From Spongiibacter thalassae (GTDB taxonomy: Bacteria > Pseudomonadota > Gammaproteobacteria > Pseudomonadales > Spongiibacteraceae), in contig NZ_JAAWWK010000002.1 of NCBI RefSeq assembly GCF_012272835.1, forward strand, positions 62,001 to 126,000: a stretch of 64,000 nucleotides of DNA, read 5' to 3'. Each line of letters begins with the position of its first letter. Position 1 is the first letter of the stretch. The translations under genes were made by a program, and so were the position numbers. The notes under the pieces were generated by a model that saw nothing but the letters and a program-made list of their open reading frames with translations, did no database searches and had not been told where the DNA came from. This document shows, piece after piece, positions 1-64,000 of the stretch.

Positions 1-1020
1 CTTGCCGCGCTGATTAAAGATCCGCGGGTATCCTCCAGCCTGCATCTATTGGGCACGATGCTATTCGGTGCCGGTATTTGGCTGATCGCTCAGGTCTACC
101 ACTTTTCTGCCCACTATCCCGACGGCTTCCTGTTGTGGGCCATGGCTGCCTTACTGATGGCCTGGGTGCTGCCGTCGCTATCGCAATGCCTGCTGGGCTG
201 CGCCCTGCTTACCCTGTGGAGCGCCGTTGAGGTGCTGGAATTCAATGTGTTGCATTTTTGGGCCCTGGCGGTGCTGCTATTGCTGCAGTTGCCGTGGGCG
301 TATTGGCAGCGCTCGCCGTTGGCCTTGACGGTAGTGTTGATGTTGCTGGCACTGGCCTTGCTGGTGAATAGCTGGCACCTGCAGGAGGGGGCCGCGCTGC
401 TGCATGCCTGTTTGCTGGCGGCGATGTATCTCTGTGCCGAGCACTTTTCTCCGCGGATGTCGTGGTCGGGGTGTGGGTCGGTGTTTCGTCGGGTTGGTCT
501 GCCCCTGTGGTTGGCTCTGATGCTGATATTCAGTTTTGCCGATGCGGCGAATATTGTGGTTCAGCTCGACGGCCAGACTGGCGCCGCAGCGCCGTTAACC
601 TGGTCGATGCTGTTTGTTTTGGGCGCGGCCTGGTTGTGGGTGCTTCTGGATAAATCCCTGCGTCCGCGCAGCCCGATACAGATTGCCGAGTGTGCACTGT
701 TGCTGTTGCCCCTTTTGGTGCTCGCGGCGATCAGTGGTGGTGTTCACAAGGTGGGTATGATAATGACGGCGGCTAACCTCTCGGTGTTGGCTTATGGCGT
801 GTTGTTTATAGTGCGTGGCACCTCCAGCCTGGACCGTCGTCAGCTTGTACTGGGTTGTGGTTTGATCGTGCTACTGGTGGGGCTGCGCTTTACCGACCTG
901 TTTGAAAGTCTGTTGGCACGGGCGGGGGTATTCCTGCTGCTCGGTGTACTGCTGTTTCTGGCCGGGTTGCGATATTCGCGGCAGAAACAGCGTCGACTGC
1001 AGGAGCAACGTCATGTCTAG
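1..1020 (+). CDS. DUF2157-family integral membrane protein (5' end outside window)
   Basis: The reading frame is open from base 1, so the start lies outside the window; 339 codons are visible and the first internal ATG is at 49. The protein is almost entirely hydrophobic, with about ten predicted membrane segments and a basic tail ending at residue HV before the TAG. The early segment LFGAGIWLIAQVYHFSAHYP is typical of DUF2157 membrane proteins. The function of that family is not established. The downstream GDYXXLXY gene overlaps the stop by eight bases, an arrangement commonly seen for these two families, so they are probably co-translated and act together in the inner membrane. Family assignment is from remembered motifs, not a search. 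Confidence 0.8.
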   Translation, partial: LAALIKDPRVSSSLHLLGTMLFGAGIWLIAQVYHFSAHYPDGFLLWAMAALLMAWVLPSLSQCLLGCALLTLWSAVEVLEFNVLHFWALAVLLLLQLPWAYWQRSPLALTVVLMLLALALLVNSWHLQEGAALLHACLLAAMYLCAEHFSPRMSWSGCGSVFRRVGLPLWLALMLIFSFADAANIVVQLDGQTGAAAPLTWSMLFVLGAAWLWVLLDKSLRPRSPIQIAECALLLLPLLVLAAISGGVHKVGMIMTAANLSVLAYGVLFIVRGTSSLDRRQLVLGCGLIVLLVGLRFTDLFESLLARAGVFLLLGVLLFLAGLRYSRQKQRRLQEQRHV

Positions 1021-1987
1021 GTTGCGCGCCATCCTGTTATTGCTGGCTATTGCCGCTCAACTCGGAACATTGGCTTATATGGTCGCCGACAAGGAGGCAA
1101 TTATTCGCCACGGCCATACTGTTTATCTGCGCACCCTGCCGCTGGATCCCAGAGATCCGATGCGCGGTGACTATGTGCGTTTGGCTTATAGCCTGAATCA
1201 GTTGTATCCGAGCCGACTGCCGGGGCTGCAGGGGTTGGTGCCAGCGCGCCGGGGCGAGGTGGTCTATGCGTTATTGCGGCCGGTCGGGGACGGCGTCTAC
1301 GAGCTTGATGGTATAGCCGACAGGGCGCCAGAGAGCGGTGTGTTTTTGCGCGGCAGGGTGCAGGCAGAAGCCGTCGCCGGCGAGGCGCTGCGGGTGAACT
1401 ATGGCATCGAACAACTATTTGTCGAGCAGGGGCAGGGCATCGACATAGAGCAACGCCAGCGGGGCGAGGCCGGTTTTCGCCGCAGTATGGAAGTTGCCCT
1501 GGCGGTGGATGAGCAAGGCCGCGCGATTGTGACGGGGTATCGCTGGGCACCGTTGGCGATCTCGGTAAGTCCGGCTCCTGAGATTGACGGCGCGGCGGCG
1601 ACCCCTCGGCTTCTGGTTCAGCTCAAAAATCTGGCGGATTATCCGCTGGCTGTTGTCGATAATGCCGAGCACTGCGGTGTTGTGCTGACTGTGGTAAATC
1701 GGCTGGCGTCGTCGGCCGCAGCGCCCTGTGGACGATACCTGGTCAGTCGCGAGGACATTATTGAACTGGCTCCAGGGGCGGTGCACCGCTTTACCATTGA
1801 TCTCGCCCACCGGCGATGGTTTGTCGACGGCGGTGATGGTTTGCAGGATGTGCGAGAGTTCGCCCCGGTGTCGTCGCTGCGTCTGGTTTATCGTTCGCCG
1901 GCAGCATTGCAGGAGGCCTCTGCAGAAATTAATCTTTGGCGCGGCGAGCTGCACAGCGCCCCATTCAGCCTGCGTGGTTTTGAATAA
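1013..1987 (+). CDS. GDYXXLXY-domain membrane-anchored protein
   Basis: This is a 324-residue protein with an N-terminal hydrophobic anchor (about residues 5-24) and a large, probably periplasmic remainder. The family signature appears as GDYVRLAY at residues 52-59, just after the conserved PLDPRDPMR stretch. ATG 1013 is chosen because it follows the anchor logic and overlaps the end of the DUF2157 gene; an upstream in-frame start at 902 would add 37 residues lying inside that gene. GDYXXLXY proteins are usually encoded beside DUF2157/DUF4401 membrane proteins and have no proven role. No disruption is seen. Confidence 0.85.
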   Translation: MSRLRAILLLLAIAAQLGTLAYMVADKEAIIRHGHTVYLRTLPLDPRDPMRGDYVRLAYSLNQLYPSRLPGLQGLVPARRGEVVYALLRPVGDGVYELDGIADRAPESGVFLRGRVQAEAVAGEALRVNYGIEQLFVEQGQGIDIEQRQRGEAGFRRSMEVALAVDEQGRAIVTGYRWAPLAISVSPAPEIDGAAATPRLLVQLKNLADYPLAVVDNAEHCGVVLTVVNRLASSAAAPCGRYLVSREDIIELAPGAVHRFTIDLAHRRWFVDGGDGLQDVREFAPVSSLRLVYRSPAALQEASAEINLWRGELHSAPFSLRGFE

Positions 1988-2051
1988 CCACCGCCATTTC
2001 GCCTTCCGGTGTTTGCGACAGTGCTGTTGAAGATTCGTATGCAGCAGGCAT

Positions 2052-2083
2052 AAAAAAAGCGCTGCTCCTTAGGGGAGCAGCGC
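2052..2083 (-). terminator. Rho-independent terminator of the desaturase gene
   Basis: A perfect 10-bp stem (2059-2068 with 2074-2083, loop of five) is followed on the minus strand by seven T residues (the A run at 2052-2058). It lies 21 bases beyond the desaturase stop codon. On the plus strand it also closes off the GDYXXLXY operon, though without a good T run. Confidence 0.85.
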
Positions 2084-2104
2084 CTGTATTCGTGGTGGCT
2101 TGCT

Positions 2105-3295
2105 TCAGGCGAGCTGGGTTCGCAGAGTCTCCAGTCGCTGAATCTGCATCTTCATGGCATATTCCAGTTCCTGGAAGCGGCTGCGCAGAGTTGCATGCTC
2201 CCAGGCGTCGGCCAGATTTTGTTGCAGGCACTCTGTCTGCTCGGCAATGGATTGGCGTTTGGCGTCCATCCACTCCTGGCCCACGGCGTTCCAGTCCTGC
2301 AAGGTCTTGCGGAACTGCAGGTATTCCTTTTCCAGAAATTCGCTGAGATGCAGGGCGTTTGCACCCTTGTATTCCAACAGGCGCTGTTCGGCGCGTTTGA
2401 ATTTCATCGTCAGCACAGCGCGCTGGATTTTAAAGTCGGGTACTTTTTTCAAGTCCCAGGTCAAGCCTATCCAGGAAGCGGTTTTAATTAACCACTTGGT
2501 GGGGTCGTAGTGCCACCAGCGAATACCGTTGCGATAGTCATTCTGAAAAATATGGTGATAGTTGTGATAGCCCTCACCGTAAGTCAACAGGGCGAGAAAG
2601 TCGTTGTCGCGGGCGGTGTTTTCGTCGGTGTAGGGGCGGCGTCCCCAGAAATGCGCCAGTGAATTGATAAAAAAGGTGCTGTGGTGGCTGACGACCAGAC
2701 GCAGCACGCCCGCCAGCAGCAGGTGCTCAACGATATTGCCGGTAATGACGCCCAGTGCCAGCGCGGGCAGAACGTTCATGATAATCACCAGCGCCAGATA
2801 GTTACGGTGCTGCCACATCACGATTTTATCCCGCTGCAAGTCCGGTGCATTGGAAAAATCCTCGGCGCTGGCAGGGTAGTCGCGCAGCATCCAGCCGATG
2901 TGAGAGAACCACAGGCCGCGTTTTGCTGAATAGGGGTCGTGGTCGATATCGTCTACATGGCGGTGGTGGCGACGGTGGCCGCTCGCCCAGACAAGGATGC
3001 TGTTTTGCGTGGCGGCGGCGCCGAACAGGGCAAACAGAAGACGCAGGCTCCAGTGGGCCTTGTAGGCATTGTGGGCCCACAGCCGGTGATAGCCGGCGGT
3101 AATCGACATGCCGTTGGCACCGAGCACCAGTACAAAGCCGATCCAGCCCGCCAGGGTGAAGCCTTCCAGTATGCCGTAGAGGGGGACGCCGATCAGTGCG
3201 ATCAGAAACGTCGATGCGAACAGAATTGTCTGCATCATCAGCAGGGGCGGTTTGGATTGTGACTGCATGTCGGGGGTATTGTCTTTATCGGGCAT
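2105..3295 (-). CDS. Acyl-CoA (delta-9 type) fatty acid desaturase
   Basis: A 396-residue integral membrane di-iron desaturase that would introduce a double bond into saturated acyl chains. All three histidine boxes are present: HRLWAH near residue 70, HRRHH near 107, and HNYHH near 244, separated by hydrophobic segments as in stearoyl-CoA-type desaturases. ATG 3295 is preferred over an in-frame start at 3349 because GGTGG precedes it and the extra 18 residues look non-native. The C-terminal 120 residues are charged and probably helical and extend beyond the catalytic core. It is transcribed alone and ends at a strong terminator. Oxygen-dependent unsaturation fits the acyl-CoA-rich gene content of the window. 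Confidence 0.93.
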   Translation of the reverse strand: MPDKDNTPDMQSQSKPPLLMMQTILFASTFLIALIGVPLYGILEGFTLAGWIGFVLVLGANGMSITAGYHRLWAHNAYKAHWSLRLLFALFGAAATQNSILVWASGHRRHHRHVDDIDHDPYSAKRGLWFSHIGWMLRDYPASAEDFSNAPDLQRDKIVMWQHRNYLALVIIMNVLPALALGVITGNIVEHLLLAGVLRLVVSHHSTFFINSLAHFWGRRPYTDENTARDNDFLALLTYGEGYHNYHHIFQNDYRNGIRWWHYDPTKWLIKTASWIGLTWDLKKVPDFKIQRAVLTMKFKRAEQRLLEYKGANALHLSEFLEKEYLQFRKTLQDWNAVGQEWMDAKRQSIAEQTECLQQNLADAWEHATLRSRFQELEYAMKMQIQRLETLRTQLA

Positions 3296-3563
3296 GGGTC
3301 CACCGTGGTAGTGAGTTGCGAACAGCCTGAGTATTTTAGCGAATGCCACCGCTCAATGACAGTTACCAACACATGACAACAGGTGCCGGCGGCGATTCGC
3401 CTCGATAGTCAGCTTGCCCCCAGTGGCAGGTTTTTTCTATAAGGGATGGCCACGGGGCGAATCTGTTGTTGCATAACAGTGAGGAAGTCGATGGTTCGCC
3501 GTCGCCACTGAGGCGTATACTGCACGCGATTCTCGCATGGTTTTTTTTCAAGAGGGCGACGTG

Positions 3564-4592
3564 GTGGCAACAACGATAGGCATTGTGGGTGCGGGGAGTA
3601 TTGGCTGTTTTGTCGGCGGCGCGCTGATGCTTGGCGGCGCACCAGTTCGCTTTTTCGGGCGCCCGCGCATCGCCGCTGAGTTGCAGGAATACGGCCTGCA
3701 GATCAGCGACTTTCGCGGCCTGTATCACGAGGTGGCGCCGGACTCGCTGAGTTTTCATACCGATGTGGCACAGATGAAGGACGTTGGCTGCTGGCTCATT
3801 ACCGTCAAGTCGGCGGCCAGTGAGAGTGTGGCCGCCGAGATCGCTCCCTTTGTGGAGAAGGACGCTCTGGTAATCAGCTTGCAGAACGGTGTGGGCAACG
3901 GTGCGCGGATTCAGGCCCAGCTGCCCCAGGCCACCGTGCTGGAGGGCATGGTGGCGTTTAATGTGCTACACCGGGGGCACGGCAGTTTTCATGCGGGCAC
4001 CGACGGCGCGATTGTCGTGCAGCAGCACCCCGCGTTGGCGAAGCTGGCCGCGGCACTGGGCAGCGCTGGAGTACCCTTTGAACGGCATCGGGATATGCGC
4101 TCGGTGCAATGGTCAAAATTACTGCTTAATTTGAATAACCCCCTTAACGCCCTGTCGGGCTTGCCCTTGAAGGAAGAGTTGTCCCAGCGTGCCTATCGGC
4201 AATGTTTGGCACTGTTGCAACGGGAGGCCATACGCGCCATCAAGGCGGCGGGGATTCCCCTGCAGAAACTCACCGCCGCACCAACTTCGATGCTGCCCCT
4301 GCTGCTATCCAGTCCTGACTATCTGTTCCGGCGTTTGGCGCAAAGTATGCTGGCCATAGACCCGCTGGCGCGGTCGTCCATGTGGGAGGATCTGGAGCGG
4401 GGGCGGCTCACGGAAGTTGATTGGATCAACGGTGAAGTGGTGCGACTTGCTCGCAGCCAGAATCTGCCGGCGCCGGCCAATGAACGCATGCTCAGTCTGA
4501 TAAAAGCCGCCGAGCGCGGTGGCAGGCGGGACTATGGCGGCGACGAGTTGCTCTCGCTGTTGACCGCCGCCGTTACCGAGGGGGGGCGCTGA
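3564..4592 (+). CDS. Ketopantoate reductase family (ApbA/PanE) NADPH oxidoreductase
   Basis: A 342-residue Rossmann protein. The N-terminus carries the nucleotide-binding motif GIVGAGSIG (residues 6-14). A conserved SLQNGVGN segment lies near residue 110, and the C-terminal helical ApbA domain contains SSMWEDLERGRLTEVDWINGEV, matching the family's substrate-binding SSM..D...GR.TE..ingG pattern. The start is read as GTG 3564, seven bases after AGAGGG; GTG 3561 and ATG 3537 are alternatives. Whether it makes pantoate or belongs to a paralogous 2-ketoacid reductase branch cannot be told, and no pan genes are adjacent, so I give no symbol. Its TGA directly abuts the stop codon of the convergent DUF962 gene with no spacer. 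Confidence 0.88.
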   Translation: MATTIGIVGAGSIGCFVGGALMLGGAPVRFFGRPRIAAELQEYGLQISDFRGLYHEVAPDSLSFHTDVAQMKDVGCWLITVKSAASESVAAEIAPFVEKDALVISLQNGVGNGARIQAQLPQATVLEGMVAFNVLHRGHGSFHAGTDGAIVVQQHPALAKLAAALGSAGVPFERHRDMRSVQWSKLLLNLNNPLNALSGLPLKEELSQRAYRQCLALLQREAIRAIKAAGIPLQKLTAAPTSMLPLLLSSPDYLFRRLAQSMLAIDPLARSSMWEDLERGRLTEVDWINGEVVRLARSQNLPAPANERMLSLIKAAERGGRRDYGGDELLSLLTAAVTEGGR

Positions 4593-4919
4593 TTACAGCG
4601 GAATTCTTCCGGTTAACATATCCTTGGCCATCACCCAGTCGCCGATAAAACTGTACACCGGGTGTTTGAAGGTCGCGGGTTTGTTGTGCTCGAAAAAAAA
4701 GTGCCCTATCCACGCAAAGCCATAACCGATCAGTGGTATACACCACAACAGCTGGTAGTGGCCGGTCACCACGGCAGTGGCGATGACCGCCAGTACCAGC
4801 AGGCTGCCGCAGAGGTGCAGCCGCCGGCAGGTGGTGTTGCGGTGTTCGTCCAGGTAATAGGGATAAAACTCCTTGAAGCTGGAAAAAGTGCGAATGTTCG
4901 GTGCAGATTCGTGGCTCAT
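4593..4919 (-). CDS. Mpo1-like / DUF962 small membrane protein
   Basis: A 108-residue protein with two close hydrophobic segments (about residues 37-75) and conserved motifs FYPYYLDEHRN and WIGHFFFEHNKPATF typical of the DUF962/Mpo1 family. Yeast Mpo1 is an Fe(II) dioxygenase of 2-hydroxy fatty acid alpha-oxidation; the His residues in DEHRN, RRLHL, IGHFFFEH fit that metal-binding idea, but activity in bacteria is inference. It follows the class II aldolase on the same strand with a 20-base gap and is probably co-transcribed with it. Confidence 0.85.
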   Translation of the reverse strand: MSHESAPNIRTFSSFKEFYPYYLDEHRNTTCRRLHLCGSLLVLAVIATAVVTGHYQLLWCIPLIGYGFAWIGHFFFEHNKPATFKHPVYSFIGDWVMAKDMLTGRIPL

Positions 4920-4939
4920 AATAAAGTTCCCCTTCAGAA

Positions 4940-5695
4940 TTATTGATCGTAGCCGGGGTTCTGCCGGTCGAGCTTGCGCAGCAGTCCGGGCCAGGCGAGG
5001 TCACCGAACATGCCCTTGGTGACAACCCTTGCAGCCTCTTTCACACCATCGACAATGTCCTCGGCAATGGGAGTCAGTGCGCGGTTGCCCGCCAGGGCCT
5101 TAACCTGGATCATGCAGCTGGCTTCAAAGATATACATGGCCAAAAAAGCATCGGCGGGAGTATTGCCGACGGTAATCAAGCCGTGATTGCGCAACATCAA
5201 AAAGGTGTTGTCAGCGAGGTTGGCGACCAGGCGGGGCTTTTCGTCCTCGTTGAGGGCGATGCCCTCATAGTCATGATAGCCCAGCGCGGCGAGCACCAGG
5301 GTGGACTGTTGGGAAATTGGCAGTAGCCCTTCTGTTTGGGCGGATACCGCCACGCCATTGAGGGAGTGGGTGTGCATCACGCAGTGGGCGTCTTCCCGGG
5401 CGGCGTGTATCGCGCTGTGAATGGTAAAGCCGGCGGGGTTTACCGGATAGGGTGAGTCCATGACCTTGTTGCCTTGCTGATCGACCTTGACCAGCGACGA
5501 GGCGGTGACCTCTTCAAAGAGCATTCCGTAGGGATTAATCAAAAAGTGCTGTTCAGCACCGGGGACCCGGGCCGACACGTGGGTAAACACCAGGTCGTCC
5601 CAGCCATAGAGGGCGATAAGTCGATACGCGGCGGCGAGATTGACCCGCAGTTGCCACTCTTCGGTGCTGACCTGCGATTGAATTGAATCTGACAT
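4940..5695 (-). CDS. Class II aldolase/adducin family protein
   Basis: A 251-residue cytosolic protein of the class II aldolase/adducin fold. Metal-binding candidates are the HTHSLNG motif near residue 116 and the histidine in LRNHGLITVG near 180. The segment INPYGMLFEEVTASSLVKVD matches the family's substrate loop. ATG 5695 is preferred; an ATG six bases upstream is possible. Many members of this branch decarboxylate or retro-aldolise small hydroxy acids, and the precise substrate cannot be inferred. It is first in a two-gene minus-strand unit with the DUF962 gene and divergent from a Crp/Fnr regulator, which may control it. Confidence 0.88.
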   Translation of the reverse strand: MSDSIQSQVSTEEWQLRVNLAAAYRLIALYGWDDLVFTHVSARVPGAEQHFLINPYGMLFEEVTASSLVKVDQQGNKVMDSPYPVNPAGFTIHSAIHAAREDAHCVMHTHSLNGVAVSAQTEGLLPISQQSTLVLAALGYHDYEGIALNEDEKPRLVANLADNTFLMLRNHGLITVGNTPADAFLAMYIFEASCMIQVKALAGNRALTPIAEDIVDGVKEAARVVTKGMFGDLAWPGLLRKLDRQNPGYDQ

Positions 5696-5817
5696 GTGCA
5701 TTGCTCCGGTTGCTTTTATATCGTTATTCTTCCGTTAAAGTGTAGGCGAGTCTGTCATCGAGGTGACAATTGCCAGTAAACCGCACGTGGACTCTACCCA
5801 TAACAACAGGAATCACT

Positions 5818-6486
5818 GTGACAGATAAGCGCGACATCCTGCACGGCACCCCGTTAATGGCGGGGTTGGCAGAGCCTCTGGTGGATGAACTGTTGGCGAT
5901 TTGCCAGCAGCGGCGATTGCGCGATGGCGAGTATATTTACCGGCAAGGCGAGGAGGGTGATGCCATGTACGGTGTACTGGAGGGCAAGATTCGCTTGAGT
6001 AATACCACCCGGGAAGGGCGCGAGCTGCTGGTGATGCTGGTAGAGCGGGGGGACTGGATTGGCGAGGTGTCCCTGTTTGACGGCGCCGCCCGCAGTCAGG
6101 ACGCCTACGCGTTGGGTGACACAGAGGTACTGCGCATCGGCAAGGAGCAACTGGATACACTGCTTGAGGCCAGGCCGGAACTTTACCGGTATTTTGTACC
6201 GATGCTGTGCCGCAAGCTGCGACTGGCGCTGAGTTATGTCGAGGCTACCGCGCTCTACCCACTCTCGGCTCGCCTGGCCCGGCGCCTGCTGGATTTACAC
6301 CAGCAAAGCGCCGATTCGGAACTGCATTTCCCACAGGAAGATCTGGCCAAAATGCTGGCGGTGTCACGTCAGGCGCTGAGTCGTGAGTTGAAGCGCCTGG
6401 AGGCCGCGGGCGCGGTGGCGGTATCCTACGGCAAGCTGCGCATCCTCAATGTTGATTTGCTGTGCAGCGAGGCGGTGGCAGGCTAG
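5818..6486 (+). CDS. Crp/Fnr family transcriptional regulator
   Basis: A 222-residue regulator. Residues about 10-125 form a cyclic-nucleotide-binding-type beta barrel (EYIYRQGEEGDAMYGVLEGKI, then RELLVMLVERGDWIGEVSLF). Residues about 150-215 form a winged helix with the recognition segment VSRQALSRELKRLE. There is no N-terminal FNR-style cysteine cluster, so it is not an FNR oxygen sensor. GTG 5818 is chosen because ACAGGA lies seven bases upstream; a TTG at 5770 is less likely. It is divergent from the class II aldolase operon (122 bases between starts), so autoregulation or control of that operon is plausible. Confidence 0.9.
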   Translation: MTDKRDILHGTPLMAGLAEPLVDELLAICQQRRLRDGEYIYRQGEEGDAMYGVLEGKIRLSNTTREGRELLVMLVERGDWIGEVSLFDGAARSQDAYALGDTEVLRIGKEQLDTLLEARPELYRYFVPMLCRKLRLALSYVEATALYPLSARLARRLLDLHQQSADSELHFPQEDLAKMLAVSRQALSRELKRLEAAGAVAVSYGKLRILNVDLLCSEAVAG

Positions 6487-6498
6487 CCGCGACGGTTT

Positions 6499-7221
6499 TT
6501 AGTAGCTGTATACCAGCGTTATTGCGGTTTGTCGGTCCATGTGCACGGTGTCGTTTGGCACGGTTTCGTTGTACTCAATGGTGTAGCTGATTTTCAAACC
6601 GAAGCCGCCGACAATCTTGGTTTTCAGCGCGGAGACCGACTTGCTCACCGTGTTGTTGTCACCGGTTTCGACGCTGATATTCTGCTCGAAGGACGCGGTT
6701 TCCGATACCTTTGCCTTCAGTTCGGTAGACAGACGCAAAATGGCTTCTTCACTTTTGCCGTGACCTTCTTCACTGGCGGTGTCGTATTCGCTGACACGGA
6801 AACCCGGACCAATCTCTGCATCCCAGGTGACGCGCTCGCGTTTCAGCAGGCGGCGCCCGTAACCGCCGGCAACGGTTGCCTGGTAGACATAGCCACTGAA
6901 ACGGTCGCGGTCTACCGAGGCGTAGCCGAAGGTATAGTTGAATTCGGTAACGTCGTAGGCCAGACGGTTAGAGAGGAAGTACTGCTCTTCGGAACGCACA
7001 CCATCGACTTCGCTGTTCTGGGCGTTTGCCTTGATTTCGTAGGTCCACAGGTCGCGCTTGCGAATGGCGTTGGTTTTGGCCAACACGCTGGTTTCGTTGC
7101 TGTTGCCCTCGGTTTGGTAATACCCGAACTCGACGTCGCCGGTCCACAATTTGGCCGGGGTTTCTGCGAGACAGGCGTTGGCGGCGAGACCGCCGAGTAA
7201 GACAGCGCTGAGATATTTCAT
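6499..7221 (-). CDS. DUF481 family outer-membrane protein
   Basis: A 240-residue secreted protein with a clear signal peptide (MKYLSAVLLGGLAANACLAE). The mature part has alternating beta-strand character ending in an aromatic VYSY tail, as expected of an outer-membrane barrel. DUF481 proteins (including salt-induced YdiY-like proteins) have this layout; function is unknown. ATG 7221 follows AAGGA and starts the signal peptide, so the longer upstream frame is rejected. It lies downstream of the MscS gene on the same strand (121-base gap with a hairpin), suggesting an osmotic/envelope theme. Confidence 0.87.
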   Translation of the reverse strand: MKYLSAVLLGGLAANACLAETPAKLWTGDVEFGYYQTEGNSNETSVLAKTNAIRKRDLWTYEIKANAQNSEVDGVRSEEQYFLSNRLAYDVTEFNYTFGYASVDRDRFSGYVYQATVAGGYGRRLLKRERVTWDAEIGPGFRVSEYDTASEEGHGKSEEAILRLSTELKAKVSETASFEQNISVETGDNNTVSKSVSALKTKIVGGFGLKISYTIEYNETVPNDTVHMDRQTAITLVYSY

Positions 7222-7313
7222 GGTAAATCCTTGGTAAATTGAGCATAGGGCCCTGTGCCGCGCATCATAACGAAATGATTCTTGATAGCAAGTACGCGGT
7301 GGGCTTTGGTGAG

Positions 7314-7334
7314 CGGGGCAGTACAGCTGCCCCG
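7314..7334 (-). other. Hairpin between mscS-like and DUF481 genes
   Basis: An 8-bp GC-rich stem (cggggcag / ctgccccg) with a five-base loop lies just beyond the MscS stop codon. No T run follows, so it may be a weak terminator or an mRNA-processing structure. Confidence 0.4.
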
Positions 7335-7342
7335 GTGCGCGT

Positions 7343-8158
7343 TTAAGCGTCTTTGTGGTAGTGCACATCCATTTGCGGGAAGGGAATGCTGATACCCTCT
7401 TCGTCGAAGGCCAGTTTAATGTCTTCGATCAATTTCCAGCGTACCGGCCAAAAGTCGGCGGTGGCGACCCAGGGACGGCAAATCAGATTAACCGAGGAGT
7501 CGGCCAGCTCGGATACCGCGATATTGGTGGCGGGGTCCTTCATAATGCGTTCATCCGCGGCGCACAGGCGTTGGAGAATCTCCTTGGCTTTGCGCAAATC
7601 GGAGTCGTAGGAAATGCCAACCACAAGATCAATGCGGCGGCGGGGCATAACACTGTAGTTGGTAATGGCACCGGACATGATTTTCGAGTTGGGCACTATT
7701 ACCCGCTTGTAGTCGCCGGTAAGCAATATGGTGGAAAACAGGCTGATGCTCTCGACGGTGCCCGAGCTGCCACCCGCTTCAATCCAGTCGCCCACTCGGC
7801 AAGGACGGAAGGCAATAATCAGCACGCCTGCGGCAAAGTTGGCCAATGAGCCCTGTAATGCCAAACCCACTGCCAGGCCGGCGGCACCCAGAGCGGCAAT
7901 CACCGACGCCGTTTGAATGCCAGCGTGGGCCAGCGCCGGAATTACGGTAATGGCCAATAGAACAAAGAACACCAGTCGGCTGATAAAGTTGTTGAGTGTG
8001 GCGTCGAAGTTGCGTTTTTGCAGGGCGCTTTGGGTGATACCTGAGATAATTTTGGCCAGCCAATATCCGACCAGAATAATTGCAAGGGCGCCCGCCCCGC
8101 GAATGGCGATATCGATGGCCTCTGGCCCGTATTCATCTAACAACGCCTGAAAATCCAT
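7343..8158 (-). CDS. Small-conductance mechanosensitive channel (MscS family)
   Basis: A 271-residue inner-membrane channel of the compact MscS type, which relieves turgor on hypo-osmotic shock. Three N-terminal membrane helices are followed by the pore-lining Gly/Ala-rich helix 3 (AALGAAGLAVGLALQGSLAN near residues 90-110), the beta domain (GDWIEAGGSSGTVESI) and the C-terminal alpha/beta domain ending in PFPQMDVHYH. Length and layout match E. coli MscS (286 residues). ATG 8158 follows AGAGGG. Nothing unusual is seen. Confidence 0.93.
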   Translation of the reverse strand: MDFQALLDEYGPEAIDIAIRGAGALAIILVGYWLAKIISGITQSALQKRNFDATLNNFISRLVFFVLLAITVIPALAHAGIQTASVIAALGAAGLAVGLALQGSLANFAAGVLIIAFRPCRVGDWIEAGGSSGTVESISLFSTILLTGDYKRVIVPNSKIMSGAITNYSVMPRRRIDLVVGISYDSDLRKAKEILQRLCAADERIMKDPATNIAVSELADSSVNLICRPWVATADFWPVRWKLIEDIKLAFDEEGISIPFPQMDVHYHKDA

Positions 8159-8295
8159 GTTTAGCCCTCTGAGTGTAAAAAGCCCATTATAAACACGCTC
8201 GGGTCTATGCCCGAAAGTCATTGACGGTAACTCTTTCGTGAGTGGGGTCTACGGGATTCGCCCGCGAGCGGATCAGACGAATGTGGGCCAGAGTG

Positions 8296-9066
8296 TCAGA
8301 ATGGCCAGGTGGTGGATTCCGCTCCGCCATCGACTTCAATAATTTTGCCGGTGATCCAGGCCGCCGCGGGGCTGGCGAGAAACAGGGCGGCTGCGGCGAT
8401 GTCGGCGGGCTGGCCCAGTCTTTTCATGGGTGTCAGTTCGGTCATACGCTGGCGGGCGTTGTCGTCCAGAAAGGGCTCCAGCGCGCTGGTCATAATGGTG
8501 CCGGGGGATATGCCATTGACCCGAACATTCGGGGCAAAGTCGGCGGCAAGCAAACGGGTGAGCTGGGTGAGTGCCGCTTTGGCCGTGCCGTAGCTACTGA
8601 ACCCGGCCTGGGCATAGCGCGCCGAGGCCGAGGTGATGTTGATGATGCAGCCCTGTTGCTCGCACAGATGCGGGTGGGCGAGGCGGGACAGGGCGAAGGC
8701 GCTGCCGACGTTAAACGCAAAGTCCTTCACCAGGGTGTCGGTACGGGTGGTCAGTGGGTCATTGGGCCACGCGCCCCCCGCATTATTCACGACGATGGCG
8801 GGGCTACCGAAGTGTTCAACTGCACCGGCCAGCAGTTTTTCGAGTTGAGCTTCCTCGCTGACATCGCAGGGCAGGGCCAATGCCCGACCACCTGCTTCCC
8901 CGCAAAGGTCGACGGTGTGCTCCAGATCAGACTCAGTTCGCGCGGCGCACACCACGTGCGCGCCAGCCTGTGCGAATAGCACGGCAATGGCGCGGCCGAT
9001 GCCCCGGCCTGCCCCGGTAATAATGGCGGTTTTACCTTCGAGTGAAAAAAGTGTGTCGACTCCCAT
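8296..9066 (-). CDS. Short-chain dehydrogenase/reductase
   Basis: A 256-residue classical SDR. The cofactor motif TGAGRGIG is at residues 17-24, NNAG near 93, the catalytic Ser in NITSASA near 147, and YGTAK near 161. The C-terminal segment ITGKIIEVDGGAE is typical of the family. The Arg after the glycine motif and the ARTESDLE end of strand 2 suggest NADP(H) use, but that is weak evidence. AAGGA lies before ATG 9066. The substrate is unknown; it is divergent from a Fur-box gene and unlikely to share that promoter. Confidence 0.9.
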   Translation of the reverse strand: MGVDTLFSLEGKTAIITGAGRGIGRAIAVLFAQAGAHVVCAARTESDLEHTVDLCGEAGGRALALPCDVSEEAQLEKLLAGAVEHFGSPAIVVNNAGGAWPNDPLTTRTDTLVKDFAFNVGSAFALSRLAHPHLCEQQGCIINITSASARYAQAGFSSYGTAKAALTQLTRLLAADFAPNVRVNGISPGTIMTSALEPFLDDNARQRMTELTPMKRLGQPADIAAAALFLASPAAAWITGKIIEVDGGAESTTWPF

Positions 9067-9240
9067 GGTGTATCCTTTTTATTTTTCCTGGCGGTGAATA
9101 GACGGCGGGGGGGAACCCCGGCGGTGCTTTTTGTTCTGATAAGCGATTGCTTGCCGATGCTAGGCAAGGGCCACCCCGGCGGCAATAACAATAGGGGTCG
9201 GATCGCTGGAATCTGGTGAGCATAAAGTTGCAAAAAGCCC

Positions 9241-9271
9241 TTGCATTTCGCAAATGATAATCATTATCATT
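9241..9271 (+). promoter_or_regulatory. Fur box overlapping a sigma-70 promoter
   Basis: TTGCAT (9241-9246) and TATCAT (9265-9270) form a -35/-10 pair with an 18-base spacer. Between and over them sits a 9-1-9 palindrome (aatgataat-c-attatcatt, 9253-9271). Bases 9250-9268 match the classical 19-bp Fur consensus at 17 positions. Fur-Fe(II) binding here would block RNA polymerase, making the gene at 9313 iron-repressed. Confidence 0.85.
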
Positions 9272-9312
9272 AATTCGTTATCAATCACCCCCGCCAGTCC
9301 TAGGAGTTAATA

Positions 9313-9789
9313 ATGAGTATTCGATTTCTGTGTGACACCCATCGACAACAACTGCTGCGTAGCAAGGTGGTCGCGGAGACCCGCTGGGACGAATGGATGG
9401 AGGCGGGTCGCGAGGCCTATGCCGAGCGGAACTGGGTCTCGGCCTTGCGTTATCTGGGGTGCAGCTTTGAACTGAGCGAGTTGATGCTGGGCCTGGAGCG
9501 ACTGCCAGATGCCCCATCGCTGGATCGCTATATGCTCGCCGGTCATTACCTGGCGGAATGTTTTGCCCGTTGTGGCGACAGCCATCTCCAGCAACACTGC
9601 CTGCTGGCCGTGCATTACCGTTTATTGAAAACCCTGCAATCGCCCGAGGGCAGAGGGCTGTCGCTGCAGCGCAATGTCGAAATTTCCCTGCAAATGCTGG
9701 AGCGCCACTACCGTGCAGAAAATCGCCTGGACGAATTGAGTCACTGTCGACGGGAAAGTCTGCGCCTGTTGCAGCGTTGCTACCATTAG
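9313..9789 (+). CDS. Hypothetical protein, probably Fur-regulated
   Basis: A 158-residue protein with no signal peptide or membrane segment. It is mostly helical with TPR-like spacing (AGREAYAERNWVSALRYLGCSFELSE, then YMLAGHYLAECFARCGDSH), and it is rich in Cys and His: six Cys (CDTH, GCS, CFARC, HCLL, HCRR, RCYH) and several CxxH/HxxxC-like spacings. AGGAG lies seven bases before ATG 9313. A near-consensus Fur box about 40 bases upstream predicts induction under iron starvation. I do not recognise the family. A helical adaptor, iron-sparing regulator or metal-binding protein are all possible. Confidence 0.75.
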   Translation: MSIRFLCDTHRQQLLRSKVVAETRWDEWMEAGREAYAERNWVSALRYLGCSFELSELMLGLERLPDAPSLDRYMLAGHYLAECFARCGDSHLQQHCLLAVHYRLLKTLQSPEGRGLSLQRNVEISLQMLERHYRAENRLDELSHCRRESLRLLQRCYH

Positions 9790-9870
9790 CCGCGGCTTAA
9801 ACGCCGATTTTAGAGTGGGCGATAATTCTGTGACTTGCTATGCTGTAGTCAGGCCCTCAGGAGCAAGTTA

Positions 9871-10137
9871 ATGGACCCAAAACATTTGCATGAGCAGCTA
9901 CAGCGGCTGCAAACAGAAATCGATGGTATGCATCTTGACGCCGAGCACAACGCCAAGTTGCACGCCTTGGTTGATGATATCGACCGCGAGCTGGGCAGTG
10001 GCCCGGATATGGTGCTGGAAGACACCGGCATTCAGGACCGGCTGGACGAGATGGTTTCCAGTTTCGAGATCGAACACCCCACCGTGGCGGGTATTCTCAA
10101 GGATATTATGGTCAAACTAGCCAGTATCGGCGTGTAA
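9871..10137 (+). CDS. DUF4404 family small protein
   Basis: An 88-residue, acidic, mainly helical protein (HLHEQLQRLQTEIDGM at the start; SSFEIEHPTVAGILKDIM near the end), matching the DUF4404 family pattern. ATG 9871 follows AGGAG by seven bases; the frame upstream is not credible. No function is known for the family. It stands alone between a Fur-box gene and a convergent regulator. Confidence 0.8.
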   Translation: MDPKHLHEQLQRLQTEIDGMHLDAEHNAKLHALVDDIDRELGSGPDMVLEDTGIQDRLDEMVSSFEIEHPTVAGILKDIMVKLASIGV

Positions 10138-10142
10138 GCCCT

Positions 10143-11192
10143 TTATGACCGGGCGCGGGCCTGGCGGCGGTAGCTGCTGGGAGTCAGTCCGGTTTCCCGC
10201 TGAAACAGCTTGCTGAACGAACTCAGGTCCTGATAGCCGACTTCCTGCATCAGCGACTCAATCGGCATATTGCTGTTTTCCAGCAGCCGCTTGGCGGCAT
10301 TGATCCGCAGGCGTTGCAGGTAGTGCAGAGGTGTGTCGTTGGTCGCCCGCTTGAAGCGGCGAATCAATGTGCGGTAACTCATGCCCAGGTCGGCGGCCAG
10401 GGACTCCAGAGCAATATCGTCGGACAGTCGCCGCTCAAGCATCACCTTGACTTTAACCACCGCCGGATCGTGATGGTTGTCGCCCTTCTCCTCACGCAAA
10501 TACACCGTCTGATCGAGGGCCTGGTTGTCCAGCAGCAGGGTCGCAGCGCTTAGCTTGGCGATATCCATTCCCATAAACCGCTCGATCAGACGCAGCCCCA
10601 TATACTTTTCGGCGTTGATGGCCCCCGCGGTGATAATGCCCGGTTCCTCGACCAGCATGGCGTCGGTCAGCACTTCTATTTCAGGGTAGTCCCTGCGCAG
10701 TTTGTCGGTCATCCACCAGCTGGTCGTTGCCCGGCGACCGTTCAGTAAACCGGTTTCCGCCAGAATAAAGCTGCTGGTGCAGTGTGCACACAGGGTAGCG
10801 CCCTGGGCATGGGCTTCCCGCAACCAGTCCAGCAGCGGCGCGTGGCTGGCGAGAAAGGCCTTGAAGGGACGATCCCCGGGGTAATTCATTGCTGGAATCA
10901 CCACAATTGCCTGGTCGTGCATGGCTTGCAGGCCGCCGTCCGGGTGAATGTTCAAACCCGAAGCCGAACGTACCGCGCCACCGTCGGTTGAAAGGGTTTG
11001 CCAGGCAATGGGCGGCATTTCATTGCCGCGCTGTTGCCGCCAATGGGAGAGGGCAATGGTGAAAAGATCAGGCAAATTACTCAAACTGCTGGCGTAACAG
11101 TTGTCGTAGGCAATCAGGAACATCTGGTGCATGGCGGGTATCGCGAAGGCAATTTGGGCAAGTATTGTCGTTTTTGACCATAAAAAAGTCAA
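10143..11192 (-). CDS. GlxA-type AraC family transcriptional regulator
   Basis: A regulator of about 349 residues combining an N-terminal DJ-1/PfpI (class I amidotransferase-like) domain and a C-terminal AraC double helix-turn-helix. The amidotransferase nucleophile elbow reads ATLCAHCTSSFILAETGLL with a Cys in the usual position. The DNA-binding part includes LAADLGMSYRTLIRRF and VGYQDLSSFSKLFQRETG. The likely start is TTG 11192 after AGAGGG, giving the family's usual K-T-T-I-L-A-Q-I beginning; ATG 11132 is an alternative. It is divergent from the nitronate monooxygenase homologue with 71 bases between starts, and is likely to regulate it. Confidence 0.88.
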   Translation of the reverse strand: MTFLWSKTTILAQIAFAIPAMHQMFLIAYDNCYASSLSNLPDLFTIALSHWRQQRGNEMPPIAWQTLSTDGGAVRSASGLNIHPDGGLQAMHDQAIVVIPAMNYPGDRPFKAFLASHAPLLDWLREAHAQGATLCAHCTSSFILAETGLLNGRRATTSWWMTDKLRRDYPEIEVLTDAMLVEEPGIITAGAINAEKYMGLRLIERFMGMDIAKLSAATLLLDNQALDQTVYLREEKGDNHHDPAVVKVKVMLERRLSDDIALESLAADLGMSYRTLIRRFKRATNDTPLHYLQRLRINAAKRLLENSNMPIESLMQEVGYQDLSSFSKLFQRETGLTPSSYRRQARARS

Positions 11193-11263
11193 AATTCCCT
11201 CTGCCTTTCCACCATGGCGCTGGGTAAAGTTTGATGGCTGATTGATCTTACTGAGGGATACCC

Positions 11264-12271
11264 ATGTCACTGCCTGAAATTCTCCGCCAACGCCTTCGTT
11301 TGCCTGTTGTCGCTGCGCCGATGTTCCTTGCCTCTGGGCCACAGCTGGTTATCGAAACCTGCAAATCCGGCGCGGTGGGCTCCTTCCCGGCGCTTAACCA
11401 GCGAACCAGTGAAGGGTTTGAGGACTGGTTGGTCGAGATCAAGCAGGCACTGGCCGATTACGAGGCCACCAGCGGCGAGTTGGCGGCGCCCTACGCGGTG
11501 AACCTTATCGTGCATAAAACCAATCCGCGTCTTGAGGCCGATGTCGAGTTGTGTGTAAAGCACAAGGTGCCAGTGGTCATCACCTCTCTCGGGGCCGCCA
11601 AACATGTGATTGACGCCATTCACAGCTACGGTGGCCTGGTTTTTCACGACGTGGTGAATGCCCGTCACGCGCGCAAAGCTGCTGAGGCGGGTGTCGATGG
11701 ACTGATCGCCGTGGCCGCAGGCGCCGGCGGTCATGCGGGAAATATCAGCCCCTTCGCATTGGTGGCAGAAATCCGTCAGTTCTTCGATAAAACTCTGCTG
11801 CTGGCTGGTTGCATGTCCAATGGCAACGAAATTGCCGCGGCGGAACTGATGGGGGCCGACCTCGCCTATATGGGTACCCGGTTTATCAACACCGAAGAAT
11901 GTCTGGTGGTGGAACCCTACAAGCAAATGATTGCCGAGAGCAGTGCGGCGGATATCATCTATACGCCAAAAATTTCCGGGGTGAACGCCAATTTCCTGCG
12001 GCCAAGTATCGTCCAGGCGGGGCTGGATCCCAATAATCTGGAGGCCAAGGAGCACGTGGATTTTGGCGAAGAACTCACTGTAGACAGCGACGCACAACAG
12101 GGCGATAAAGCCAGTGGCGCATGGAAAACCATTTGGTCTGCCGGGCAGGGGGTTGGTAGTATCAAGGGAGTGCAGCCTGCGGCAGAATTAATTGCAACGC
12201 TGGCAGCCGAATATCACGCCGCCATAGCCGCTCATCAGAAGCGTTATGCCGAACTGTTCGCAAAACCCTGA
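11264..12271 (+). CDS. NAD(P)H-dependent flavin oxidoreductase / nitronate monooxygenase family
   Basis: A 335-residue FMN-dependent TIM-barrel protein of the 2-nitropropane dioxygenase/YrpB family. Visible family elements are PVVAAPMFLASGPQL at the N-terminus, the conserved AAGAGGHAG loop (about residues 148-156), and LLAGCMSNGNEIAAAELMGA with the GTRF phosphate-binding segment. Class I nitronate monooxygenases detoxify alkyl nitronates such as propionate-3-nitronate; other members reduce quinones, so the substrate is open. ATG 11264 follows TGAGGG. Its regulator is probably the divergent GlxA-type protein. Confidence 0.88.
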   Translation: MSLPEILRQRLRLPVVAAPMFLASGPQLVIETCKSGAVGSFPALNQRTSEGFEDWLVEIKQALADYEATSGELAAPYAVNLIVHKTNPRLEADVELCVKHKVPVVITSLGAAKHVIDAIHSYGGLVFHDVVNARHARKAAEAGVDGLIAVAAGAGGHAGNISPFALVAEIRQFFDKTLLLAGCMSNGNEIAAAELMGADLAYMGTRFINTEECLVVEPYKQMIAESSAADIIYTPKISGVNANFLRPSIVQAGLDPNNLEAKEHVDFGEELTVDSDAQQGDKASGAWKTIWSAGQGVGSIKGVQPAAELIATLAAEYHAAIAAHQKRYAELFAKP

Positions 12272-12287
12272 ACCGCTGGATTTTATG

Positions 12288-12304
12288 TTATAGCAGTGCT
12301 ATAA
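12288..12304. promoter_or_regulatory. 17-bp palindrome, candidate operator
   Basis: An 8-1-8 perfect inverted repeat (ttatagca-g-tgctataa) lies in the 215-base gap between the flavin oxidoreductase and the DUF1330-like gene. A TTGACG -35-like hexamer follows immediately at 12306. The arrangement suits a repressor site, but no cognate regulator can be named. The rest of this gap holds an imperfect GC hairpin (about 12319-12345) and no gene. Confidence 0.35.
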
Positions 12305-12486
12305 ATTGACGAATGCGACACGCTTTGCTCGCAGAGCAGTGTGTCAGACTTTGGCTCGACCGCTTAGGCGCTCGGGCCATTTTTTTGCCGTTGAATTGAC
12401 GATGACTATGTTTTCAATGAGAACTTTTTGAGAACTGGTGGTCGCTAATTTGCGTAAAGAGCCCACACATGGAGCGGGAGAAAAAC

Positions 12487-12903
12487 ATGGCGAGTATTGA
12501 TCCTCGGCCCGAGGAGTTCAGCCAATTGATAGCGCGAATTCCTCCGCGGCAGCCGGTAGTGATGCTGAATATGCTTCGGTTTGCCGAGTATGCCAGTTAC
12601 CCCGATAGCGACGAGGTGGTCAGCGGGAGAGACGCTTACGCGCGCTACGCGACACTGGCGCGGAAGTTCGTCGAGGAAGTGGGCGGAAAAGTGATATTGA
12701 GGGGGGCCGCGCTGTCGCCATTAATCGGCCCACAGGGGGAGGATTGGGACGACATTTTTTTGGTGCGTTATCCCGCAGTGGAAAACTTTATGGAAATGCT
12801 GCTGAACCCGGAGTACCAGGAAATCACCCGGCACCGGCGGGCGGCACTGATGGATTCTCGTTTGATAGCCTTGAGTGACAACGATGTGACAGGAGGCGAT
12901 TGA
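12487..12903 (+). CDS. DUF1330-like soluble protein
   Basis: A 138-residue ferredoxin-like-fold protein. The segment QPVVMLNMLRFAEY is the first strand and WDDIFLVRYPAVENFMEMLLNPEYQEITRHR the conserved second half, as in DUF1330/EthD-like dimeric alpha-beta barrels. It lacks a signal peptide. Two larger, membrane-anchored relatives occur at 57320-57979 and 63095-63676. It is directly followed by a GST-like gene, and the 57320 copy is followed by a decayed GST-like gene in the same order, so the two products probably work together. ATG 12487 follows GGGAG. The substrate is unknown. Confidence 0.8.
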   Translation: MASIDPRPEEFSQLIARIPPRQPVVMLNMLRFAEYASYPDSDEVVSGRDAYARYATLARKFVEEVGGKVILRGAALSPLIGPQGEDWDDIFLVRYPAVENFMEMLLNPEYQEITRHRRAALMDSRLIALSDNDVTGGD

Positions 12904-12930
12904 CACAGCTTTTGAGGTACAGAAAATAAA

Positions 12931-13881
12931 ATGGCCGCGACGTTAATTTTGCACCACTACGACTTGTCTCCGTTTTCGCAAAAAATACGCTCGCAGCTTG
13001 GTTATTACAGCCTCGACTGGCAGTCGGTGCGTCATGCGCCGATGCCCCCCCGCAGCACGCTCGCCCAACTGGCCAATGGTTATCGGCGGCTGCCAGTTGC
13101 CCAGCTGGGGGCAGATATCTTTTGCGATACGCAGCTTATTGCCAACGAAGTGATACGTCTTGCACGGGGGGACGAGGCGGCACGCAACAGCGACGTCAAT
13201 GAAGACCACACCTTTATTGCCTATCTCGATGGCGAATGTTTTTTCCAGTCGTTGGTGGCTACCGCGCCAATCCCGTTGATAAAAACACTGCTGCACCACT
13301 ACTCCATGGGCGACGTGCTGCGCTTGCTTGGTGATCGTGCACGACTGCTGCGCCGGGGTGCGGTAATGCCGCCGGTGCCTGGTATTGCTGCTCGGGGCCT
13401 GCGCAAGCACCTCTTGGATCTCGACCGTCGCCTGGGCGCTCAGCCCTATCTCGCCGGAGATTCGCCGGGGGTGGCCGATTTTGCGGCTTACCACAGCCTG
13501 TGGTTTTACTGCAGGATGTCAGCGCGCACCCTGCCCACGGAGTGCGCGGCAGTGCGCCGTTGGTACGATTCAATCGTTGCCTTTGGCGAGGGGGGGCGCA
13601 GTGAAATCAGTGCCAGTGAGGCCCTTGCGGTAGCTCAGACGAGTGAGCCACGGCCCTTGCCCCAGAGCCAGATTTCGGATCATCGCCTTGGGCAGTGGGT
13701 CAGTATTACTCCGGAGGACTACGCCCGGGAGCCGGTAACCGGGAAGCTGGTGGCCTGCACCCACAGCCGCTGGATCGTCCGTGTAGATTCCTTCGCCCTG
13801 GGGGTGCTGCATGTGCATTTACCCAAACGAGGTTACGCGATAGGCCTCGTTGATCCGGAAGAAATGAGAACAGCTGTATAG
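12931..13881 (+). CDS. Glutathione S-transferase-like protein
   Basis: A 316-residue two-domain protein. Residues 1-85 form a thioredoxin-like N-domain (LILHHYDLSPFSQKIRSQLG, then RRLPVAQLGADIFCDTQLIA where the second part carries the cis-Pro and glutathione-contact acid region). A helical C-domain follows (PYLAGDSPGVADFAAYHSLW). An extra C-terminal segment of about 85 residues beyond a standard GST is shared in size with the 50501-51544 protein. It belongs to a subfamily whose glutathione chemistry is unproven. It lies 27 bases after the DUF1330-like gene and is presumably co-transcribed. Confidence 0.85.
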   Translation: MAATLILHHYDLSPFSQKIRSQLGYYSLDWQSVRHAPMPPRSTLAQLANGYRRLPVAQLGADIFCDTQLIANEVIRLARGDEAARNSDVNEDHTFIAYLDGECFFQSLVATAPIPLIKTLLHHYSMGDVLRLLGDRARLLRRGAVMPPVPGIAARGLRKHLLDLDRRLGAQPYLAGDSPGVADFAAYHSLWFYCRMSARTLPTECAAVRRWYDSIVAFGEGGRSEISASEALAVAQTSEPRPLPQSQISDHRLGQWVSITPEDYAREPVTGKLVACTHSRWIVRVDSFALGVLHVHLPKRGYAIGLVDPEEMRTAV

Positions 13882-13910
13882 CGCGGTACGCCGCACAGGC
13901 CTAGACAGTC

Positions 13911-15212
13911 CTAGAAAAAGTGCATTAAGGCAATGGCGACTATAAGGCCGAGTGTCGGTACTGCCATGGTGACCGCAGCGATGGGCCAGTAGGCGCTTTT
14001 GTGGGTTTCCCCGCAGATGGCCCTTACCGTGGTGACGATGTAGCCATTGTGGGGCAGGGAATCCAGCGCCCCCGACGAAATCGAAGAGATCCGGTGCAGT
14101 TGCTCAGGGTTGACCCCCAGGTCGGTGTAGTGGGGGCCAAGCACGGGTAGTGCAATGGCAAGCCCCCCCGACGCTGAGCCGGTCAAACCGGCAATCGCCG
14201 TGACTGCCACGGCCGCACCAATCAATGCGTTACCCGGAATCCCGGTCATCACCTCGACGGCAACCGCAAAGGCGGGAGACGCCTTGGCAATGGTGCCAAA
14301 ACCGACCACCGCAGCGGTATTGCCAATCGCGATCAGGGCGCCGGTGGTGGCACTATTGATTGCAGCGGGCAGATTGTGGAAAAAGCGATAATTGCAGACG
14401 AACAGCGTGAGGCAACCGCCCAATAGAGCGACAATCAACGCGTATTGCGCCAGGGCATCGTGGCAGAAAAAGGCCAGTGACAGTACCACCAGCAAGGGAA
14501 TCAATCCGGTGAGTGGATGGGGGAAATCCCGCTCGGGAATGCTTGGGTCACTGTCGCGGTGTTCAAAGTATTCCCCCCGTGCTACCGCCCGGCCAATCAT
14601 ATAGCGCAGCCAGATGAACCCGGTTACCGCCATGACCAGTGCGACGACGGCGCTGACTTCCCACGCGGCGTAGGGCGTGGTGCCGAGAAACTTCACCGGA
14701 ATCCAGTTTTGAATTTCCGGTGACCCGGCACTGGTCATGGTAAAGGTGATCGAACCGAATGCGAGGGTCGCGGGGATAAAACGACGCGGCAGGTCAGCGT
14801 CCTTGAACAGGCTGAGCGCCATCGGGTATACCGAAAAGGCCACCACGAACACGCTCACCCCGCCGTAGGTCAACACGGCGCAGGCCATTACTACCGCCGC
14901 GACGGCGTGGCGCATGCCAATGCGGTGCACAATCCAGCGCGCCAGAGCATCGGCCGAGCCGGTGTCTTCCATAAATTTACCGAACAGGCTGCCCAGCAAA
15001 AACATTAAAAACCATGCACTGACAAAGCCGGCGAAACCGTCCATATAAGTGGTGACAAAAGCGGGGCCGGTATCGGCGGGAAACAGGGGAATTCCCCCGC
15101 AGAGGGCGACGACGATGGCGCAGAGCGGCGCGGCAATAAACAGGTTCCAGCCGCGCAGCGCCAATACCGTAAGCAGTATAAGGCCGCTGATGAGACCAAT
15201 CATACTCAACAT
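13911..15212 (-). CDS. GntP family permease
   Basis: A 433-residue inner-membrane transporter with about twelve hydrophobic segments. It matches the GntP/hydroxybutyrate permease family: AVLTYGGVSVFVVAFSVYP near residues 105-125, a central TSAGSPEIQNW loop, AIAGLTGSASGGLAIALPVL, and the C-terminal SSISSGALDSLPHNGYIVT. Members import gluconate, other sugar acids or 3-hydroxybutyrate by proton symport; the SSGALDSLPHNG ending resembles the hydroxybutyrate/short-chain acid branch, which is a guess. ATG 15212 follows AGGA. It is divergent from an AraC regulator with a 122-base shared intergenic region. Confidence 0.9.
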   Translation of the reverse strand: MLSMIGLISGLILLTVLALRGWNLFIAAPLCAIVVALCGGIPLFPADTGPAFVTTYMDGFAGFVSAWFLMFLLGSLFGKFMEDTGSADALARWIVHRIGMRHAVAAVVMACAVLTYGGVSVFVVAFSVYPMALSLFKDADLPRRFIPATLAFGSITFTMTSAGSPEIQNWIPVKFLGTTPYAAWEVSAVVALVMAVTGFIWLRYMIGRAVARGEYFEHRDSDPSIPERDFPHPLTGLIPLLVVLSLAFFCHDALAQYALIVALLGGCLTLFVCNYRFFHNLPAAINSATTGALIAIGNTAAVVGFGTIAKASPAFAVAVEVMTGIPGNALIGAAVAVTAIAGLTGSASGGLAIALPVLGPHYTDLGVNPEQLHRISSISSGALDSLPHNGYIVTTVRAICGETHKSAYWPIAAVTMAVPTLGLIVAIALMHFF

Positions 15213-15334
15213 AAACAGTCCTGAAGCAGATTTATTGTTGTGCCAGTGCAACGCAGTATACTGCCCAATGCAGTGGAAAAGTGGGCACTGATAGAATCAG
15301 CGCCGATGCTACCAAAATTAAAAGAAAGGCGGCA

Positions 15335-16351
15335 ATGGATTCAATCAATAGTCATTGGACAGTAAACAGCACCAGTATCAATAGCGTGGTGCAGGCCGCG
15401 GGCGCACTGGCGGCCCCGGTCGAGGAGCTGATGCGGGCGGCGGGTATCAATGCCGAAGCCTTGATTGACCCCGATGCGCGCCACCGAGTATCCAGTTTGC
15501 ATCAGCTGTACCTGTCGCTCATCGACTGCTGTGGTGAGGATATTGGTTTGTACGTCGGGCGCGTTGAGTATATCAACCGCCTGAATATGCAGTTGTATAC
15601 CTGTGGCATTTGCCGAACCTTCCGCGAATATCTGAATGTGATGCCCAGTGTGTTGAGGTTTGCCGGGGATATTGGCGAGGTGCGGGTCAGTCGGGAGGCC
15701 GGCCTGATTCGAATGGACTGGCTGCCCCTTTGGTCAGGAGCCTCGGCGTATCGCTATCAGAGCGATGAAGTTCTCAGCACCGCTGTGAGCATCGTTCGAT
15801 CAATCTGCGTGCCGCCGATCCCGGTGGTAAAGGCCTGCTTTACCTATGCCCGGCCGGCGGATTGTACGATGCTAGGGCAGACCTTCGGCGAGGTGTTGGT
15901 TTTCTCGCAACCCCGCAGCTGCCTGTATTTCGATGAGGCCTGCCTCGATTATCCGCTTATCCAATTGCATGGTGATTGGAATGAGGGGGTTTGCCGAGCG
16001 ACCCGTCACCTGTTTGACGACGAGCCTGACGAGGTGGTGAGGGAGCTGCGGCGCAGTCTGATGCGGCTGTTGCCGACGGGCGAGTTCAGCATCGATACCG
16101 TGGCGGGGCAGCAAAATATTTCCCGGCGCACCCTTCAGCGGCGCTTGACCGAGCGGGGAACGCACTTTGCCGAGGTGCTGCAAGCACTGCGCAAGGAGCT
16201 GGCGGTGCAATATATTGCCGATAAAAATCTCACCATCACCAATGTTGCCTTATTGCTGGGTTATGCCGACCACAGCTCCTTTTCCAGCGCGTTCAAAAGC
16301 TGGCACGGCGTGTCGCCACGGGATTTTCGGCGGGCGCAGGGGGCTCGATAA
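15335..16351 (+). CDS. AraC family transcriptional regulator (OruR/arabinose-binding-like N-domain)
   Basis: A 338-residue regulator. The N-terminal two thirds resemble the ligand-binding domain of OruR/ArgR-type AraC proteins (ALAAPVEELMRAAGINAEAL, with the helical effector region). The C-terminal 100 residues carry the AraC helix-turn-helix pair (VAGQQNISRRTLQRRLTERG and LLGYADHSSFSSAFKSWHG). ATG 15335 follows AAAGG; an in-frame GTG at 15281 is less likely. It is divergent from the GntP permease and is the obvious candidate to regulate it, and possibly the downstream acyl-CoA dehydrogenase operon. Confidence 0.88.
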   Translation: MDSINSHWTVNSTSINSVVQAAGALAAPVEELMRAAGINAEALIDPDARHRVSSLHQLYLSLIDCCGEDIGLYVGRVEYINRLNMQLYTCGICRTFREYLNVMPSVLRFAGDIGEVRVSREAGLIRMDWLPLWSGASAYRYQSDEVLSTAVSIVRSICVPPIPVVKACFTYARPADCTMLGQTFGEVLVFSQPRSCLYFDEACLDYPLIQLHGDWNEGVCRATRHLFDDEPDEVVRELRRSLMRLLPTGEFSIDTVAGQQNISRRTLQRRLTERGTHFAEVLQALRKELAVQYIADKNLTITNVALLLGYADHSSFSSAFKSWHGVSPRDFRRAQGAR

Positions 16352-16454
16352 TTTTAGTGGCACCCAATCAATGGCGAACTGGCACCGAAACCGAAGCATG
16401 AGCTGGCCTGCTACCTATACTTGAGCAACATGGACTCAGCATAGGTGGCGGTAA

Positions 16455-17630
16455 ATGGCTTTGGATTTCGACAGTGCGCGCTTGCACAACCCCTGTCTCG
16501 GTGAACAGCACGAGGCCTGGCGCAGCCAGCTGCGTCGCTTTCTGGACGCCGAGGTTGTTCCCTATATTGATGACTGGGAAGAGGCGGGCAATCTGCCTGA
16601 TGAACTCTGGGCCAAGGCCGCCGATATGGGGATTTTGCAATTGGGTTATCCCGAGCGTTTCGGCGGTGTAGCGGCGGGAATCGACCAGTGGTTTATCAAT
16701 ATTACCAATGAAGAATTTACCCGTGCCGGGTCGGCGGGTGGGCTCATCAGCAATCTGCTGATTCACGGCATTGCCTTGCCGCCGGTGTTGAGCTTTGGCA
16801 GCGAGGCTCTGAAGGAACAGGTGGTGCCGGAGGTGCTCGCGGGTCGTAAACGGATTTCGCTGGGGATTACCGAACCCTCCGGGGGCTCGGATGTCGCCAA
16901 TATTCAGTGCCGTGCCCAGCGGCAGGGGGAGGGCTTTGTCGTCAACGGCAGCAAGACCTTTATTTCCGGGGTGATGTCCGCCGACTGGGTCTGTACCGCC
17001 GTGCGTACTGGCGGCGACGGGGCCAGGGGGCTGTCAATGTTGGTGATTCCCACTGATTTACCCGGTGTATCCCGCACCCCCCTCGATCGTAAGCAAGGCT
17101 GGTGGTGTGCGGATACCGGCACGATTTACTTCGATGATGTGGTGGTACCGGAACATTACCTTGTTGGCGAAGCGGGCCAGGGCTTTTTGGCGATTATGAG
17201 TAATTTCAACGCGGAGCGTCTGGCGTTGATCGTTACCATGGAAGCCGCCGCCCGGGTGTGTCTTGAGGAGGCTGTTGGCTGGGCTCAGCAGCGACAAACC
17301 TTCGGTAAGCGCCTGGCCGACCATCAGGTGATTCGCCATAAAATTGCCGCGATGAAGCAGCGTATTAACGCCTGCCAGTGCTATATGAACTATCTCACTA
17401 CGGCGTTTATAGAGGGGCGCTGCGACCCCGGCGACCTGGCGCTGGCCAAGGTGCAGGCCAGCGAAACCATGGAATTCTGTGCGCGGGAGGCGAGCCAGAT
17501 TCTCGGCGGCGCCAGTTATCTACGCGGCAATCGTGTGGAGCGCTTTTACCGCGAGGTGAGGGTAAATGCGATCGGCGGCGGCTCTGAAGAAATCATGCGC
17601 GACCTCGCTGCTCGGCAGTACGGCCTATGA
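16455..17630 (+). CDS. Acyl-CoA dehydrogenase
   Basis: A 391-residue flavoprotein of the acyl-CoA dehydrogenase superfamily. Domains run in the usual order: N-terminal helices, the beta-barrel flavin/substrate segment (RISLGITEPSGGSDVANI near residues 135-152, with FISGVMSADWV), and the C-terminal helical bundle (RQTFGKRLADHQVIRHKIA, then ILGGASYLRGNRVERFYREVR and GGGSEEIM). It would oxidise an acyl-CoA at the alpha-beta bond, passing electrons to ETF. It heads a tight three-gene operon with a GST-like gene and a second dehydrogenase. Chain length or branching of the substrate cannot be read from sequence. Confidence 0.92.
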   Translation: MALDFDSARLHNPCLGEQHEAWRSQLRRFLDAEVVPYIDDWEEAGNLPDELWAKAADMGILQLGYPERFGGVAAGIDQWFINITNEEFTRAGSAGGLISNLLIHGIALPPVLSFGSEALKEQVVPEVLAGRKRISLGITEPSGGSDVANIQCRAQRQGEGFVVNGSKTFISGVMSADWVCTAVRTGGDGARGLSMLVIPTDLPGVSRTPLDRKQGWWCADTGTIYFDDVVVPEHYLVGEAGQGFLAIMSNFNAERLALIVTMEAAARVCLEEAVGWAQQRQTFGKRLADHQVIRHKIAAMKQRINACQCYMNYLTTAFIEGRCDPGDLALAKVQASETMEFCAREASQILGGASYLRGNRVERFYREVRVNAIGGGSEEIMRDLAARQYGL

Positions 17631-17641
17631 AGGGGAATAGC

Positions 17642-18334
17642 ATGACCATCAAACCCAAACTCTGGCACTGCTACTCGTCCAGGTCGCTGCGCCCACTGTG
17701 GGCATTGGCGGAAATGAGACTGGACTATGATCTCGAGCTGCTGCCCTTTCCGCCGCGAATGTTTCAACCTGACTATCTCGATATCAACCCATTGGGCACC
17801 GTGCCCTTCTTTACTGATGGCCCGGTTGAAATGACTGAGTCCACCGGGATTTGTCTCTACCTGGTGGAAAAATACGGTGGTGACCTCGGAGTGCCATCCT
17901 CCCACCCGGACTACCCCGACTACCTCAATTGGTTGTTTCACAGCGATGCCACGTTGACCTTTCCCCAGACTCTGGTGTTGCGTTACTCGCAACTGGAGCC
18001 GGAGGAGCGGCGGTCTGTCGCCATTGTTGAGGACTATCGTCGTTGGTTTCTCGCGCGCTTGAAGCGTTTGGATCAACACTTGTTGAGCCGGGAATATCTT
18101 TGCGCCCAACGGTTCACCATCGCCGATATCAGCGTTGCCTATGCCCTCTATCTGGCGACGGGCTTGGGGCTTGATCAATTCTTCACACCGCAGACCAAAG
18201 CTTACGCCGAACGCATGTGTTCACGGCCGGCATTCTTGCAGGTTGAGCCGCTGGGGGCTGAGCAAAGCCTGTTCACGCCCCAGCCCTATCCCTTTGGCAT
18301 GGACTTTGACAGCTTACCAGGAGCGAAAAAATGA
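17642..18334 (+). CDS. Glutathione S-transferase family protein
   Basis: A 230-residue protein with a thioredoxin-like N-domain (KLWHCYSSRSLRPLWALAEM; the INPLGTVPFF segment with the cis-proline; MTESTGICLYLVEK) and a helical C-domain (LCAQRFTIADISVAYAL). The SSRSLRPLW start resembles GSTs with Ser/Arg at the active-site turn. ATG 17642 follows AGGGGAA and is preferred over ATG 17627, which overlaps the preceding stop. The gene overlaps the next dehydrogenase by four bases (ATGA). Its place between two acyl-CoA dehydrogenases implies a role on an acyl thioester or on an electrophilic enoyl intermediate; that is inference. Confidence 0.88.
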   Translation: MTIKPKLWHCYSSRSLRPLWALAEMRLDYDLELLPFPPRMFQPDYLDINPLGTVPFFTDGPVEMTESTGICLYLVEKYGGDLGVPSSHPDYPDYLNWLFHSDATLTFPQTLVLRYSQLEPEERRSVAIVEDYRRWFLARLKRLDQHLLSREYLCAQRFTIADISVAYALYLATGLGLDQFFTPQTKAYAERMCSRPAFLQVEPLGAEQSLFTPQPYPFGMDFDSLPGAKK

Positions 18335-19485
18335 TTTTGACCGAAGAACATCAGGCGCTGCGTAACACCGTTGCACAGTTTATTGACGAGCAGATCAACC
18401 CCTATTGTGACGAATGGGAAGACGCCGGTATTTTTCCCGCCGCCACCCTGTTCAAAAAAATGGGAGACCTGGGCTTGTTGGGTATTTGCAAGCCCGAGGA
18501 ATACGGTGGCCAGGGGCTGGACTACAGTTACCAATTGGTGTTCTCCGAAGAGCTGGGGCGGGTGCGCAGCGGCGGCGTGTCGATGGGCATCGGCGTGCAG
18601 ACTGATATGGCCACTCCGGCGCTGGCAAAGTTCGGCAGCGACGCCCTGCGGCGGGAGTTTCTGGCCCCGGCGATTTCCGGCGACGCGGTGTTTTCCATCG
18701 CTGTGAGTGAACCACACGCCGGTTCGGATGTGGCTGCGATCAAGACCACGGCCCGAAAGGACGGCGCGGATTATGTTATCAATGGCAGCAAAATGTGGAT
18801 CACCAATTCCACCCAGGCGGATTACTTCTGCTTGCTGGCCAACACCAGCGACGGCAAGGCCCACAGTAACAAGTCGCTGATTATTGTGCCTGCTGATTCA
18901 CCGGGCGTCAGTTTGTCGGCTCCGCTAAACAAATTGGGTATGCGCTCCTCGGATACCGCCCAGGTGTTTTTCGACAATGTGCGGGTGCCGCAGTCCAATC
19001 GTATTGGCGAAGAAGGAATGGGCTTTCAGTATCAGATGCTGCAATTTCAGGAAGAACGGCTCTTCGCCGCTGCGGGAATGCTGAAAACCATGGAGTTCTG
19101 TATAGAGCAAACCATCGGCTACACCCGTGAGCGACAGGCCTTTGGTCAGCCCCTGTTGAATAATCAGGTGATCCATTTTCGCTTGGCGGAGCTGCAAACC
19201 GAGATCGAAGCCTTGCGCGCGCTGGTCTACACCGCGGTAGAGGAATACATCCACGGTGGCGATGTGACGATGAAGGCCTCTATGGCCAAGCTCAAGGCGG
19301 GACGATTGGTGAGGGAAGTCAGCGACGCATGCCTGCAATACTGGGGAGGAATGGGCTTTATGTGGGATAACCCTGTGGCGAGAGCCTATCGCGATACGCG
19401 ACTGAGTTCGATTGGCGGGGGAGCTGATGAGGTGATGCTGGGAATCATCTGCAAATTGATGGGAGCGTCACCGGGGCGAGGGTAG
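18331..19485 (+). CDS. Acyl-CoA dehydrogenase
   Basis: A 384-residue acyl-CoA dehydrogenase with the standard layout. AVFSIAVSEPHAGSDVAAIK (near residue 125) is the flavin/acyl site. The partner motif MWITNSTQADYFCLLA follows, and the C-terminal bundle carries RQAFGQPLLNNQVIHFRLAE and YWGGMGFMWDNPVARAYRD ending in GGGADEVM. The start codon ATG overlaps the GST stop (ATGA), so the two are translationally coupled. It is only distantly similar to the first dehydrogenase of the operon, which suggests successive or alternative substrates rather than a recent duplication. Confidence 0.92.
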   Translation: MILTEEHQALRNTVAQFIDEQINPYCDEWEDAGIFPAATLFKKMGDLGLLGICKPEEYGGQGLDYSYQLVFSEELGRVRSGGVSMGIGVQTDMATPALAKFGSDALRREFLAPAISGDAVFSIAVSEPHAGSDVAAIKTTARKDGADYVINGSKMWITNSTQADYFCLLANTSDGKAHSNKSLIIVPADSPGVSLSAPLNKLGMRSSDTAQVFFDNVRVPQSNRIGEEGMGFQYQMLQFQEERLFAAAGMLKTMEFCIEQTIGYTRERQAFGQPLLNNQVIHFRLAELQTEIEALRALVYTAVEEYIHGGDVTMKASMAKLKAGRLVREVSDACLQYWGGMGFMWDNPVARAYRDTRLSSIGGGADEVMLGIICKLMGASPGRG

Positions 19486-19596
19486 CTTCAACGCGCATCG
19501 CATAAAAACGAGAACTGGTTCACATTATTTTGCTATTTCGATAGAAGAGGGCTATTGTTTCCCCGGTCACATAATAATTTTTTGAGGGGCAGGGAA

Positions 19597-20742
19597 ATGA
19601 TCAGGACGAATAAGACAATACGTTGTTGTGCGCTGGCACTGGCGGTAGCCGGAGCATCTTATAGTGCATTCGCCGCCGCTAAATCCCAAGGGCAAAATAA
19701 CGGTCAGCCATTTCAGGCGATACAGAACCGGATCGATGCGAACCTGGCATTAATCCAAGCAAATCAAGGTGATATAACGGCGTTGCAGGCGCAGTCCACC
19801 TCTCTGCTGGAGGCTTTTCACAGTCTGGGAACCTCATTGTCAGAGTTAGAGGTTCGCGTATCCAGCAATGAGACAGACATTTCATCGGCTCATGCGCGAC
19901 TTGACGGGGTGGACGGCTCTCTGGCGTCCTTGTTCTCGGAAGTGTCGGAATTAGCGGCGCGTCACGCGGATGACATACAACTGATTCATCAGCAGATCGA
20001 TGGCTTGTCAGCATCAATTGCCGATCATTCCGCTGCATTGAGCGACCTCAGTGCGCAACTGGTCGCCAAGGCAGCGGAATTAAGCGCTGCGATCGATGAC
20101 GGCGCGCTGGCTGTCGATGGTCTCACCGCTGATCTGGCGCTGTTGAATGCACAAACCACAACTCTAAATCTTCAGTTGGCCAATGCGCAGCAGACGATTG
20201 CAGCGCTGGAGAGCAGAGCGTCTGCTCAGGAAGCCGAGCTGGATGCACTCTTGCTAAGAGTGATGACCGTGGAAGATCAGGTGGCCAACCACTCTCACGG
20301 AGCGGAGGTTGACCTTTCGGGTGTCGAGTTATCGTATGAATCTGAAAATCGTAACGTGCATATATTCAAAACGCCCCAAGCGGCGGTGTTAGCGAATTAT
20401 GTCGATTTCTGTGAAAGTCGTGGTTTGGTGTGGTGGAGTCCAAAATCTTCCGCGGACGCCCAGTTATTGCTGGATAATGCGCGAGCAATAGATAACTACC
20501 ATACTTGGGTTCAGGTGTATGGACTGGTGACGACTACAGGTAATCCGGCAACGATGAACGGTTACGCGTTTGCTCCCGATTCGCCGAGTTGTGTGGCGGG
20601 GTCCAGTTCCGGTTGGGCAGGGGTTCGTGATTGGGGCTGCTCGCTATGTGATCCGGATGGCGACGGCTATGGCAATACTGGAAAGAGTCATTGCTGGGAC
20701 ACCAGCCACCAATATGACTGGTTTGCCTGCGAAGAAAATTGA
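19597..20742 (+). CDS. Secreted coiled-coil protein with Cys/Trp-rich C-terminal domain
   Basis: A 381-residue protein. A signal peptide ends near AFAAAKS (about residue 28). Residues about 40-235 are a continuous run of heptad-like helices (Leu/Ala at repeating positions; NRIDANLALIQANQGDITAL, LASLFSEVSELAARHADDIQ), compatible with a trimeric or dimeric stalk. The C-terminal 130 residues form a compact domain with six Cys and many Trp/Gly (FCESRGLVWWSP, SGWAGVRDWGCSLCDPDGDG, CWDTS...WFACEEN). The DPDGDGYG stretch could bind Ca2+. The order FCESRGL to WFACEEN recalls C-type-lectin-like or fibrinogen-like heads, but I cannot assign it. ATG 19597 follows GGGCAGGGA. It stands alone before a strong terminator. 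Confidence 0.8.
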   Translation: MIRTNKTIRCCALALAVAGASYSAFAAAKSQGQNNGQPFQAIQNRIDANLALIQANQGDITALQAQSTSLLEAFHSLGTSLSELEVRVSSNETDISSAHARLDGVDGSLASLFSEVSELAARHADDIQLIHQQIDGLSASIADHSAALSDLSAQLVAKAAELSAAIDDGALAVDGLTADLALLNAQTTTLNLQLANAQQTIAALESRASAQEAELDALLLRVMTVEDQVANHSHGAEVDLSGVELSYESENRNVHIFKTPQAAVLANYVDFCESRGLVWWSPKSSADAQLLLDNARAIDNYHTWVQVYGLVTTTGNPATMNGYAFAPDSPSCVAGSSSGWAGVRDWGCSLCDPDGDGYGNTGKSHCWDTSHQYDWFACEEN

Positions 20743-20772
20743 TAGCTTGAAGACCATGCAAGAGTGGTTAGT

Positions 20773-20800
20773 CTGAAGAAATCGTCTGTCATTTCTTCAG
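20773..20800 (+). other. Hairpin downstream of the coiled-coil gene
   Basis: A perfect 10-bp stem (ctgaagaaat / atttcttcag) with an eight-base loop lies 30 bases after the stop. It lacks a T run; it may protect the 3' end of the mRNA or assist the following terminator. Confidence 0.45.
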
Positions 20801-20823
20801 GGTTGAACCCGGTGTAATACACC

Positions 20824-20858
20824 AATAAAAAAGCCTCCATTGCGGAGGCTTTTTTATT
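20824..20858. terminator. Bidirectional Rho-independent terminator
   Basis: A perfect 15-bp inverted repeat with a five-base loop; the core is gcctcc/ggaggc flanked by A6 on the left and T6 on the right. It serves both the plus-strand coiled-coil gene and the minus-strand fatty acyl-CoA reductase that converge here. Confidence 0.93.
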
Positions 20859-20877
20859 GCGCGGAGTTTGCGGCGTG

Positions 20878-22866
20878 TTACACGTGGATACCTTTCAGAA
20901 CGGCAGCCAGTGCTACCTGTTCCGCTGAGGCTTCGGTGGCGGCCTGGCCATCTTCGCCCTTGGCCGCGGACGAGTCCGGGAAGGTGCGGAACACGGTGTT
21001 CATAATGATCTCGGTTGCCTTGGGTACCACGGCGTTGAGCACTTGCATGGTGATTCCCAGCGGCGTCGCGATACGCTTGGGCTTCTTCACGATGGCCTCA
21101 CAGATCATGTCCGCCGCCTCTTCCGGCGACAGTGTGGGCACCGCGCTATAGATGGAGGTGGGGCCGATCATCGGCGTGCGCACCAGCGGCATGTTGATGG
21201 TCGTGAAAGAGATGTTGCGGTCGGAGAATTCCGCAGCCGCGCTCCGCGAGAAGGCATCAAGCGCTGCCTTGGACGCGGCATAGGCCGAGAAGCGCGGCGA
21301 GGTGCCGACGATAACCGCGATGGAAGAGATATTGATAATATGGCCTGCCTTGCGCTCCAGCATAGAGGGAGCGAGGCCCATAATCAGCCGGATCGCACCG
21401 AAGTAGTTGAGCTGCATGGTGCGCTCAAAATCGTGGAAGCGGTCGAAGGTCAGTTCCAGCGAGCGGCGGATTGAGCGTCCAGCGTTGTTGACCAGCACAT
21501 CGACATGGCCGTGGTTTTTCAGCAGCGTGGCTACGAGTTCATCACAGGACTCCAGGTTCGACACGTCGCAGGTGTAGGCATAGCTGACACCACCCAATTC
21601 GCTGATCTCTTCCTGGGTTTCCACCAGTTTTTCCATGCTGCGGGCGACCAGAACCACCTCGGCGCCGGCCTCGGCGAGCTTCAGTGCGCTGGCTTTACCG
21701 ATACCGGATGAAGCGCCGGTGATGACAATGACCTTGCCTTCAACGTTGCCACGCAGGCTTCGATCCTTGAACAGATCGGGATCGAGGTTGCGCTCCCAGT
21801 AGTCCCAGATACGGTGGGCGTAGTCTTCCAATTGGGGCAATTCGATGCCGCTGCCGCGCAATGCCTTTTCGGTGTCGCGGGCGTCGAAGCGGGTCGGCAT
21901 ATTGATGAACTGTAAACCATCGGGGGGAATCTGGTAGTCCGCCAGCACTGCATTGGTAATGCGTTTTACCGGCGGCAGGTTTTTGACCATGCCCATGATT
22001 GACGGTGGAATGAAGGCGAACATGCGGCTGTCGATGCGCATCGCCATGCGCGGGGCATGGGCGGCCTTGGAGAAAATATTCAGCACTTCGCCGACCTTGT
22101 GTGAATTGGGGTCAACGAGGTGGAAGCAGCGTCCATCGAGCTTGGGTTTGTGGGACAGGAAGTCCATGGCATCGGCGACGTAGTCCACCGGCACGATGTT
22201 CATCTGACCGCCTTCAATGCCGATGAGCGGGCACCATTGGGGAACACTGTAGCGCAGCTTTTGAATCAGCTTGAAGAAGTAGTAGGGGCCGTCGATTTTG
22301 TCCATTTCCCCGGTCTTGGAATCGCCGACCACCATCGCCGGGCGGTAAATACGGTAGGGGATTTTGCACTCTTTGCGCACCAGCCCTTCAGAGACGTGTT
22401 TGGTGCGGAAGTAAGCGTGATCGAGTCCGGTGGCTTCCTCGAACATGTCTTCGCGGAAAATGCCCTTGTACAGGCCGGCGGCGGCAATCGAGCTGGCCAG
22501 GTGGAAGCAACCCGCTTCCATGGCATGGGCGGCGGAGATCGCGTTTTTGGTGCCCTCGATATTGGCGACCTGCTGGCTTTCAGCGTCGGCTTTCAGGTCA
22601 TAGATCGCAGCAAGGTGATAGAAGTGTTTCACTTCGCCTTTGAGCTTGGCCATTTCCTTGGCGCTGATGCCGAGTTTGGCCTTGGACAAATCACCCCATA
22701 TCGGCACCAGCCGTTCCTTGCTCAGGCCTGTTTTATCGAGCAAGTCCTGGTATTTGTTCTTTGAACTACGGCGCACCAGAACATAAATGGTTCCCTTGCG
22801 CTTCGCCAGGCGGTCGATTAAAAAGCGGCCGATAAAGCCAGTGCCACCGGTGACAAAATAACTCAT
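20878..22866 (-). CDS. Fatty acyl-CoA reductase (alcohol-forming), two-domain Marinobacter type
   Basis: A 662-residue fusion. The N-terminal extended SDR/NAD-epimerase-like domain has GGTGFIG at residues 7-13 and a YFRTK catalytic pair near 180; its substrate segment includes DGPYYFFKLIQKL. The C-terminal classical SDR domain starts near residue 375 (TGASSGIG) and has NNAGRSIRRSLELTFDRFHD and YAASK. Length and motif order match the characterised ~661-residue Marinobacter enzyme that reduces fatty acyl-CoA to fatty alcohol with NADPH. It is encoded just downstream of a wax ester synthase on the same strand, so the pair would make wax esters. No key residue is visibly missing. Confidence 0.92.
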   Translation of the reverse strand: MSYFVTGGTGFIGRFLIDRLAKRKGTIYVLVRRSSKNKYQDLLDKTGLSKERLVPIWGDLSKAKLGISAKEMAKLKGEVKHFYHLAAIYDLKADAESQQVANIEGTKNAISAAHAMEAGCFHLASSIAAAGLYKGIFREDMFEEATGLDHAYFRTKHVSEGLVRKECKIPYRIYRPAMVVGDSKTGEMDKIDGPYYFFKLIQKLRYSVPQWCPLIGIEGGQMNIVPVDYVADAMDFLSHKPKLDGRCFHLVDPNSHKVGEVLNIFSKAAHAPRMAMRIDSRMFAFIPPSIMGMVKNLPPVKRITNAVLADYQIPPDGLQFINMPTRFDARDTEKALRGSGIELPQLEDYAHRIWDYWERNLDPDLFKDRSLRGNVEGKVIVITGASSGIGKASALKLAEAGAEVVLVARSMEKLVETQEEISELGGVSYAYTCDVSNLESCDELVATLLKNHGHVDVLVNNAGRSIRRSLELTFDRFHDFERTMQLNYFGAIRLIMGLAPSMLERKAGHIINISSIAVIVGTSPRFSAYAASKAALDAFSRSAAAEFSDRNISFTTINMPLVRTPMIGPTSIYSAVPTLSPEEAADMICEAIVKKPKRIATPLGITMQVLNAVVPKATEIIMNTVFRTFPDSSAAKGEDGQAATEASAEQVALAAVLKGIHV

Positions 22867-23092
22867 ATACGCTCTCCAGATATCGTCAAAATAGACCCTT
22901 CAAAAATGCCGGGCGAAAACGCGCCGGCAAGCGACCTCCGGTGATTCCCGGAAGGGCGCCGATAACGTCGCTGTCAGTGAAGGTGACAACCCAGGTGGTT
23001 GTCTTATTTTTAGAGTCCGTTCCTCAACCCGCAGGTCGTTGTGCTGGCTCTTTTAGTTATAGTCGTAATTTCGCGATGTTGCTCGTTTACAA

Positions 23093-24493
23093 TCAGTTGC
23101 CAAGCCGCTTGGGTGTTACTGCCTCCTCCAGCTCGGCGAAGGCGTCGTGGATATATTCGCTCAGTACCTCCAGCTTGGGCAGTGCGGAAGAGGCCACCAG
23201 CCCGAATTGCAGCCGTCCGTCATAGCTGTAAAGGGTTATATTTAAATGGCAGCCAGGTGTCAGCGCGCTGATCGGGTACATTTCCTCCAGCTTGGCGCCT
23301 TTCAGATACAGTGGTTTACGCGGCCCGGGAACGTTCGATACGAGGGTGTTTCCCAGAGGTGGCAATTTGTCGTCTACCCCCAGTAGTTCGGTGAGCTGGG
23401 CAAAACTGCCAAGCAGCACGGTGTAGGCCATGACCGAGGCGGGTGGTACGCCGTCTACCTGATAGCGCACATTGCGCAGGGTGAAGCCGATTTCCCGCAG
23501 GCGTTCGTAGGGGTCGGTGGTTTTTCTGGCCAGCTCCACCAGTACAATCCCGATTTTATTGCCCATGCTGTCATCGCCCTCGCGGCGAAGATTGACTGGC
23601 ATTTGAATGGTGATTGGCTCGTCGATGTCGGCGTCGCAGTCTTCCAGATAGCGGTGCAGCGCGCCGTCGATACAGGTCAGGGCAATGTGGTTAAGGGTCG
23701 AGCGGGTGAGGGCGCGCAGGTGGTTGACCTTTTCCATGGGAACCGCTGCGGTGGCGACCTGGCGCCCGGCGACAACATGGCCGTTCAGTGGTGTGCCGGG
23801 GTTGGCCTTGAAGGGCACCGCGACCGCATTCTTGGTCAGCTTCATGGCCTCCAGTGCCAACTGGGTGGTGAGTTTGGCCAGGCCCAGCGTCGAACGCATA
23901 TAACTGCCGGACTGCCCGCTGAGTTTGGTCAGGGCCTTCATTATCGACACACCATCGGCGGCGTTTTCTACTCGCCGGTTGGGCAATACTGACCACATCG
24001 GCGCCACTTTCTTTGATCGGGCCGAGGTGCTGAGGCTCTTGGCCAGTATTGACGACATGGTGACGCCGTCGGCGTAGGCGTGGTGCAGCTTGGTGTAAAT
24101 GGCGAAGCGGTTATCGTCGATGCCCTGGATAACGTGAATTTCCCACATCGGCTTTTCGCGATCCATCATCGGGGTGTGCAGCTCGCCGATGAGTGGGTAG
24201 AGGCTATCGCGGAAATCATCGCCTTCAAGAGTGTGGAAGAATACATGGTCATCGACGTTAAACTGGCTGGCTTGCTGCCACTGCGGCGCGGAAAAACGGC
24301 TGAACTTGATGACCTGGTCGAAGGGCGCGCGTATATCATCGTTGCCCCCGACGTACTCGCGCACTGCCGTCTCCACAAAATCCGCCGCAGCCTTGGCGGG
24401 TTTGCGGAACATCATCATGCCGCCGACATGTTTGGGACTGGACTCCGTTTCGGTGATAAAAAACGCCAGATCCATCAGGGATAGTTTCGCCAT
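23093..24493 (-). CDS. Wax ester synthase / diacylglycerol acyltransferase (WS/DGAT)
   Basis: A 466-residue acyltransferase esterifying fatty alcohols or diacylglycerol with acyl-CoA. The catalytic HHxxxDG motif is HHAYADG at residues 137-143. The N-terminal PLSPLD-like region is MAKLSLMDLAFF, and the conserved NVPGP near residue 410 is followed by LEEMYPISAL and the C-terminal LQFGLVASSALPKLEVL. Its neighbour makes fatty alcohol, so the physiological product is probably wax ester storage lipid. The 226-base gap between the two genes contains no gene; whether they share a transcript is not determined. Confidence 0.93.
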   Translation of the reverse strand: MAKLSLMDLAFFITETESSPKHVGGMMMFRKPAKAAADFVETAVREYVGGNDDIRAPFDQVIKFSRFSAPQWQQASQFNVDDHVFFHTLEGDDFRDSLYPLIGELHTPMMDREKPMWEIHVIQGIDDNRFAIYTKLHHAYADGVTMSSILAKSLSTSARSKKVAPMWSVLPNRRVENAADGVSIMKALTKLSGQSGSYMRSTLGLAKLTTQLALEAMKLTKNAVAVPFKANPGTPLNGHVVAGRQVATAAVPMEKVNHLRALTRSTLNHIALTCIDGALHRYLEDCDADIDEPITIQMPVNLRREGDDSMGNKIGIVLVELARKTTDPYERLREIGFTLRNVRYQVDGVPPASVMAYTVLLGSFAQLTELLGVDDKLPPLGNTLVSNVPGPRKPLYLKGAKLEEMYPISALTPGCHLNITLYSYDGRLQFGLVASSALPKLEVLSEYIHDAFAELEEAVTPKRLGN

Positions 24494-24786
24494 AGTTGCC
24501 CGTATATCCTTATTGTGCTGTCGGTCCCGGATGGTGCCGAGATTGAATACCTAAATAGTCTATGTCCTAATGGGCACGCTCGCTATTGCCGACGTTACCC
24601 CTTTGCTGGTCGGCAGAGTCAATTGCACGTCTGCGCGGCACTTGCGACGTAAGTGCTGTAGCGTGCCCAGCGCCCGAAATCAGGGCCATCGGCCAATTTG
24701 CCATTATGGCTTCTACGCTAACCCAGATTACGGTGGTGGAACAATATGTTTTCGGTAAAAACATTCAGTGTCCGTGTACAAGTACA

Positions 24787-25638
24787 ATGATAGAAGCGAT
24801 ACAAGCACTGGCAAAACGCTTTTTTGTAATTCCCTATCTCATCCTCTGCGGGATGGCGTCGATACATGCCGCGTGGCAGCTGTGGACAGCAGATACCTTC
24901 AGTGTGCCCTGGCTGGGGGCTTATATCGCGGTGACGCCGGTATTGGTATTCGTGCCACTGCTCTACTTACTGCCCCTCGTCTACGCAACGCCTTATATCT
25001 TTGTACAGCTCGGGGCGGCGATGCTGGGTGCGTTGCTGGTGGTGATTGAGCTGGAGCCGTTGCCAACACTTTATGGCTTGGTACTGGGGCTCGGCGGGGT
25101 ATTTACCTACGTCTTCTGGTATTCCTTTTTGGATCGAGGAGACAATCCTCTGTTGCGAATCGGCCGGCCACTGCCCGGCTTTACCCTCAGCGATGCTGAG
25201 GGGCGTGACGTCCACTCAACGGCTTTTCTCGGCAAGAAAACGGTGTTTGTGTTTTATCGCGGTAGTTGGTGTCCGCTGTGCCGCACCCAGTTGCGGGACT
25301 TTCTGCACAGCTCTGCCGAATTTGCCGAGAAAGGGGTGCAGCTGGTTCTGGTAGGGCCTCAGCCTTCAGCTATGGGGACGCGGCTGTTGTCGGAGCACGG
25401 AGTGCAGGCGCAGATATTATTCGATCGTGACCTCAGTGCTGCGCGAACACTGGGTATCGAGCATCGCAATGGCGTGCCCTTTGGCGTGTGGTGGAGCGAG
25501 AGCCCCAATACGGTGTTGCCCAGCCTGCTTTACGTTGATGAAAGCGGCGTCATTCGCTATACCGATTTACCGGAAAATTTTCGCGCAGGCCCCCGTCCGG
25601 GGCCTTTTCTCAAAGCGTTAGAAGGATGTTGTCAGTGA
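24787..25638 (+). CDS. Membrane-anchored peroxiredoxin-like (AhpC/TSA) protein
   Basis: A protein of about 283 residues. The first ~115 residues contain four hydrophobic segments; the remainder is an AhpC/TSA thioredoxin fold. The redox site is GSWCPLCRTQL, a CxxC arrangement rather than the TxxC of a typical one-Cys peroxiredoxin, so a thiol-disulfide reductase role is equally possible. The conserved GIEHRNGVPFG region and PSLLYVDESGVIRYTD strand follow. ATG 24787 is favoured because the membrane segments begin soon after, but it has no good ribosome site; an in-frame ATG at 24706 is possible. It overlaps the following NUDIX gene by four bases (GTGA). Confidence 0.78.
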   Translation: MIEAIQALAKRFFVIPYLILCGMASIHAAWQLWTADTFSVPWLGAYIAVTPVLVFVPLLYLLPLVYATPYIFVQLGAAMLGALLVVIELEPLPTLYGLVLGLGGVFTYVFWYSFLDRGDNPLLRIGRPLPGFTLSDAEGRDVHSTAFLGKKTVFVFYRGSWCPLCRTQLRDFLHSSAEFAEKGVQLVLVGPQPSAMGTRLLSEHGVQAQILFDRDLSAARTLGIEHRNGVPFGVWWSESPNTVLPSLLYVDESGVIRYTDLPENFRAGPRPGPFLKALEGCCQ

Positions 25639-26312
25639 GCCAGGATGTTGAAATTCGCCCCTCCGCCACAGCGGTGGTGGTGCGTGACGGCGACGCCGGA
25701 CTGGAGGTGCTTCTCCTGCGTCGTCACGAGCAATTGAAAGTGGGTGGCGGTCACTGGGTCTTTCCCGGTGGCACGGTTGACCCGGAGGACTGGCACGATG
25801 CCGACAACAACGAAGCTGAGGCGCTGCGGCTGGCCGCTGTGCGTGAAACCAAAGAGGAATGCGGTCTGCATCTGTCGGTAGGTGAGCTGCAGTTTATTTC
25901 CCATTGGACGACACCGGGAAACTTCGGGCGACGTTATGCCACGGCCTTTTACCTGTGCAAGGGGGGCTGGGAGCCCGTCCAGGTGGATGGCGAAGAAATG
26001 GATGCCTATCGCTGGGGCGCGCCCGCTGACTTGATCGTTGAGCACCGAACTGGACAACTCAAAATGATGCCTCCGACTGTGGTGACACTTTCGGAGCTGG
26101 CGCGCTGCACCACAGTGGATGAGGCCAGACATCTCTATGCCTCGCGGGATGTCCCTTTTATTAAACCCCTGGTAACCGAGTACCTGGGGACGCTGTGCAT
26201 GTTATATGGGGGCGACGCAGGATACGAGGAGAGCAATCCGGCACTGCCCGGTCCGCGCAATCGTTGTTTTCTTGAAGAGGGCGTTTGGCGCTACGAATTT
26301 CTGGCCCCCTGA
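25635..26312 (+). CDS. NUDIX hydrolase
   Basis: A 225-residue NUDIX protein. The core motif is RETKEECGL (REx2EExG), about 40 residues after GGGHWVFPGGTVDPED. The spacing between the Gly-rich part and the REx2EE helix is longer than the classic 23-residue box, as in the branch related to NUDT7/NUDT8-like and RNA-pyrophosphatase-like hydrolases that may cleave CoA or acyl-CoA. GTG 25635, eight bases after AAGGA, fits better than ATG 25626. Translationally coupled to the peroxiredoxin-like gene upstream, suggesting removal of oxidised or excess (di)nucleotide cofactors; this is inference. Confidence 0.87.
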   Translation: MSQDVEIRPSATAVVVRDGDAGLEVLLLRRHEQLKVGGGHWVFPGGTVDPEDWHDADNNEAEALRLAAVRETKEECGLHLSVGELQFISHWTTPGNFGRRYATAFYLCKGGWEPVQVDGEEMDAYRWGAPADLIVEHRTGQLKMMPPTVVTLSELARCTTVDEARHLYASRDVPFIKPLVTEYLGTLCMLYGGDAGYEESNPALPGPRNRCFLEEGVWRYEFLAP

Positions 26313-26423
26313 TACCGTTCTCCCGGTAGGGCAATATCGAAAAAGCCGCGAGGGGTTTTGTGCTGTAAAGGGTTTAACTCATAACGGCCGTTGACCCCTT
26401 TACTACTTTTTTGGAGAACACCC

Positions 26424-26879
26424 ATGAAAACCTCCTTCCTGTTACTTGCTTCAGGTCTATTGTGCGTGGCACTGCCGCTGCACGCGGGCGAAGCTGGCCG
26501 TAAAGCTCCCTTTGACGCTAATCAAGATGGCATCGTCAGCACCGCCGAGGTGGCCCAACACAAGGCAAATCGCTTTATGAAAATGGATGTCGACGGCGAC
26601 GGTGCGGTTAGTCGCGACGACATCGCCGAGTTCAAGGCCCGCCTGCGGGAGCAGCGCACCGGCTCGCGCGCCGATCGATTTGAGCTGGCCGACAGCAATG
26701 GCGATGGCTTGGTCGGTCAGGACGAGGCCCGCGCTTTTGCCCAGACTCGGGTGCAGAAGCTTGATGCCGACGGCGACGGCGCCATCAGCCGCGGCGAAAT
26801 GCACCGGGCTTTCCGTCACAGCGATCGTGGCCACCACAGCGACCGCGGCCGTCACGGCGACATGACGATGGCCGATTGA
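26424..26879 (+). CDS. Secreted EF-hand calcium-binding protein
   Basis: A 151-residue periplasmic protein with a signal peptide ending at ALPLHAGE. Four EF-hand loops are visible in pairs: DANQDGIVSTAE, DVDGDGAVSRDD, DSNGDGLVGQDE and DADGDGAISRGE, all with Asp at position 1 and Gly at 6. The tail is His/Arg/Asp rich (HSDRGHHSDRGRHGD), which could bind another metal. ATG 26424 follows GGAGAA. It lies 17 bases before an ECF sigma factor and may be part of, or controlled by, that signalling operon. Confidence 0.88.
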   Translation: MKTSFLLLASGLLCVALPLHAGEAGRKAPFDANQDGIVSTAEVAQHKANRFMKMDVDGDGAVSRDDIAEFKARLREQRTGSRADRFELADSNGDGLVGQDEARAFAQTRVQKLDADGDGAISRGEMHRAFRHSDRGHHSDRGRHGDMTMAD

Positions 26880-26896
26880 TGCGGAGTTACTGACTC

Positions 26897-27481
26897 GTGC
26901 GGCTTGGCATTAGTGATGCTGAGTTACTCGAGCGGGTGGCGAGCGGCGATGGCCGCGCCTTTGGCCAGTTGGCTGAGCGTCATTCTGCTCGAGTACTCAG
27001 CACGGCATACAGCGTGGTGCAGTCCCGCGCTGATGCTGAAGACATCTGTCAGGAAGTCTTTGTGCGCCTGTGGAAGCAGGCGCCAAACTGGCAGGATGAG
27101 GCGCAGTTGAGCACCTGGTTGTATCGAGTAGCGATGAACCTGGCGCTGAACCATCGCCAGCGTGTGCAGCAACGCATGGTGACGGGCAGTGATGAGGTGA
27201 TGCGCCGAATTGGCGATGCACCTGCCGCACCGCCCCCCATTGAGAGTGACCCGCAGCTGCTCCAGGCACTGGGGAAACTGCCGGAAAACCAGCGTGTCGC
27301 GATGAGCTTTCGCTATTTTCAAGACCTTTCGATCAAGCAGATTGCCCAGATTATGGATTCGACCCCCAAGGCGGTGGAGTCCGCGCTGGGGCGTGCCAAA
27401 CTCGCCATGAAGAAAATGCTGGGCGAGCAATACGCAGCGGACAATGATGTGGAGAGAGAAAATGATCTCAGCCCTTTTTAA
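26897..27481 (+). CDS. ECF RNA polymerase sigma factor
   Basis: A 194-residue sigma-70 group IV protein. Region 2 is DAEDICQEVFVRLWK preceded by VVQSRA; region 4 is LPENQRVAMSFRYFQDLSIKQIAQIM ending in STPKAVESALGRAKL. GTG 26897, ten bases after GGAG, is the start. Its last 20 bases overlap the next gene, whose product has the size, single membrane helix and position of an anti-sigma factor. The operon layout resembles the CnrH-CnrY-CnrX metal-response systems. Confidence 0.9.
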   Translation: MRLGISDAELLERVASGDGRAFGQLAERHSARVLSTAYSVVQSRADAEDICQEVFVRLWKQAPNWQDEAQLSTWLYRVAMNLALNHRQRVQQRMVTGSDEVMRRIGDAPAAPPPIESDPQLLQALGKLPENQRVAMSFRYFQDLSIKQIAQIMDSTPKAVESALGRAKLAMKKMLGEQYAADNDVERENDLSPF

Positions 27482-27911
27482 TCATGTGCTGGCCCGCTAT
27501 GGGCCGCTGCGCCACGAATGGCCAGTGCGCTACTGGCCGCTGACCCTGTTAACCCTGTGCGTGCCCGGCTGTCGCCGCCGCTGGCGCAGAGCCCTGGATG
27601 AGCATCGCGGTTGGCAACAGCTGGCCGAGCGTTCGGGCGTGGGCGATTTCGAAGTAAGCGAGGCGCTGATGGCCAGGCTGAAGCGTATCCCCGACAGTGA
27701 AGTACAAGTGCCGGCGACCGCGCCTGTGCGCACCGTTGTTCAGTGGTGGCCCCAGGCCGGAGCGGTGGTGGCGGCTATTGTCTGTGGCCTGCTGCTGGGA
27801 ATGAATGCGGAGTTGAGCTTGTACAGCGAATACTCGGAAAATAGCCTGGCCTACCTCGATGTGGCCGGTACAGCCGAGTTCAGCAATTGGATTTCTGGAG
27901 AAGAGCAATGA
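27462..27911 (+). CDS. Probable anti-sigma factor, single-pass membrane protein
   Basis: A 149-residue protein. It has an N-terminal cytoplasmic region of about 90 residues rich in Arg/Trp (RRRWRRALDEHRGWQQLAE), one transmembrane helix (AGAVVAAIVCGLLLGMN) and a short acidic periplasmic tail. It has no recognised ZAS zinc motif. ATG 27462 follows GGAGAG and overlaps the sigma gene, and the stop overlaps the next ATG (ATGA). The call rests on position and topology rather than sequence similarity. Confidence 0.7.
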   Translation: MISALFNHVLARYGPLRHEWPVRYWPLTLLTLCVPGCRRRWRRALDEHRGWQQLAERSGVGDFEVSEALMARLKRIPDSEVQVPATAPVRTVVQWWPQAGAVVAAIVCGLLLGMNAELSLYSEYSENSLAYLDVAGTAEFSNWISGEEQ

Positions 27912-28393
27912 CACGGCGTCGTTGGTTGTACGTTGCGCTGGTGGTGTCGATCATCATCAATGGCCTGTTGATAGGCGGCTGGCTGGGACACCGTTGGCGG
28001 GGCGAGGAACGTATGGCAGTACACGGTTTAAGTCGCCACATCCTGCGTCATGAGCCGGAGGAGTTGAGTGCGCCAGTGCAGAACCTGATGGCCACCAAGC
28101 GCGGTGAGATACGAGCGGCCTTCCACGAGTTAAAGCGGGCGCGGCGTTCTCTGGCCGGCGTTATCAAGCGCGAGCCACCGGAGCCGCAAGAGCTGGAAGA
28201 GGCGTTCGCCCGCCTGCGTCTTGCCGACGCGACATTGAAGACTCTCAGTCACGAGATTCTGATCGCGGTGTTGCCGGAAATGTCGCCGGCCCAACGCACG
28301 GCGCTGTTGAGTGGTAGCCGCAAAGGGCATCATCACGGTGATAAGCATCATGGTGGTAAGGGAAAATGTGCTGGCGAACCGCCTGTTCAGTGA
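27908..28393 (+). CDS. CnrX/CpxP-like periplasmic metal-sensing protein
   Basis: A 161-residue protein with an N-terminal anchor (YVALVVSIIINGLLIGGWLG) and a helical periplasmic domain of the heavy-metal-resistance/Spy-CpxP type (RHILRHEPEELSAPVQNLMA, then AFARLRLADATLKTLSHEIL). The C-terminus is His-rich (GHHHGDKHHGGKGKC), a likely metal site. The overlapping start with the anti-sigma gene and the upstream ECF sigma suggest a sensor-anti-sigma-sigma relay. The metal is unknown; Ca2+ (through the EF-hand neighbour), Ni/Co or Cu are candidates. Confidence 0.82.
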   Translation: MTRRRWLYVALVVSIIINGLLIGGWLGHRWRGEERMAVHGLSRHILRHEPEELSAPVQNLMATKRGEIRAAFHELKRARRSLAGVIKREPPEPQELEEAFARLRLADATLKTLSHEILIAVLPEMSPAQRTALLSGSRKGHHHGDKHHGGKGKCAGEPPVQ

Positions 28394-29031
28394 ATGCCGT
28401 GGTAGGGCAGGGGGCCGTCGTACCAGCGTCCGCGCCAGGCGCGAAAGACCAGATCGGGATACCAGGTTTTCCCGAGACTGCCGTTATAGCGTGCCAGCGC
28501 GCGACTGAGGTGACCTTTTTCCCGTTGCAGGTAGTACTGCAAAATCTGGCAGCCGTAGCGCAGGTTGGTATCCATGTTGGTCAGGTTGTCGTCGGGCCGG
28601 CCTATTTCATTTTTCCAGAACGGCATCACCTGCATCAAGCCCTGGGCGCCGACCCGGGAAATCGCGTATTGGTCAAACCGGCTTTCAATCTGGATCAATG
28701 CCAGTACCAGCTCCGGAGGCAGGTCGGCGGCGGCAGCTTCGCGGTGAACTCCTCGCAGAAAGGTCAGTCGCGCGGCGGGGTCCTTGATGAAAGGTTTTAG
28801 CCGCCCGGACATATCCAGCAGCCACACCTCAGCGTCAAAGCGGTCCTGAAAATTGTCCGCGCGCGGCACGGCGTCCTTTAGATAAGCTGCCAGGGCAGCG
28901 CGCTCGCTCGCCGCTTTGTCGCCGGAGGTGAGGGCCAGGCCCGGAGCGGCAAGGATCAGCGCGCCGAGCAGCAGAGCGACACAGCGCCTGCGTTTAGCGC
29001 GGCAGACGTTCACTGATAAAGGCCAGCACAT
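28387..29031 (-). CDS. Lytic transglycosylase (SLT domain)
   Basis: About 214 residues. An Arg-rich N-terminus is followed by a signal segment ([18 protein letters not shown]). The catalytic domain begins near residue 105: [20 protein letters not shown] contains the catalytic Glu in the ES motif, GLMQVMP follows, then [15 protein letters not shown] and ARYNGSLG. It cleaves peptidoglycan glycan strands with 1,6-anhydro formation. The 5' end overlaps proS by about 38 bases; the start could be ATG 29031 or GTG 29013. It is on the opposite strand to the metal-sensor gene, the two overlapping tail to tail by seven bases. Confidence 0.9.
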
Positions 29032-30718
29032 TTTCCGCAGGCAGGTCTTCATTGTCCTCTGCACGGCGGTGTTTATATTCCAGCATACCCTTGTCCAGAC
29101 CGCGATCGCCGATCACGATCCGGTGGGGAATACCGATCAGCTCGATGTCGGCGAACTTCACCCCGGGGCGCTCGTTGCGGTCATCCAGCAGCACATCGTA
29201 ACCCTGCAGCTTCAGCTCTTCGTACAGGGTTTCTGCAGCCTCGCGTACCCGCTCGGATTTTTGCATGTTCAGCGGCACGATAGCGATCTGGAAGGGGGCA
29301 ATGCTGTCTGGCCAGAGAATGCCCTTGTCATCGTTATTTTGCTCGATGGCGGAGGCGACCACGCGGCTGACGCCGATGCCGTAGCAACCCATAATCATGG
29401 TTTGCTCTTTGCCCTGCTCGTTCAGTACTGTGGCCTTCATGGCTTCAGAGTACTTGGTGCCGAGCTGGAAAATATGACCGACTTCAATGCCGCGTTTAAT
29501 CAGTAGCGTGCCCTTGCCGTCGGGACTGGGGTCACCGCTGACCACGTCGCGGATATCTGCGATTTCTACCAGCGGTACATCTCTTTCCCAGTTGACGCCG
29601 GTGAGGTGGTAGCCCTCGTCATTGGCGCCACAGATAAAGTCGGCGCAGTGGGCTGCGCTGCGGTCTACAACAGTGCGCAGGTTCAGGCCAACCGGGCCAA
29701 TCGAGCCGGGACCACAGCCCAGGGCTGCCTTGATATCCTTTTCCTCGGCCAGGGTCAGCGGTGCAGCGATGCCCGGAAGTTTTTCCGCTTTAATGTCGTT
29801 GAGCTGGTGATCGCCGCGCAACACCAGTGCGATCAGTGCTTGCTTGCCGTTTTCGTCGGCTTCGCCATACACCAGCAAGGTTTTCACGGTCTGAGCTGCC
29901 GGGCAATCAAAGAATGCGCACACCTGCTCGATACTGCCGACCTCGGGTGTGGCGACCTTGTCGAGGGTGGCCGTGGCGGCGGGGCGCTCTCCGGCGGGGG
30001 GCAGGGCCTCGGCCATTTCTACGTTGGCGGCATAATCAGAGCTGTCAGAGAAGGCGATGTCGTCTTCACCGGACTCGGCGAGCACGTGGAATTCGTGGGA
30101 GCCACTGCCGCCAATGGAACCGGTATCGGCGATAACCGGGCGGAAGTCCAGCCCGAGGCGAGTAAATATACGGGTATAGGCCTCGTGCATGGTGTCGTAG
30201 GTCGCCTGCAGTGAGGCCTGATCCTGATGGAAGGAATAGGCGTCCTTCATCACAAACTCCCGCGCGCGCATCACCCCGAAGCGCGGGCGAATTTCGTCGC
30301 GAAACTTGGTTTGAATCTGGTAAAAGTTAGCGGGCAATTGCTTGTAGCTGCGCAGCTCGTTGCGAATCAGGTCGGTAATAACCTCTTCGTGGGTCGGCCC
30401 CAGACAGAAATCCCGCTGGTGGCGGTCACCGATGCGCAGCAGCTCGGCCCCGTATTGCTCCCAACGGCCGGATTCCTGCCACAGCTCGGCGGGCTGCACC
30501 ACGGGCATCAATACCTCCTGGGCGCCGGCGCGGTCCATTTCCTCGCGGACGATGCGTTCAACCTTGCGCAGCACTCGCAGGCCCAGTGGCAGCCAGCTAT
30601 AGAGGCCGGTCGCCAGCTTGCGTATCATGCCCGCACGCAGCATCAATTGATGACTGATGACCTCGGCATCGGCGGGGGTTTCTTTGACGGTGGCAATAAG
30701 AATCTGGCTGGCGCGCAT
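28994..30718 (-). CDS. proS: Prolyl-tRNA synthetase
   Basis: A 574-residue class II synthetase of the bacterial type with an inserted editing domain. Motif 2 lies in the [20 protein letters not shown] region with [20 protein letters not shown], and motif 3 is [18 protein letters not shown]. The C-terminal anticodon-binding domain carries [19 protein letters not shown] and [20 protein letters not shown]. The bacterial editing (INS) domain occupies about residues 230-400. The start [15 protein letters not shown] is typical. It charges tRNA-Pro and hydrolyses mischarged Ala-tRNA-Pro. Essential single gene. Confidence 0.97.
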
Positions 30719-30826
30719 AACGGATATCTGGCCTTAAAAGCTGCGGGATGAAGTGCCGGCATTTTACGATTGATAGACAGTCTGGTACAGGGTTAATCCT
30801 TACCGTGTAAGACAGGAGACGGAATT

Positions 30827-31294
30827 ATGTTTGAACTGCACAATCAATTGGCGGCAGATACAGTCGAACTCGGTGACTTGCCGCTGTGCCGGGTGTTGTT
30901 GATGAATGACAGTCAGTATCCCTGGTTAATTCTGGTACCGCGCCGGGAGGGCTTGCGCGAGCTATACGAACTGAGTGAGCAGGACAGGCAGCAGTTCGTG
31001 CTGGAGTCGGACCTGGTGTCGCGAATCCTGGCCACTGTGTTTGCTGCGGAGAAACTGAATGTCGCGGCCCTGGGCAATATGGTGCCGCAGCTGCATGTGC
31101 ATCATATTGCCCGGTATCGCGCCGATGTGGCCTGGCCAAAACCGGTGTGGGGTCAGTTTCCCGCCAAGCCGTACACTGATGAAGCATTGCAAAGTCGCTG
31201 TGAGCAGTTGGTCAAGGCGCTCTCTGCTGCGCCGGACTTTTGTCCAAAAACTAACGCCTGGCCATTATCGGACGCGGGGCGAAAATTTGAGTGA
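30827..31294 (+). CDS. HIT domain protein
   Basis: A 155-residue histidine-triad nucleotide hydrolase/transferase family protein. The active-site stretch is NMVPQLHVHHIAR, where Gln occupies the first triad position (Q-x-H-x-H), a form common in this bacterial subfamily. The N-terminal LLMNDSQYPWLILVPRR is a typical family strand. Substrate unknown. AGGAGA lies before ATG 30827. It is divergent from proS. Confidence 0.88.
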   Translation: MFELHNQLAADTVELGDLPLCRVLLMNDSQYPWLILVPRREGLRELYELSEQDRQQFVLESDLVSRILATVFAAEKLNVAALGNMVPQLHVHHIARYRADVAWPKPVWGQFPAKPYTDEALQSRCEQLVKALSAAPDFCPKTNAWPLSDAGRKFE

Positions 31295-31540
31295 TTGGGC
31301 GGAGCAACGGGAAAAAGTGTGTGAATAGGCTATAAAATAAGTATTAAATTGGTCGCTGATGCTGAAAACCCCTTGTTTTGTACGGTGCAATGGATTATAG
31401 GTATCGGCAGGCACAATTTGCGTTGGCGGTTGGCCCGGTTTCCAATAGCTGTTCAGGTGCTGGTGGCGGGGTGAATTGGCACAGTGCTGTACCGGAAAAG
31501 AGCAACAATAAACTCTAATGTGATTACAGGACCTATTCCT

Positions 31541-31930
31541 ATGGCGACAAAAAAAGCTGCTCCAAAGAAAGCTGCCGCTAAGGCAAAAACTGCTGCGGCT
31601 CCGAAGCGCAAAACCACTGCGTTGAGTGAGAAAATGACCAAAACGCAAATTCTTACTGAAATTGCGACGAACACCGATTTGACGCGCAAGCAGGTGGCAG
31701 ACGTGCTGGAAGAGCTGGAGATCCTCATCGAGCGCAGCATCAAGAAGCGCGCACTGGGTGAGTTCACCATTCCAGGGTTGATGAAAATCACCACAGTGAA
31801 AAAGCCTGCGACCAAGGCGCGTAAGGGCATCAACCCCTTCACCGGTGAAGAAACCACCTTCAAGGCCAAACCTGCCAGTGTGGCGGTCAAGGTTCGCCCG
31901 CTGAAAAAGCTCAAGGATTTCGCCGCCTGA
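31541..31930 (+). CDS. HU-family DNA-binding protein with Lys/Ala-rich N-terminal tail
   Basis: A 129-residue nucleoid protein. Residues 1-25 are a basic tail (ATKKAAPKKAAAKAKTAAAP). From about residue 30 an HU/IHF fold follows: MTKTQILTEIATNTDLTRKQ dimerisation helices, then GEFTIPGLMKITTVKKPATK and the DNA-arm signature GINPFTGEE. ATG 31541 is used; an in-frame start at 31484 would add non-HU sequence. The tail resembles eukaryotic-histone-like extensions and probably adds nonspecific DNA or RNA contacts. A stem-loop follows the stop. Confidence 0.9.
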   Translation: MATKKAAPKKAAAKAKTAAAPKRKTTALSEKMTKTQILTEIATNTDLTRKQVADVLEELEILIERSIKKRALGEFTIPGLMKITTVKKPATKARKGINPFTGEETTFKAKPASVAVKVRPLKKLKDFAA

Positions 31931-31937
31931 TTTCCTT

Positions 31938-31963
31938 GCGGTGGCGCGTTACCGCGCCGCCGC
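31938..31963 (+). terminator. Stem-loop downstream of the HU-like gene
   Basis: An 11-bp GC-rich stem (31938-31948 with 31953-31963, one G-T pair, loop ttac) begins seven bases after the stop and is followed by a pyrimidine-rich stretch with scattered Ts. Probable terminator, not perfect. Confidence 0.6.
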
Positions 31964-32139
31964 TTCCGTTTCCCCCCTGTGGTTTCTGCTATTTCCCTGT
32001 TGTTTCCCCATAGCTGCCATTGAGTTTCACCCCCTCCGTTTATTCACAGCCCCGCTTTGCGTTATAATCGCGCTCTTTTTTTGACCGACGGGTTTTCCTG
32101 AGGCTCAGACTACGGCGATTTTGTCTTGGGAGGTTTCCA

Positions 32140-32397
32140 ATGCCGATTTACGAATATCAATGCCAGGCTTGCCAGCATGAAATGGAAGCGTTGCAGAAAA
32201 TGAGCGACCCCGCCTTGGTGGCTTGCCCGGAGTGCAAGGCCGACAAGTTGGTGAAGAAGATCTCAGCCGCAGGATTTCGCCTGAAGGGCGGCGGTTGGTA
32301 CGAGACCGACTTCAAATCCGGCGGCAGCAAGAAAAACCTGGCGGGGGATGCCGGCTCTTCATCGGGCGGCGGCTCGTCGAGCAGCTCAGACAGCTAA
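32140..32397 (+). CDS. FmdB-family zinc-ribbon protein
   Basis: An 85-residue protein starting MPIYEYQCQACQ with a second CPEC pair at residues 29-32, forming a four-cysteine zinc ribbon. The conserved KKISAAGFRLKGGGWYETDF follows, and the C-terminus is a Ser/Gly-rich low-complexity tail (SSGGGSSSSSDS). Such genes commonly precede aspS in proteobacteria, as here (54 bases upstream). The role is unproven; a regulatory or ribosome-associated function has been suggested for the family. Confidence 0.9.
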   Translation: MPIYEYQCQACQHEMEALQKMSDPALVACPECKADKLVKKISAAGFRLKGGGWYETDFKSGGSKKNLAGDAGSSSGGGSSSSSDS

Positions 32398-32451
32398 TTT
32401 CAGGGGCCGGACGACCGGCCCGTCAATGACTTAACACAGCGGGAATATCAA

Positions 32452-34221
32452 ATGCGCAGCCATTATTGCGGGAGCCTCGGTAGCGAGAACATCGATCAGG
32501 AAGTCACCATATGTGGATGGGTGGATCGCCGCCGCGACCACGGTGGGGTGATATTCCTAGATATGCGGGATCGCGAGGGTATTGTGCAGGTGGTCTTTGA
32601 CCCCGACACCGAGGAACACTTTGCCACCGCCGACCGCGTGCGCAGTGAATATGTACTGAAAATACGTGGTCGTGTCCGTGCCCGCGACGGTGCCACGGTC
32701 AACGCCAATATGAAAACCGGCGAAATCGAAGTGCTGGGTAAGGAAATCGAGATTCTCAATGAGTCCGAAACACCGCCCTTCCAACTGGATGACCACACCG
32801 AAGTGGGTGAGGACGTGCGTCTGCGCTACCGCTACCTGGACCTGCGTCGCCCGCAAATCGCCGACAAGCTGCGCCTGCGTGCGCGGATTACCTCAGTGCT
32901 GCGCCGCTATATGGACGAGCAGGGCTTTCTGGATATTGAAACGCCCATTTTGACCCGCGCGACACCAGAGGGTGCACGGGACTACCTGGTGCCCAGCCGT
33001 ACCCACTCGGGCAAATTCTTTGCACTGCCCCAGTCGCCCCAGCTGTTCAAGCAGTTGCTGATGGTGTCGGGCTTTGATCGTTATTACCAGATTGCCAAGT
33101 GTTTCCGCGACGAAGACCTGCGCGCTGACCGCCAGCCGGAATTTACCCAGATTGATATCGAAACCTCGTTCATGGACGACAAGGCGATAATGGCGGTTGC
33201 CGAGGGCATGATTCGCGATCTGTTCAAAGAAGTGATGGGACTCGACCTGGGGGACTTCCCACAAATGCCTTATTCCGAGGCGATGTCGCGTTTCGGCAGC
33301 GACAAGCCAGACCTGCGTATTCCGCTGGAGCTGGTAGATGTGGGTGACCTGATGACCGAGGTCGATTTCAAAGTGTTCTCCGGCCCAGCGAAAAACCCCA
33401 AGGGGCGTGTGGCAGCACTGAAAGTGCCCGGTGGTAACGACAAACTCAGCCGCAAGCAGATTGACGATTACACCAAGTACGTGGGTATTTATGGCGCCAA
33501 GGGGCTGGCCTACATCAAGGTCAACGATAAGTCGGATCTGGAAGGCGGCCTGCAATCTCCTATCGTCAAATTCCTGCCGGAACCGGTGCGCGCCGCCATT
33601 CTGGAGCGGGTGGGTGCTGACAATGGCGACCTGATTTTCTTTGGTGCCGACAGCGCCAAAGTGGTCAATGAAGCACTCGGCGCACTGCGCTGCAAACTCG
33701 GCGAAGACCTCAACCTGTACACTGCGCCCTGGGCGCCGTTGTGGGTGGTGGACTTCCCGATGTTTGAGGAAGACGGCAACGGTGGTTTGACCTCGCTGCA
33801 CCACCCCTTCACCGCGCCGTCCTGCTCGCCGGAAGAGCTGGAAAAAGCACCCGCTGACGCGCTGTCGATCGCTTATGACATGGTGCTCAACGGCACTGAG
33901 CTGGGTGGCGGTTCGGTGCGTATCCATCGCCCCGCGATGCAGGAAGCGGTATTCCGCGTACTGGGTATTGGCGACGAGGAAGCCCGTGAGAAGTTCGGCT
34001 TCCTGCTCGACGCACTGAAGTACGGCGCACCACCGCATGCGGGTCTGGCCTTCGGCCTTGATCGTCTGGTGATGTTGATGAGCGGTGCGCGCTCCATTCG
34101 CGACGTTATCGCCTTCCCCAAAACCCAGAGTGCGGCCTGTGTGATGACCGATGCACCGGGAGTGGTGGAAACCCGTCAGCTGAGCGAGCTGAGCATTCGC
34201 GTGCGCAAGAACGAAGAGTAA
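32452..34221 (+). CDS. aspS: Aspartyl-tRNA synthetase
   Basis: A 589-residue class IIb synthetase. An OB-fold anticodon-binding N-domain ([20 protein letters not shown]) is followed by the catalytic core, with motif 2 at [20 protein letters not shown] and motif 3 at [20 protein letters not shown]. The large bacterial GAD insertion (about residues 290-420) is present. Length equals the E. coli enzyme (590). Whether it is discriminating or also charges tRNA-Asn cannot be stated. A GC hairpin (32404-32421) sits in the leader between fmdB and this gene. Confidence 0.97.
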
Positions 34222-34231
34222 GTCGAAAAAA

Positions 34232-34264
34232 CGGCATGCCCCGGCGGCGTTTCGGGGCGTGCCG
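34232..34264 (+). other. Hairpin between aspS and yebC
   Basis: A 12-bp GC-rich stem with one G-T pair and a nine-base loop, directly after aspS. No T run follows and yebC starts 16 bases later, so it is more likely an mRNA stability or partial-termination element. Confidence 0.4.
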
Positions 34265-34279
34265 CGCAAGAGGTAGTGT

Positions 34280-35026
34280 ATGGCTGGGCACAGTAAATGG
34301 GCCAATATCAAACACCGCAAAGCCGCGCAGGATGCTAAGCGTGGCAAAATTTTCACCAAGCTGATTCGCGAGTTGGTGGTCGCCGCACGAGCCGGTGGGC
34401 CGCTGCCCGAGGACAATCCCCGTCTGCGCGCCGCCGTGGACAAGGCTCTCGGTGCCAACATGAAGCGTGACACCATTGATAAAGCCATCGCCCGGGGTGC
34501 GGGCAATGCCGAAGGCGACAATTACGACGAGATCACCTACGAGGGCTATGGCCCAGGTGGGGTAGCAATCTATGTCGAGTGCATGACCGACAATCGCAAT
34601 CGCACGGTGGCTGAGGTGCGTCACGCCTTTTCCAGACGTGGTGGCAATCTGGGTACCGACGGCTCCGTGGCCTATCTGTTTACCCGCCTGGGTCAGCTGG
34701 TGTTTGCCCCGGGTGTCGACGAAGAACAGTTATTGGAGCTGGCGCTTGAAGCCGGTGCGGAGGACGTGATTCTCCATGAGGATGGCAGCGCCGAAGTCCT
34801 GACGCCCTGGGAGTCCTTTCACAGTGTTAAGGACGCCCTTGAAGCCGCGGGCCTGGCCAGCGACAGCGCTGATATTGTGATGCAGCCTGGCACCACTGTC
34901 GTGCTGGATCGCGCAGGTGCCGAGAGCGTGCTCGGCTTGATCGAGATGCTTGAAGATCTCGACGATGTACAAAACGTTTACAGCAACGCCGAGATTCCCG
35001 ACGACATCCTCGACGAACTTTCCTGA
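34280..35026 (+). CDS. yebC: YebC/PmpR family regulatory protein
   Basis: A 248-residue protein starting [20 protein letters not shown], with the family's [12 protein letters not shown] segment and [20 protein letters not shown] central motif. YebC/PmpR proteins were described as transcription regulators, and recent work on family members links them to relief of ribosome stalling. It lies between aspS and ruvC, the usual gammaproteobacterial order. Confidence 0.95.
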
Positions 35027-35110
35027 GTCGAGCCGATTCCGCCTGCGGGTCGTTGTCATTTCACGCACTGTTCTGTGCATAATAGGGTAACGATTCGACC
35101 GCGACCCAAT

Positions 35111-35653
35111 ATGACAATCATTCTTGGTATAGACCCCGGCTCGCAGAAGACCGGTTTTGGTCTTATTTCAGTAGAGGGGCACAAACACCGCTATTTAAGT
35201 AGCGGTGTCATTCGCTTGCCCCAGTCAGCCCTGCCGGAACGGCTGGATATTATTTTTCGTAATTTAACCACAATTATCGACGAATACCGTCCCGATGAAG
35301 CCGCGGTGGAAGAGGTATTTATGGCCAAAAGTGCCGGCTCTGCCCTGAAACTGGGGCAGGCTCGGGGCGCGGCAATTGTCGCCTGTGTCGCCGCTGACTT
35401 GCTGGTAGCGGAATATACGGCGCGGCAAATCAAAAAGGCCGTGGTGGGCAGTGGTGCCGCCGACAAAACCCAGATCCAGCATATGGTGAAAATTCTGCTG
35501 AATCTCCCCGCGGCTCCCCAGGAAGATGCCGCCGATGCACTGGCGGCGGCAATCTGCCACGCCAATGCTCGACAGGGCCTGAGCAATATGTCCGAACCCA
35601 TGGCCGCCCCACGTTTGCGCCGGGGACGGCTCTCTAATAAGGTAAATTCATGA
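35111..35653 (+). CDS. ruvC: Holliday junction endonuclease RuvC
   Basis: A 180-residue RNase-H-fold nuclease. The first catalytic Asp is in [14 protein letters not shown], the second acid in [20 protein letters not shown], and the last acids in [14 protein letters not shown]. It cleaves Holliday junctions made during recombination, with RuvAB. ATG 35111 gives the standard N-terminus; an upstream GTG at 35075 would add 12 atypical residues. It overlaps ruvA by four bases. Confidence 0.96.
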
Positions 35654-36249
35654 TCTCTCGTTTGCGCGGTGTTCTGATTGAAAAGCAGGCGCCGGAAATT
35701 GTGCTCGACGTCAATGGCGTCGGCTACGAAGTATTGGTGCCCATGACCACCTTATACGACCTACCGCCACTCGGCGGCGAGGTGGTACTGTACACCCAGT
35801 TTATTGTTCGCGAAGATGCCCAAACCCTGTTTGGCTTTGGCGATACCCGGGCGCGGGAACTGTTCCGCAACCTGATAAAGGTAAACGGCGTCGGCCCCAA
35901 ACTTGCTTTAACAGTGATGTCGGGCATTGATAGCGACGACTTTGTGCGTTGTGTGCACGAGGGCGATGCGGCGGCGCTGGTGCGCTTGCCGGGAGTGGGT
36001 AAAAAAACTGCCGAGCGGCTGATTATGGAAATGCGCGACCGTCTGGAAAGCTGGGCGCCGGCACTGGGCGACGCACCGGCGAAACCCTCGGCGCCGTCAG
36101 CGTCGGCGGTGATTGCCGAAGCCGAGTCTGCACTGGTGGCGCTGGGTTACAAACCCCAGGAAGCGAGCAAAGCGATCAGCGCGCTGGACAGCGACGGTGT
36201 GAGCAGCGAGGCGCTGATACGGGCGGCTCTCAAGAATATGATCAGGTAG
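35650..36249 (+). CDS. ruvA: Holliday junction branch-migration subunit RuvA
   Basis: A 199-residue protein with the three RuvA domains: N-terminal OB fold ([20 protein letters not shown]), central helix-hairpin-helix ([14 protein letters not shown] and [16 protein letters not shown]) and a C-terminal UBA-like domain ([16 protein letters not shown]) that contacts RuvB. It forms the tetramer that holds the four-way junction. The start overlaps the ruvC stop. Confidence 0.97.
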
Positions 36250-36261
36250 GGGCGGGGCATC

Positions 36262-37293
36262 ATGATAGAAGTGGATCGGCTGGTTGCGCCGCAGCCGGTA
36301 GAGGCGGCGGAGGAGCGCTTTGACCGGGCGATACGGCCCAAGACCCTGTCGGATTATATCGGCCAACCGGCGGTGCGTGAGCAAATGGATATTTTTGTGA
36401 GCGCGGCACGCAAGCGCGGTGAGCCGCTGGATCACACCTTGATTTTCGGGCCGCCGGGCTTGGGCAAAACGACCCTGGCGAATATTTTGGCCAATGAAAT
36501 GGGCGTGGCGCTGCGCACGACCTCCGGGCCGGTATTGGAAAAAGCCGGTGATCTCGCAGCGCTGATGACCAACCTGGATGCCGGGGACGTATTGTTTATC
36601 GACGAGATTCATCGCCTCAGCCCCCATATTGAAGAAATTCTTTATCCCGCGATGGAAGATTATCAGCTGGATATCATGATTGGAGAGGGCCCGGCTGCGC
36701 GCTCGATCAAGCTGGATTTGCCGCCCTTTACCCTTGTTGGCGCAACGACCCGGGCAGGTCTGCTGACCTCTCCATTGCGCGACCGATTCGGCATAGTGCA
36801 GCGCCTGGAGTTTTACGGGGTGGACGACCTGTCGACCATAGTTGCCCGCTCGGCGGCCATTCTTGGTATGACACTGGATAGTGCCGGGGCGGTGGAGATT
36901 GCCCGGCGCTCACGGGGAACACCGCGGATCGCGAATCGCCTGCTGCGGCGGGTGCGGGACTTCGCCGAGGTCAAGGCCGATGGCCATGTCAGTGCAGATA
37001 TCGCCGATCAAGCCCTCAGTATGCTCAACGTTGACAGCAGCGGCTTCGACCACCTCGACCGTCGTCTGCTGCTGGCCATGATCGAAAAGTTTGATGGCGG
37101 CCCGGTGGGCATCGACAGCCTGGCGGCGGCCATCAGCGAAGAGCGGGGCACAATCGAAGATGTGCTCGAGCCCTATCTGATTCAGCAGGGCTATATTATG
37201 CGTACGCCCCGGGGCAGGGTGCTCACCGCTCACGCCTATCTACACTTTGGCCTGGAATTTCCCGGTAATACTACCGGTGAGGATGGTCTCTAG
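36262..37293 (+). CDS. ruvB: Holliday junction branch-migration ATPase RuvB
   Basis: A 343-residue AAA+ motor. Walker A is [10 protein letters not shown], Walker B DEIHRL, sensor 1 GATTRAGLL and the arginine finger region [14 protein letters not shown]; a C-terminal winged helix ends the protein. Last base of its stop is the first base of the next gene's GTG, so ybgC and the Tol genes may be coupled to ruv transcription. Confidence 0.97.
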
Positions 37294-37709
37294 TGGAATT
37301 CGCCTTGCCCGTGAGGGTCTACATCGAAGACACGGATGCTGGCGGTATTGTATTTTACGTCAACTATCTCAAATACATGGAGCGCGCCCGAACCGAATAT
37401 ATGCGTGCACAGGGCGTAGCCAAGGCGGCGCTGGGTGACGACGGTTCGCTGCTGGTAGTGCGCAGTGTAGACATTCGCTACCGCCAGTCGGCGCGGCTGG
37501 ATGACGAGCTGCAGGTCACTGCCGAAATTATTTCGCTGCGACCTGTGGCACTTATCTTCAAGCAGTGTGTCTATCGCGGCGCGCAGTTGCTGTGCGAGGC
37601 CGATGTCGAGATCGCCTGTGTGGACGCTGACAGCGGCCGGCCCAAACGCCTGCCTGCGGTGGTGCGTGAGCAGTTGGCGGCGCTGGAATTGGCAGCGGCT
37701 GACCGGTAA
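37293..37709 (+). CDS. ybgC: Tol-Pal associated acyl-CoA thioesterase YbgC
   Basis: A 138-residue hot-dog-fold thioesterase. The active-site Asp is in VYIEDTDAGGIVFYVNYLKY, followed by the ARTEYMRA helix. It starts with GTG 37293, sharing one base with the ruvB stop. YbgC hydrolyses acyl-CoAs and links phospholipid metabolism to the Tol-Pal complex; the gene order ybgC-tolQRAB-pal-cpoB is conserved in gammaproteobacteria. Confidence 0.95.
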   Translation: MEFALPVRVYIEDTDAGGIVFYVNYLKYMERARTEYMRAQGVAKAALGDDGSLLVVRSVDIRYRQSARLDDELQVTAEIISLRPVALIFKQCVYRGAQLLCEADVEIACVDADSGRPKRLPAVVREQLAALELAAADR

Positions 37710-37792
37710 CAAGGTCAGTGTAAAAGACAAACGTATATTTGAATGACTCCTGGTAATCAGGCGAAGAACAACACCAATTAAGGGGAATGCAC

Positions 37793-38467
37793 GTGGATCA
37801 GGACCTGTCCATTATTACACTGGTTAGCCAGGCCAGTATTTTCGTTCAGGCTATTATGGCGGTATTGGTATTGGCGTCGGTGGTGTCGTGGTATTTCATC
37901 GTACAGCGCATGACCTACTTCGGTAATGCCGAGCGGGAGATGAAGCGCTTTGAATCCCGATTCTGGGGCGGTACTGATCTGAATAGCATGTACGAAGAGG
38001 GAACAAACTCCCAGCGTATGGCGGTGGGTATGGAGAGTATCTTTCGCGCCGGCTACAAGGAATTCACCCGCATGGCTCCGCGCAAGGTCGATTCCGATGC
38101 CATTATGGAAGCCTGTGAACGGGCGATGCGGGTGGCATTGTCCCGGGAAGAGGAGCGTCTGGAAGCCAATCTGCCATTTCTGGCGACCGTGGGCTCGACC
38201 AGTCCCTACATCGGTCTGCTGGGTACAGTTTGGGGGATCATGGGCTCGTTCCACGGCCTGGGGCAGGTACAGCAGGCGACCCTGGCCACGGTGGCACCGG
38301 GTATTTCCGAGGCCCTTGTGGCGACTGCCATGGGTTTGATCGCCGCGATTCCGGCGGTGGTGTCCTACAACCGTTTCTCGTCAAAGGTCGACAACCTCAG
38401 CGGCAAATATGAAACCTTTGCTGAAGAGTTCTCCAGTATCCTGCATCGTCAGGTCCATGTACGTTGA
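37793..38467 (+). CDS. tolQ: Tol-Pal system proton channel subunit TolQ
   Basis: A 224-residue inner-membrane protein with three membrane helices (residues about 15-38, 133-155 and 165-190) and the conserved YIGLLGTVWGIMGSF and GISEALVATAMGLIAAIPAV segments of the TolQ/ExbB/MotA family. With TolR it converts proton flow into work on TolA. GTG 37793, seven bases after AGGGG, is preferred to ATG 37787, which lies one base from that ribosome site. Confidence 0.95.
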   Translation: MDQDLSIITLVSQASIFVQAIMAVLVLASVVSWYFIVQRMTYFGNAEREMKRFESRFWGGTDLNSMYEEGTNSQRMAVGMESIFRAGYKEFTRMAPRKVDSDAIMEACERAMRVALSREEERLEANLPFLATVGSTSPYIGLLGTVWGIMGSFHGLGQVQQATLATVAPGISEALVATAMGLIAAIPAVVSYNRFSSKVDNLSGKYETFAEEFSSILHRQVHVR

Positions 38468-38478
38468 GGAATGGGCCG

Positions 38479-38919
38479 ATGAAACGTCGTGTAAAACGAA
38501 AACCCATGTCGGACATCAACGTCGTGCCCTACATCGACGTGATGCTGGTGCTGCTGATTGTGTTTATGGTGACAGCGCCTATGTTGGTTCAGGGGGTGCA
38601 AGTTGACTTGCCTGAAGCATCCACCGAGCCGGTGCCGCCCACCGACGACGATCCGATTGTGGTGTCGGTCGATGCCAAGGGCCGCTATTACATCAGTCTT
38701 GGAGACCCCGACAAGCAGGGGTCTCCGGTCAAGCTGGAGGAAATCGGCGATAAATTGAGCAAAATCCTGCGCAATAAACCGAAAACCCCGGTTATGGTGC
38801 GGGGCGATGCGGCGGTGAACTACGGCAGCGTGGTTGCTGCTATGGCGACTCTGCAGGGGGCGGGGGCCAAATCCATCGGCTTGATTACTGAAGAGCCTGT
38901 TGCTGCGGGACGGAAATAG
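38479..38919 (+). CDS. tolR: Tol-Pal system protein TolR
   Basis: A 146-residue single-pass protein. The membrane helix carries the proton-path Asp in NVVPYIDVMLVLLIVFMVTA, followed by a periplasmic ExbD/TolR domain (VMVRGDAAVNYGSVVAAMAT). GAGGA lies eight bases before ATG 38479. It pairs with TolQ. Confidence 0.95.
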   Translation: MKRRVKRKPMSDINVVPYIDVMLVLLIVFMVTAPMLVQGVQVDLPEASTEPVPPTDDDPIVVSVDAKGRYYISLGDPDKQGSPVKLEEIGDKLSKILRNKPKTPVMVRGDAAVNYGSVVAAMATLQGAGAKSIGLITEEPVAAGRK

Positions 38920-38924
38920 CTGCG

Positions 38925-39692
38925 ATGTCTGGTCCACGTCTGATCCCCGCATTGGCTTCCCTCAGCTTGCACGGCGGTGTTGCGGCACTGTTGCTGCTCG
39001 GTTTGCCAGGGCTGGATTTGAGCCCTGAGCTTAAGCCGCAGCCGACGGTTATCCATGCCAAGCTGGTGATTGATCAGATACCGCCCAAGGCGGTGTCCAA
39101 GCCCAAGCCTGCGCCGCCGGTGAAAAAGCCCGAGCCTGTTCCCGTTGCCAAACCGAAGCCGGCTCCGAAACCCGAGCCGAAACCGGAGCCGAAACCGACG
39201 CCGAAGCCCGAACCAAAACCGAAGCCGAAAGAGCCGACAGCGGAAGAACTCAAGAAGCGCGAAGCGGAGAAAAAAGCCGCTGAGGCCGCCAAGCAGCGCA
39301 AGCTTCAGGAGGAAATTTTGCGCAAGCAGGAAGCCGAGTTAGCTGCGGCCCTCGCGGCGGAAGACGAGGTGTTCGATGAGGCGGAACAGGTTTCCAGTTA
39401 TCAGCAGCTGATTTCGGCGCTGGTACAGGGCAACTGGTCGCGCCCGCCTACCGCCAGAAATGGTATGGTGGCCGTTGTCGGCATTGAGACTCTGCCCACA
39501 GGCGAAATCAGCAACCAGTACATTGTGGAGAGCAGCGGTAACGAAGCGTTTGACCTGTCGGTGTTGCGAGCGGTGTCCGGGCTGGAGCGCATTGATGAAC
39601 TGCGCGAGCTTGCCACAACCAATCGCGCGGCCTACGAGCGCAATTTTCGGCGATTCCGATTTAGATTTCAGCCAACTGATCTGAGGCGATAA
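38925..39692 (+). CDS. tolA: Cell envelope protein TolA
   Basis: A 255-residue protein, shorter than E. coli TolA (421). One N-terminal membrane helix (LIPALASLSLHGGVAALLLL) is followed by a Pro/Lys/Glu repeat (residues about 60-105, KPEPKPEPKPTPKPEPKP) instead of a long Ala-rich helix. Next is a short charged helix (KKREAEKKAAEAAKQRKLQE) and a C-terminal TonB/TolA-type domain (VAVVGIETLPTGEISNQYIV). It spans the periplasm to reach Pal and TolB. It overlaps tolB by one base. Confidence 0.92.
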   Translation: MSGPRLIPALASLSLHGGVAALLLLGLPGLDLSPELKPQPTVIHAKLVIDQIPPKAVSKPKPAPPVKKPEPVPVAKPKPAPKPEPKPEPKPTPKPEPKPKPKEPTAEELKKREAEKKAAEAAKQRKLQEEILRKQEAELAAALAAEDEVFDEAEQVSSYQQLISALVQGNWSRPPTARNGMVAVVGIETLPTGEISNQYIVESSGNEAFDLSVLRAVSGLERIDELRELATTNRAAYERNFRRFRFRFQPTDLRR

Positions 39693-40981
39693 TGTTAGCG
39701 AGACTGTTATTTCTGGGAATGATATTGACGATGAGTGTGTTCAGCCACGCTGAACTCACCATTGAAATCAACAAGGGTAATGACGATCCGTTGCCGATCG
39801 CGGTGGTGCCCTTCGGCTGGAAGGCTGGGGTCACTCTGCCGGAAGACGTTGGCGCCATCATCGAGAGGGACCTGCATCGCAGCGGTCTGTTCGATCCGCT
39901 GAGCCGGGAAGACATGCTCAGCCGTCCGTCAAATGCCAGCGAAGTCTATTTTCGCGACTGGAAAAGTCTCGGTGTGGACTATGTGGTGGTGGGCGAGCTG
40001 GCCGTAGAAGGCGGAACTCTGGTGGCGAAGTACGAATTGCTGGACGTCAATACCCAGCGCAGCTTGCTTGCGGGAACAGAAACCCAGCCCGCCAGCCGCA
40101 GCCGTTTCCTCGCGCACACCATCAGCGACATGATTTATGAAAAACTCACAAATATTCGCGGAGCTTTCCGCACGGAACTACTCTATGTTTCCGCGGTGAG
40201 AGAAGGGAACGATAATTTCCGTTACCGCTTGCTGAAAAGTGATATCGACGGGGCCAACGAAGTGGTTCTGGTGGATAGTAAGCAACCCATTTTGGCGCCG
40301 ACCTGGGCGCCGGATGGTCAGAGAATCGCCTACGTATCCTTTGAAACCACCCGTCCTGCGATATATTTACATAATTTGGTGAGTAACGAACGGAAACAAC
40401 TGACCAACTTCCGCGGTCTTAATGGGGCGCCTGCGTTTTCGCCGGATGGTAATAAGCTGGCAATGGTACTGTCGAAAGATGGTAGCCCGGATGTCTATGT
40501 GATGGATTTGTCCACTCAGGCATTGCAACGGGTGACCAACCATTTTGCGATAGACACCGAGCCAGCCTGGGCGCCGGACGGCAAGTCGCTGTTCTTTACC
40601 TCGGACCGCGGTGGCAAGCCGCAGATCTACAAGGTAGAGCTGGCGACAGGATACGTAGAACGAGTCACCTTTGAGGGGGACTACAACGCTCGAGCCCGAG
40701 TTTTGGGAGACGGTTTGGGCCTGGTGATGGTACACAGAGTGAACGGCAATTTTCATATTGCGGTTCAGGATTTCAAGCGCAAGCGTGTTGAAATTCTTAC
40801 CTCCACCGAGCTTGACGAGTCACCCAGTGTGGCACCGAATGGAAGCATGATGCTCTATGCTACAAAGCATAACGGGCAGGGGGTGTTGGCAGCAGTATCA
40901 GTGGACGGCGGTGTGAAATACCGCTTGCCGTCCCGATTCGGAGATGTGCGCGAACCGGCTTGGTCGCCTTATCTGTATTAA
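39692..40981 (+). CDS. tolB: Tol-Pal system beta-propeller protein TolB
   Basis: A 429-residue periplasmic protein: signal peptide (MLARLLFLGMILTMSVFSHA), an alpha/beta N-domain, and a six-bladed propeller made of WAPDGQRIAYVS / FSPDGNKLAMVL / WAPDGKSLFFTS-type repeats (about residues 200-425). It shuttles between Pal and TolA during envelope constriction. Length matches E. coli TolB (430). Confidence 0.96.
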   Translation: MLARLLFLGMILTMSVFSHAELTIEINKGNDDPLPIAVVPFGWKAGVTLPEDVGAIIERDLHRSGLFDPLSREDMLSRPSNASEVYFRDWKSLGVDYVVVGELAVEGGTLVAKYELLDVNTQRSLLAGTETQPASRSRFLAHTISDMIYEKLTNIRGAFRTELLYVSAVREGNDNFRYRLLKSDIDGANEVVLVDSKQPILAPTWAPDGQRIAYVSFETTRPAIYLHNLVSNERKQLTNFRGLNGAPAFSPDGNKLAMVLSKDGSPDVYVMDLSTQALQRVTNHFAIDTEPAWAPDGKSLFFTSDRGGKPQIYKVELATGYVERVTFEGDYNARARVLGDGLGLVMVHRVNGNFHIAVQDFKRKRVEILTSTELDESPSVAPNGSMMLYATKHNGQGVLAAVSVDGGVKYRLPSRFGDVREPAWSPYLY

Positions 40982-41064
40982 CAAACGAAGCCGGAAAACC
41001 AGAATTAAGCAGATAAATGGTTATCTGCTAATTTATGTAAAACTTGTAAAAAGGGAAAAATGCT

Positions 41065-41556
41065 ATGAAATACCAATCTAAGTTGTTTCTGAGTGTTGCC
41101 ATGACTGGTGCCCTGCTGACCGGCTGTGCATCTACTGATACAGAGGACAGTGGTCAAAGCAGCGACGTGAGCACCTACTCCGAGCCAACTCAGAGCGTGG
41201 ACACCTCAGCCTACGAGCGCGAAGAGCCTCAGGTGGCTTTGGAAACTGTGTTTTACTTCGAGTTTGACCAAGCAACTTTGACGTCAAAGGCGCGCGCCGA
41301 CCTGAATGCCCAGATCCAGCGTTTGAAGAAAACCACTGGCCCCATTCGTCTGGAAGGACATGCTGACGAGCGCGGCACACGGGAATACAATATGGCACTG
41401 GGTGAGCGTCGTGCCATGGCGGTTGCAGATTATATGGCAATCAACGGCATTCCCCGTTACCGTATAGAAACCGTCAGCTACGGCGAAGAGCGTCCAGTAT
41501 CATTTGGACAGTCTGAGTCTTCCTACGCGAAAAACCGTCGCGTTGAGCTGAAGTAA
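41065..41556 (+). CDS. pal: Peptidoglycan-associated lipoprotein Pal
   Basis: A 163-residue outer-membrane lipoprotein. The lipobox LLTGC places the lipidated Cys at residue 22. The OmpA-like peptidoglycan-binding domain follows from about residue 60: TVFYFEFDQATL, EGHADERGTREYNMALGERR and a C-terminal KNRRVELK. It tethers the outer membrane to the wall under TolB control. Confidence 0.96.
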   Translation: MKYQSKLFLSVAMTGALLTGCASTDTEDSGQSSDVSTYSEPTQSVDTSAYEREEPQVALETVFYFEFDQATLTSKARADLNAQIQRLKKTTGPIRLEGHADERGTREYNMALGERRAMAVADYMAINGIPRYRIETVSYGEERPVSFGQSESSYAKNRRVELK

Positions 41557-41572
41557 TTAACAAGGCGAACTG

Positions 41573-42406
41573 ATGCAATTGAAAAAACAACTGTTGGGGA
41601 TATCCCTACTAACCCTGTCGGCGGCGGTAGCGGCTCAGGCTCCGGTAGAGGATATCAATGATCGAAATCGTGGTTACCAGTCCGCTGGTGGCATGAACGA
41701 AGAGCTCTTCCAGCAGTTGCAGCAGCTCCAGCAGGAAATTATGAGCCTGCGCGGAACGGTTGAAGAGCAGGGGCATCAGATTCGTCAGCTTAAACAGCAG
41801 GGCCTTGATCGTTATATCGATATGGATAGACGCATCAGTGCCCTGTCTGGCAGTCCGGCCCAAGGGCCGGCTGACATGGATTCATCGCCAGTTTCTTCAC
41901 CTGAGGGAGACACTGGCGATGTATCTATACAGGCCAACGTGGCCGCCGGGGCCGAGGTGCCGACCGCGGCCGCCGCAGCGGCAACATCTGGCACGTCAGC
42001 TGCAGCGAATGCGCTGACCGGCAGCCCGTCCCAGGATTATGCCAATGCCTATGAGCTGGTGAAAGCGCGCCAATACGCGGCGGCTATCGAGGCTTACAAG
42101 GGCTTTGTCGAACGTTACCCCAATGATCGCTATACCCCCAATGCCTGGTATTGGCTGGGCGAGCTTTATATTGCCGTATCACCGAAAAACCTGGTGGCAT
42201 CCACCCAGGCCTTTCAGAAGTTGCTTGCGGATTACCCCGACAACGGCAAGGTGCCGGCGGCGATGTACAAGCTGGGTACGGTGTACTTTATTCAGGGTGA
42301 AAAAGACAAAGCCAAAACCATGCTCACCCATGTGATCGACCGCTACGGCAAAACCGGCAATTCCGCGGTCATCAAAGCTCGGGAATTTCTTCGCCAGAAC
42401 TATTAA
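41573..42406 (+). CDS. cpoB: Cell division coordinator CpoB (YbgF)
   Basis: A 277-residue periplasmic protein: signal peptide (ISLLTLSAAVAAQA), an N-terminal trimerising coiled coil (ELFQQLQQLQQEIMSLRGTV), an Ala/Thr-rich linker (residues about 100-145) and C-terminal TPRs (YANAYELVKARQYAAAIEAY, NAWYWLGELYIAV, PAAMYKLGTVYFIQG). It couples Tol-Pal with PBP1B during division in E. coli. Last gene of the Tol operon; a small hairpin (42422-42439) follows. Confidence 0.94.
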   Translation: MQLKKQLLGISLLTLSAAVAAQAPVEDINDRNRGYQSAGGMNEELFQQLQQLQQEIMSLRGTVEEQGHQIRQLKQQGLDRYIDMDRRISALSGSPAQGPADMDSSPVSSPEGDTGDVSIQANVAAGAEVPTAAAAAATSGTSAAANALTGSPSQDYANAYELVKARQYAAAIEAYKGFVERYPNDRYTPNAWYWLGELYIAVSPKNLVASTQAFQKLLADYPDNGKVPAAMYKLGTVYFIQGEKDKAKTMLTHVIDRYGKTGNSAVIKAREFLRQNY

Positions 42407-42472
42407 TCCCGCCGACCGTTAGCCCGCCAAGGGGCGGGCGTCGTGGTCAGGTCAGGCGTTCACCACCAATGC

Positions 42473-42763
42473 TCAGGGTTTGTTGGCATTGAATGCTGCC
42501 AGCGCCTCGGGGCTACTCTCCTTCTGATATTTTTCCTTCCATTCGCTGTAGGGCATACCGTAAATCCGCTCGCGGGCGGTGTCGTAATCGACCGGCTCGC
42601 CCAAATCCTCAGCTGCGGCGGCATACCACTTTGACAGGCAATTGCGGCAGAAGCCGGCCAGATTCATCAAGTCGATATTCTGTACGTCCTTGCGTTCATC
42701 CAGATGTTGCAGCAGGCGGCGAAAGGCCGCCGCCTCAATCGCGTCGGTGTTGGTGTCAGTCAT
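42473..42763 (-). CDS. DUF1244 family protein
   Basis: A 96-residue protein with the family pattern AFRRLLQHLDERKDVQNIDL, NLAGFCRNCLSKW and the C-terminal YGMPYSEWKEKYQ. The paired cysteines in FCRNCL could bind metal. The function is unknown. It converges with the Tol operon. Confidence 0.9.
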   Translation of the reverse strand: MTDTNTDAIEAAAFRRLLQHLDERKDVQNIDLMNLAGFCRNCLSKWYAAAAEDLGEPVDYDTARERIYGMPYSEWKEKYQKESSPEALAAFNANKP

Positions 42764-42882
42764 GGTCTATGCTCCTTAATGCATCTGCGGAACTGTTCAT
42801 TTCAAAAAAATTTGCTATGTTAAGTCAACGAACAGACCTCTGCTCGCCATGCCTAATTTAACCGAACGCGGAGCCACATCCT

Positions 42883-43455
42883 ATGACCAAGAAAAAACTG
42901 GACCCGGTTGCACTCATAAACCGTGAAATCGAAGCGCTGGAGAGCAAGGTTGAAAAGCTTCGAGAGAAGTTGATGGCGGATGCGGACAATGCGATTGCCA
43001 AGGCAAAGGAACAGGCCGAAAAGGCCCGGCAGCGCTTTCAGGAGGAGCAGCAGAAACTCAAGGACTTGCAAGCCAAAGCCCGGACAGAAATGGACGCGAC
43101 GCTGCAGCGCCAGATCGACAAGGCGAACAAGGCGGTTGAGGGGGCAAAGGAGCTGGAGATAGATGCTCGGGCGCTTATCCTGATGGCCAAGGAACAAATA
43201 AAGGAATTACAGGCTGACTACAAGCGCGCCCGCGCGCTGGCCAAGGCAGCGGCTGACGCGGCAAAGGATTTCGATAAGAAAAATCCCCCCGAGAAAAAGG
43301 CGCCGGCAAAAAAGACCGCTGCTAAAAAAGCTGCCCCGAAAAAGGCCGCTGCCAAAAAGGCGCCGGCGAAGAAATCTGCGGCCAGGAAAGCTCCCGCCAA
43401 AAAGAGTGCTCCGAAAAAAGCTGCAGCCAAAAAGGCCCCCGCTTCAGATAGCTGA
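42883..43455 (+). CDS. Histone H1-like / AlgP-type basic protein
   Basis: A 190-residue protein of two parts. Residues 1-125 are a charged, probably coiled-coil helix (EIEALESKVEKLREKL, AKEQAEKARQRFQEEQQKLK). Residues 130-187 are repeats of the KxAPAKK/AAKKAAPKK type, as in AlgP (AlgR3) of Pseudomonas and eukaryotic histone H1 tails. Such tails bind DNA and can tune alginate or general transcription; here no alginate genes are adjacent. Repeat number in this kind of gene commonly varies between strains. Confidence 0.88.
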   Translation: MTKKKLDPVALINREIEALESKVEKLREKLMADADNAIAKAKEQAEKARQRFQEEQQKLKDLQAKARTEMDATLQRQIDKANKAVEGAKELEIDARALILMAKEQIKELQADYKRARALAKAAADAAKDFDKKNPPEKKAPAKKTAAKKAAPKKAAAKKAPAKKSAARKAPAKKSAPKKAAAKKAPASDS

Positions 43456-43470
43456 CATCACCGGTCGGCG

Positions 43471-43491
43471 CGGGACAGCTGCGCTGTCCCG
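43471..43491 (+). terminator. Stem-loop after the H1-like gene
   Basis: A perfect 9-bp stem (cgggacagc / gctgtcccg) with a three-base loop, 15 bases after the stop, followed by a weak pyrimidine stretch. Probable terminator. Confidence 0.5.
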
Positions 43492-43649
43492 GTAACTCCC
43501 TTTCACCGGTCCCGTGGCATTGTCGCGGGACGGGTGCTTGCCTACTCCTCCGAATGAAGCATGTTCCGGCTTTCCCGTATCGCTATACTGGCAACCGATC
43601 CATCTTCGGCCCGGTGCCATCATCCCCAAGAACAGGACAAACTATAACA

Positions 43650-44435
43650 ATGGCTAGTAACACTACAGCAGTGGCATTACCGCGTTTTGCCGACAAAGTG
43701 GTCATCGTGACCGGTGCGGGTTCTGGAATCGGCCAAGCGACGGCCCGGCGTATCGCCGCCGAAGGCGGCGCGGTTGTCGCGGTGGATATGAATGAAGCCG
43801 GTTTGCAAAAAACGGTGGACAGCATACTGGAGGCCGGTGGTGGCAGTGCCCGCGCCGTCGTATGCTCAGTCGCCAGCGAAGAAAGCGTTAAAGCGCTGAT
43901 AAGCGGCGTGTTGTCTACCGAAGGCAGAATCGACTCGCTGGTGAATATGGCGGGCATTCTCCGCTCGCTGCCGACCATGGAAACATCTCTGGACCTGTTC
44001 CAGCAGGTGCTCAACGTCAACCTGATTGGCACCTTCTTGTGCTGTCGAGAAGCGCTGCCTGCACTGCTGGAGTCAAAGGGCAATATTGTTAACGCCGCAT
44101 CGACGTCAGCACAGTTTGGTCATCCCTATATGGCGGCCTACGCCGCCAGCAAGGGCGGTGTTTTTGCGTTGACCCGCACCCTCGCCTGGGAATACCTCAA
44201 GCAGGGCGTGCGGGTAAACGCCGTCGCGCCGGGTGGCATCATGACGCCTATGGTGGTGGCTCAGGGGGAAAGCATGGGCGGCTTCGACATGGATCTGTTT
44301 ACCCACCTTTCGCGCCCTGACGGCGTCTTTGGCGCGCCGGAGAGCGTCGCTGCGGTTATCGCCATGCTGGCATCCAACGACGGTGCCCACATGACCGGCG
44401 AAATCGTCAAGGTTGATGGTGGCGTGCATAACTGA
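43650..44435 (+). CDS. Short-chain dehydrogenase/reductase
   Basis: A 261-residue classical SDR: TGAGSGIG at residues 21-28, VDMNEAG at the end of strand 2 (an Asp there favours NAD+), VNMAGILRS in place of NNAG, the catalytic Ser in NAASTSAQ, YAASKGG, and the C-terminal MTGEIVKVDGG. ATG 43650 gives the standard N-terminus; the longer frame from 43554 is unlikely. Substrate unknown. Confidence 0.9.
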   Translation: MASNTTAVALPRFADKVVIVTGAGSGIGQATARRIAAEGGAVVAVDMNEAGLQKTVDSILEAGGGSARAVVCSVASEESVKALISGVLSTEGRIDSLVNMAGILRSLPTMETSLDLFQQVLNVNLIGTFLCCREALPALLESKGNIVNAASTSAQFGHPYMAAYAASKGGVFALTRTLAWEYLKQGVRVNAVAPGGIMTPMVVAQGESMGGFDMDLFTHLSRPDGVFGAPESVAAVIAMLASNDGAHMTGEIVKVDGGVHN

Positions 44436-44540
44436 ACTCAATGGGGACAGACCCCTTCGGGGGAACCCTTGCCTGAATGACGTTGTCCTGGTTTGTAGAC
44501 TATTCTTCAAACATGGCAACTCAGTGAGACAGGGCAGGGT

Positions 44541-45587
44541 ATGGCAACGGACAGCGATAGCGCAGCGCGGGTAGAGCAGAGCCATATGTTTCGCGAGGCC
44601 GCTGAGGCGGCTTCGGTTGTGGCCGGCCAGCTCAGCGGTAATCGCGAGGTAATTGCCGACCTGGTGCGCAGGCTGAATGCCCAAAGACCAGGATTTGTCG
44701 TCACCTGTTCCCGTGGCAGTTCCAGCACCGCCGCCACCTATGGCAAATACTTGATTGAGAAATATCTGGGCATCCCCACCATGCCCAGCGCTCTGTCCAT
44801 CAACTCGCTTTATCAAAGTCAGCTGTCGATGACTGGTGCATTATGCCTGGCTATTTCGCAATCGGGCGCGAGTCCGGATATTTTGGCGGCGGCGACCCAT
44901 GCTCGATCCTGTGGTGCGTTAACGGTGGCGATTACCAACAACAGCGATTCTCCCCTTGCCAGGGTGGCCGATGTAATACTGCCCTTGCTCGCGGGAGAAG
45001 AGCACAGCGTTGCCGCGACAAAAACCCATCTGGCCGCCGCCGCTGTGCTGGCGCAGATGGTGGCCGCGTGGTCGGGAGACAAGGCATTAAGCGCCGCTCT
45101 GCCGGGCTTGCCCGAGGCGATGAACAAGGCCTGGTCAGTCGATTGGGCGGAGGGTGTGACCGCCCTGTGGCAGACCTCGTCAATGTATGTGATTGGCCGT
45201 GGCCTCGGCCTTGGGGCGGCGCAGGAAGCCGCATTAAAGTTCAAGGAATGCTGCGGCATCCATGCTGAAGCATTGAGCGCAGCCGAAGTTCGACACGGCC
45301 CGATGGCACTGTTGCGCAAAGCGTTTTCAATAATGGTTCTGGGTCAAAATGACGAATCCCTTGACAGTGTCCTCGCCGTAGCCGCGATGGCCCGAAGCTG
45401 TCAGGCCAACCTGGTGTTGGCTGTGCCGGGGTATGCCGACGCCCTGCGGGCCGATCGGTACGAGCCATCGCTGGAGCCCATCCTGCTAACCCAAAGCTGC
45501 TATCGGCTACTGGTTGAGCTTGCTTTCGCGCGGGGCTTTGACCCTGATACGCCTATGCATTTGCAGAAAGTGACGAAGACGGTTTGA
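44541..45587 (+). CDS. Double-SIS-domain protein (GlmS-isomerase/NagB-II-like)
   Basis: A 348-residue sugar-phosphate isomerase-fold protein with two SIS domains. The first has CSRGSSSTAATYGKYLIEKY and LAISQSGASPDILAA; the second has VIGRGLGLGAAQEAALKFKE, followed by the catalytic-site region HAEALSAAEVRHGPMALL. It resembles the isomerase half of GlmS without the glutaminase, as in NagB-II glucosamine-6-phosphate deaminases and AgaS. There are no other amino-sugar genes in the window, so pathway is open. Confidence 0.85.
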   Translation: MATDSDSAARVEQSHMFREAAEAASVVAGQLSGNREVIADLVRRLNAQRPGFVVTCSRGSSSTAATYGKYLIEKYLGIPTMPSALSINSLYQSQLSMTGALCLAISQSGASPDILAAATHARSCGALTVAITNNSDSPLARVADVILPLLAGEEHSVAATKTHLAAAAVLAQMVAAWSGDKALSAALPGLPEAMNKAWSVDWAEGVTALWQTSSMYVIGRGLGLGAAQEAALKFKECCGIHAEALSAAEVRHGPMALLRKAFSIMVLGQNDESLDSVLAVAAMARSCQANLVLAVPGYADALRADRYEPSLEPILLTQSCYRLLVELAFARGFDPDTPMHLQKVTKTV

Positions 45588-45719
45588 AGACTGCTTTCAG
45601 CCGATGAGTTGCGTTAAATGTGAAGTCAGTGATCTGTTCGTTCATGTGCCTGATGGGTGACCACGGATAGCCAATAGGTCAAATATAGTCATCCTGTGAC
45701 CAGTGTTCGTACCATATTT

Positions 45720-45758
45720 GGTCACGGGATGGTCACGTTGCGGTCACAGGGTGGTCAC
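45720..45758. repeat. Four GGTCAC repeats at exact 11-bp intervals
   Basis: GGTCAC begins at 45720, 45731, 45742 and 45753, each separated by five variable bases, so all face about the same side of the helix. Inverted copies (GTGACC) occur at 45657, 45696 and 45950. Such phased short repeats suit cooperative protein binding, for instance recombinase arm-type sites beside an attachment site, and they lie 70-110 bases from a tRNA fragment. Confidence 0.65.
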
Positions 45759-45776
45759 AGCACAAAAATCGCAGGC

Positions 45777-45807
45777 AAAAAAAAGCACCGCATGTCTGCA
45801 GTGCTTT
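45777..45807 (-). terminator. Terminator behind the tRNA fragment
   Basis: A 10-bp stem (45782-45791 with 45798-45807, one G-T pair, six-base loop) followed on the minus strand by a run of T. It sits about 20 bases beyond the CCA end of the tRNA fragment, the normal position for a tRNA gene terminator. Confidence 0.75.
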
Positions 45808-45826
45808 GATTTTCTTCGGAATTTGA

Positions 45827-45870
45827 TGGTGGGCCGTGATGGATTCGAACCATCGACAATTGGTTAAAAG
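45827..45870 (-). tRNA. tRNA-Lys(UUU) 3'-half fragment, probable attachment site (attL/attR)
   Basis: Read on the minus strand, the fragment begins with an anticodon loop CTTTTAA (anticodon TTT), then the 3' anticodon stem CCAAT, a short variable loop TGTC, a complete T arm (GATGG-TTCGAAT-CCATC), and the acceptor strand ACGGCCC plus ACCA. The 5' half (acceptor GGGCCGT, D arm) is absent to the right. The block therefore runs from position 32 of the anticodon loop to the 3' end, which is what integrases crossing over in the anticodon loop duplicate. The intact tRNA gene would be expected at the far right end of the inserted DNA, outside the window. Confidence 0.75.
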
Positions 45871-46023
45871 AAAACATTTCCGTGTTTTTTGTAATCTACA
45901 TAAATACATATACAAATTAAGATTTAGTCAATGTGTGTTCTAAGTTACTGTGACCTTAAATAGTCTGGAATTTGAGGCTTGCTAGCTATTTATAAACAGA
46001 GTTATCCGAAGTGGTTTTATAGA

Positions 46024-47085
46024 TCAAAGGCCTTCACGGGTTTTGATAATGCCATTGGATCCTGCAGGAAGACTAAACGAAACTCCGTCCTCACCGATCG
46101 TATAGTTCTTGAATATTTTGTCGGCACCATCGAGATACAGCGCTTTCTGTCCAGGAATCACCATGGGAGGAACAATATGGTAGTAGAGCAGGTGGCCGAC
46201 ATTGGCGTCCCTTGCTGTTTCTGCGGCTTCTACCGGGCTGGCGTGATAATCCAGAATATCGTGTGTCACCTTTGCCATTACGGTGTTCCCTGTGTTTCTG
46301 GCAACCTTGTTCATGAGTCCAACAAGGTTGGGTGATAATGCTTCATGAACAAGGAGATCTACGCCCTTGGCAAAGTATGCGACATTGTCGGATTTTATAG
46401 TGTCACCTGTGATCAAAAGCGAGCGATCCTTATAGGAAAAGCGATAACCAACAGCGGGTTCTACCGGGGCATGCTCTACCGAAAAGACCTCAATTTTGAG
46501 ATCCGCCGTCTTTACCAGTGTTGTTAGTATACCCTTTTCAGGTTGTTGGAAAGGACGTGCCTGTAAACCTGCGCCGCTTGCCGGGGCGACGACATCACCG
46601 TGGTGCTCATGGCGGTAATGGAAGTCATATTGATAGGCCTGATTAAAGCCGGCAACGACATTTCCTACCCCTTGGGGCCCGTAAACCGGAAGTGGGCTAG
46701 TGTTAGCGCGGCTGGCCCATCGGAGAGTCGCCATTTCACCCAGACCATCGATATGGTCGGAGTGGAAATGTGTTAGAAAAACAGCTTCAATATCGCCAAT
46801 GTTATATCCCATTCGGCCGATATTGCGAGTGCCATCGGTTCCAGCGTCTACAACAAACATTTGCTGACCTGCGATGACCAAAACGCAGGGGCCGGAAGCA
46901 GAAGGCGCTGGCATTGGCCCACCTGCGCCACACAGGGCCAGATGTAGCCCGTCATCCAAATCCTGCGAGGCCTGAGCTGACAGGCGTGCCTCGAGACCTT
47001 TCTCCATAATTTTGCTGGTAAGACCCGCAGGCATACAAGCCGCGAGAGAGGTCGCAAGAATCAGTGTGATAATTTTTTTGTACAT
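46024..47085 (-). CDS. MBL-fold metallo-hydrolase lipoprotein
   Basis: A 353-residue protein. A lipoprotein signal is visible (ILATSLAAC, Cys 17). The metallo-beta-lactamase fold follows, with the zinc motif THFHSDHIDG (His106, His108, Asp110, His111), a TGDT strand near residue 230, and a later histidine in THDILDYHAS. The layout is like RNase Z/arylsulfatase AtsA-type MBL proteins; Pseudoalteromonas AtsA is a zinc arylsulfatase of this class, so a third sulfatase is possible but unproven. It starts 40 bases after the TonB receptor stop and is surely in its transcript. Confidence 0.88.
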   Translation of the reverse strand: MYKKIITLILATSLAACMPAGLTSKIMEKGLEARLSAQASQDLDDGLHLALCGAGGPMPAPSASGPCVLVIAGQQMFVVDAGTDGTRNIGRMGYNIGDIEAVFLTHFHSDHIDGLGEMATLRWASRANTSPLPVYGPQGVGNVVAGFNQAYQYDFHYRHEHHGDVVAPASGAGLQARPFQQPEKGILTTLVKTADLKIEVFSVEHAPVEPAVGYRFSYKDRSLLITGDTIKSDNVAYFAKGVDLLVHEALSPNLVGLMNKVARNTGNTVMAKVTHDILDYHASPVEAAETARDANVGHLLYYHIVPPMVIPGQKALYLDGADKIFKNYTIGEDGVSFSLPAGSNGIIKTREGL

Positions 47086-47125
47086 ATGCAGACGCTCCTG
47101 CCGATATTTGATTTATTTATGGTGG

Positions 47126-49510
47126 TCAGTTTTCACCAAAGGTATAGCGCACATCCAGGGTATAGGTCGGGTCGCTGTGCTCTGCCAGGGCAACGTAATT
47201 GCCGGCATTGCGCGGGCTATCAAGAAAGATGGTGCGAGATTGTTCGGAGGTCAAATTTTTCGCGTTGATGACCACGCTTAAGCCGTTATCGAATTGTTTC
47301 AAGCCCAGCCTCAGATTAACCTTGGTAGTGGCTTCCTGGAAAGCTTCTCTATCCAGATCGATATCCAGGTAGTGCTCCCCTTGATGAAGAATATCCAGAC
47401 CGATCAGCACGCCCCACTGATCACTGATAGGAAACTTGAGAGATGGGTACAGACTGGCTGATATCTTGGGTGCGTAGGGCACTTCACGGCCGGTAAGATC
47501 CTGTCGTGGAATCTCTGTGCCGCACTCGGATGGGTTGCTGTCTGTGGTTTGCGTTGCCGTACCCGGAGCGCATGGATAACTATCATAGGTTGTGTCAGAT
47601 ACGCCGAGGCTGCCGGCGACCGTCAGGGCCTGCCAATCTGGTAACCACTGAAAATCCAGCTCGAAACCCTTGCCGACCGCTGCGGCTGCGTTAACCGTGG
47701 TGAACTGTATACCGTTAAAGGCCTGTACCTGAAGGTTTTTATAATCCACATGATAAGCGGTTAAATTAAGTTGCAGCGTTTTGTCCAACAGGAAGCTCTT
47801 TATGCCGATTTCCTTGGAAACGGCTGTTTCTTTGTCGTAAGTCGTATCAATCGGTGATATTAGCGGGCCACTCACACCGCCGCCTTTAGTGCCTTTACTG
47901 ACAACGGTAAACAGTCGTACGTCGTCCCAAACCTCCCATGAGAAGGCCAGTTTGGGTGACAAATCGCTTTCGTTAGCGTCATAGGATTCAAAGAAATCCT
48001 GCTGTCCACCGATTTGCCTGGCGATGACGGCGCTGTCAGATTTCGACCCGGTAATCCCTTCTTTGTCTTCCTCGCCGTAGCGCGTACCGAGTGTCAGGTC
48101 CATGCGGTCTGTTAAGTACCAGGTGAACTGAGCGAATGCCGAGTGGGATGTGTTTTTCAACGCGGAAACATTGCGGGTGATCGCTTTGTCCTTGTTGGGA
48201 TCGCCGGCAGCTGCTCGATCAGCGGAAATAAGAGTTGCAGCAGCCACAGGTGCGACCGCCGCTGGCATTCCGCCTTGCCCAGCCCGCAATGCCTCCTCGA
48301 GGCCGTCGTAGTAAATAGTGCTAAATTGTGTCGCGGCGGCATCTGATTGGTAGGCAAAAAGCCCGGTGGCAAAGTCGATGCCACGGCCCCAGCCGAATGG
48401 TGCTTCCAAGTCGCCGGTAAAGCGTAATTCCAGGGATTTCTGTTCGAAGCCTTCGGGGCCGTCCGTACCCAACTCGGAAAATTGGACGGGGCTGAAATCG
48501 GAATCCAGCAGGAAGGGCGAGCGAATTTCGGCAGCATTAGCGATTAAGGCAACTTCCAGAGTTGGGATAGGGCCTACGTCTTTGAAAAATGCTGTAGCGT
48601 TAAGTGTAAGCGACTGTGAATTTCTTTTATTGAACTCATCACTGTCAGCAGACGATTTTCCATTATAAACATCGTCTTCAAATTGCGGGTCAGCTTCACG
48701 GTACACCTCCGCCGCGCGGGGTGTTGCCTTTTGGTATTGAAGGCCGTAACCGTTAACTTCTGATTCGGTCTGGAAATAATCCAGCCCCAGGGCAAGCCAA
48801 TCACTAGCGTCCCAGGCCATTCTAAGACGAAAGGATTCTTCTTGCAGTTTCAGTTCCTTATCTAATGTGGTGTTGTAGTTGCCGGTTTCCCGTTCGCGCG
48901 TGCGAAATGACAAACGTGCACCCACTTTGTCTGACAGTAGCGGGAATGACAAGCCACCCTCAATGCGACGTTCGTTAAGAGACCCATTCGCTACATTAAT
49001 ATAACCAACCGGCTCAGTGGCTGGAGCTCGTGTGGTGAAATTGAGTACACCAGAGACCGTGTTCTTGCCAAACAGCGTACCTTGCGGGCCCCGCAGTACT
49101 TCAACGCGCTCCATATCAAACGCGCCATCGTTCGTAAAAGTGGCGCGCCCGTAATAAACATCATTGATCACAATGCCTACCGAGGGTTCTATATTTCTCG
49201 CTAGTGGCGGTGTACCAAAGCCACGAATACTCAATACCGGGTTAGAATTATTCGAATTAAATTTAACATTAGGGGTATATTGCACCATATCCTGTGCATC
49301 AACCAACGCGGCTTCGCTCGCCAATTCGCCACCCACAACAGACACTGATGCAGGCACATCAATCAGACCCTGCTCCCGTTTTTGGGCAGTAACTATTACC
49401 TCTTCTATCGTGCGTTCGCCGGCAACGCTGCCGGAAACCAGGCAAGCGAGAAGGGGAGGCAGTGTCAGGATTGGAAACCAGTCAATTTGTTTTTGCTTAT
49501 TGTAGGTCAT
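47126..49510 (-). CDS. TonB-dependent outer-membrane receptor
   Basis: A 794-residue receptor. After a signal sequence the TonB box EEVIVTAQKRE is at residues 36-46. The plug carries VPASVSVVGGEL, LSIRGFGTPP and VLRGPQGTLFGKNTVSGVLN, and the 22-stranded barrel ends in YTLDVRYTFGEN with the usual aromatic strand end. It belongs to the broad FyuA/CirA-like group used by marine and sphingomonad bacteria for carbohydrates, siderophores or aromatic and terpenoid compounds. A TGGCA-N7-TGCCA operator overlies its predicted promoter. A truncated paralogue lies at 56278-57012. Confidence 0.93.
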   Translation of the reverse strand: MTYNKQKQIDWFPILTLPPLLACLVSGSVAGERTIEEVIVTAQKREQGLIDVPASVSVVGGELASEAALVDAQDMVQYTPNVKFNSNNSNPVLSIRGFGTPPLARNIEPSVGIVINDVYYGRATFTNDGAFDMERVEVLRGPQGTLFGKNTVSGVLNFTTRAPATEPVGYINVANGSLNERRIEGGLSFPLLSDKVGARLSFRTRERETGNYNTTLDKELKLQEESFRLRMAWDASDWLALGLDYFQTESEVNGYGLQYQKATPRAAEVYREADPQFEDDVYNGKSSADSDEFNKRNSQSLTLNATAFFKDVGPIPTLEVALIANAAEIRSPFLLDSDFSPVQFSELGTDGPEGFEQKSLELRFTGDLEAPFGWGRGIDFATGLFAYQSDAAATQFSTIYYDGLEEALRAGQGGMPAAVAPVAAATLISADRAAAGDPNKDKAITRNVSALKNTSHSAFAQFTWYLTDRMDLTLGTRYGEEDKEGITGSKSDSAVIARQIGGQQDFFESYDANESDLSPKLAFSWEVWDDVRLFTVVSKGTKGGGVSGPLISPIDTTYDKETAVSKEIGIKSFLLDKTLQLNLTAYHVDYKNLQVQAFNGIQFTTVNAAAAVGKGFELDFQWLPDWQALTVAGSLGVSDTTYDSYPCAPGTATQTTDSNPSECGTEIPRQDLTGREVPYAPKISASLYPSLKFPISDQWGVLIGLDILHQGEHYLDIDLDREAFQEATTKVNLRLGLKQFDNGLSVVINAKNLTSEQSRTIFLDSPRNAGNYVALAEHSDPTYTLDVRYTFGEN

Positions 49511-49568
49511 TATTCGGTGCTCCGGTATTTCAAGCGCAAACGTGTTAAGGGATCTGAGCGATCCAATT

Positions 49569-49617
49569 ATTATGGCATCAATAGTGCCAATATGTGGTGT
49601 TAGCGGGTTAATGTCAA
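49569..49617 (-). promoter_or_regulatory. Promoter of the TonB receptor with operator A
   Basis: On the minus strand TTGACA (49617-49612) and CATATT (49594-49589) are 17 bases apart. The operator TGGCA-N7-TGCCA at 49573-49589 begins at the -10 element, so a bound repressor would block transcription. The -35 hexamer is also part of a 7-3-7 palindrome (49612-49628). Confidence 0.65.
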
Positions 49618-49628
49618 GTGTCTTGACA
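49612..49628. promoter_or_regulatory. Perfect 7-3-7 palindrome upstream of the TonB receptor
   Basis: TGTCAAG-tgt-CTTGACA forms a perfect inverted repeat just upstream of operator A. It contains TTGACA on both strands and may be a second regulator site or simply back-to-back -35 elements. Confidence 0.4.
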
Positions 49629-49698
49629 CCTTATTGCGCGGATTTTGATAACTCGTTGATTTAAAGCGCGATATGATGAGTGCCGGAGTGTGGCGCGT

Positions 49699-50289
49699 TT
49701 ACTGGCGCGCGAGAATATCCTTGAGAAGAGTGGTAATAATTTCGCGACTGGTGGACTTGCTCAGTCCCTGGTGTTCACGCAGACGGTGCCACATTTCAAA
49801 AGAGGCTATGGCGTCGACCGCTTCGCGATAAGCTTTATCGAGTTTAGTGATTTCTGGTAGCCAGTCGTCAAGATCCTTGCGCAGCCCTCGCTGAATTTTT
49901 GCGTAGTTTTTCCGTAGAAAGTCGTACTTCCAGCGCTGCGCTGCAGTGGTCAATATGATATTGCTGTTTTGTTCGTACACTTCAGCGTGTTGCTCTACCG
50001 CGTGCTCTATACGTTCTTCAATCGTACCATTTCGATCACCGCCCAGCGTCAGCGCGATATATTTGTCACGAATAGTCTCATCAACGGCGACAAATAGGGT
50101 GCTCATATCGTCGAAGTGACGAAAGAAAGTGCGTAATCCAACGCCGGCTCGTTCTGCGATTTGCTGCGCTGTTGGAATCAGCACGCCTGCGTTAACTAGT
50201 TCCACCGCTGCGGCAACAATGGCAGCGCGACTGCGCTCTGTCCTCTGCCGACGTCCGTCAGCGGATTTCTGGGCGGTAGTTTCGGTCAT
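49699..50289 (-). CDS. TetR/AcrR family transcriptional regulator
   Basis: A 196-residue repressor-type protein. The helix-turn-helix spans about residues 22-65 (SRAAIVAAAVELVNAGV, then QQIAERAGVGLRTFFRHFDD). The ligand domain is acidic and helical with no family-specific signature I recognise. It lies between the TonB receptor and the divergent GST-sulfatase operon; operators A and B flank it, and a weaker half-matching site (50364-50380) sits in front of its own gene. It is the best candidate for the protein recognising the TGGCA-N7-TGCCA sites. Confidence 0.9.
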   Translation of the reverse strand: MTETTAQKSADGRRQRTERSRAAIVAAAVELVNAGVLIPTAQQIAERAGVGLRTFFRHFDDMSTLFVAVDETIRDKYIALTLGGDRNGTIEERIEHAVEQHAEVYEQNSNIILTTAAQRWKYDFLRKNYAKIQRGLRKDLDDWLPEITKLDKAYREAVDAIASFEMWHRLREHQGLSKSTSREIITTLLKDILARQ

Positions 50290-50363
50290 ATGCAGGATTC
50301 CTCAATGTGGCGTTACAAGCAGCTATTCATGCCATGAATAAAGCTGTGGGTCATTGTATATAG

Positions 50364-50380
50364 TGGCATATTCTATGTCT
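50364..50380. promoter_or_regulatory. Weak operator-like site before tetR-like gene
   Basis: TGGCA-N7-TGTCT keeps the left arm and spacing of the operator family but has only a partial right arm. It is closer to the tetR-like start (50289) than to the GST start and could serve autoregulation. Confidence 0.35.
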
Positions 50381-50428
50381 ATTGTTGCTAGCCGACAGAC
50401 CAAATAAAGTCGTTATAACTTTTCGATT

Positions 50429-50453
50429 ATATTGACATTGGTAGTGCCATAAT
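50429..50453 (+). promoter_or_regulatory. Operator B upstream of the GST-sulfatase operon
   Basis: TGACA-N7-TGCCA (50433-50449), followed by TAATAAT-like sequence. The left arm is part of a TTGACA hexamer (50432-50437) that may be the -35 element. It lies 52 bases before the GST-like start codon. Confidence 0.7.
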
Positions 50454-50500
50454 AATAGAGTCGATAGTTACTGTGGTTGTGTTAAAGGCTGGTGTGTTAA

Positions 50501-51544
50501 ATGGACAGACCTATTCGACTGCGACTTATCGGTGCGCCAGGGTCGCCGTATACCCAAAAAATGTTGGGCCTCCTGCGCTATCGTCAAATTCCCTATGACG
50601 TAATGTGGGGGATGCCGGAGGTTGTGCTGGAGCAGATGCACGTAGCCAAACCTAATATGGTTTTCATGCCAACATTTTTGTTTGACGATGACCTGGGGGA
50701 AGTTGTCGCGCACTGTGATTCAACACCGATCATTCGGGAGTTGGAGGCGCGCTACCCGGAGCGCACAGTATTGCCCCGCGATCCTGCGCTCGGCTTTATC
50801 GACTATTTACTTGAAGATTTTGCCGATGAGTGGGTTACCAAGTACATGTTCCATTACCGCTGGCACGCCGAGGTCGATGCGGATAATGCCGGAACGTTGT
50901 TGCCGCTGAGCGCTGGGCCTCATCTTAGCGACGATGAGGCGACCCAGCTCAAACAATTCTTCACCCAGCGCCAGATTTCCCGCCTCGAATATGTGGGTTC
51001 AAATGCACTGACAGCGCCGGTAATCGAAGCGAGCTATCGGCGTTTTCTGGTTGCGATGCAGGCTCATCTCGCACAGCGGCCTTTTCTGCTAGGGCAGCAA
51101 CCGGCTGCCAGCGATTTCGCGTTCTACGGGCAGCTAAGCCAGTTAGTTGGTTTTGACCCTACACCTCGGCGTATCGCCCATGAGTTATCACCTCGTACTG
51201 TCGGTTGGGTTTACATGATGAATGACTTATCGGGGTTGCAACCGAGCATTGACGGCTGGATGTCTTTGGAAGATCAGTCGGATACCCTACGGGGTCTATT
51301 GGCGGAGTGTGGTCGCGTGTACGTTCCAGCCTTGCTTGCTAACAATGCAGCAGTAAAAGCCGGCGAAAAGCATTGGTCGACCGAGATAGATGGCTGTGAC
51401 TGGCAGCAACGCTCGTTTCCGTACCAGTCCAAATGTTTGGCATGGATTAATGGAGCCTATCAGTCGCTGACTGCCCGGGATAAAAATCGCGTAGATCGTG
51501 TGCTTGAGGGGACCGGCTGTGAAGATATGTTAAAGGCCGATTAG
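50501..51544 (+). CDS. Glutathione S-transferase-like protein
   Basis: A 347-residue protein. The thioredoxin-like N-domain begins RLRLIGAPGSPYTQKMLGLL with RYRQIPYDV and, around residue 75, CDSTPIIRELEARYP. The helical C-domain contains RPFLLGQQPAASDFAFYGQL. About 100 extra C-terminal residues end in VLEGTGCEDML. The same family occurs at 12931-13881 and as a decayed gene at 57011-57308. First gene of a five-gene operon under operator B. Its long tail and lack of an obvious catalytic Ser/Tyr/Cys make glutathione use uncertain. Confidence 0.86.
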   Translation: MDRPIRLRLIGAPGSPYTQKMLGLLRYRQIPYDVMWGMPEVVLEQMHVAKPNMVFMPTFLFDDDLGEVVAHCDSTPIIRELEARYPERTVLPRDPALGFIDYLLEDFADEWVTKYMFHYRWHAEVDADNAGTLLPLSAGPHLSDDEATQLKQFFTQRQISRLEYVGSNALTAPVIEASYRRFLVAMQAHLAQRPFLLGQQPAASDFAFYGQLSQLVGFDPTPRRIAHELSPRTVGWVYMMNDLSGLQPSIDGWMSLEDQSDTLRGLLAECGRVYVPALLANNAAVKAGEKHWSTEIDGCDWQQRSFPYQSKCLAWINGAYQSLTARDKNRVDRVLEGTGCEDMLKAD

Positions 51545-51580
51545 CGACACCTGGTCGCGTATATAACTTAAAGGAGCTGG

Positions 51581-52450
51581 ATGATGGATATCAAGAAAAT
51601 TTTAAAGGTTGGTTTGCCGTTCATCGCGGGAACCCTCGCTGTTATAGCAATTGCGTTACCGACAATTCTGCACAACGCGGGCCTGCACCCCGAGTATACC
51701 GGTGAGGTATCTAAGTATCCTGGCGGCAAGGCACTGATCATCACTACCAGTCACGGAGTGTTATCGGAGCCTGGCCTGGACGTTGGGCCCGCCACGGGTG
51801 TGGCGGCCTCTGAAATGACCCATCCTTACTATGTATTTCAGGAGGCTGGCATGGACGTTGACGTTGCCAGCATTCAGGGTGGATCAATACCAATAGACCC
51901 TCAGACACTTTCCTACCCGATAATCACAGACCATGATAAACGCTTTTTGGAGGACAGTATTTTTCAGGCGAAAGCCAGCAATTCGATTGCTGTGAGGGAT
52001 GTAGATATCAGCAAGTACGATGTTATTTTTCTCGCAGGCGGGTGGGGGGCTGCCTATGATATGGGTAATTCAGAGGAGTTGGCGGCACTGATCAGCGCCG
52101 CGTACTATTCGCCGAAAGCGCCGGTGGTCGCATCAGTCTGCCATGGCGCTCTGGGCTTGATAGGTGCCAAAGATAACGACGGTAAACTCTTGATCGAAGG
52201 GCGTCGGGCGACAGGGGTCACCGACAAGCAGGTTAAAGAGCTGGGCATCAAGGTTACCCCGATGCACCCGGAAACTGAGCTGCGCAAAGCCGGTGCAGTC
52301 TTTGAAAGCGCCACGGCTTTCCGGGATATCTTTGCCACTTGGGTGACAGTAGATGACGAACAACGCTTTGTGACCGGGCAGAACCAGAACTCCGGGCTGG
52401 AAGCTGCGTACACGTCGGTAAATATTCTGGCACAGCGAAAAATTCAATAA
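51581..52450 (+). CDS. Membrane-anchored DJ-1/PfpI family protein
   Basis: A 289-residue protein. A hydrophobic helix at residues about 10-30 is followed by a class I amidotransferase-like fold: KALIITTSHGVL, YDVIFLAGGWGAAYDMG (oxyanion strand), and the nucleophile elbow ASVCHGALGLIG with Cys187. The anchor suggests the enzyme sits on the periplasmic face, unusual for DJ-1/PfpI proteins, which are mostly cytosolic. Family activities include deglycation, glyoxalase III and hydratase reactions. AAGGAG precedes the ATG. It is 36 bases after the GST-like gene. Confidence 0.86.
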   Translation: MMDIKKILKVGLPFIAGTLAVIAIALPTILHNAGLHPEYTGEVSKYPGGKALIITTSHGVLSEPGLDVGPATGVAASEMTHPYYVFQEAGMDVDVASIQGGSIPIDPQTLSYPIITDHDKRFLEDSIFQAKASNSIAVRDVDISKYDVIFLAGGWGAAYDMGNSEELAALISAAYYSPKAPVVASVCHGALGLIGAKDNDGKLLIEGRRATGVTDKQVKELGIKVTPMHPETELRKAGAVFESATAFRDIFATWVTVDDEQRFVTGQNQNSGLEAAYTSVNILAQRKIQ

Positions 52451-52466
52451 TAACGAGGTTATAGCC

Positions 52467-52856
52467 ATGCAATGGTTGTTGAAAATACCGGTTTCCCTAA
52501 TTGGTGTGCTGATGTTAAGTATGGGGCTACGCTGGTTGATGGCTCCGTCGGGTATTGCCAGCGAACTGGGTATGCCGCTGTTGGATGGCGCGGGACTGAG
52601 TACGCAGATAGGCGATCTCTCGGCTTTTTTTCTTTGCATCGGCGTGTTTACTTTGATGGGGCTAAGTACCCGATGGCCACACTGGTACTACGCTGCGGCC
52701 TTGCTGCTAGGCCTCACTGCTTTCGGTCGAGTTCTGGCCTGGCTGCTCCACGGAGCGGCGTTCCTGCCGAAAGTCATAGGCCCCGAGGTATTTTTCACCG
52801 TTATTCTGCTTCTGGCGGCGCGCATACTGTGCACTAAATCGGAACGCCCATCGTGA
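52467..52856 (+). CDS. DUF4345 family small membrane protein
   Basis: A 129-residue inner-membrane protein with four hydrophobic segments (about residues 5-25, 50-67, 73-92 and 105-122), matching the DUF4345 pattern (SMGLRWLMAPSGIASELG; IGDLSAFFLCIGVFTLMGL). No function is known. The stop overlaps the sulfatase GTG start by four bases. Confidence 0.82.
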   Translation: MQWLLKIPVSLIGVLMLSMGLRWLMAPSGIASELGMPLLDGAGLSTQIGDLSAFFLCIGVFTLMGLSTRWPHWYYAAALLLGLTAFGRVLAWLLHGAAFLPKVIGPEVFFTVILLLAARILCTKSERPS

Positions 52857-54670
52857 TCGTTTCAATTCGAACCAGGTGTATTGCACTGCAGGTTGGGTTG
52901 TTGCTCGCCTTCCAGAGTCTGGCGGGTTCAGTCCACTCTGAAATCGACGTCAGTGCCGCGAGCCTGCACGATAATAAACGCCCTAATATAGTGTTAATCC
53001 TCGCCGATGATTTGGGCTATACCGACGTGGGGTCTTTTGGCGGGGAGATTGCCACACCCACCATTGATAGTCTTGCGGCTGAGGGAATACGGTTTAGCAA
53101 CTATCATACGGCGGCAAACTGTGCACCCGCTCGAGCGATGCTTCTAACGGGGGTGTCTAATCATCGCGCGGGAGTAGCCAATATTATCGAGATGATTCCT
53201 CCTGAGCAGCGGGATCATCCAGCTTATCAAGGCGAACTGAGTCACAATGTCGTCACCGTGGCGACGTTATTGGAAGAAGCTGGCTACAACACATATATGT
53301 CTGGTAAATGGCATCTCGGCCGCACCCAGGACAAGTTGCCCAGTCGAAGGGGATTTCAGCGCACGATAGCTCTTGCTGATTCCGGTGCCGACAATTGGGA
53401 ACAAAAACCCTATATACCTATTTACGATAACGCCAATTGGTATGCAGATGGCGAGCGCTTTACCTTGCCCGATGATTTTTATTCCTCTCGATTTCTTGTC
53501 GACAAAATGATTGATTTTATTAAATCTGATCAGTTGAAAGATGGATCTCGGGAAGCGCCCTTCTTCGCGTACTTGCCTTTTCAGGCCGTACATATACCGG
53601 TCCAGGCGCCGCAGGAATTTATTGATCGCTACGAGGGGCGTTACCTGGAGGGGTGGACAACGCTGCGTGAGGAGCGTCGCCGGAGGGCAATTGAACTCGG
53701 GATTGTATTGCCCGATGTGCCCGCAGCCACTATGCATACAACGAGGGATTGGAACGAGTTAAGTGACGAAGACAAACGGTTTGAGGCCAAGCGCATGGCG
53801 GTGTATGCGGCCATGGTCGAAGCCATGGATTTCCATATTGCGCGCTTGGTTCAATATCTCCGCGAAATTGGTGAGTTTGATAATACTATTTTTATATTTA
53901 CCTCGGATAACGGCAGTGAGCCCAGTGGGGCCGACGCGCTTAATACGACGAGAGCCCGGTTTCAACTAGCGCGGCAGGGCTATACCGCTGATTACGAGAC
54001 CCTTGGTCTTAAAGGGAGCTTTGTTAATCTTGGACCGAGTTTTGCCAGTGCCAGTGCTTCCCCGCTAGCCTACTATAAATTCTACGCAGGTGAAGGTGGA
54101 CTGCGTGTGCCGCTTATCATCGCGGGCAAGCCATTGGCGATTAAGCCTGACGTCGAGCGAGCTTTTACCTATGTAAAGGATATAACCCCAACGATTTTAT
54201 CTCTGACCGGGGTCGACCAGCCGGGAGGGCGCTACGCCGGTAAACCCGTTGAGCGGATTACAGGTAAAGATCTTAGCCCTTTACTAAAAGGCAACGTTGA
54301 TAAAGTTTACGGTGACGACGAGGCCATCGGCTACGAACTTGCGGGGCAGGGCGTGCTCTTTTTAGGAGATTACAAGCTTGTTATGACACGCGGGCCGGTG
54401 GGCGACGACAGATGGCGGCTCTTTAATATAAATAATGACCCCGGCGAAACCCGGGATCTGAGTTCTCAGCAAGCCGTGCGTTTCCAGAAAATGCTGAATC
54501 TCTATCAGCAATATAAACGTGAAAATGGGGTATTGGACCCACCGCAGGGATATAACCATATTCGCCAGGTTGCTTTAAACACCATCTACGATCGATTCCG
54601 TGGTGAAGCGGTGGCGGTGCTTATTCTTATTGTTTTACTGGTGGGCTTCCGTGTCTACGCTAAAAAGTGA
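52853..54670 (+). CDS. Formylglycine-type sulfatase with C-terminal membrane tail
   Basis: A 605-residue type I sulfatase. After a signal sequence (ALQVGLLLAFQSLAGSVHSE) the calcium-binding acids are in LILADDLGY (Asp52, Asp53). The formylglycine site is CAPAR at residues 90-94 (consensus C-x-P/A-x-R). SGKWHLG, FQAVHIPVQAP and FTSDNGSEPSG supply the other active-site residues. A C-terminal hydrophobic helix (VAVLILIVLLVGFRVYAKK) probably anchors it in the inner membrane. It removes sulfate from an ester; the substrate is unknown. GTG 52853 overlaps the preceding stop. An anaerobic or FGE-type maturase must be encoded elsewhere. Confidence 0.93.
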   Translation: MIVSIRTRCIALQVGLLLAFQSLAGSVHSEIDVSAASLHDNKRPNIVLILADDLGYTDVGSFGGEIATPTIDSLAAEGIRFSNYHTAANCAPARAMLLTGVSNHRAGVANIIEMIPPEQRDHPAYQGELSHNVVTVATLLEEAGYNTYMSGKWHLGRTQDKLPSRRGFQRTIALADSGADNWEQKPYIPIYDNANWYADGERFTLPDDFYSSRFLVDKMIDFIKSDQLKDGSREAPFFAYLPFQAVHIPVQAPQEFIDRYEGRYLEGWTTLREERRRRAIELGIVLPDVPAATMHTTRDWNELSDEDKRFEAKRMAVYAAMVEAMDFHIARLVQYLREIGEFDNTIFIFTSDNGSEPSGADALNTTRARFQLARQGYTADYETLGLKGSFVNLGPSFASASASPLAYYKFYAGEGGLRVPLIIAGKPLAIKPDVERAFTYVKDITPTILSLTGVDQPGGRYAGKPVERITGKDLSPLLKGNVDKVYGDDEAIGYELAGQGVLFLGDYKLVMTRGPVGDDRWRLFNINNDPGETRDLSSQQAVRFQKMLNLYQQYKRENGVLDPPQGYNHIRQVALNTIYDRFRGEAVAVLILIVLLVGFRVYAKK

Positions 54671-54741
54671 TGCTAAGTGGCAAGATCTTCAGGCTATGTC
54701 TAATTGCGGTGTTGCAGCGTAGCACTTAATGGGAAATTGAT

Positions 54742-55449
54742 ATGAAAAAATGGATACTACGGGTAGCAGCGACATTGACGGTCTTATTATTATTCGGTTT
54801 TTGGCTCGCTTTTTTCTCGGCCAGGCCACCATTAATGACTGATCGAGCTGTTCTGGCAGGTGATGGAAGCGCAATTAATTATTGCCATTTTCCAGCGCTG
54901 GACGGTAGCGGTAAGAGAGCTGAAGATATACCGAAGGGTAATACGCCAGGCTGTGGCTATGACCACTTTCCCTTTCCAATTCTGGCGGAATGTACTGAGC
55001 CGTTGCCTGAAGAAGCTGACGATATTCGTGGGCTCTGGATTGGTGTTAAGGGTGGTAATGTTGGGCATGTCGAGAGAGTTGAGCAATGCGGCTCGCGGGT
55101 TGTGATTACGTCGTCGGGTATCATTCATGACGGCGGCCCCAATCTCAATGCGGATACGATTGGAATGAACTCCAATGATACAGAAGGTGCAGTGCTCTTT
55201 ACGATAGGTGATAAGGAATACTGTCCCAGAACCTCGGCCAGTATGACGTGGAGAAATAAAGTCCTCGAATTTAATGTTTTTGGTTGGGGCCCCGTGGTCG
55301 TGAAGCGTTACCTCACCCAGGGGCCCAATGGCGAACAATTAGTGTGGGAATACGCGGATGGCTCGACCACGTACATGGAAAGAATATGCACCCTGCCTGA
55401 AGACGAAAAAGTTCCTGAGGAGCGAGGGCTGCGTTGGAATATCTTTTAA
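54742..55449 (+). CDS. Hypothetical membrane-anchored protein, Cys-rich
   Basis: A 235-residue protein with one N-terminal membrane helix (VAATLTVLLLFGFWLAFFSA) and a periplasmic domain with seven Cys (for instance NYCHFP, GCGYDHFPFP, LAECTEPL, EQCGSR, KEYCPR, RICTLP) that could form disulfides. I do not recognise it. It is the last gene of the operator-B operon, 71 bases after the sulfatase, so it may assist or bind the same substrate. Confidence 0.75.
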   Translation: MKKWILRVAATLTVLLLFGFWLAFFSARPPLMTDRAVLAGDGSAINYCHFPALDGSGKRAEDIPKGNTPGCGYDHFPFPILAECTEPLPEEADDIRGLWIGVKGGNVGHVERVEQCGSRVVITSSGIIHDGGPNLNADTIGMNSNDTEGAVLFTIGDKEYCPRTSASMTWRNKVLEFNVFGWGPVVVKRYLTQGPNGEQLVWEYADGSTTYMERICTLPEDEKVPEERGLRWNIF

Positions 55450-56277
55450 TTCAGGTGTTGGTAGGCAAGATGACCACGCCTGGCGGTTGGAAATAGCTAG
55501 AAAAACTGACGCCTACGGGAGTAATCCTGCTGCGCCAACAGCAGCTGGATCAGTAGCTCCTCAATTTTGGAACGCCAAATACGCCTATCGGTATCTCATT
55601 GTTCGCGATTTACAACCAATCCGTCGCAGCGAACGGATTGGTTCATTTCAAGATAATATCCTTAATGTAATAGACTGTATGCAGTAAAGACCCCGGATGA
55701 CGGGGTGCTAGATCGCGGTACCTTTAGTTTTGGATGACCCTTACTGGCTTTCTGACGAAGATTTCACTCCCGGCTATCCCCTAACTGTATCGCTTTGCCA
55801 AAACGCTGGGGATTGGTGTCGGCTAGGTAAGGCCTCCACGATATTTTTTCCAGTCGTCCAGTAGGGCGAAATTGCGCGGCAAGAACTCGGTGAACATAGC
55901 CTTGGCTTATAAACGAATGGAGCCCAGAGAGTGAATGTTACTGAGTATCCCTGGGTACTGCGCCCTTATGTATAAGCCGTGGTGAAGAACTGACACTTGT
56001 TAGCGAAAACTTCGCAAAGTACATGGCGATAGTAAGTGCACTATCGCCGTCGGGAACATTTAAGCGAATCATTAGCCAAGGTTCATGCGCGTGTAGCGAT
56101 AAAGCGTTCTGGTACTCTGCTGCAAGGCTGTCGAGGTCAGATAGTCGACGTGTGCCTGGGCACTTTTATGTATGCGCTACCGAAAATCAGTGGATAGGCA
56201 TTGGCAACCAGGCGATGTTCAGTATAAGTATACATCTAACGGTGATTTCAATCCTTTACGGGAGCAGTTTCTGGTCA
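55450..56277. other. 828-base non-coding/decayed region
   Basis: No convincing gene is present; open frames are short and lack ribosome sites and family motifs. One perfect 11-bp hairpin occurs at 55614-55643. The stretch lies directly beside clear gene remnants (56278-57308), so it is most likely eroded DNA between two functional operons. Confidence 0.6.
55614..55643. other. Perfect 11-bp hairpin
   Basis: aaccaatccgt / acggattggtt with an eight-base loop, 165 bases after the last gene of the operator-B operon. There is no T run; it may be a weak transcription stop or a relic. Confidence 0.45.
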
Positions 56278-57012
56278 TCAGTCCAGAAATCCAAAATTAT
56301 AGCGAAAATCTATTGAGTAAAGGGTTTCGTCGGGATGTGTTACAGCGACATAGTTGCCTCCCTGTTGCTGTGCATCAAGCACTAACAGCCTTTCCTTCTG
56401 TTGGGTTAGGTTCTTGGCATTAAGAATGACGGCCCAAAGTTTGTTCAGCGGAGATATTGCCAAGCGTGCATTGATTTTGGTAGTAGCCTCTTGATAGGTC
56501 TTTTCGTCGAGATCTGGGTCGAGGAAGTGATCGCCCTGATAAATTATATCGACCGCAAACATGGCGCCTATTTCACGTGCGGGCCAAAGGGGCAACCTAA
56601 CCGTAGGCGTAATACTGGCAGATTCCGCCGGCGCGAATGCCAATCGCTTGCCAGTTAAATCTTGCGAAGGTGGCGCGTCTTCCCCACACTCCGGTAGCGC
56701 GTCCCGATCATCCCAGGTTGTGGGCCCGCAGGGAAAATCCCCATAGCGTGTTTTATTAAAGCCCACGCTGCCTTGTAATGTGAGCCATGGTACGGGCGGG
56801 AGCCATTGGAAATCAATCTCAAGCCCGGTGGAGTGAGCCTCGCCAGTATTGGCGGTAGAAATCTGCGTGCCGTCGAACAAGTTTAGCTGAAAGTTGTCGA
56901 AATCGACCTTGTATACAGTAGCGTTCAGCTCAAGCGTTTGATCAAATAAGCGACTTTTTATGCCGATCTCAGTGGAAAGCGCTTCTTCCGCTTCGTACAC
57001 AGAGCGAAAGCT
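56278..57012 (-). pseudogene. TonB-dependent receptor remnant (C-terminal third only)
   Basis: About 240 codons aligning with the C-terminal part of the receptor at 47126-49510: EALSTEIGIKSRLFDQTLEL matches AVSKEIGIKSFLLDKTLQL, QDLTGKRLAFAPAESASI matches QDLTGREVPYAPKISASL, and EATTKINARLAISPLNKLWA matches EATTKVNLRLGLKQFDNGLS. The signal, TonB box, plug and most of the barrel are missing, so it cannot be functional. It is joined at its 5' side to a GST-like remnant, marking a deletion. Confidence 0.88.
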
Positions 57013-57308
57013 ACGGGTTTACGTGTAGAAATAGCAGGCAACCCGTATCTTTCAGCACAGGATTCAACGCGGCCTTCGCAGAATCTGAGAGCGCGCCGTA
57101 TTGTTTCTGAAGTGCTGGCGGCCAGCGTGGAAGCACTCGGCGCTCATAGGTTACACCGGTCACCTCCAGCCAATGAAATTTATCCTGCTTTTGGCTAGCC
57201 TGGTGATCCACTGGAAGGGAATGCGGCGGTAACGCAAGTAAGCCGCATCTTCACGGAATAGGGCGTCATCAGAAAGCCGTATAACTTGTAGTGGTCTGCC
57301 GTAACCAT
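57011..57308 (-). pseudogene. GST-like gene remnant with internal deletion and frameshift
   Basis: Read on the minus strand from ATG 57308, the start encodes YKLYGFLMTPYSVKM and, after a frame change, AYLRYRRIPFQWITR. These match the N-terminal SPYTQKMLGLLRYRQIPYDV of the 50501-51544 protein. It then jumps straight to KFHWLEVTGVTYERR and ALNPVLKDTGC, matching that protein's C-terminal KHWSTEIDGCDWQQRS and RVDRVLEGTGC. The middle ~220 residues are gone. It starts 11 bases after the DUF1330-like gene, the same order as the intact pair at 12487-13881. Confidence 0.75.
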
Positions 57309-57319
57309 ACTCATAGTCA

Positions 57320-57979
57320 CTATTTTCTTTTGATAAACTTCATTGCAAACCTGGCCGTAATGGCTAATGCAATAAGAAAAAGCGCGACCAGCAGGCGCAG
57401 CCCCGGAAAGGTCAGGGTTGGTTTAATAGGGAATACCTGGGTTTTTTCCATGGACGCCCATTTATGAACCGCAACGTCACCCAGTGAGGCCATTTCAATC
57501 AACATTTCCAACATGTCACGCACGCTGCGATAACGGATAATAATGACGCTGTCCCAGTCTCCCCACTCGCCTTCAATAAGAAAGGTGCCGTTCAGAGGAC
57601 CGAGTAGCATGGGATGGCTGCCGCGCTTTAGGAGTAAAGGCGCGATCTTGTCAGTATATCGCGCGTTCGCGGCCAGTGGATCAGGGTCCGCGGCCCAAGG
57701 GGAATCCGGCGGGTAGGCCGCGATTTCCCGGAAGTCCATCAAATTAACCATAAGAAACTCCCCGCCTTGATCAGAAGCGGCGAGGTTACGCATATACTTG
57801 ACTGGGGCTGAGGGGTCGAGCCCCCGGGCGTGGCTCGCAGCTTTGAACTTCTCGATGTAGCTTTCCAGCTCCTGGTCATTTACAGGTGATGCAAAACCTC
57901 CGTACCAGCCGAGAAAGGCACCGTAGAAGACCACCAATACTGCGTAAAGAATTTTCACGATCAGACACCTCTTGAGCAA
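57320..57979 (-). CDS. Membrane-anchored DUF1330-like protein
   Basis: A 219-residue protein with an N-terminal helix (ILYAVLVVFYGAFLGWYGGF) and a C-terminal helix (LRLLVALFLIALAITARFAM) around a DUF1330-like domain: GGEFLMVNLMDFREI and WDSVIIIRYRSVRDMLEMLI match the soluble relative at 12487-12903. The domain is therefore held at the membrane at both ends. It is divergent from the second sulfatase with operator C between them, so the two are likely co-regulated. Function unknown; a lyase, isomerase or binding role on a small hydrophobic molecule is possible. Confidence 0.82.
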   Translation of the reverse strand: MLKRCLIVKILYAVLVVFYGAFLGWYGGFASPVNDQELESYIEKFKAASHARGLDPSAPVKYMRNLAASDQGGEFLMVNLMDFREIAAYPPDSPWAADPDPLAANARYTDKIAPLLLKRGSHPMLLGPLNGTFLIEGEWGDWDSVIIIRYRSVRDMLEMLIEMASLGDVAVHKWASMEKTQVFPIKPTLTFPGLRLLVALFLIALAITARFAMKFIKRK

Positions 57980-58000
57980 TGGGCTAGCGCCCGCAGGCGC

Positions 58001-58042
58001 TTGACGCTATTCTTAAGATAATGGCATTATGAGTGCCATAAT
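58001..58042 (+). promoter_or_regulatory. Promoter of the second sulfatase operon with operator C
   Basis: TTGACG (58001-58006) and CATTAT (58025-58030) are 18 bases apart. TGGCA-N7-TGCCA (58022-58038) covers the -10; with flanks the arms match at eight of nine positions. It also lies 43 bases upstream of the divergent DUF1330-like gene. Confidence 0.72.
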
Positions 58043-58068
58043 ACAAGTCACCCTCAACAGAGGCGAGC

Positions 58069-59736
58069 ATGAAGACAAAGATTGCGTTGGTATTAATCGG
58101 TTTGGCGGGTTTTGGCGCGTTCGGGTGGGTTTATCGAATTGACCTGTTGTTGATGGTGGTGAAATATCAGTCACAACGTGAATTCGAGGTTTCTGCCCAT
58201 AGAGAGATAGACTGGCCAGCGGGCCCGAATGATAGCTCGATACCCGTAGATGCCCGGCCTCCTAATGTCGTGCTGATTGTGGCAGACGATTTAGGGTACA
58301 ACGATATTTCTACCTTTGGCGGTGGTGTGGCCGGCGGCCGCGTGCAAACCCCTGGTATTGATCAGCTAGCGGCAGAAGGTGCGGTATTCCGTCAGGCCTA
58401 TTCCGGCAGCGCAACCTGTGCGCCGTCTCGGGCAATGATTATGACAGGGCGTTATCCTACCTCAACCGGTTTAGAGTTTACGCCGACACCCAGTGGTATG
58501 GCGCCGATGATAGCAAAGATCACTGATTCAATGGATCGTGGATTGCCGGCAACACACTTTAACAAGGAGGCTGCGGAAGTAGCGTTACCCTATGAATTGC
58601 AGGGACTGCCTGCGGATGAAGTGACGGTTGCCGAAGTGTTGAAGACGAAGGGCTACCAGACGGCCCATATCGGTAAGTGGCATCTGGGGCGAAGTGCGGG
58701 CTCATTGCCCCATGATCAAGGTTTTGATGACAGTCTTTTGATGGCCAGTGGCCTTTTTTTGCCGGAAGATGACCCCAACGTAGTGAATGCGAAACTGCCG
58801 TTCGATCCGATCGATCAGTTTCTTTGGGCACGGATGGTTTACGCAGCATCGTTTAATACCGGTGATGTGAACCGGTTTCGTCCCAAAGGGTACTTGACTG
58901 ACTACTGGACGGATGAATCCATCAAGTTTATCCGTGCAAATCGAAACAGACCTTTCTTTCTTTATCTGGCGCATTGGGCGACACACACGCCTTTGCAAGC
59001 AACGCGGGAAGACTACGAGGCCGTGGGGGACATAAAGCCTCATCGCCTGCGTGTTTATGCAGCGATGGTGCGCGCATTGGATCGCAGTGTTGCGCGCATA
59101 ACTGAAACCCTCGAAGCCGAAGGCTTGGCAAATAATACGGTCATTATCTTTACCAGTGACAATGGCGGTGCAGGCTATCTGGGGCTGCCTGAACTGAACG
59201 CACCTTACAGAGGCTGGAAGTTAACTGCGTTTGAAGGCGGTATTCGCGCGCCCTTGTTTATCAAGTGGCCGCAGCGAATCCCCCAGGGTACGGCGGTGGA
59301 GACACCCGTCGCCCATATTGATTTGATGCCAACGGTGGCCAGTGCTGCGGGCGCAAGCACGCCGGAAGGTATCGAGATAGATGGAATCGATCTGCTTCCG
59401 TTGGCCACTGGTCAGGCTGAAGATGATCAAACGCGCACGCTGTTCTGGCACAGTGGCTACTATCGTATCGTTCGTCACGGTGATTGGAAGCTGCAAGTGT
59501 CAGAGCGTCCGAACAAGCAGTGGCTTTATAATCTGGCCGAAGACCCGACAGAACAGCACAATCTGGCGCAGCATCGCCCCGACAAGGTCGCGGAGCTGGT
59601 AGCGTTGCTGGATCAGCATAAAGAGCATGGGAGGCCTCCTCTGTATCCCTATGTTATGGAAATTCCGGTTGCGGTGGATAAAACATTAGCTGAAGGCTTT
59701 GTGCCTGGGGATGAATTCATCTATTGGCCAAATTGA
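58069..59736 (+). CDS. Formylglycine-type arylsulfatase family protein, membrane-anchored
   Basis: A 555-residue type I sulfatase. An N-terminal hydrophobic helix (ALVLIGLAGFGAFGWVYRI) is followed by a charged linker. LIVADDLGY (Asp73, Asp74), the classical formylglycine motif CAPSR at residues 117-121 with AMIMTGRYP, HIGKWHLG, AHWATHTPLQ and FTSDNGGAGY are all present. The activation motif is the canonical one, unlike the CAPAR of the other sulfatase. It is only distantly similar to the 52853-54670 protein, so the two may act on different sulfate positions. Its 3' end is followed by the twin-DsbA gene. Confidence 0.94.
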   Translation: MKTKIALVLIGLAGFGAFGWVYRIDLLLMVVKYQSQREFEVSAHREIDWPAGPNDSSIPVDARPPNVVLIVADDLGYNDISTFGGGVAGGRVQTPGIDQLAAEGAVFRQAYSGSATCAPSRAMIMTGRYPTSTGLEFTPTPSGMAPMIAKITDSMDRGLPATHFNKEAAEVALPYELQGLPADEVTVAEVLKTKGYQTAHIGKWHLGRSAGSLPHDQGFDDSLLMASGLFLPEDDPNVVNAKLPFDPIDQFLWARMVYAASFNTGDVNRFRPKGYLTDYWTDESIKFIRANRNRPFFLYLAHWATHTPLQATREDYEAVGDIKPHRLRVYAAMVRALDRSVARITETLEAEGLANNTVIIFTSDNGGAGYLGLPELNAPYRGWKLTAFEGGIRAPLFIKWPQRIPQGTAVETPVAHIDLMPTVASAAGASTPEGIEIDGIDLLPLATGQAEDDQTRTLFWHSGYYRIVRHGDWKLQVSERPNKQWLYNLAEDPTEQHNLAQHRPDKVAELVALLDQHKEHGRPPLYPYVMEIPVAVDKTLAEGFVPGDEFIYWPN

Positions 59737-59780
59737 ATCGGCCAATGATACCGTTTCAATTTATAAAGAGCAGATACGCG

Positions 59781-61181
59781 ATGGATATGAACCAAAAGTT
59801 TTCAAATCAGGGCGGCGCTGCGAATTCGAGCCCTAACGCCATTGTGCGCTGGCTGACATCTACCATAATGACCAGGCTCTTTACTCCGGAAAAATTGGAG
59901 GCACGTCGCGCCCGTGCCGAGGTGCAGCGAAAAAAAGCCGGTGAGCCACATCGGGTAATATACTTTCATCAAGTTGATGATGGCTACAGTCATCTTGCAG
60001 CACAGGTTCTCCCGGCCTTGGCAGAGCGTTATGATATCGAGTTGGAGTGCTGTCTCGTGCGCGGGCCTGCCGGGCCGAACCTCCCCGAGCCGGATCTCCT
60101 TTTGCAGCTATCACGTTATGACGCTTATCAAGTGGCACCGGAATATGGGCTGGAATTTTCCCGGCACGAACAGCCACTTCGGGACGATTTGCGTGACCGC
60201 GCCAGTACCATTTTGGCTGCGCAGAATTCAGAGGAGTTCATTGACAGGGCCGCTGTGGTTGGCCGGGCCATGTGGGCAGGTGAAGCCGATAAGCTCGAAC
60301 AATTCGCGGTAGAGTTTGGCGTCGCTTCGAATAACGACACCGTGCAAGCCCTTGATCGGGGAACAACGCTACGAACGGACCTCGGTCATTATTCCGGTGC
60401 CATGTTTTACTACGGGGGCGAGTGGTACTGGGGCGTAGATCGCCTTTACCATCTGGAGAAACGTCTCGCTGCACTGGGTGCAGATCGTAAACCAGATACT
60501 CCCTTACTGTTTGATCGCCCGTCTTTGAATGTCGGCAGTCTGAAAGATAATGGTAGCCTGACACTCGAAGTTTATCCTTCCCTGCGCAGCCCCTATACGG
60601 CGATCTCTTTTGACCGCGCAGTTCAGTTGGCTCGCGACATAAACGTCAAGCTATCGGTACGACCGGTGTTGCCCATGGTGATGCGCGGTGTGCCGGCTAC
60701 CCGCGAGAAGGGCATGTACATTTTTATGGACGCGGCGCGCGAGGCGTCGGCAGCCGGTGTGCCTTACGGACGGTTTAAAGACCCCATCGGCGAGCCAGTG
60801 CGCAAAGCCTACTCGCTTTACCCCTGGGCGGTAGAGCAGGGGCGGGATGTGGAATTTATTTCCAGCTTTCTTCACGCAGCCTTCGCCGAGGGTATCAATA
60901 CCAACCGGCTTTCGGGGCTTAAAACGGTGGTGGAGAATGCCGGTCTGGATTGGAGCGTTGCCAAGGGCCTGATTGGTAGCGGAGGCTGGGAGGAGCCACT
61001 CGAGGAAAATCGCATGGCGATGTATGAGGCCGGTCTTTGGGGCGTGCCGAGTTTCCGCTTGCTCAATGCGCAGGGTGAATCAGTGCTGGCGCTGTGGGGG
61101 CAGGATCGGTTGTGGTTGTTTGCGCGGGCAATTCAGCGTGAGTTAAATAAAGATCAGCGTGGCGATAAATCTCAATTGTAG
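59781..61181 (+). CDS. Protein with two tandem DsbA-like (HCCA isomerase-type) domains
   Basis: About 466 residues with two thioredoxin-like DsbA-family units. Unit 1 starts HRVIYFHQVDDGYSHLAAQV; unit 2 starts TLEVYPSLRSPYTAISFDRA and ends with GLWGVPSFRLL (the cis-Pro VPSF of HCCA isomerases) and LWGQDRLWLFARAI. Neither has a CxxC active site; SPYT in unit 2 resembles the SPY/S of 2-hydroxychromene-2-carboxylate isomerase and kappa-class GST, which use glutathione. There is no signal peptide, so it is cytosolic. ATG 59781 is favoured. Co-transcribed with the second sulfatase. Confidence 0.83.
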   Translation: MDMNQKFSNQGGAANSSPNAIVRWLTSTIMTRLFTPEKLEARRARAEVQRKKAGEPHRVIYFHQVDDGYSHLAAQVLPALAERYDIELECCLVRGPAGPNLPEPDLLLQLSRYDAYQVAPEYGLEFSRHEQPLRDDLRDRASTILAAQNSEEFIDRAAVVGRAMWAGEADKLEQFAVEFGVASNNDTVQALDRGTTLRTDLGHYSGAMFYYGGEWYWGVDRLYHLEKRLAALGADRKPDTPLLFDRPSLNVGSLKDNGSLTLEVYPSLRSPYTAISFDRAVQLARDINVKLSVRPVLPMVMRGVPATREKGMYIFMDAAREASAAGVPYGRFKDPIGEPVRKAYSLYPWAVEQGRDVEFISSFLHAAFAEGINTNRLSGLKTVVENAGLDWSVAKGLIGSGGWEEPLEENRMAMYEAGLWGVPSFRLLNAQGESVLALWGQDRLWLFARAIQRELNKDQRGDKSQL

Positions 61182-61221
61182 CCAAATACATAACAAACGT
61201 AATCAGACATTTCTGTAATAC

Positions 61222-61255
61222 AGCGCCCCTGCTATTCCCGGCAGGGGCGCTTTGG
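61222..61255 (+). terminator. Terminator of the second sulfatase operon
   Basis: A perfect 11-bp GC-rich stem (61222-61232 with 61241-61251, loop of eight) followed by a short T run. It separates the operon from the convergent acyl-CoA synthetase. Confidence 0.75.
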
Positions 61256-61267
61256 GTCGAGAGCCCC

Positions 61268-62926
61268 TTACTTATCAATCCAGTACACGCCGCTTTCAGT
61301 TTCGCAGTCGATCGGATCGCGGTAGAACGCTTCGATCTTATCGCGCTTTAACTTCATGGTCGGTGTCAGAAGATCGTTTCCTACGTCCCAGGTTGTCTCA
61401 GTTATTGCGATGCGATCCAGGCGGGCGTGAGATTCCAATTGCTGATTGACCTCTTTCAAGGTCTTTTCAATATTGGACTTGATTTGTTCTTTGCTCAGGC
61501 CCTGATCGTTGAGCACCACAATGGCCATGGGCGCCGGACGCCCGGAACCCAGCACGCAGACCTGCTCGATCAGTGAGTTAGTCGCCAGTTGGCTTTCAAT
61601 GGGTACGGGGGCGACGTATTTGCCTTTCGCTGTTTTAAATTGCTCTTTTACTCGGCCGGTGATGCGGTAGGCGCCGTTCTCGTCTTTGACGCCTTTGTCG
61701 CCGGTGCGGAACCATCCATCAATAAACGATTCTGCGGTGGCTTCGGGGTTTTTGTAGTATTCCTCGAAAATCGCTGCGCCGCGAATCAGCACTTCGCCGT
61801 CGTCAGAGAGTTTCATTTCATTGCACGCTAGTGGGGTGCCGATGGTGCCCATACCCTCAACAGTGAATGGCTGGTTGGAACAGGCAAGTCCGGACGTTTC
61901 TGTCATACCCCAGCCTTCGGCAATACCTACACCAATGCGCTGGAACCATTCGAGTAGAGCAGGGGCGATAGGAGCCGAGCCAGAGCCGTAATTGCGACAT
62001 GAGCCAAAACCGAGTTTGTCGCGGATGGCCGCGGCTACTGCATCACCGCCGTCGCCGGCAAGCATGTCCTGCAACTGTTCGTCAGGGATTTGTGCGAGTA
62101 CTTTTGCCTGGAATTTGGCCCAGAGTCTGGGTACTGAAATGAAGTCAGTGGGTTGGCAGTGGTGAAGTTCGTCAACAAAGGTTTCCAGACCTTCGGAGAA
62201 GAAGAGTTCTACCTGGCCGTAAATAGATGTGATTGCGACCACTGAGCGCTCGGTAATATGAGCCAGTGGCAGGTAAGACATCATACGGTGTAGTTGATCT
62301 CCGCCAACCATACGGTTTTTGGTTTCAGTAGCGGCGGCACCGAGGTGGCCGTGAGTCAGTAATACGCCCTTGGGCTTTCCGGTGCTACCCGAAGTGTAGA
62401 CGATGGTAGCCATGTCGTCCGCTTTCGGGGAGTGATAGCTATCCAGTGGCGCCGAGGAATCCAAAATGCCTTGCCAGGACAGGGCACCGGCGTATTGGGC
62501 GTTGGCGTCCGGTAAGGTGATGACCGGGATATTGGCCAGACTTTGTTGTGCGGCGCTACAGTTGTCCAATTTTCCTACAAAACACAGTTTTGCTTCACTG
62601 TGCTCAAGTACATATTCGATAGTCTCTGATGAGGCGGTGGAATAAATGGGTACCGGTATGATCCCTGCTAGCATCATGCCGAAATCCGCCGCAAGCCAGG
62701 CGTAGCTGTTTTTGGCGAGAATAGCGACTCGGTCGCCGGGTTCAATACCTTGTTTTAATAGGGCATTGGCGACCCGGCTACCCTCATCAATAACTTCGGC
62801 AATCGTGTAGCTTTTCCATACACCGTTGGTGGGCTGATGCAGCCATGTTTCGTTGGGCCTGTTTTTTAAATTAGCGGTCAGCTGCTCGATGGGAAGCACG
62901 TAAGTAGAAGTATCGGTAGCGGTCAT
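61268..62926 (-). CDS. AMP-forming acyl-CoA synthetase
   Basis: A 552-residue ANL-superfamily enzyme. The P-loop is TIVYTSGSTGKPKGVLLTHG, followed by the SYLPLAHITER segment, GWGMTETSG, the hinge/ATP motif GWFRTGDKG and RITGRVKEQFKTAKGKYVAP containing the catalytic Lys region. This layout fits long-chain fatty-acid or bulky carboxylate:CoA ligases of the FadD15-like branch. ATG 62926 lies eight bases after AAGGGA; a TTG six bases upstream is less likely. It has no operator of the TGGCA family in front, so it may be regulated separately. Confidence 0.93.
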   Translation of the reverse strand: MTATDTSTYVLPIEQLTANLKNRPNETWLHQPTNGVWKSYTIAEVIDEGSRVANALLKQGIEPGDRVAILAKNSYAWLAADFGMMLAGIIPVPIYSTASSETIEYVLEHSEAKLCFVGKLDNCSAAQQSLANIPVITLPDANAQYAGALSWQGILDSSAPLDSYHSPKADDMATIVYTSGSTGKPKGVLLTHGHLGAAATETKNRMVGGDQLHRMMSYLPLAHITERSVVAITSIYGQVELFFSEGLETFVDELHHCQPTDFISVPRLWAKFQAKVLAQIPDEQLQDMLAGDGGDAVAAAIRDKLGFGSCRNYGSGSAPIAPALLEWFQRIGVGIAEGWGMTETSGLACSNQPFTVEGMGTIGTPLACNEMKLSDDGEVLIRGAAIFEEYYKNPEATAESFIDGWFRTGDKGVKDENGAYRITGRVKEQFKTAKGKYVAPVPIESQLATNSLIEQVCVLGSGRPAPMAIVVLNDQGLSKEQIKSNIEKTLKEVNQQLESHARLDRIAITETTWDVGNDLLTPTMKLKRDKIEAFYRDPIDCETESGVYWIDK

Positions 62927-62961
62927 AGGCAATATCCCTTTTGTTATCTGATATATTTCAG

Positions 62962-62989
62962 GTGTACTGGTGTATTCTCTGAGTGTACT
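62962..62989. repeat. Direct repeat GTGTACT, 21 bp apart
   Basis: GTGTACT at 62962-62968 and 62983-62989, with a related GTGTATT at 62970, in the promoter region of the acyl-CoA synthetase. Two helical turns of spacing would place both on one DNA face. The rest of the 168-base gap between that gene and the DUF1330-like gene shows no gene. Confidence 0.35.
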
Positions 62990-63094
62990 TAATATCGGAA
63001 AATCACTGAGTAATAATGAGTGTTATAACCGATTGCTATAAATTGCATTACATTTGAGTTTTGATAAGCTGGAAATTGAGCAGTAACTGCAACA

Positions 63095-63676
63095 TTAGAT
63101 CAGGAGCTCTAATATGCAAGCGACTAATAGTGTAATCAGTGCTACCACAATTTTTGGTCCCGCTAATATAAACCATTTCCCAGCGGGAAAGGCGATAGTG
63201 CTCGCCACCGCGTCGAGCTTCAATTGGTGATGATCGCAGCCAAAAGTTTTCGGTAGTATCTCCAGCAGGTCACGCCGACTGCGATAACGGATGGCGGCCA
63301 TTGCTGCCCAGTCGCTATTCTGCTCGCAATTGACGTGCTCAATATTGGCCCCACAGCGCAGTGCAGTTATAACCGGGTGACCAGCTTTGCGCAGGAGTTG
63401 CCCGAGAAAAACCCTTTGATAGGCGGCTAATTTAGCGCTTGATTCCCTAACAGGCTTTTTCAGCGTGATTAAATTGACCATAACGAAGTCGCGCCCGTCA
63501 TCGTTGGCAAAAAAATCCCGCAGCCCCTTGGCGCGCGCAGCCGGAATGCCAGAATCGGTAGCCCATTGCTGAAAGCGGTCAGCTTCCAGTGGCGTAATTT
63601 TCTTCCTTGGTCTGGCATACCAAAGCCAAAATACCGCGTAGACCAAACCAGCTATTACCCAGATAGCCTGCGTCAT
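63095..63676 (-). CDS. Membrane-anchored DUF1330-like protein
   Basis: About 193 residues: an N-terminal helix (AIWVIAGLVYAVFWLWYARP), a DUF1330-like domain (GRDFVMVNLITLKKP; AMAAIRYRSRRDLLEILPKT) and a C-terminal helix (IVVALITLLVACILELLI). It is a paralogue of the protein at 57320-57979. ATG 63676 follows AAGG and places operator D upstream; the longer frame to 63853 would put the operator inside the coding region. Two Cys and a GCDHH stretch are unique to this copy. Confidence 0.8.
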   Translation of the reverse strand: MTQAIWVIAGLVYAVFWLWYARPRKKITPLEADRFQQWATDSGIPAARAKGLRDFFANDDGRDFVMVNLITLKKPVRESSAKLAAYQRVFLGQLLRKAGHPVITALRCGANIEHVNCEQNSDWAAMAAIRYRSRRDLLEILPKTFGCDHHQLKLDAVASTIAFPAGKWFILAGPKIVVALITLLVACILELLI

Positions 63677-63770
63677 TCGAGAACACCTTGCGTTAATTTT
63701 ATTCCAGTCCATTTGGTGGCGCGGGCTGATTGTCAGCTCACTGACCATCGAGTAATTTCCGGCCCATAAT

Positions 63771-63795
63771 TTAATGGCACTAATGCTGCCATTAT
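63771..63795 (-). promoter_or_regulatory. Operator D upstream of the second DUF1330-like gene
   Basis: TGGCA-N7-TGCCA (63775-63791) with flanks giving a perfect 8-bp inverted arm. A TATAAT hexamer on the minus strand overlaps its edge (63793-63798). It lies about 95 bases before the likely start codon at 63676; no gene is seen in 63677-63976 otherwise. Confidence 0.68.
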
Positions 63796-63976
63796 ATGGC
63801 CCTGTGGTCAACGCGTGGAAGAATCCAACGTATGCTGACTTACAACATAGCACAGAGTGAGTTTCTCAAGGTTTTTCTGTTTGTGACTGGCCCGGATGGT
63901 TGGCAGGCCAAGTCGCTCTCGGGTGGTTTGGGAAATAACTAGACCGCTCTGCGCATAGATTGAGTTCTTCCTTGAT

Positions 63977-64000
63977 ATATTGGCACATGATGTGTCAATA
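63977..64000. promoter_or_regulatory. Operator E at the right window edge
   Basis: TGGCA-N7-TGTCA (63981-63997), the mirror of operator B (TGACA-N7-TGCCA). It presumably serves a gene beginning just outside the window, which would be a further regulon member. Confidence 0.6.

Follow-up and report, generated by a model that had tools for sequence, protein, structure and literature searches.

A TetR-family regulator and a conserved A/T-flanked palindrome outline a probable catabolic regulon in Spongiibacter thalassae

In the genome of Spongiibacter thalassae (4,404,448 bases; 4.40 Mb), copies of the inverted repeat TGGCA-N7-TGCCA lie among genes for a TonB-dependent receptor, sulfatases, and glutathione transferases (GSTs), with a tetR-like gene in their midst. 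This raises the questions of whether these scattered genes form one regulon, which protein would read the repeat, and what the genes would be for. An original prediction, made from the letters of one 64,000-nucleotide stretch (hereafter the window, C6:62001-126000), held that five such sites define a TetR-centred regulon, and here we follow it up by computational analysis of the window, of its genome, and of related loci and genomes (Table 1).

Table 1. Features of the proposed regulon, in window coordinates
Feature	Position	Strand	Details
MBL-fold hydrolase	46024..47085	-	lipoprotein-like N-terminus; PF00753; HxHxDH
TonB-dependent receptor	47126..49510	-	PF00593, PF07715
Operator A	49573..49589		before TonB receptor-MBL unit; touches end of -10-like hexamer 49594-49589
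TetR-family regulator	49699..50289	-	196 aa; proposed repressor of the regulon
Weak operator copy	50364..50380		75 bp ahead of tetR start; covers -35-like TAGACA (minus strand)
Operator B	50433..50449		between tetR and GST unit; covers -35-like TTGACA at 50432
GSTa, glutathione-transferase-like protein	50501..51544	+	GST_N_3
DJ-1/PfpI-family protein	51581..52450	+	N-terminal hydrophobic segment; PF01965
DUF4345-like small membrane protein	52467..52856	+	PF14248 at 22.4 bits, below cut-off 26.5
Sulfatase 1	52853..54670	+	PF00884; formylglycine motif CAPAR
Conserved protein	54742..55449	+	last of GST unit; no Pfam match; cluster in 6/50 loci
Small protein	57320..57979	-	no Pfam match; 26% to 63095-63748 protein
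Operator C	58022..58038		between 57320-57979(-) and sulfatase 2; overlaps two possible -10 elements
Sulfatase 2	58069..59736	+	PF00884; formylglycine motif CAPSR
Protein with two DsbA-like halves	59724..61181	+	PF01323 on second half
Second small protein	63095..63748	-	start taken as Met at 63748; no Pfam match
Operator D	63775..63791		before second small membrane-type protein
Operator E	63981..63997		before oxidoreductase-GST-haloalkane dehalogenase run outside window
Sixth site	74475		10.5 kb past window end; before another GST

The regulator, its proposed sites, and their rarity in the genome

All five palindromes are present where the original prediction placed them, each with a spacer of 7 bases and A/T-rich flanks; those at A, C, and D are exact, and the one-arm variants were also borne out (TGACA in B, TGTCA in E). 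The family is nonetheless larger than five, with a sixth site beyond the window and the weak copy ahead of tetR, which had been overlooked. The weak copy, which scored 23.5 bits with a retrained matrix (below) vs 11.0 bits with a matrix of the genome's own sites and was not recovered by genome-wide pattern searches, probably reflects autoregulation of tetR.

The gene between A and B does encode a TetR_N domain (PF00440, 28.6 bits, cut-off 24), as had been claimed, and its structure model is all-helical, with ten helices and a mean pLDDT of 87.6. A Foldseek search of the PDB gave 11 hits at E <= 0.001, with descriptions that name TetR-type or other regulators of transcription, and none of the NCBIfam regulator models reached its cut-off with this protein. 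By domain and predicted fold, the C-terminal ligand/dimer domain included, the regulator is an ordinary TetR protein.

The bare core of the palindrome is a poor marker. Allowing <=2 mismatches, it occurs at 67 places in the window vs 44.7 +/- 6.3 in shuffles, a mild excess, and exact TGGCA-N7-TGCCA is found at 15 places in the genome vs 5 for the reversed pattern. An exact core at 48367 was dropped because it lies in coding DNA, within the TonB gene, and is missing the A/T flanks. We rejected the bare ten-base core in favor of an A/T-flanked 21- to 27-mer, since it is the A/T flank, not the bare core, that sets the operator sites apart: WWTGRCA-N7-TGYCAWW occurs at exactly 6 places genome-wide (control, 0), all within C6:111571-136495 (25 kb). 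With leave-one-out matrices, each of the six sites scored 22.8-32.0 bits and stayed among the top six of 84 kb, with the next-best sequence at 11.6-13.5 bits. The claim withstood the genome scan proposed alongside it as a possible refutation: the flanked motif is not spread over coding DNA, with 6/6 places clustering at gene starts.

Co-occurrence of sites and regulator across genomes

Relatives of the TetR protein (47-66% identity) occur in 7 of the 17 other genomes of the genus, and those in 42 named-genome loci come mostly from Halieaceae and kin, plus two Spongiibacteraceae and four alphaproteobacterial MAGs. When these 42 loci were searched without bias for exact palindromes, with arms of 5 bases set 0-15 bases apart, TGACA-N7-TGTCA ranked first (22/42 loci; next word, 14) and TGGCA-N7-TGCCA tenth (11/42), compared with 9 loci for the best palindrome word in two-base-block shuffled DNA. 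The matrix of the six own sites gave 105 sites above 14 bits in 48 of 49 other loci, all chosen by their TetR relative alone, vs 1 in reversed DNA, and the retrained matrix, at 15 bits, gave 132 sites in 49 of 50 loci vs 2 reversed; L103 and L105 have 15-bit sites only. Around 16 other tetR-family genes, no locus (0/16) reached 14 bits with the own-site matrix, the best being 11.1. A site stands in front of the TetR gene itself in 23 of the 45 loci of the TetR cluster. The one locus of the 50 lacking a site, L112 (Kineobactrum sediminis), has a 58% TetR relative with no operator or other regulon clusters within its 20.6 kb, and this TetR is perhaps a displaced regulator.

Outside the S. thalassae genome, the flanked pattern is not discriminating (1-6 places per genome in other genus genomes, control 0-3), and a scored model, R1, was therefore used. 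Nine of the 21 family genomes carry the TetR, and R1 sites at E <= 0.1 are found in 8/9 of these and in 0/12 TetR-less ones, a count that is partly circular because some of the 40 training sites came from the same family genomes; the own-site matrix result above is free of this circularity. The remaining TetR-bearing genome (G002) has its best site at E 0.25, with none at E <= 0.1, and relaxing the threshold to E <= 0.5 yields a single weak match, on one strand only, in each of two among 10 TetR-less genomes of the genus. The strict motif was not found within ~1.5 kb of the seven TetR orthologues of the genus, while wider stretches around them contain sites in 7/7. Homologues of sulfatase 2 (4/12, 49-51% identity) and of the two-half DsbA protein (2/12, 36-37% identity) also occur in TetR-less family genomes; being less alike than most in TetR-bearing genomes, they may be separate groups. 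In G014, a site lies 44 bp ahead of sulfatase 2 on a contig different from that of the TetR gene. Separately, the two-half DsbA homologue of this genome (G014:C101:3408-4751) is reported with one internal stop codon. The sites, conserved with TetR and lacking at E <= 0.1 in the 12 TetR-less genomes, support the TetR-centred regulon as first proposed, and they track the regulator rather than the enzyme families.

Covariation of protein and operator gave a weaker signal. In the TetR model, residues 52-58 form a helix that, from family knowledge, we take to be the recognition helix, and residue 51, just before it, varies with base 3 of the operator arm (raw p small). With repeated sites counted once, Gly51 (30 loci) goes with A, G, T, and C in 70, 79, 6, and 1 half-sites, and Ala/Leu/Asn51 (11 loci) with 15, 5, 20, and 0, respectively; L088, which has Asn51 yet no T at base 3, falls outside the pattern of the counting script. 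With trees built without the HTH, the best topology calls for 5 or more changes at residue 51, only one of them on strongly supported branches. The correlation is not significant after tree correction, and as these changes are too few for a test, it is only suggestive of a DNA contact.

Could another transcription factor, encoded elsewhere, use the sites, with tetR merely one of its target genes? The failure of the recognition-helix correlation on the tree would allow this, as would the fact that TetR binding is predicted from sequence, but sites that follow TetR over the 21 family genomes and in nearly all loci chosen by TetR make such a factor quite unlikely.

Placement of the sites at gene starts and promoters

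The sites had been described as lying upstream of transcription units, and as a population they do. Among the 132 sites, 124 are near a called gene start vs 34% of random places, although the starts are approximate, coming from a simple longest-ORF script applied to the 50 loci. Strictly intergenic positions account for 102/132 (vs 8.7% of random places), and 30/132 lie inside a called ORF. Within the window, D departs from the description, as it is inside the longest possible ORF of its own gene and, among the start candidates examined, precedes only the later Met codons 63748, 63712, and 63676.

Predicted promoters overlap several operators. The claim that A and C overlap -10 elements held for C, which covers two possible ones, but only in part for A, which touches the last base of one; the weak copy lies over the -35 of a candidate promoter for tetR. 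Around A and B, promoter-like sites number 3 vs 1.9 in shuffles, barely above expectation, and no fitting promoter-like match was found at D or E (for E, in a scan within the window). Near A, an imperfect dyad (TGTCA-N7-TGACA, 49612-49628) contains the -35-like TTGACA of a possible TonB promoter and scored <14 bits in the matrix scan. Elsewhere, paired operators 25 bp apart stand ahead of TonB receptors (L080, L081, L082 at 17696/17721), and overlapping pairs 12 bp apart stand before GSTa (L083, L098, L099, near 15 kb), an arrangement suggestive of two dimers binding together.

The overlap of operators with candidate promoters fits repression and autoregulation. The TetR protein might instead mainly activate, or both activate and repress, given that operators precede many promoters in both orientations and that the promoters at D and E were not located. 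We consider this very unlikely, because B, C, and the weak tetR site sit on promoter-like hexamers and A touches one, positions at which a bound protein would block polymerase. A reading of the motif as a sigma-54 promoter (TGGCAC, with GG-N10-GC at -24/-12) has next to no probability and was rejected: the spacing is present at 24/132 sites and missing at 108/132, and the motif is palindromic, is bordered by A/T on either side, and varies among A, G, and T at base 3. Equally negligible are chance matches, which the commonness of the bare core might suggest and which are refuted by a flanked motif limited to one 25-kb stretch and conserved in other species.

Regulon genes, proposed mechanism, and meaning

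The genes behind the operators encode uptake and hydrolytic functions. Sulfatases 1 and 2, each with a sulfatase domain and a C-x-P-x-R motif, are predicted to be formylglycine-dependent (S1) enzymes, with matches to arylsulfatase 1hdh (E 8e-126) and 9fo1 (E 8e-71), respectively, and the MBL hydrolase has another arylsulfatase, 8gyg, as its best solved match (E 5e-24). For GSTa, a PDB search gave no solved relative at E <= 0.01. The two-half DsbA protein resembles FrnE (E 4e-5) and has DGYS and SPY segments, the latter presumably akin to those of kappa-class GST/HCCA isomerases; as CxxC is missing, it is not filed as a DsbA thiol oxidoreductase. The two small proteins had been labeled DUF1330-like, a label we do not retain, as neither has a Pfam match. 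A stretch at 12559-12867 is weakly like the 57320-57979 protein (26%, E 2e-6), and a lone 240-aa C-terminal TonB barrel piece (56281-57000, minus strand; 44% to the end of the 47126-49510 receptor) is perhaps the remains of a second regulon receptor. The scanned window genes included no recognisable polysaccharide lyase or glycosidase.

Beyond the window, the gene that had been postulated, unseen, behind E was located as a run encoding an oxidoreductase, a GST, a haloalkane dehalogenase, an SDR, an acyl-CoA dehydrogenase, and a thioesterase. The putative dehalogenase (L046:2179-3156) shows full-length homology to 5esr-type enzymes (residues 20-317, E 3e-100), with an aligned QDWGG segment; the Asp of this segment is the nucleophile in haloalkane dehalogenases. 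Behind the sixth site come a GST, then two more GSTs and a DUF2855 protein. TetR aside, GSTb is the most frequent gene cluster over the 50 loci (in 26, with 11 members preceded by a site), followed by the two-half DsbA protein (25, with 7), sulfatase 2 (23, with 17), MBL (19, with 14), and sulfatase 1, which occurs in 15 and never has a site to itself.

The sites, their genome rarity, their co-occurrence with TetR, and their placement at gene starts are read from the sequence; that TetR itself binds and represses, how far each operon extends, and what the inducer and substrate are is inferred. With a probability of about 0.85, we propose that TetR is a dimeric repressor acting on six strong and one weak palindromes, released by an inducer and switching the whole gene set together. 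A dimer of the 49699-50289 protein would bind a ~27-bp palindrome, roughly TAWWWTGRCAY-N5-RTGYCAWWWTA, and hinder RNA polymerase where promoters overlap or abut operators. Release of TetR would come from an inducer, probably either the substrate itself or an early intermediate linked to CoA or glutathione, and would turn on the TonB receptor, three putative sulfate-ester hydrolases, several glutathione transferases, the haloalkane dehalogenase, oxidoreductase/acyl-CoA enzymes, and tetR itself. The operator-led enzyme genes are very probably co-switched.

The enzyme families present suggest that a hydrophobic sulfate ester is degraded, with glutathione- and CoA-linked steps and possibly halogen removal; taken as a whole, the genes resemble a pathway that imports and degrades an organic compound that is hydrophobic, sulfated, and possibly halogenated. 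One may go further and imagine that marine bacteria possess a dedicated glutathione-dependent pathway that removes both sulfate and halogen from a sulfated, halogenated natural product, e.g., algal chlorosulfolipids, with three putative sulfatases, a haloalkane dehalogenase, several GSTs, and acyl-CoA enzymes under shared operators and with TetR sensing this compound class; so specific a reading is unlikely.

The TetR family includes KstR, FadR, and DesT, which locally repress genes for lipid or sterol metabolism. They are like this TetR in domain, in fold (Foldseek matches), and in palindromic operators before several catabolic-type units, and DesT and a fatty-acid regulator are among its profile matches, but they differ in identity (12-22%), operator sequence, gene content, and lineage. 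Ms6564 of Mycobacterium smegmatis (4jl3, solved with DNA) is similar by structure (TM-score 0.67 by query length, Foldseek E 5e-4) at 18% identity. Sulfatases 1 and 2 share formylglycine motifs with S1-type enzymes such as arylsulfatase 1hdh and carrageenan sulfatase 9fo1 but differ in having GSTs and lipid-type enzymes as neighbours, while relatives of known haloalkane dehalogenases (5esr and others) are here encoded in a run with GST and acyl-CoA enzymes. Local repressors that govern several operons are commonplace. Paper searches yielded no description of this operator or regulon in the titles and abstract starts among the matches listed, and to that extent the original term "undescribed" holds: the regulon is new and its kind known, a solid and useful finding and not a new principle.

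Together, these results join some twenty little-known genes, from marine Spongiibacteraceae and Halieaceae, in a single unit that has a defined operator and is probably inducible, which makes the substrate question directly testable. Should the substrate turn out to be a sulfate ester carrying halogen, the regulon would become a candidate for the pathway that degrades it.
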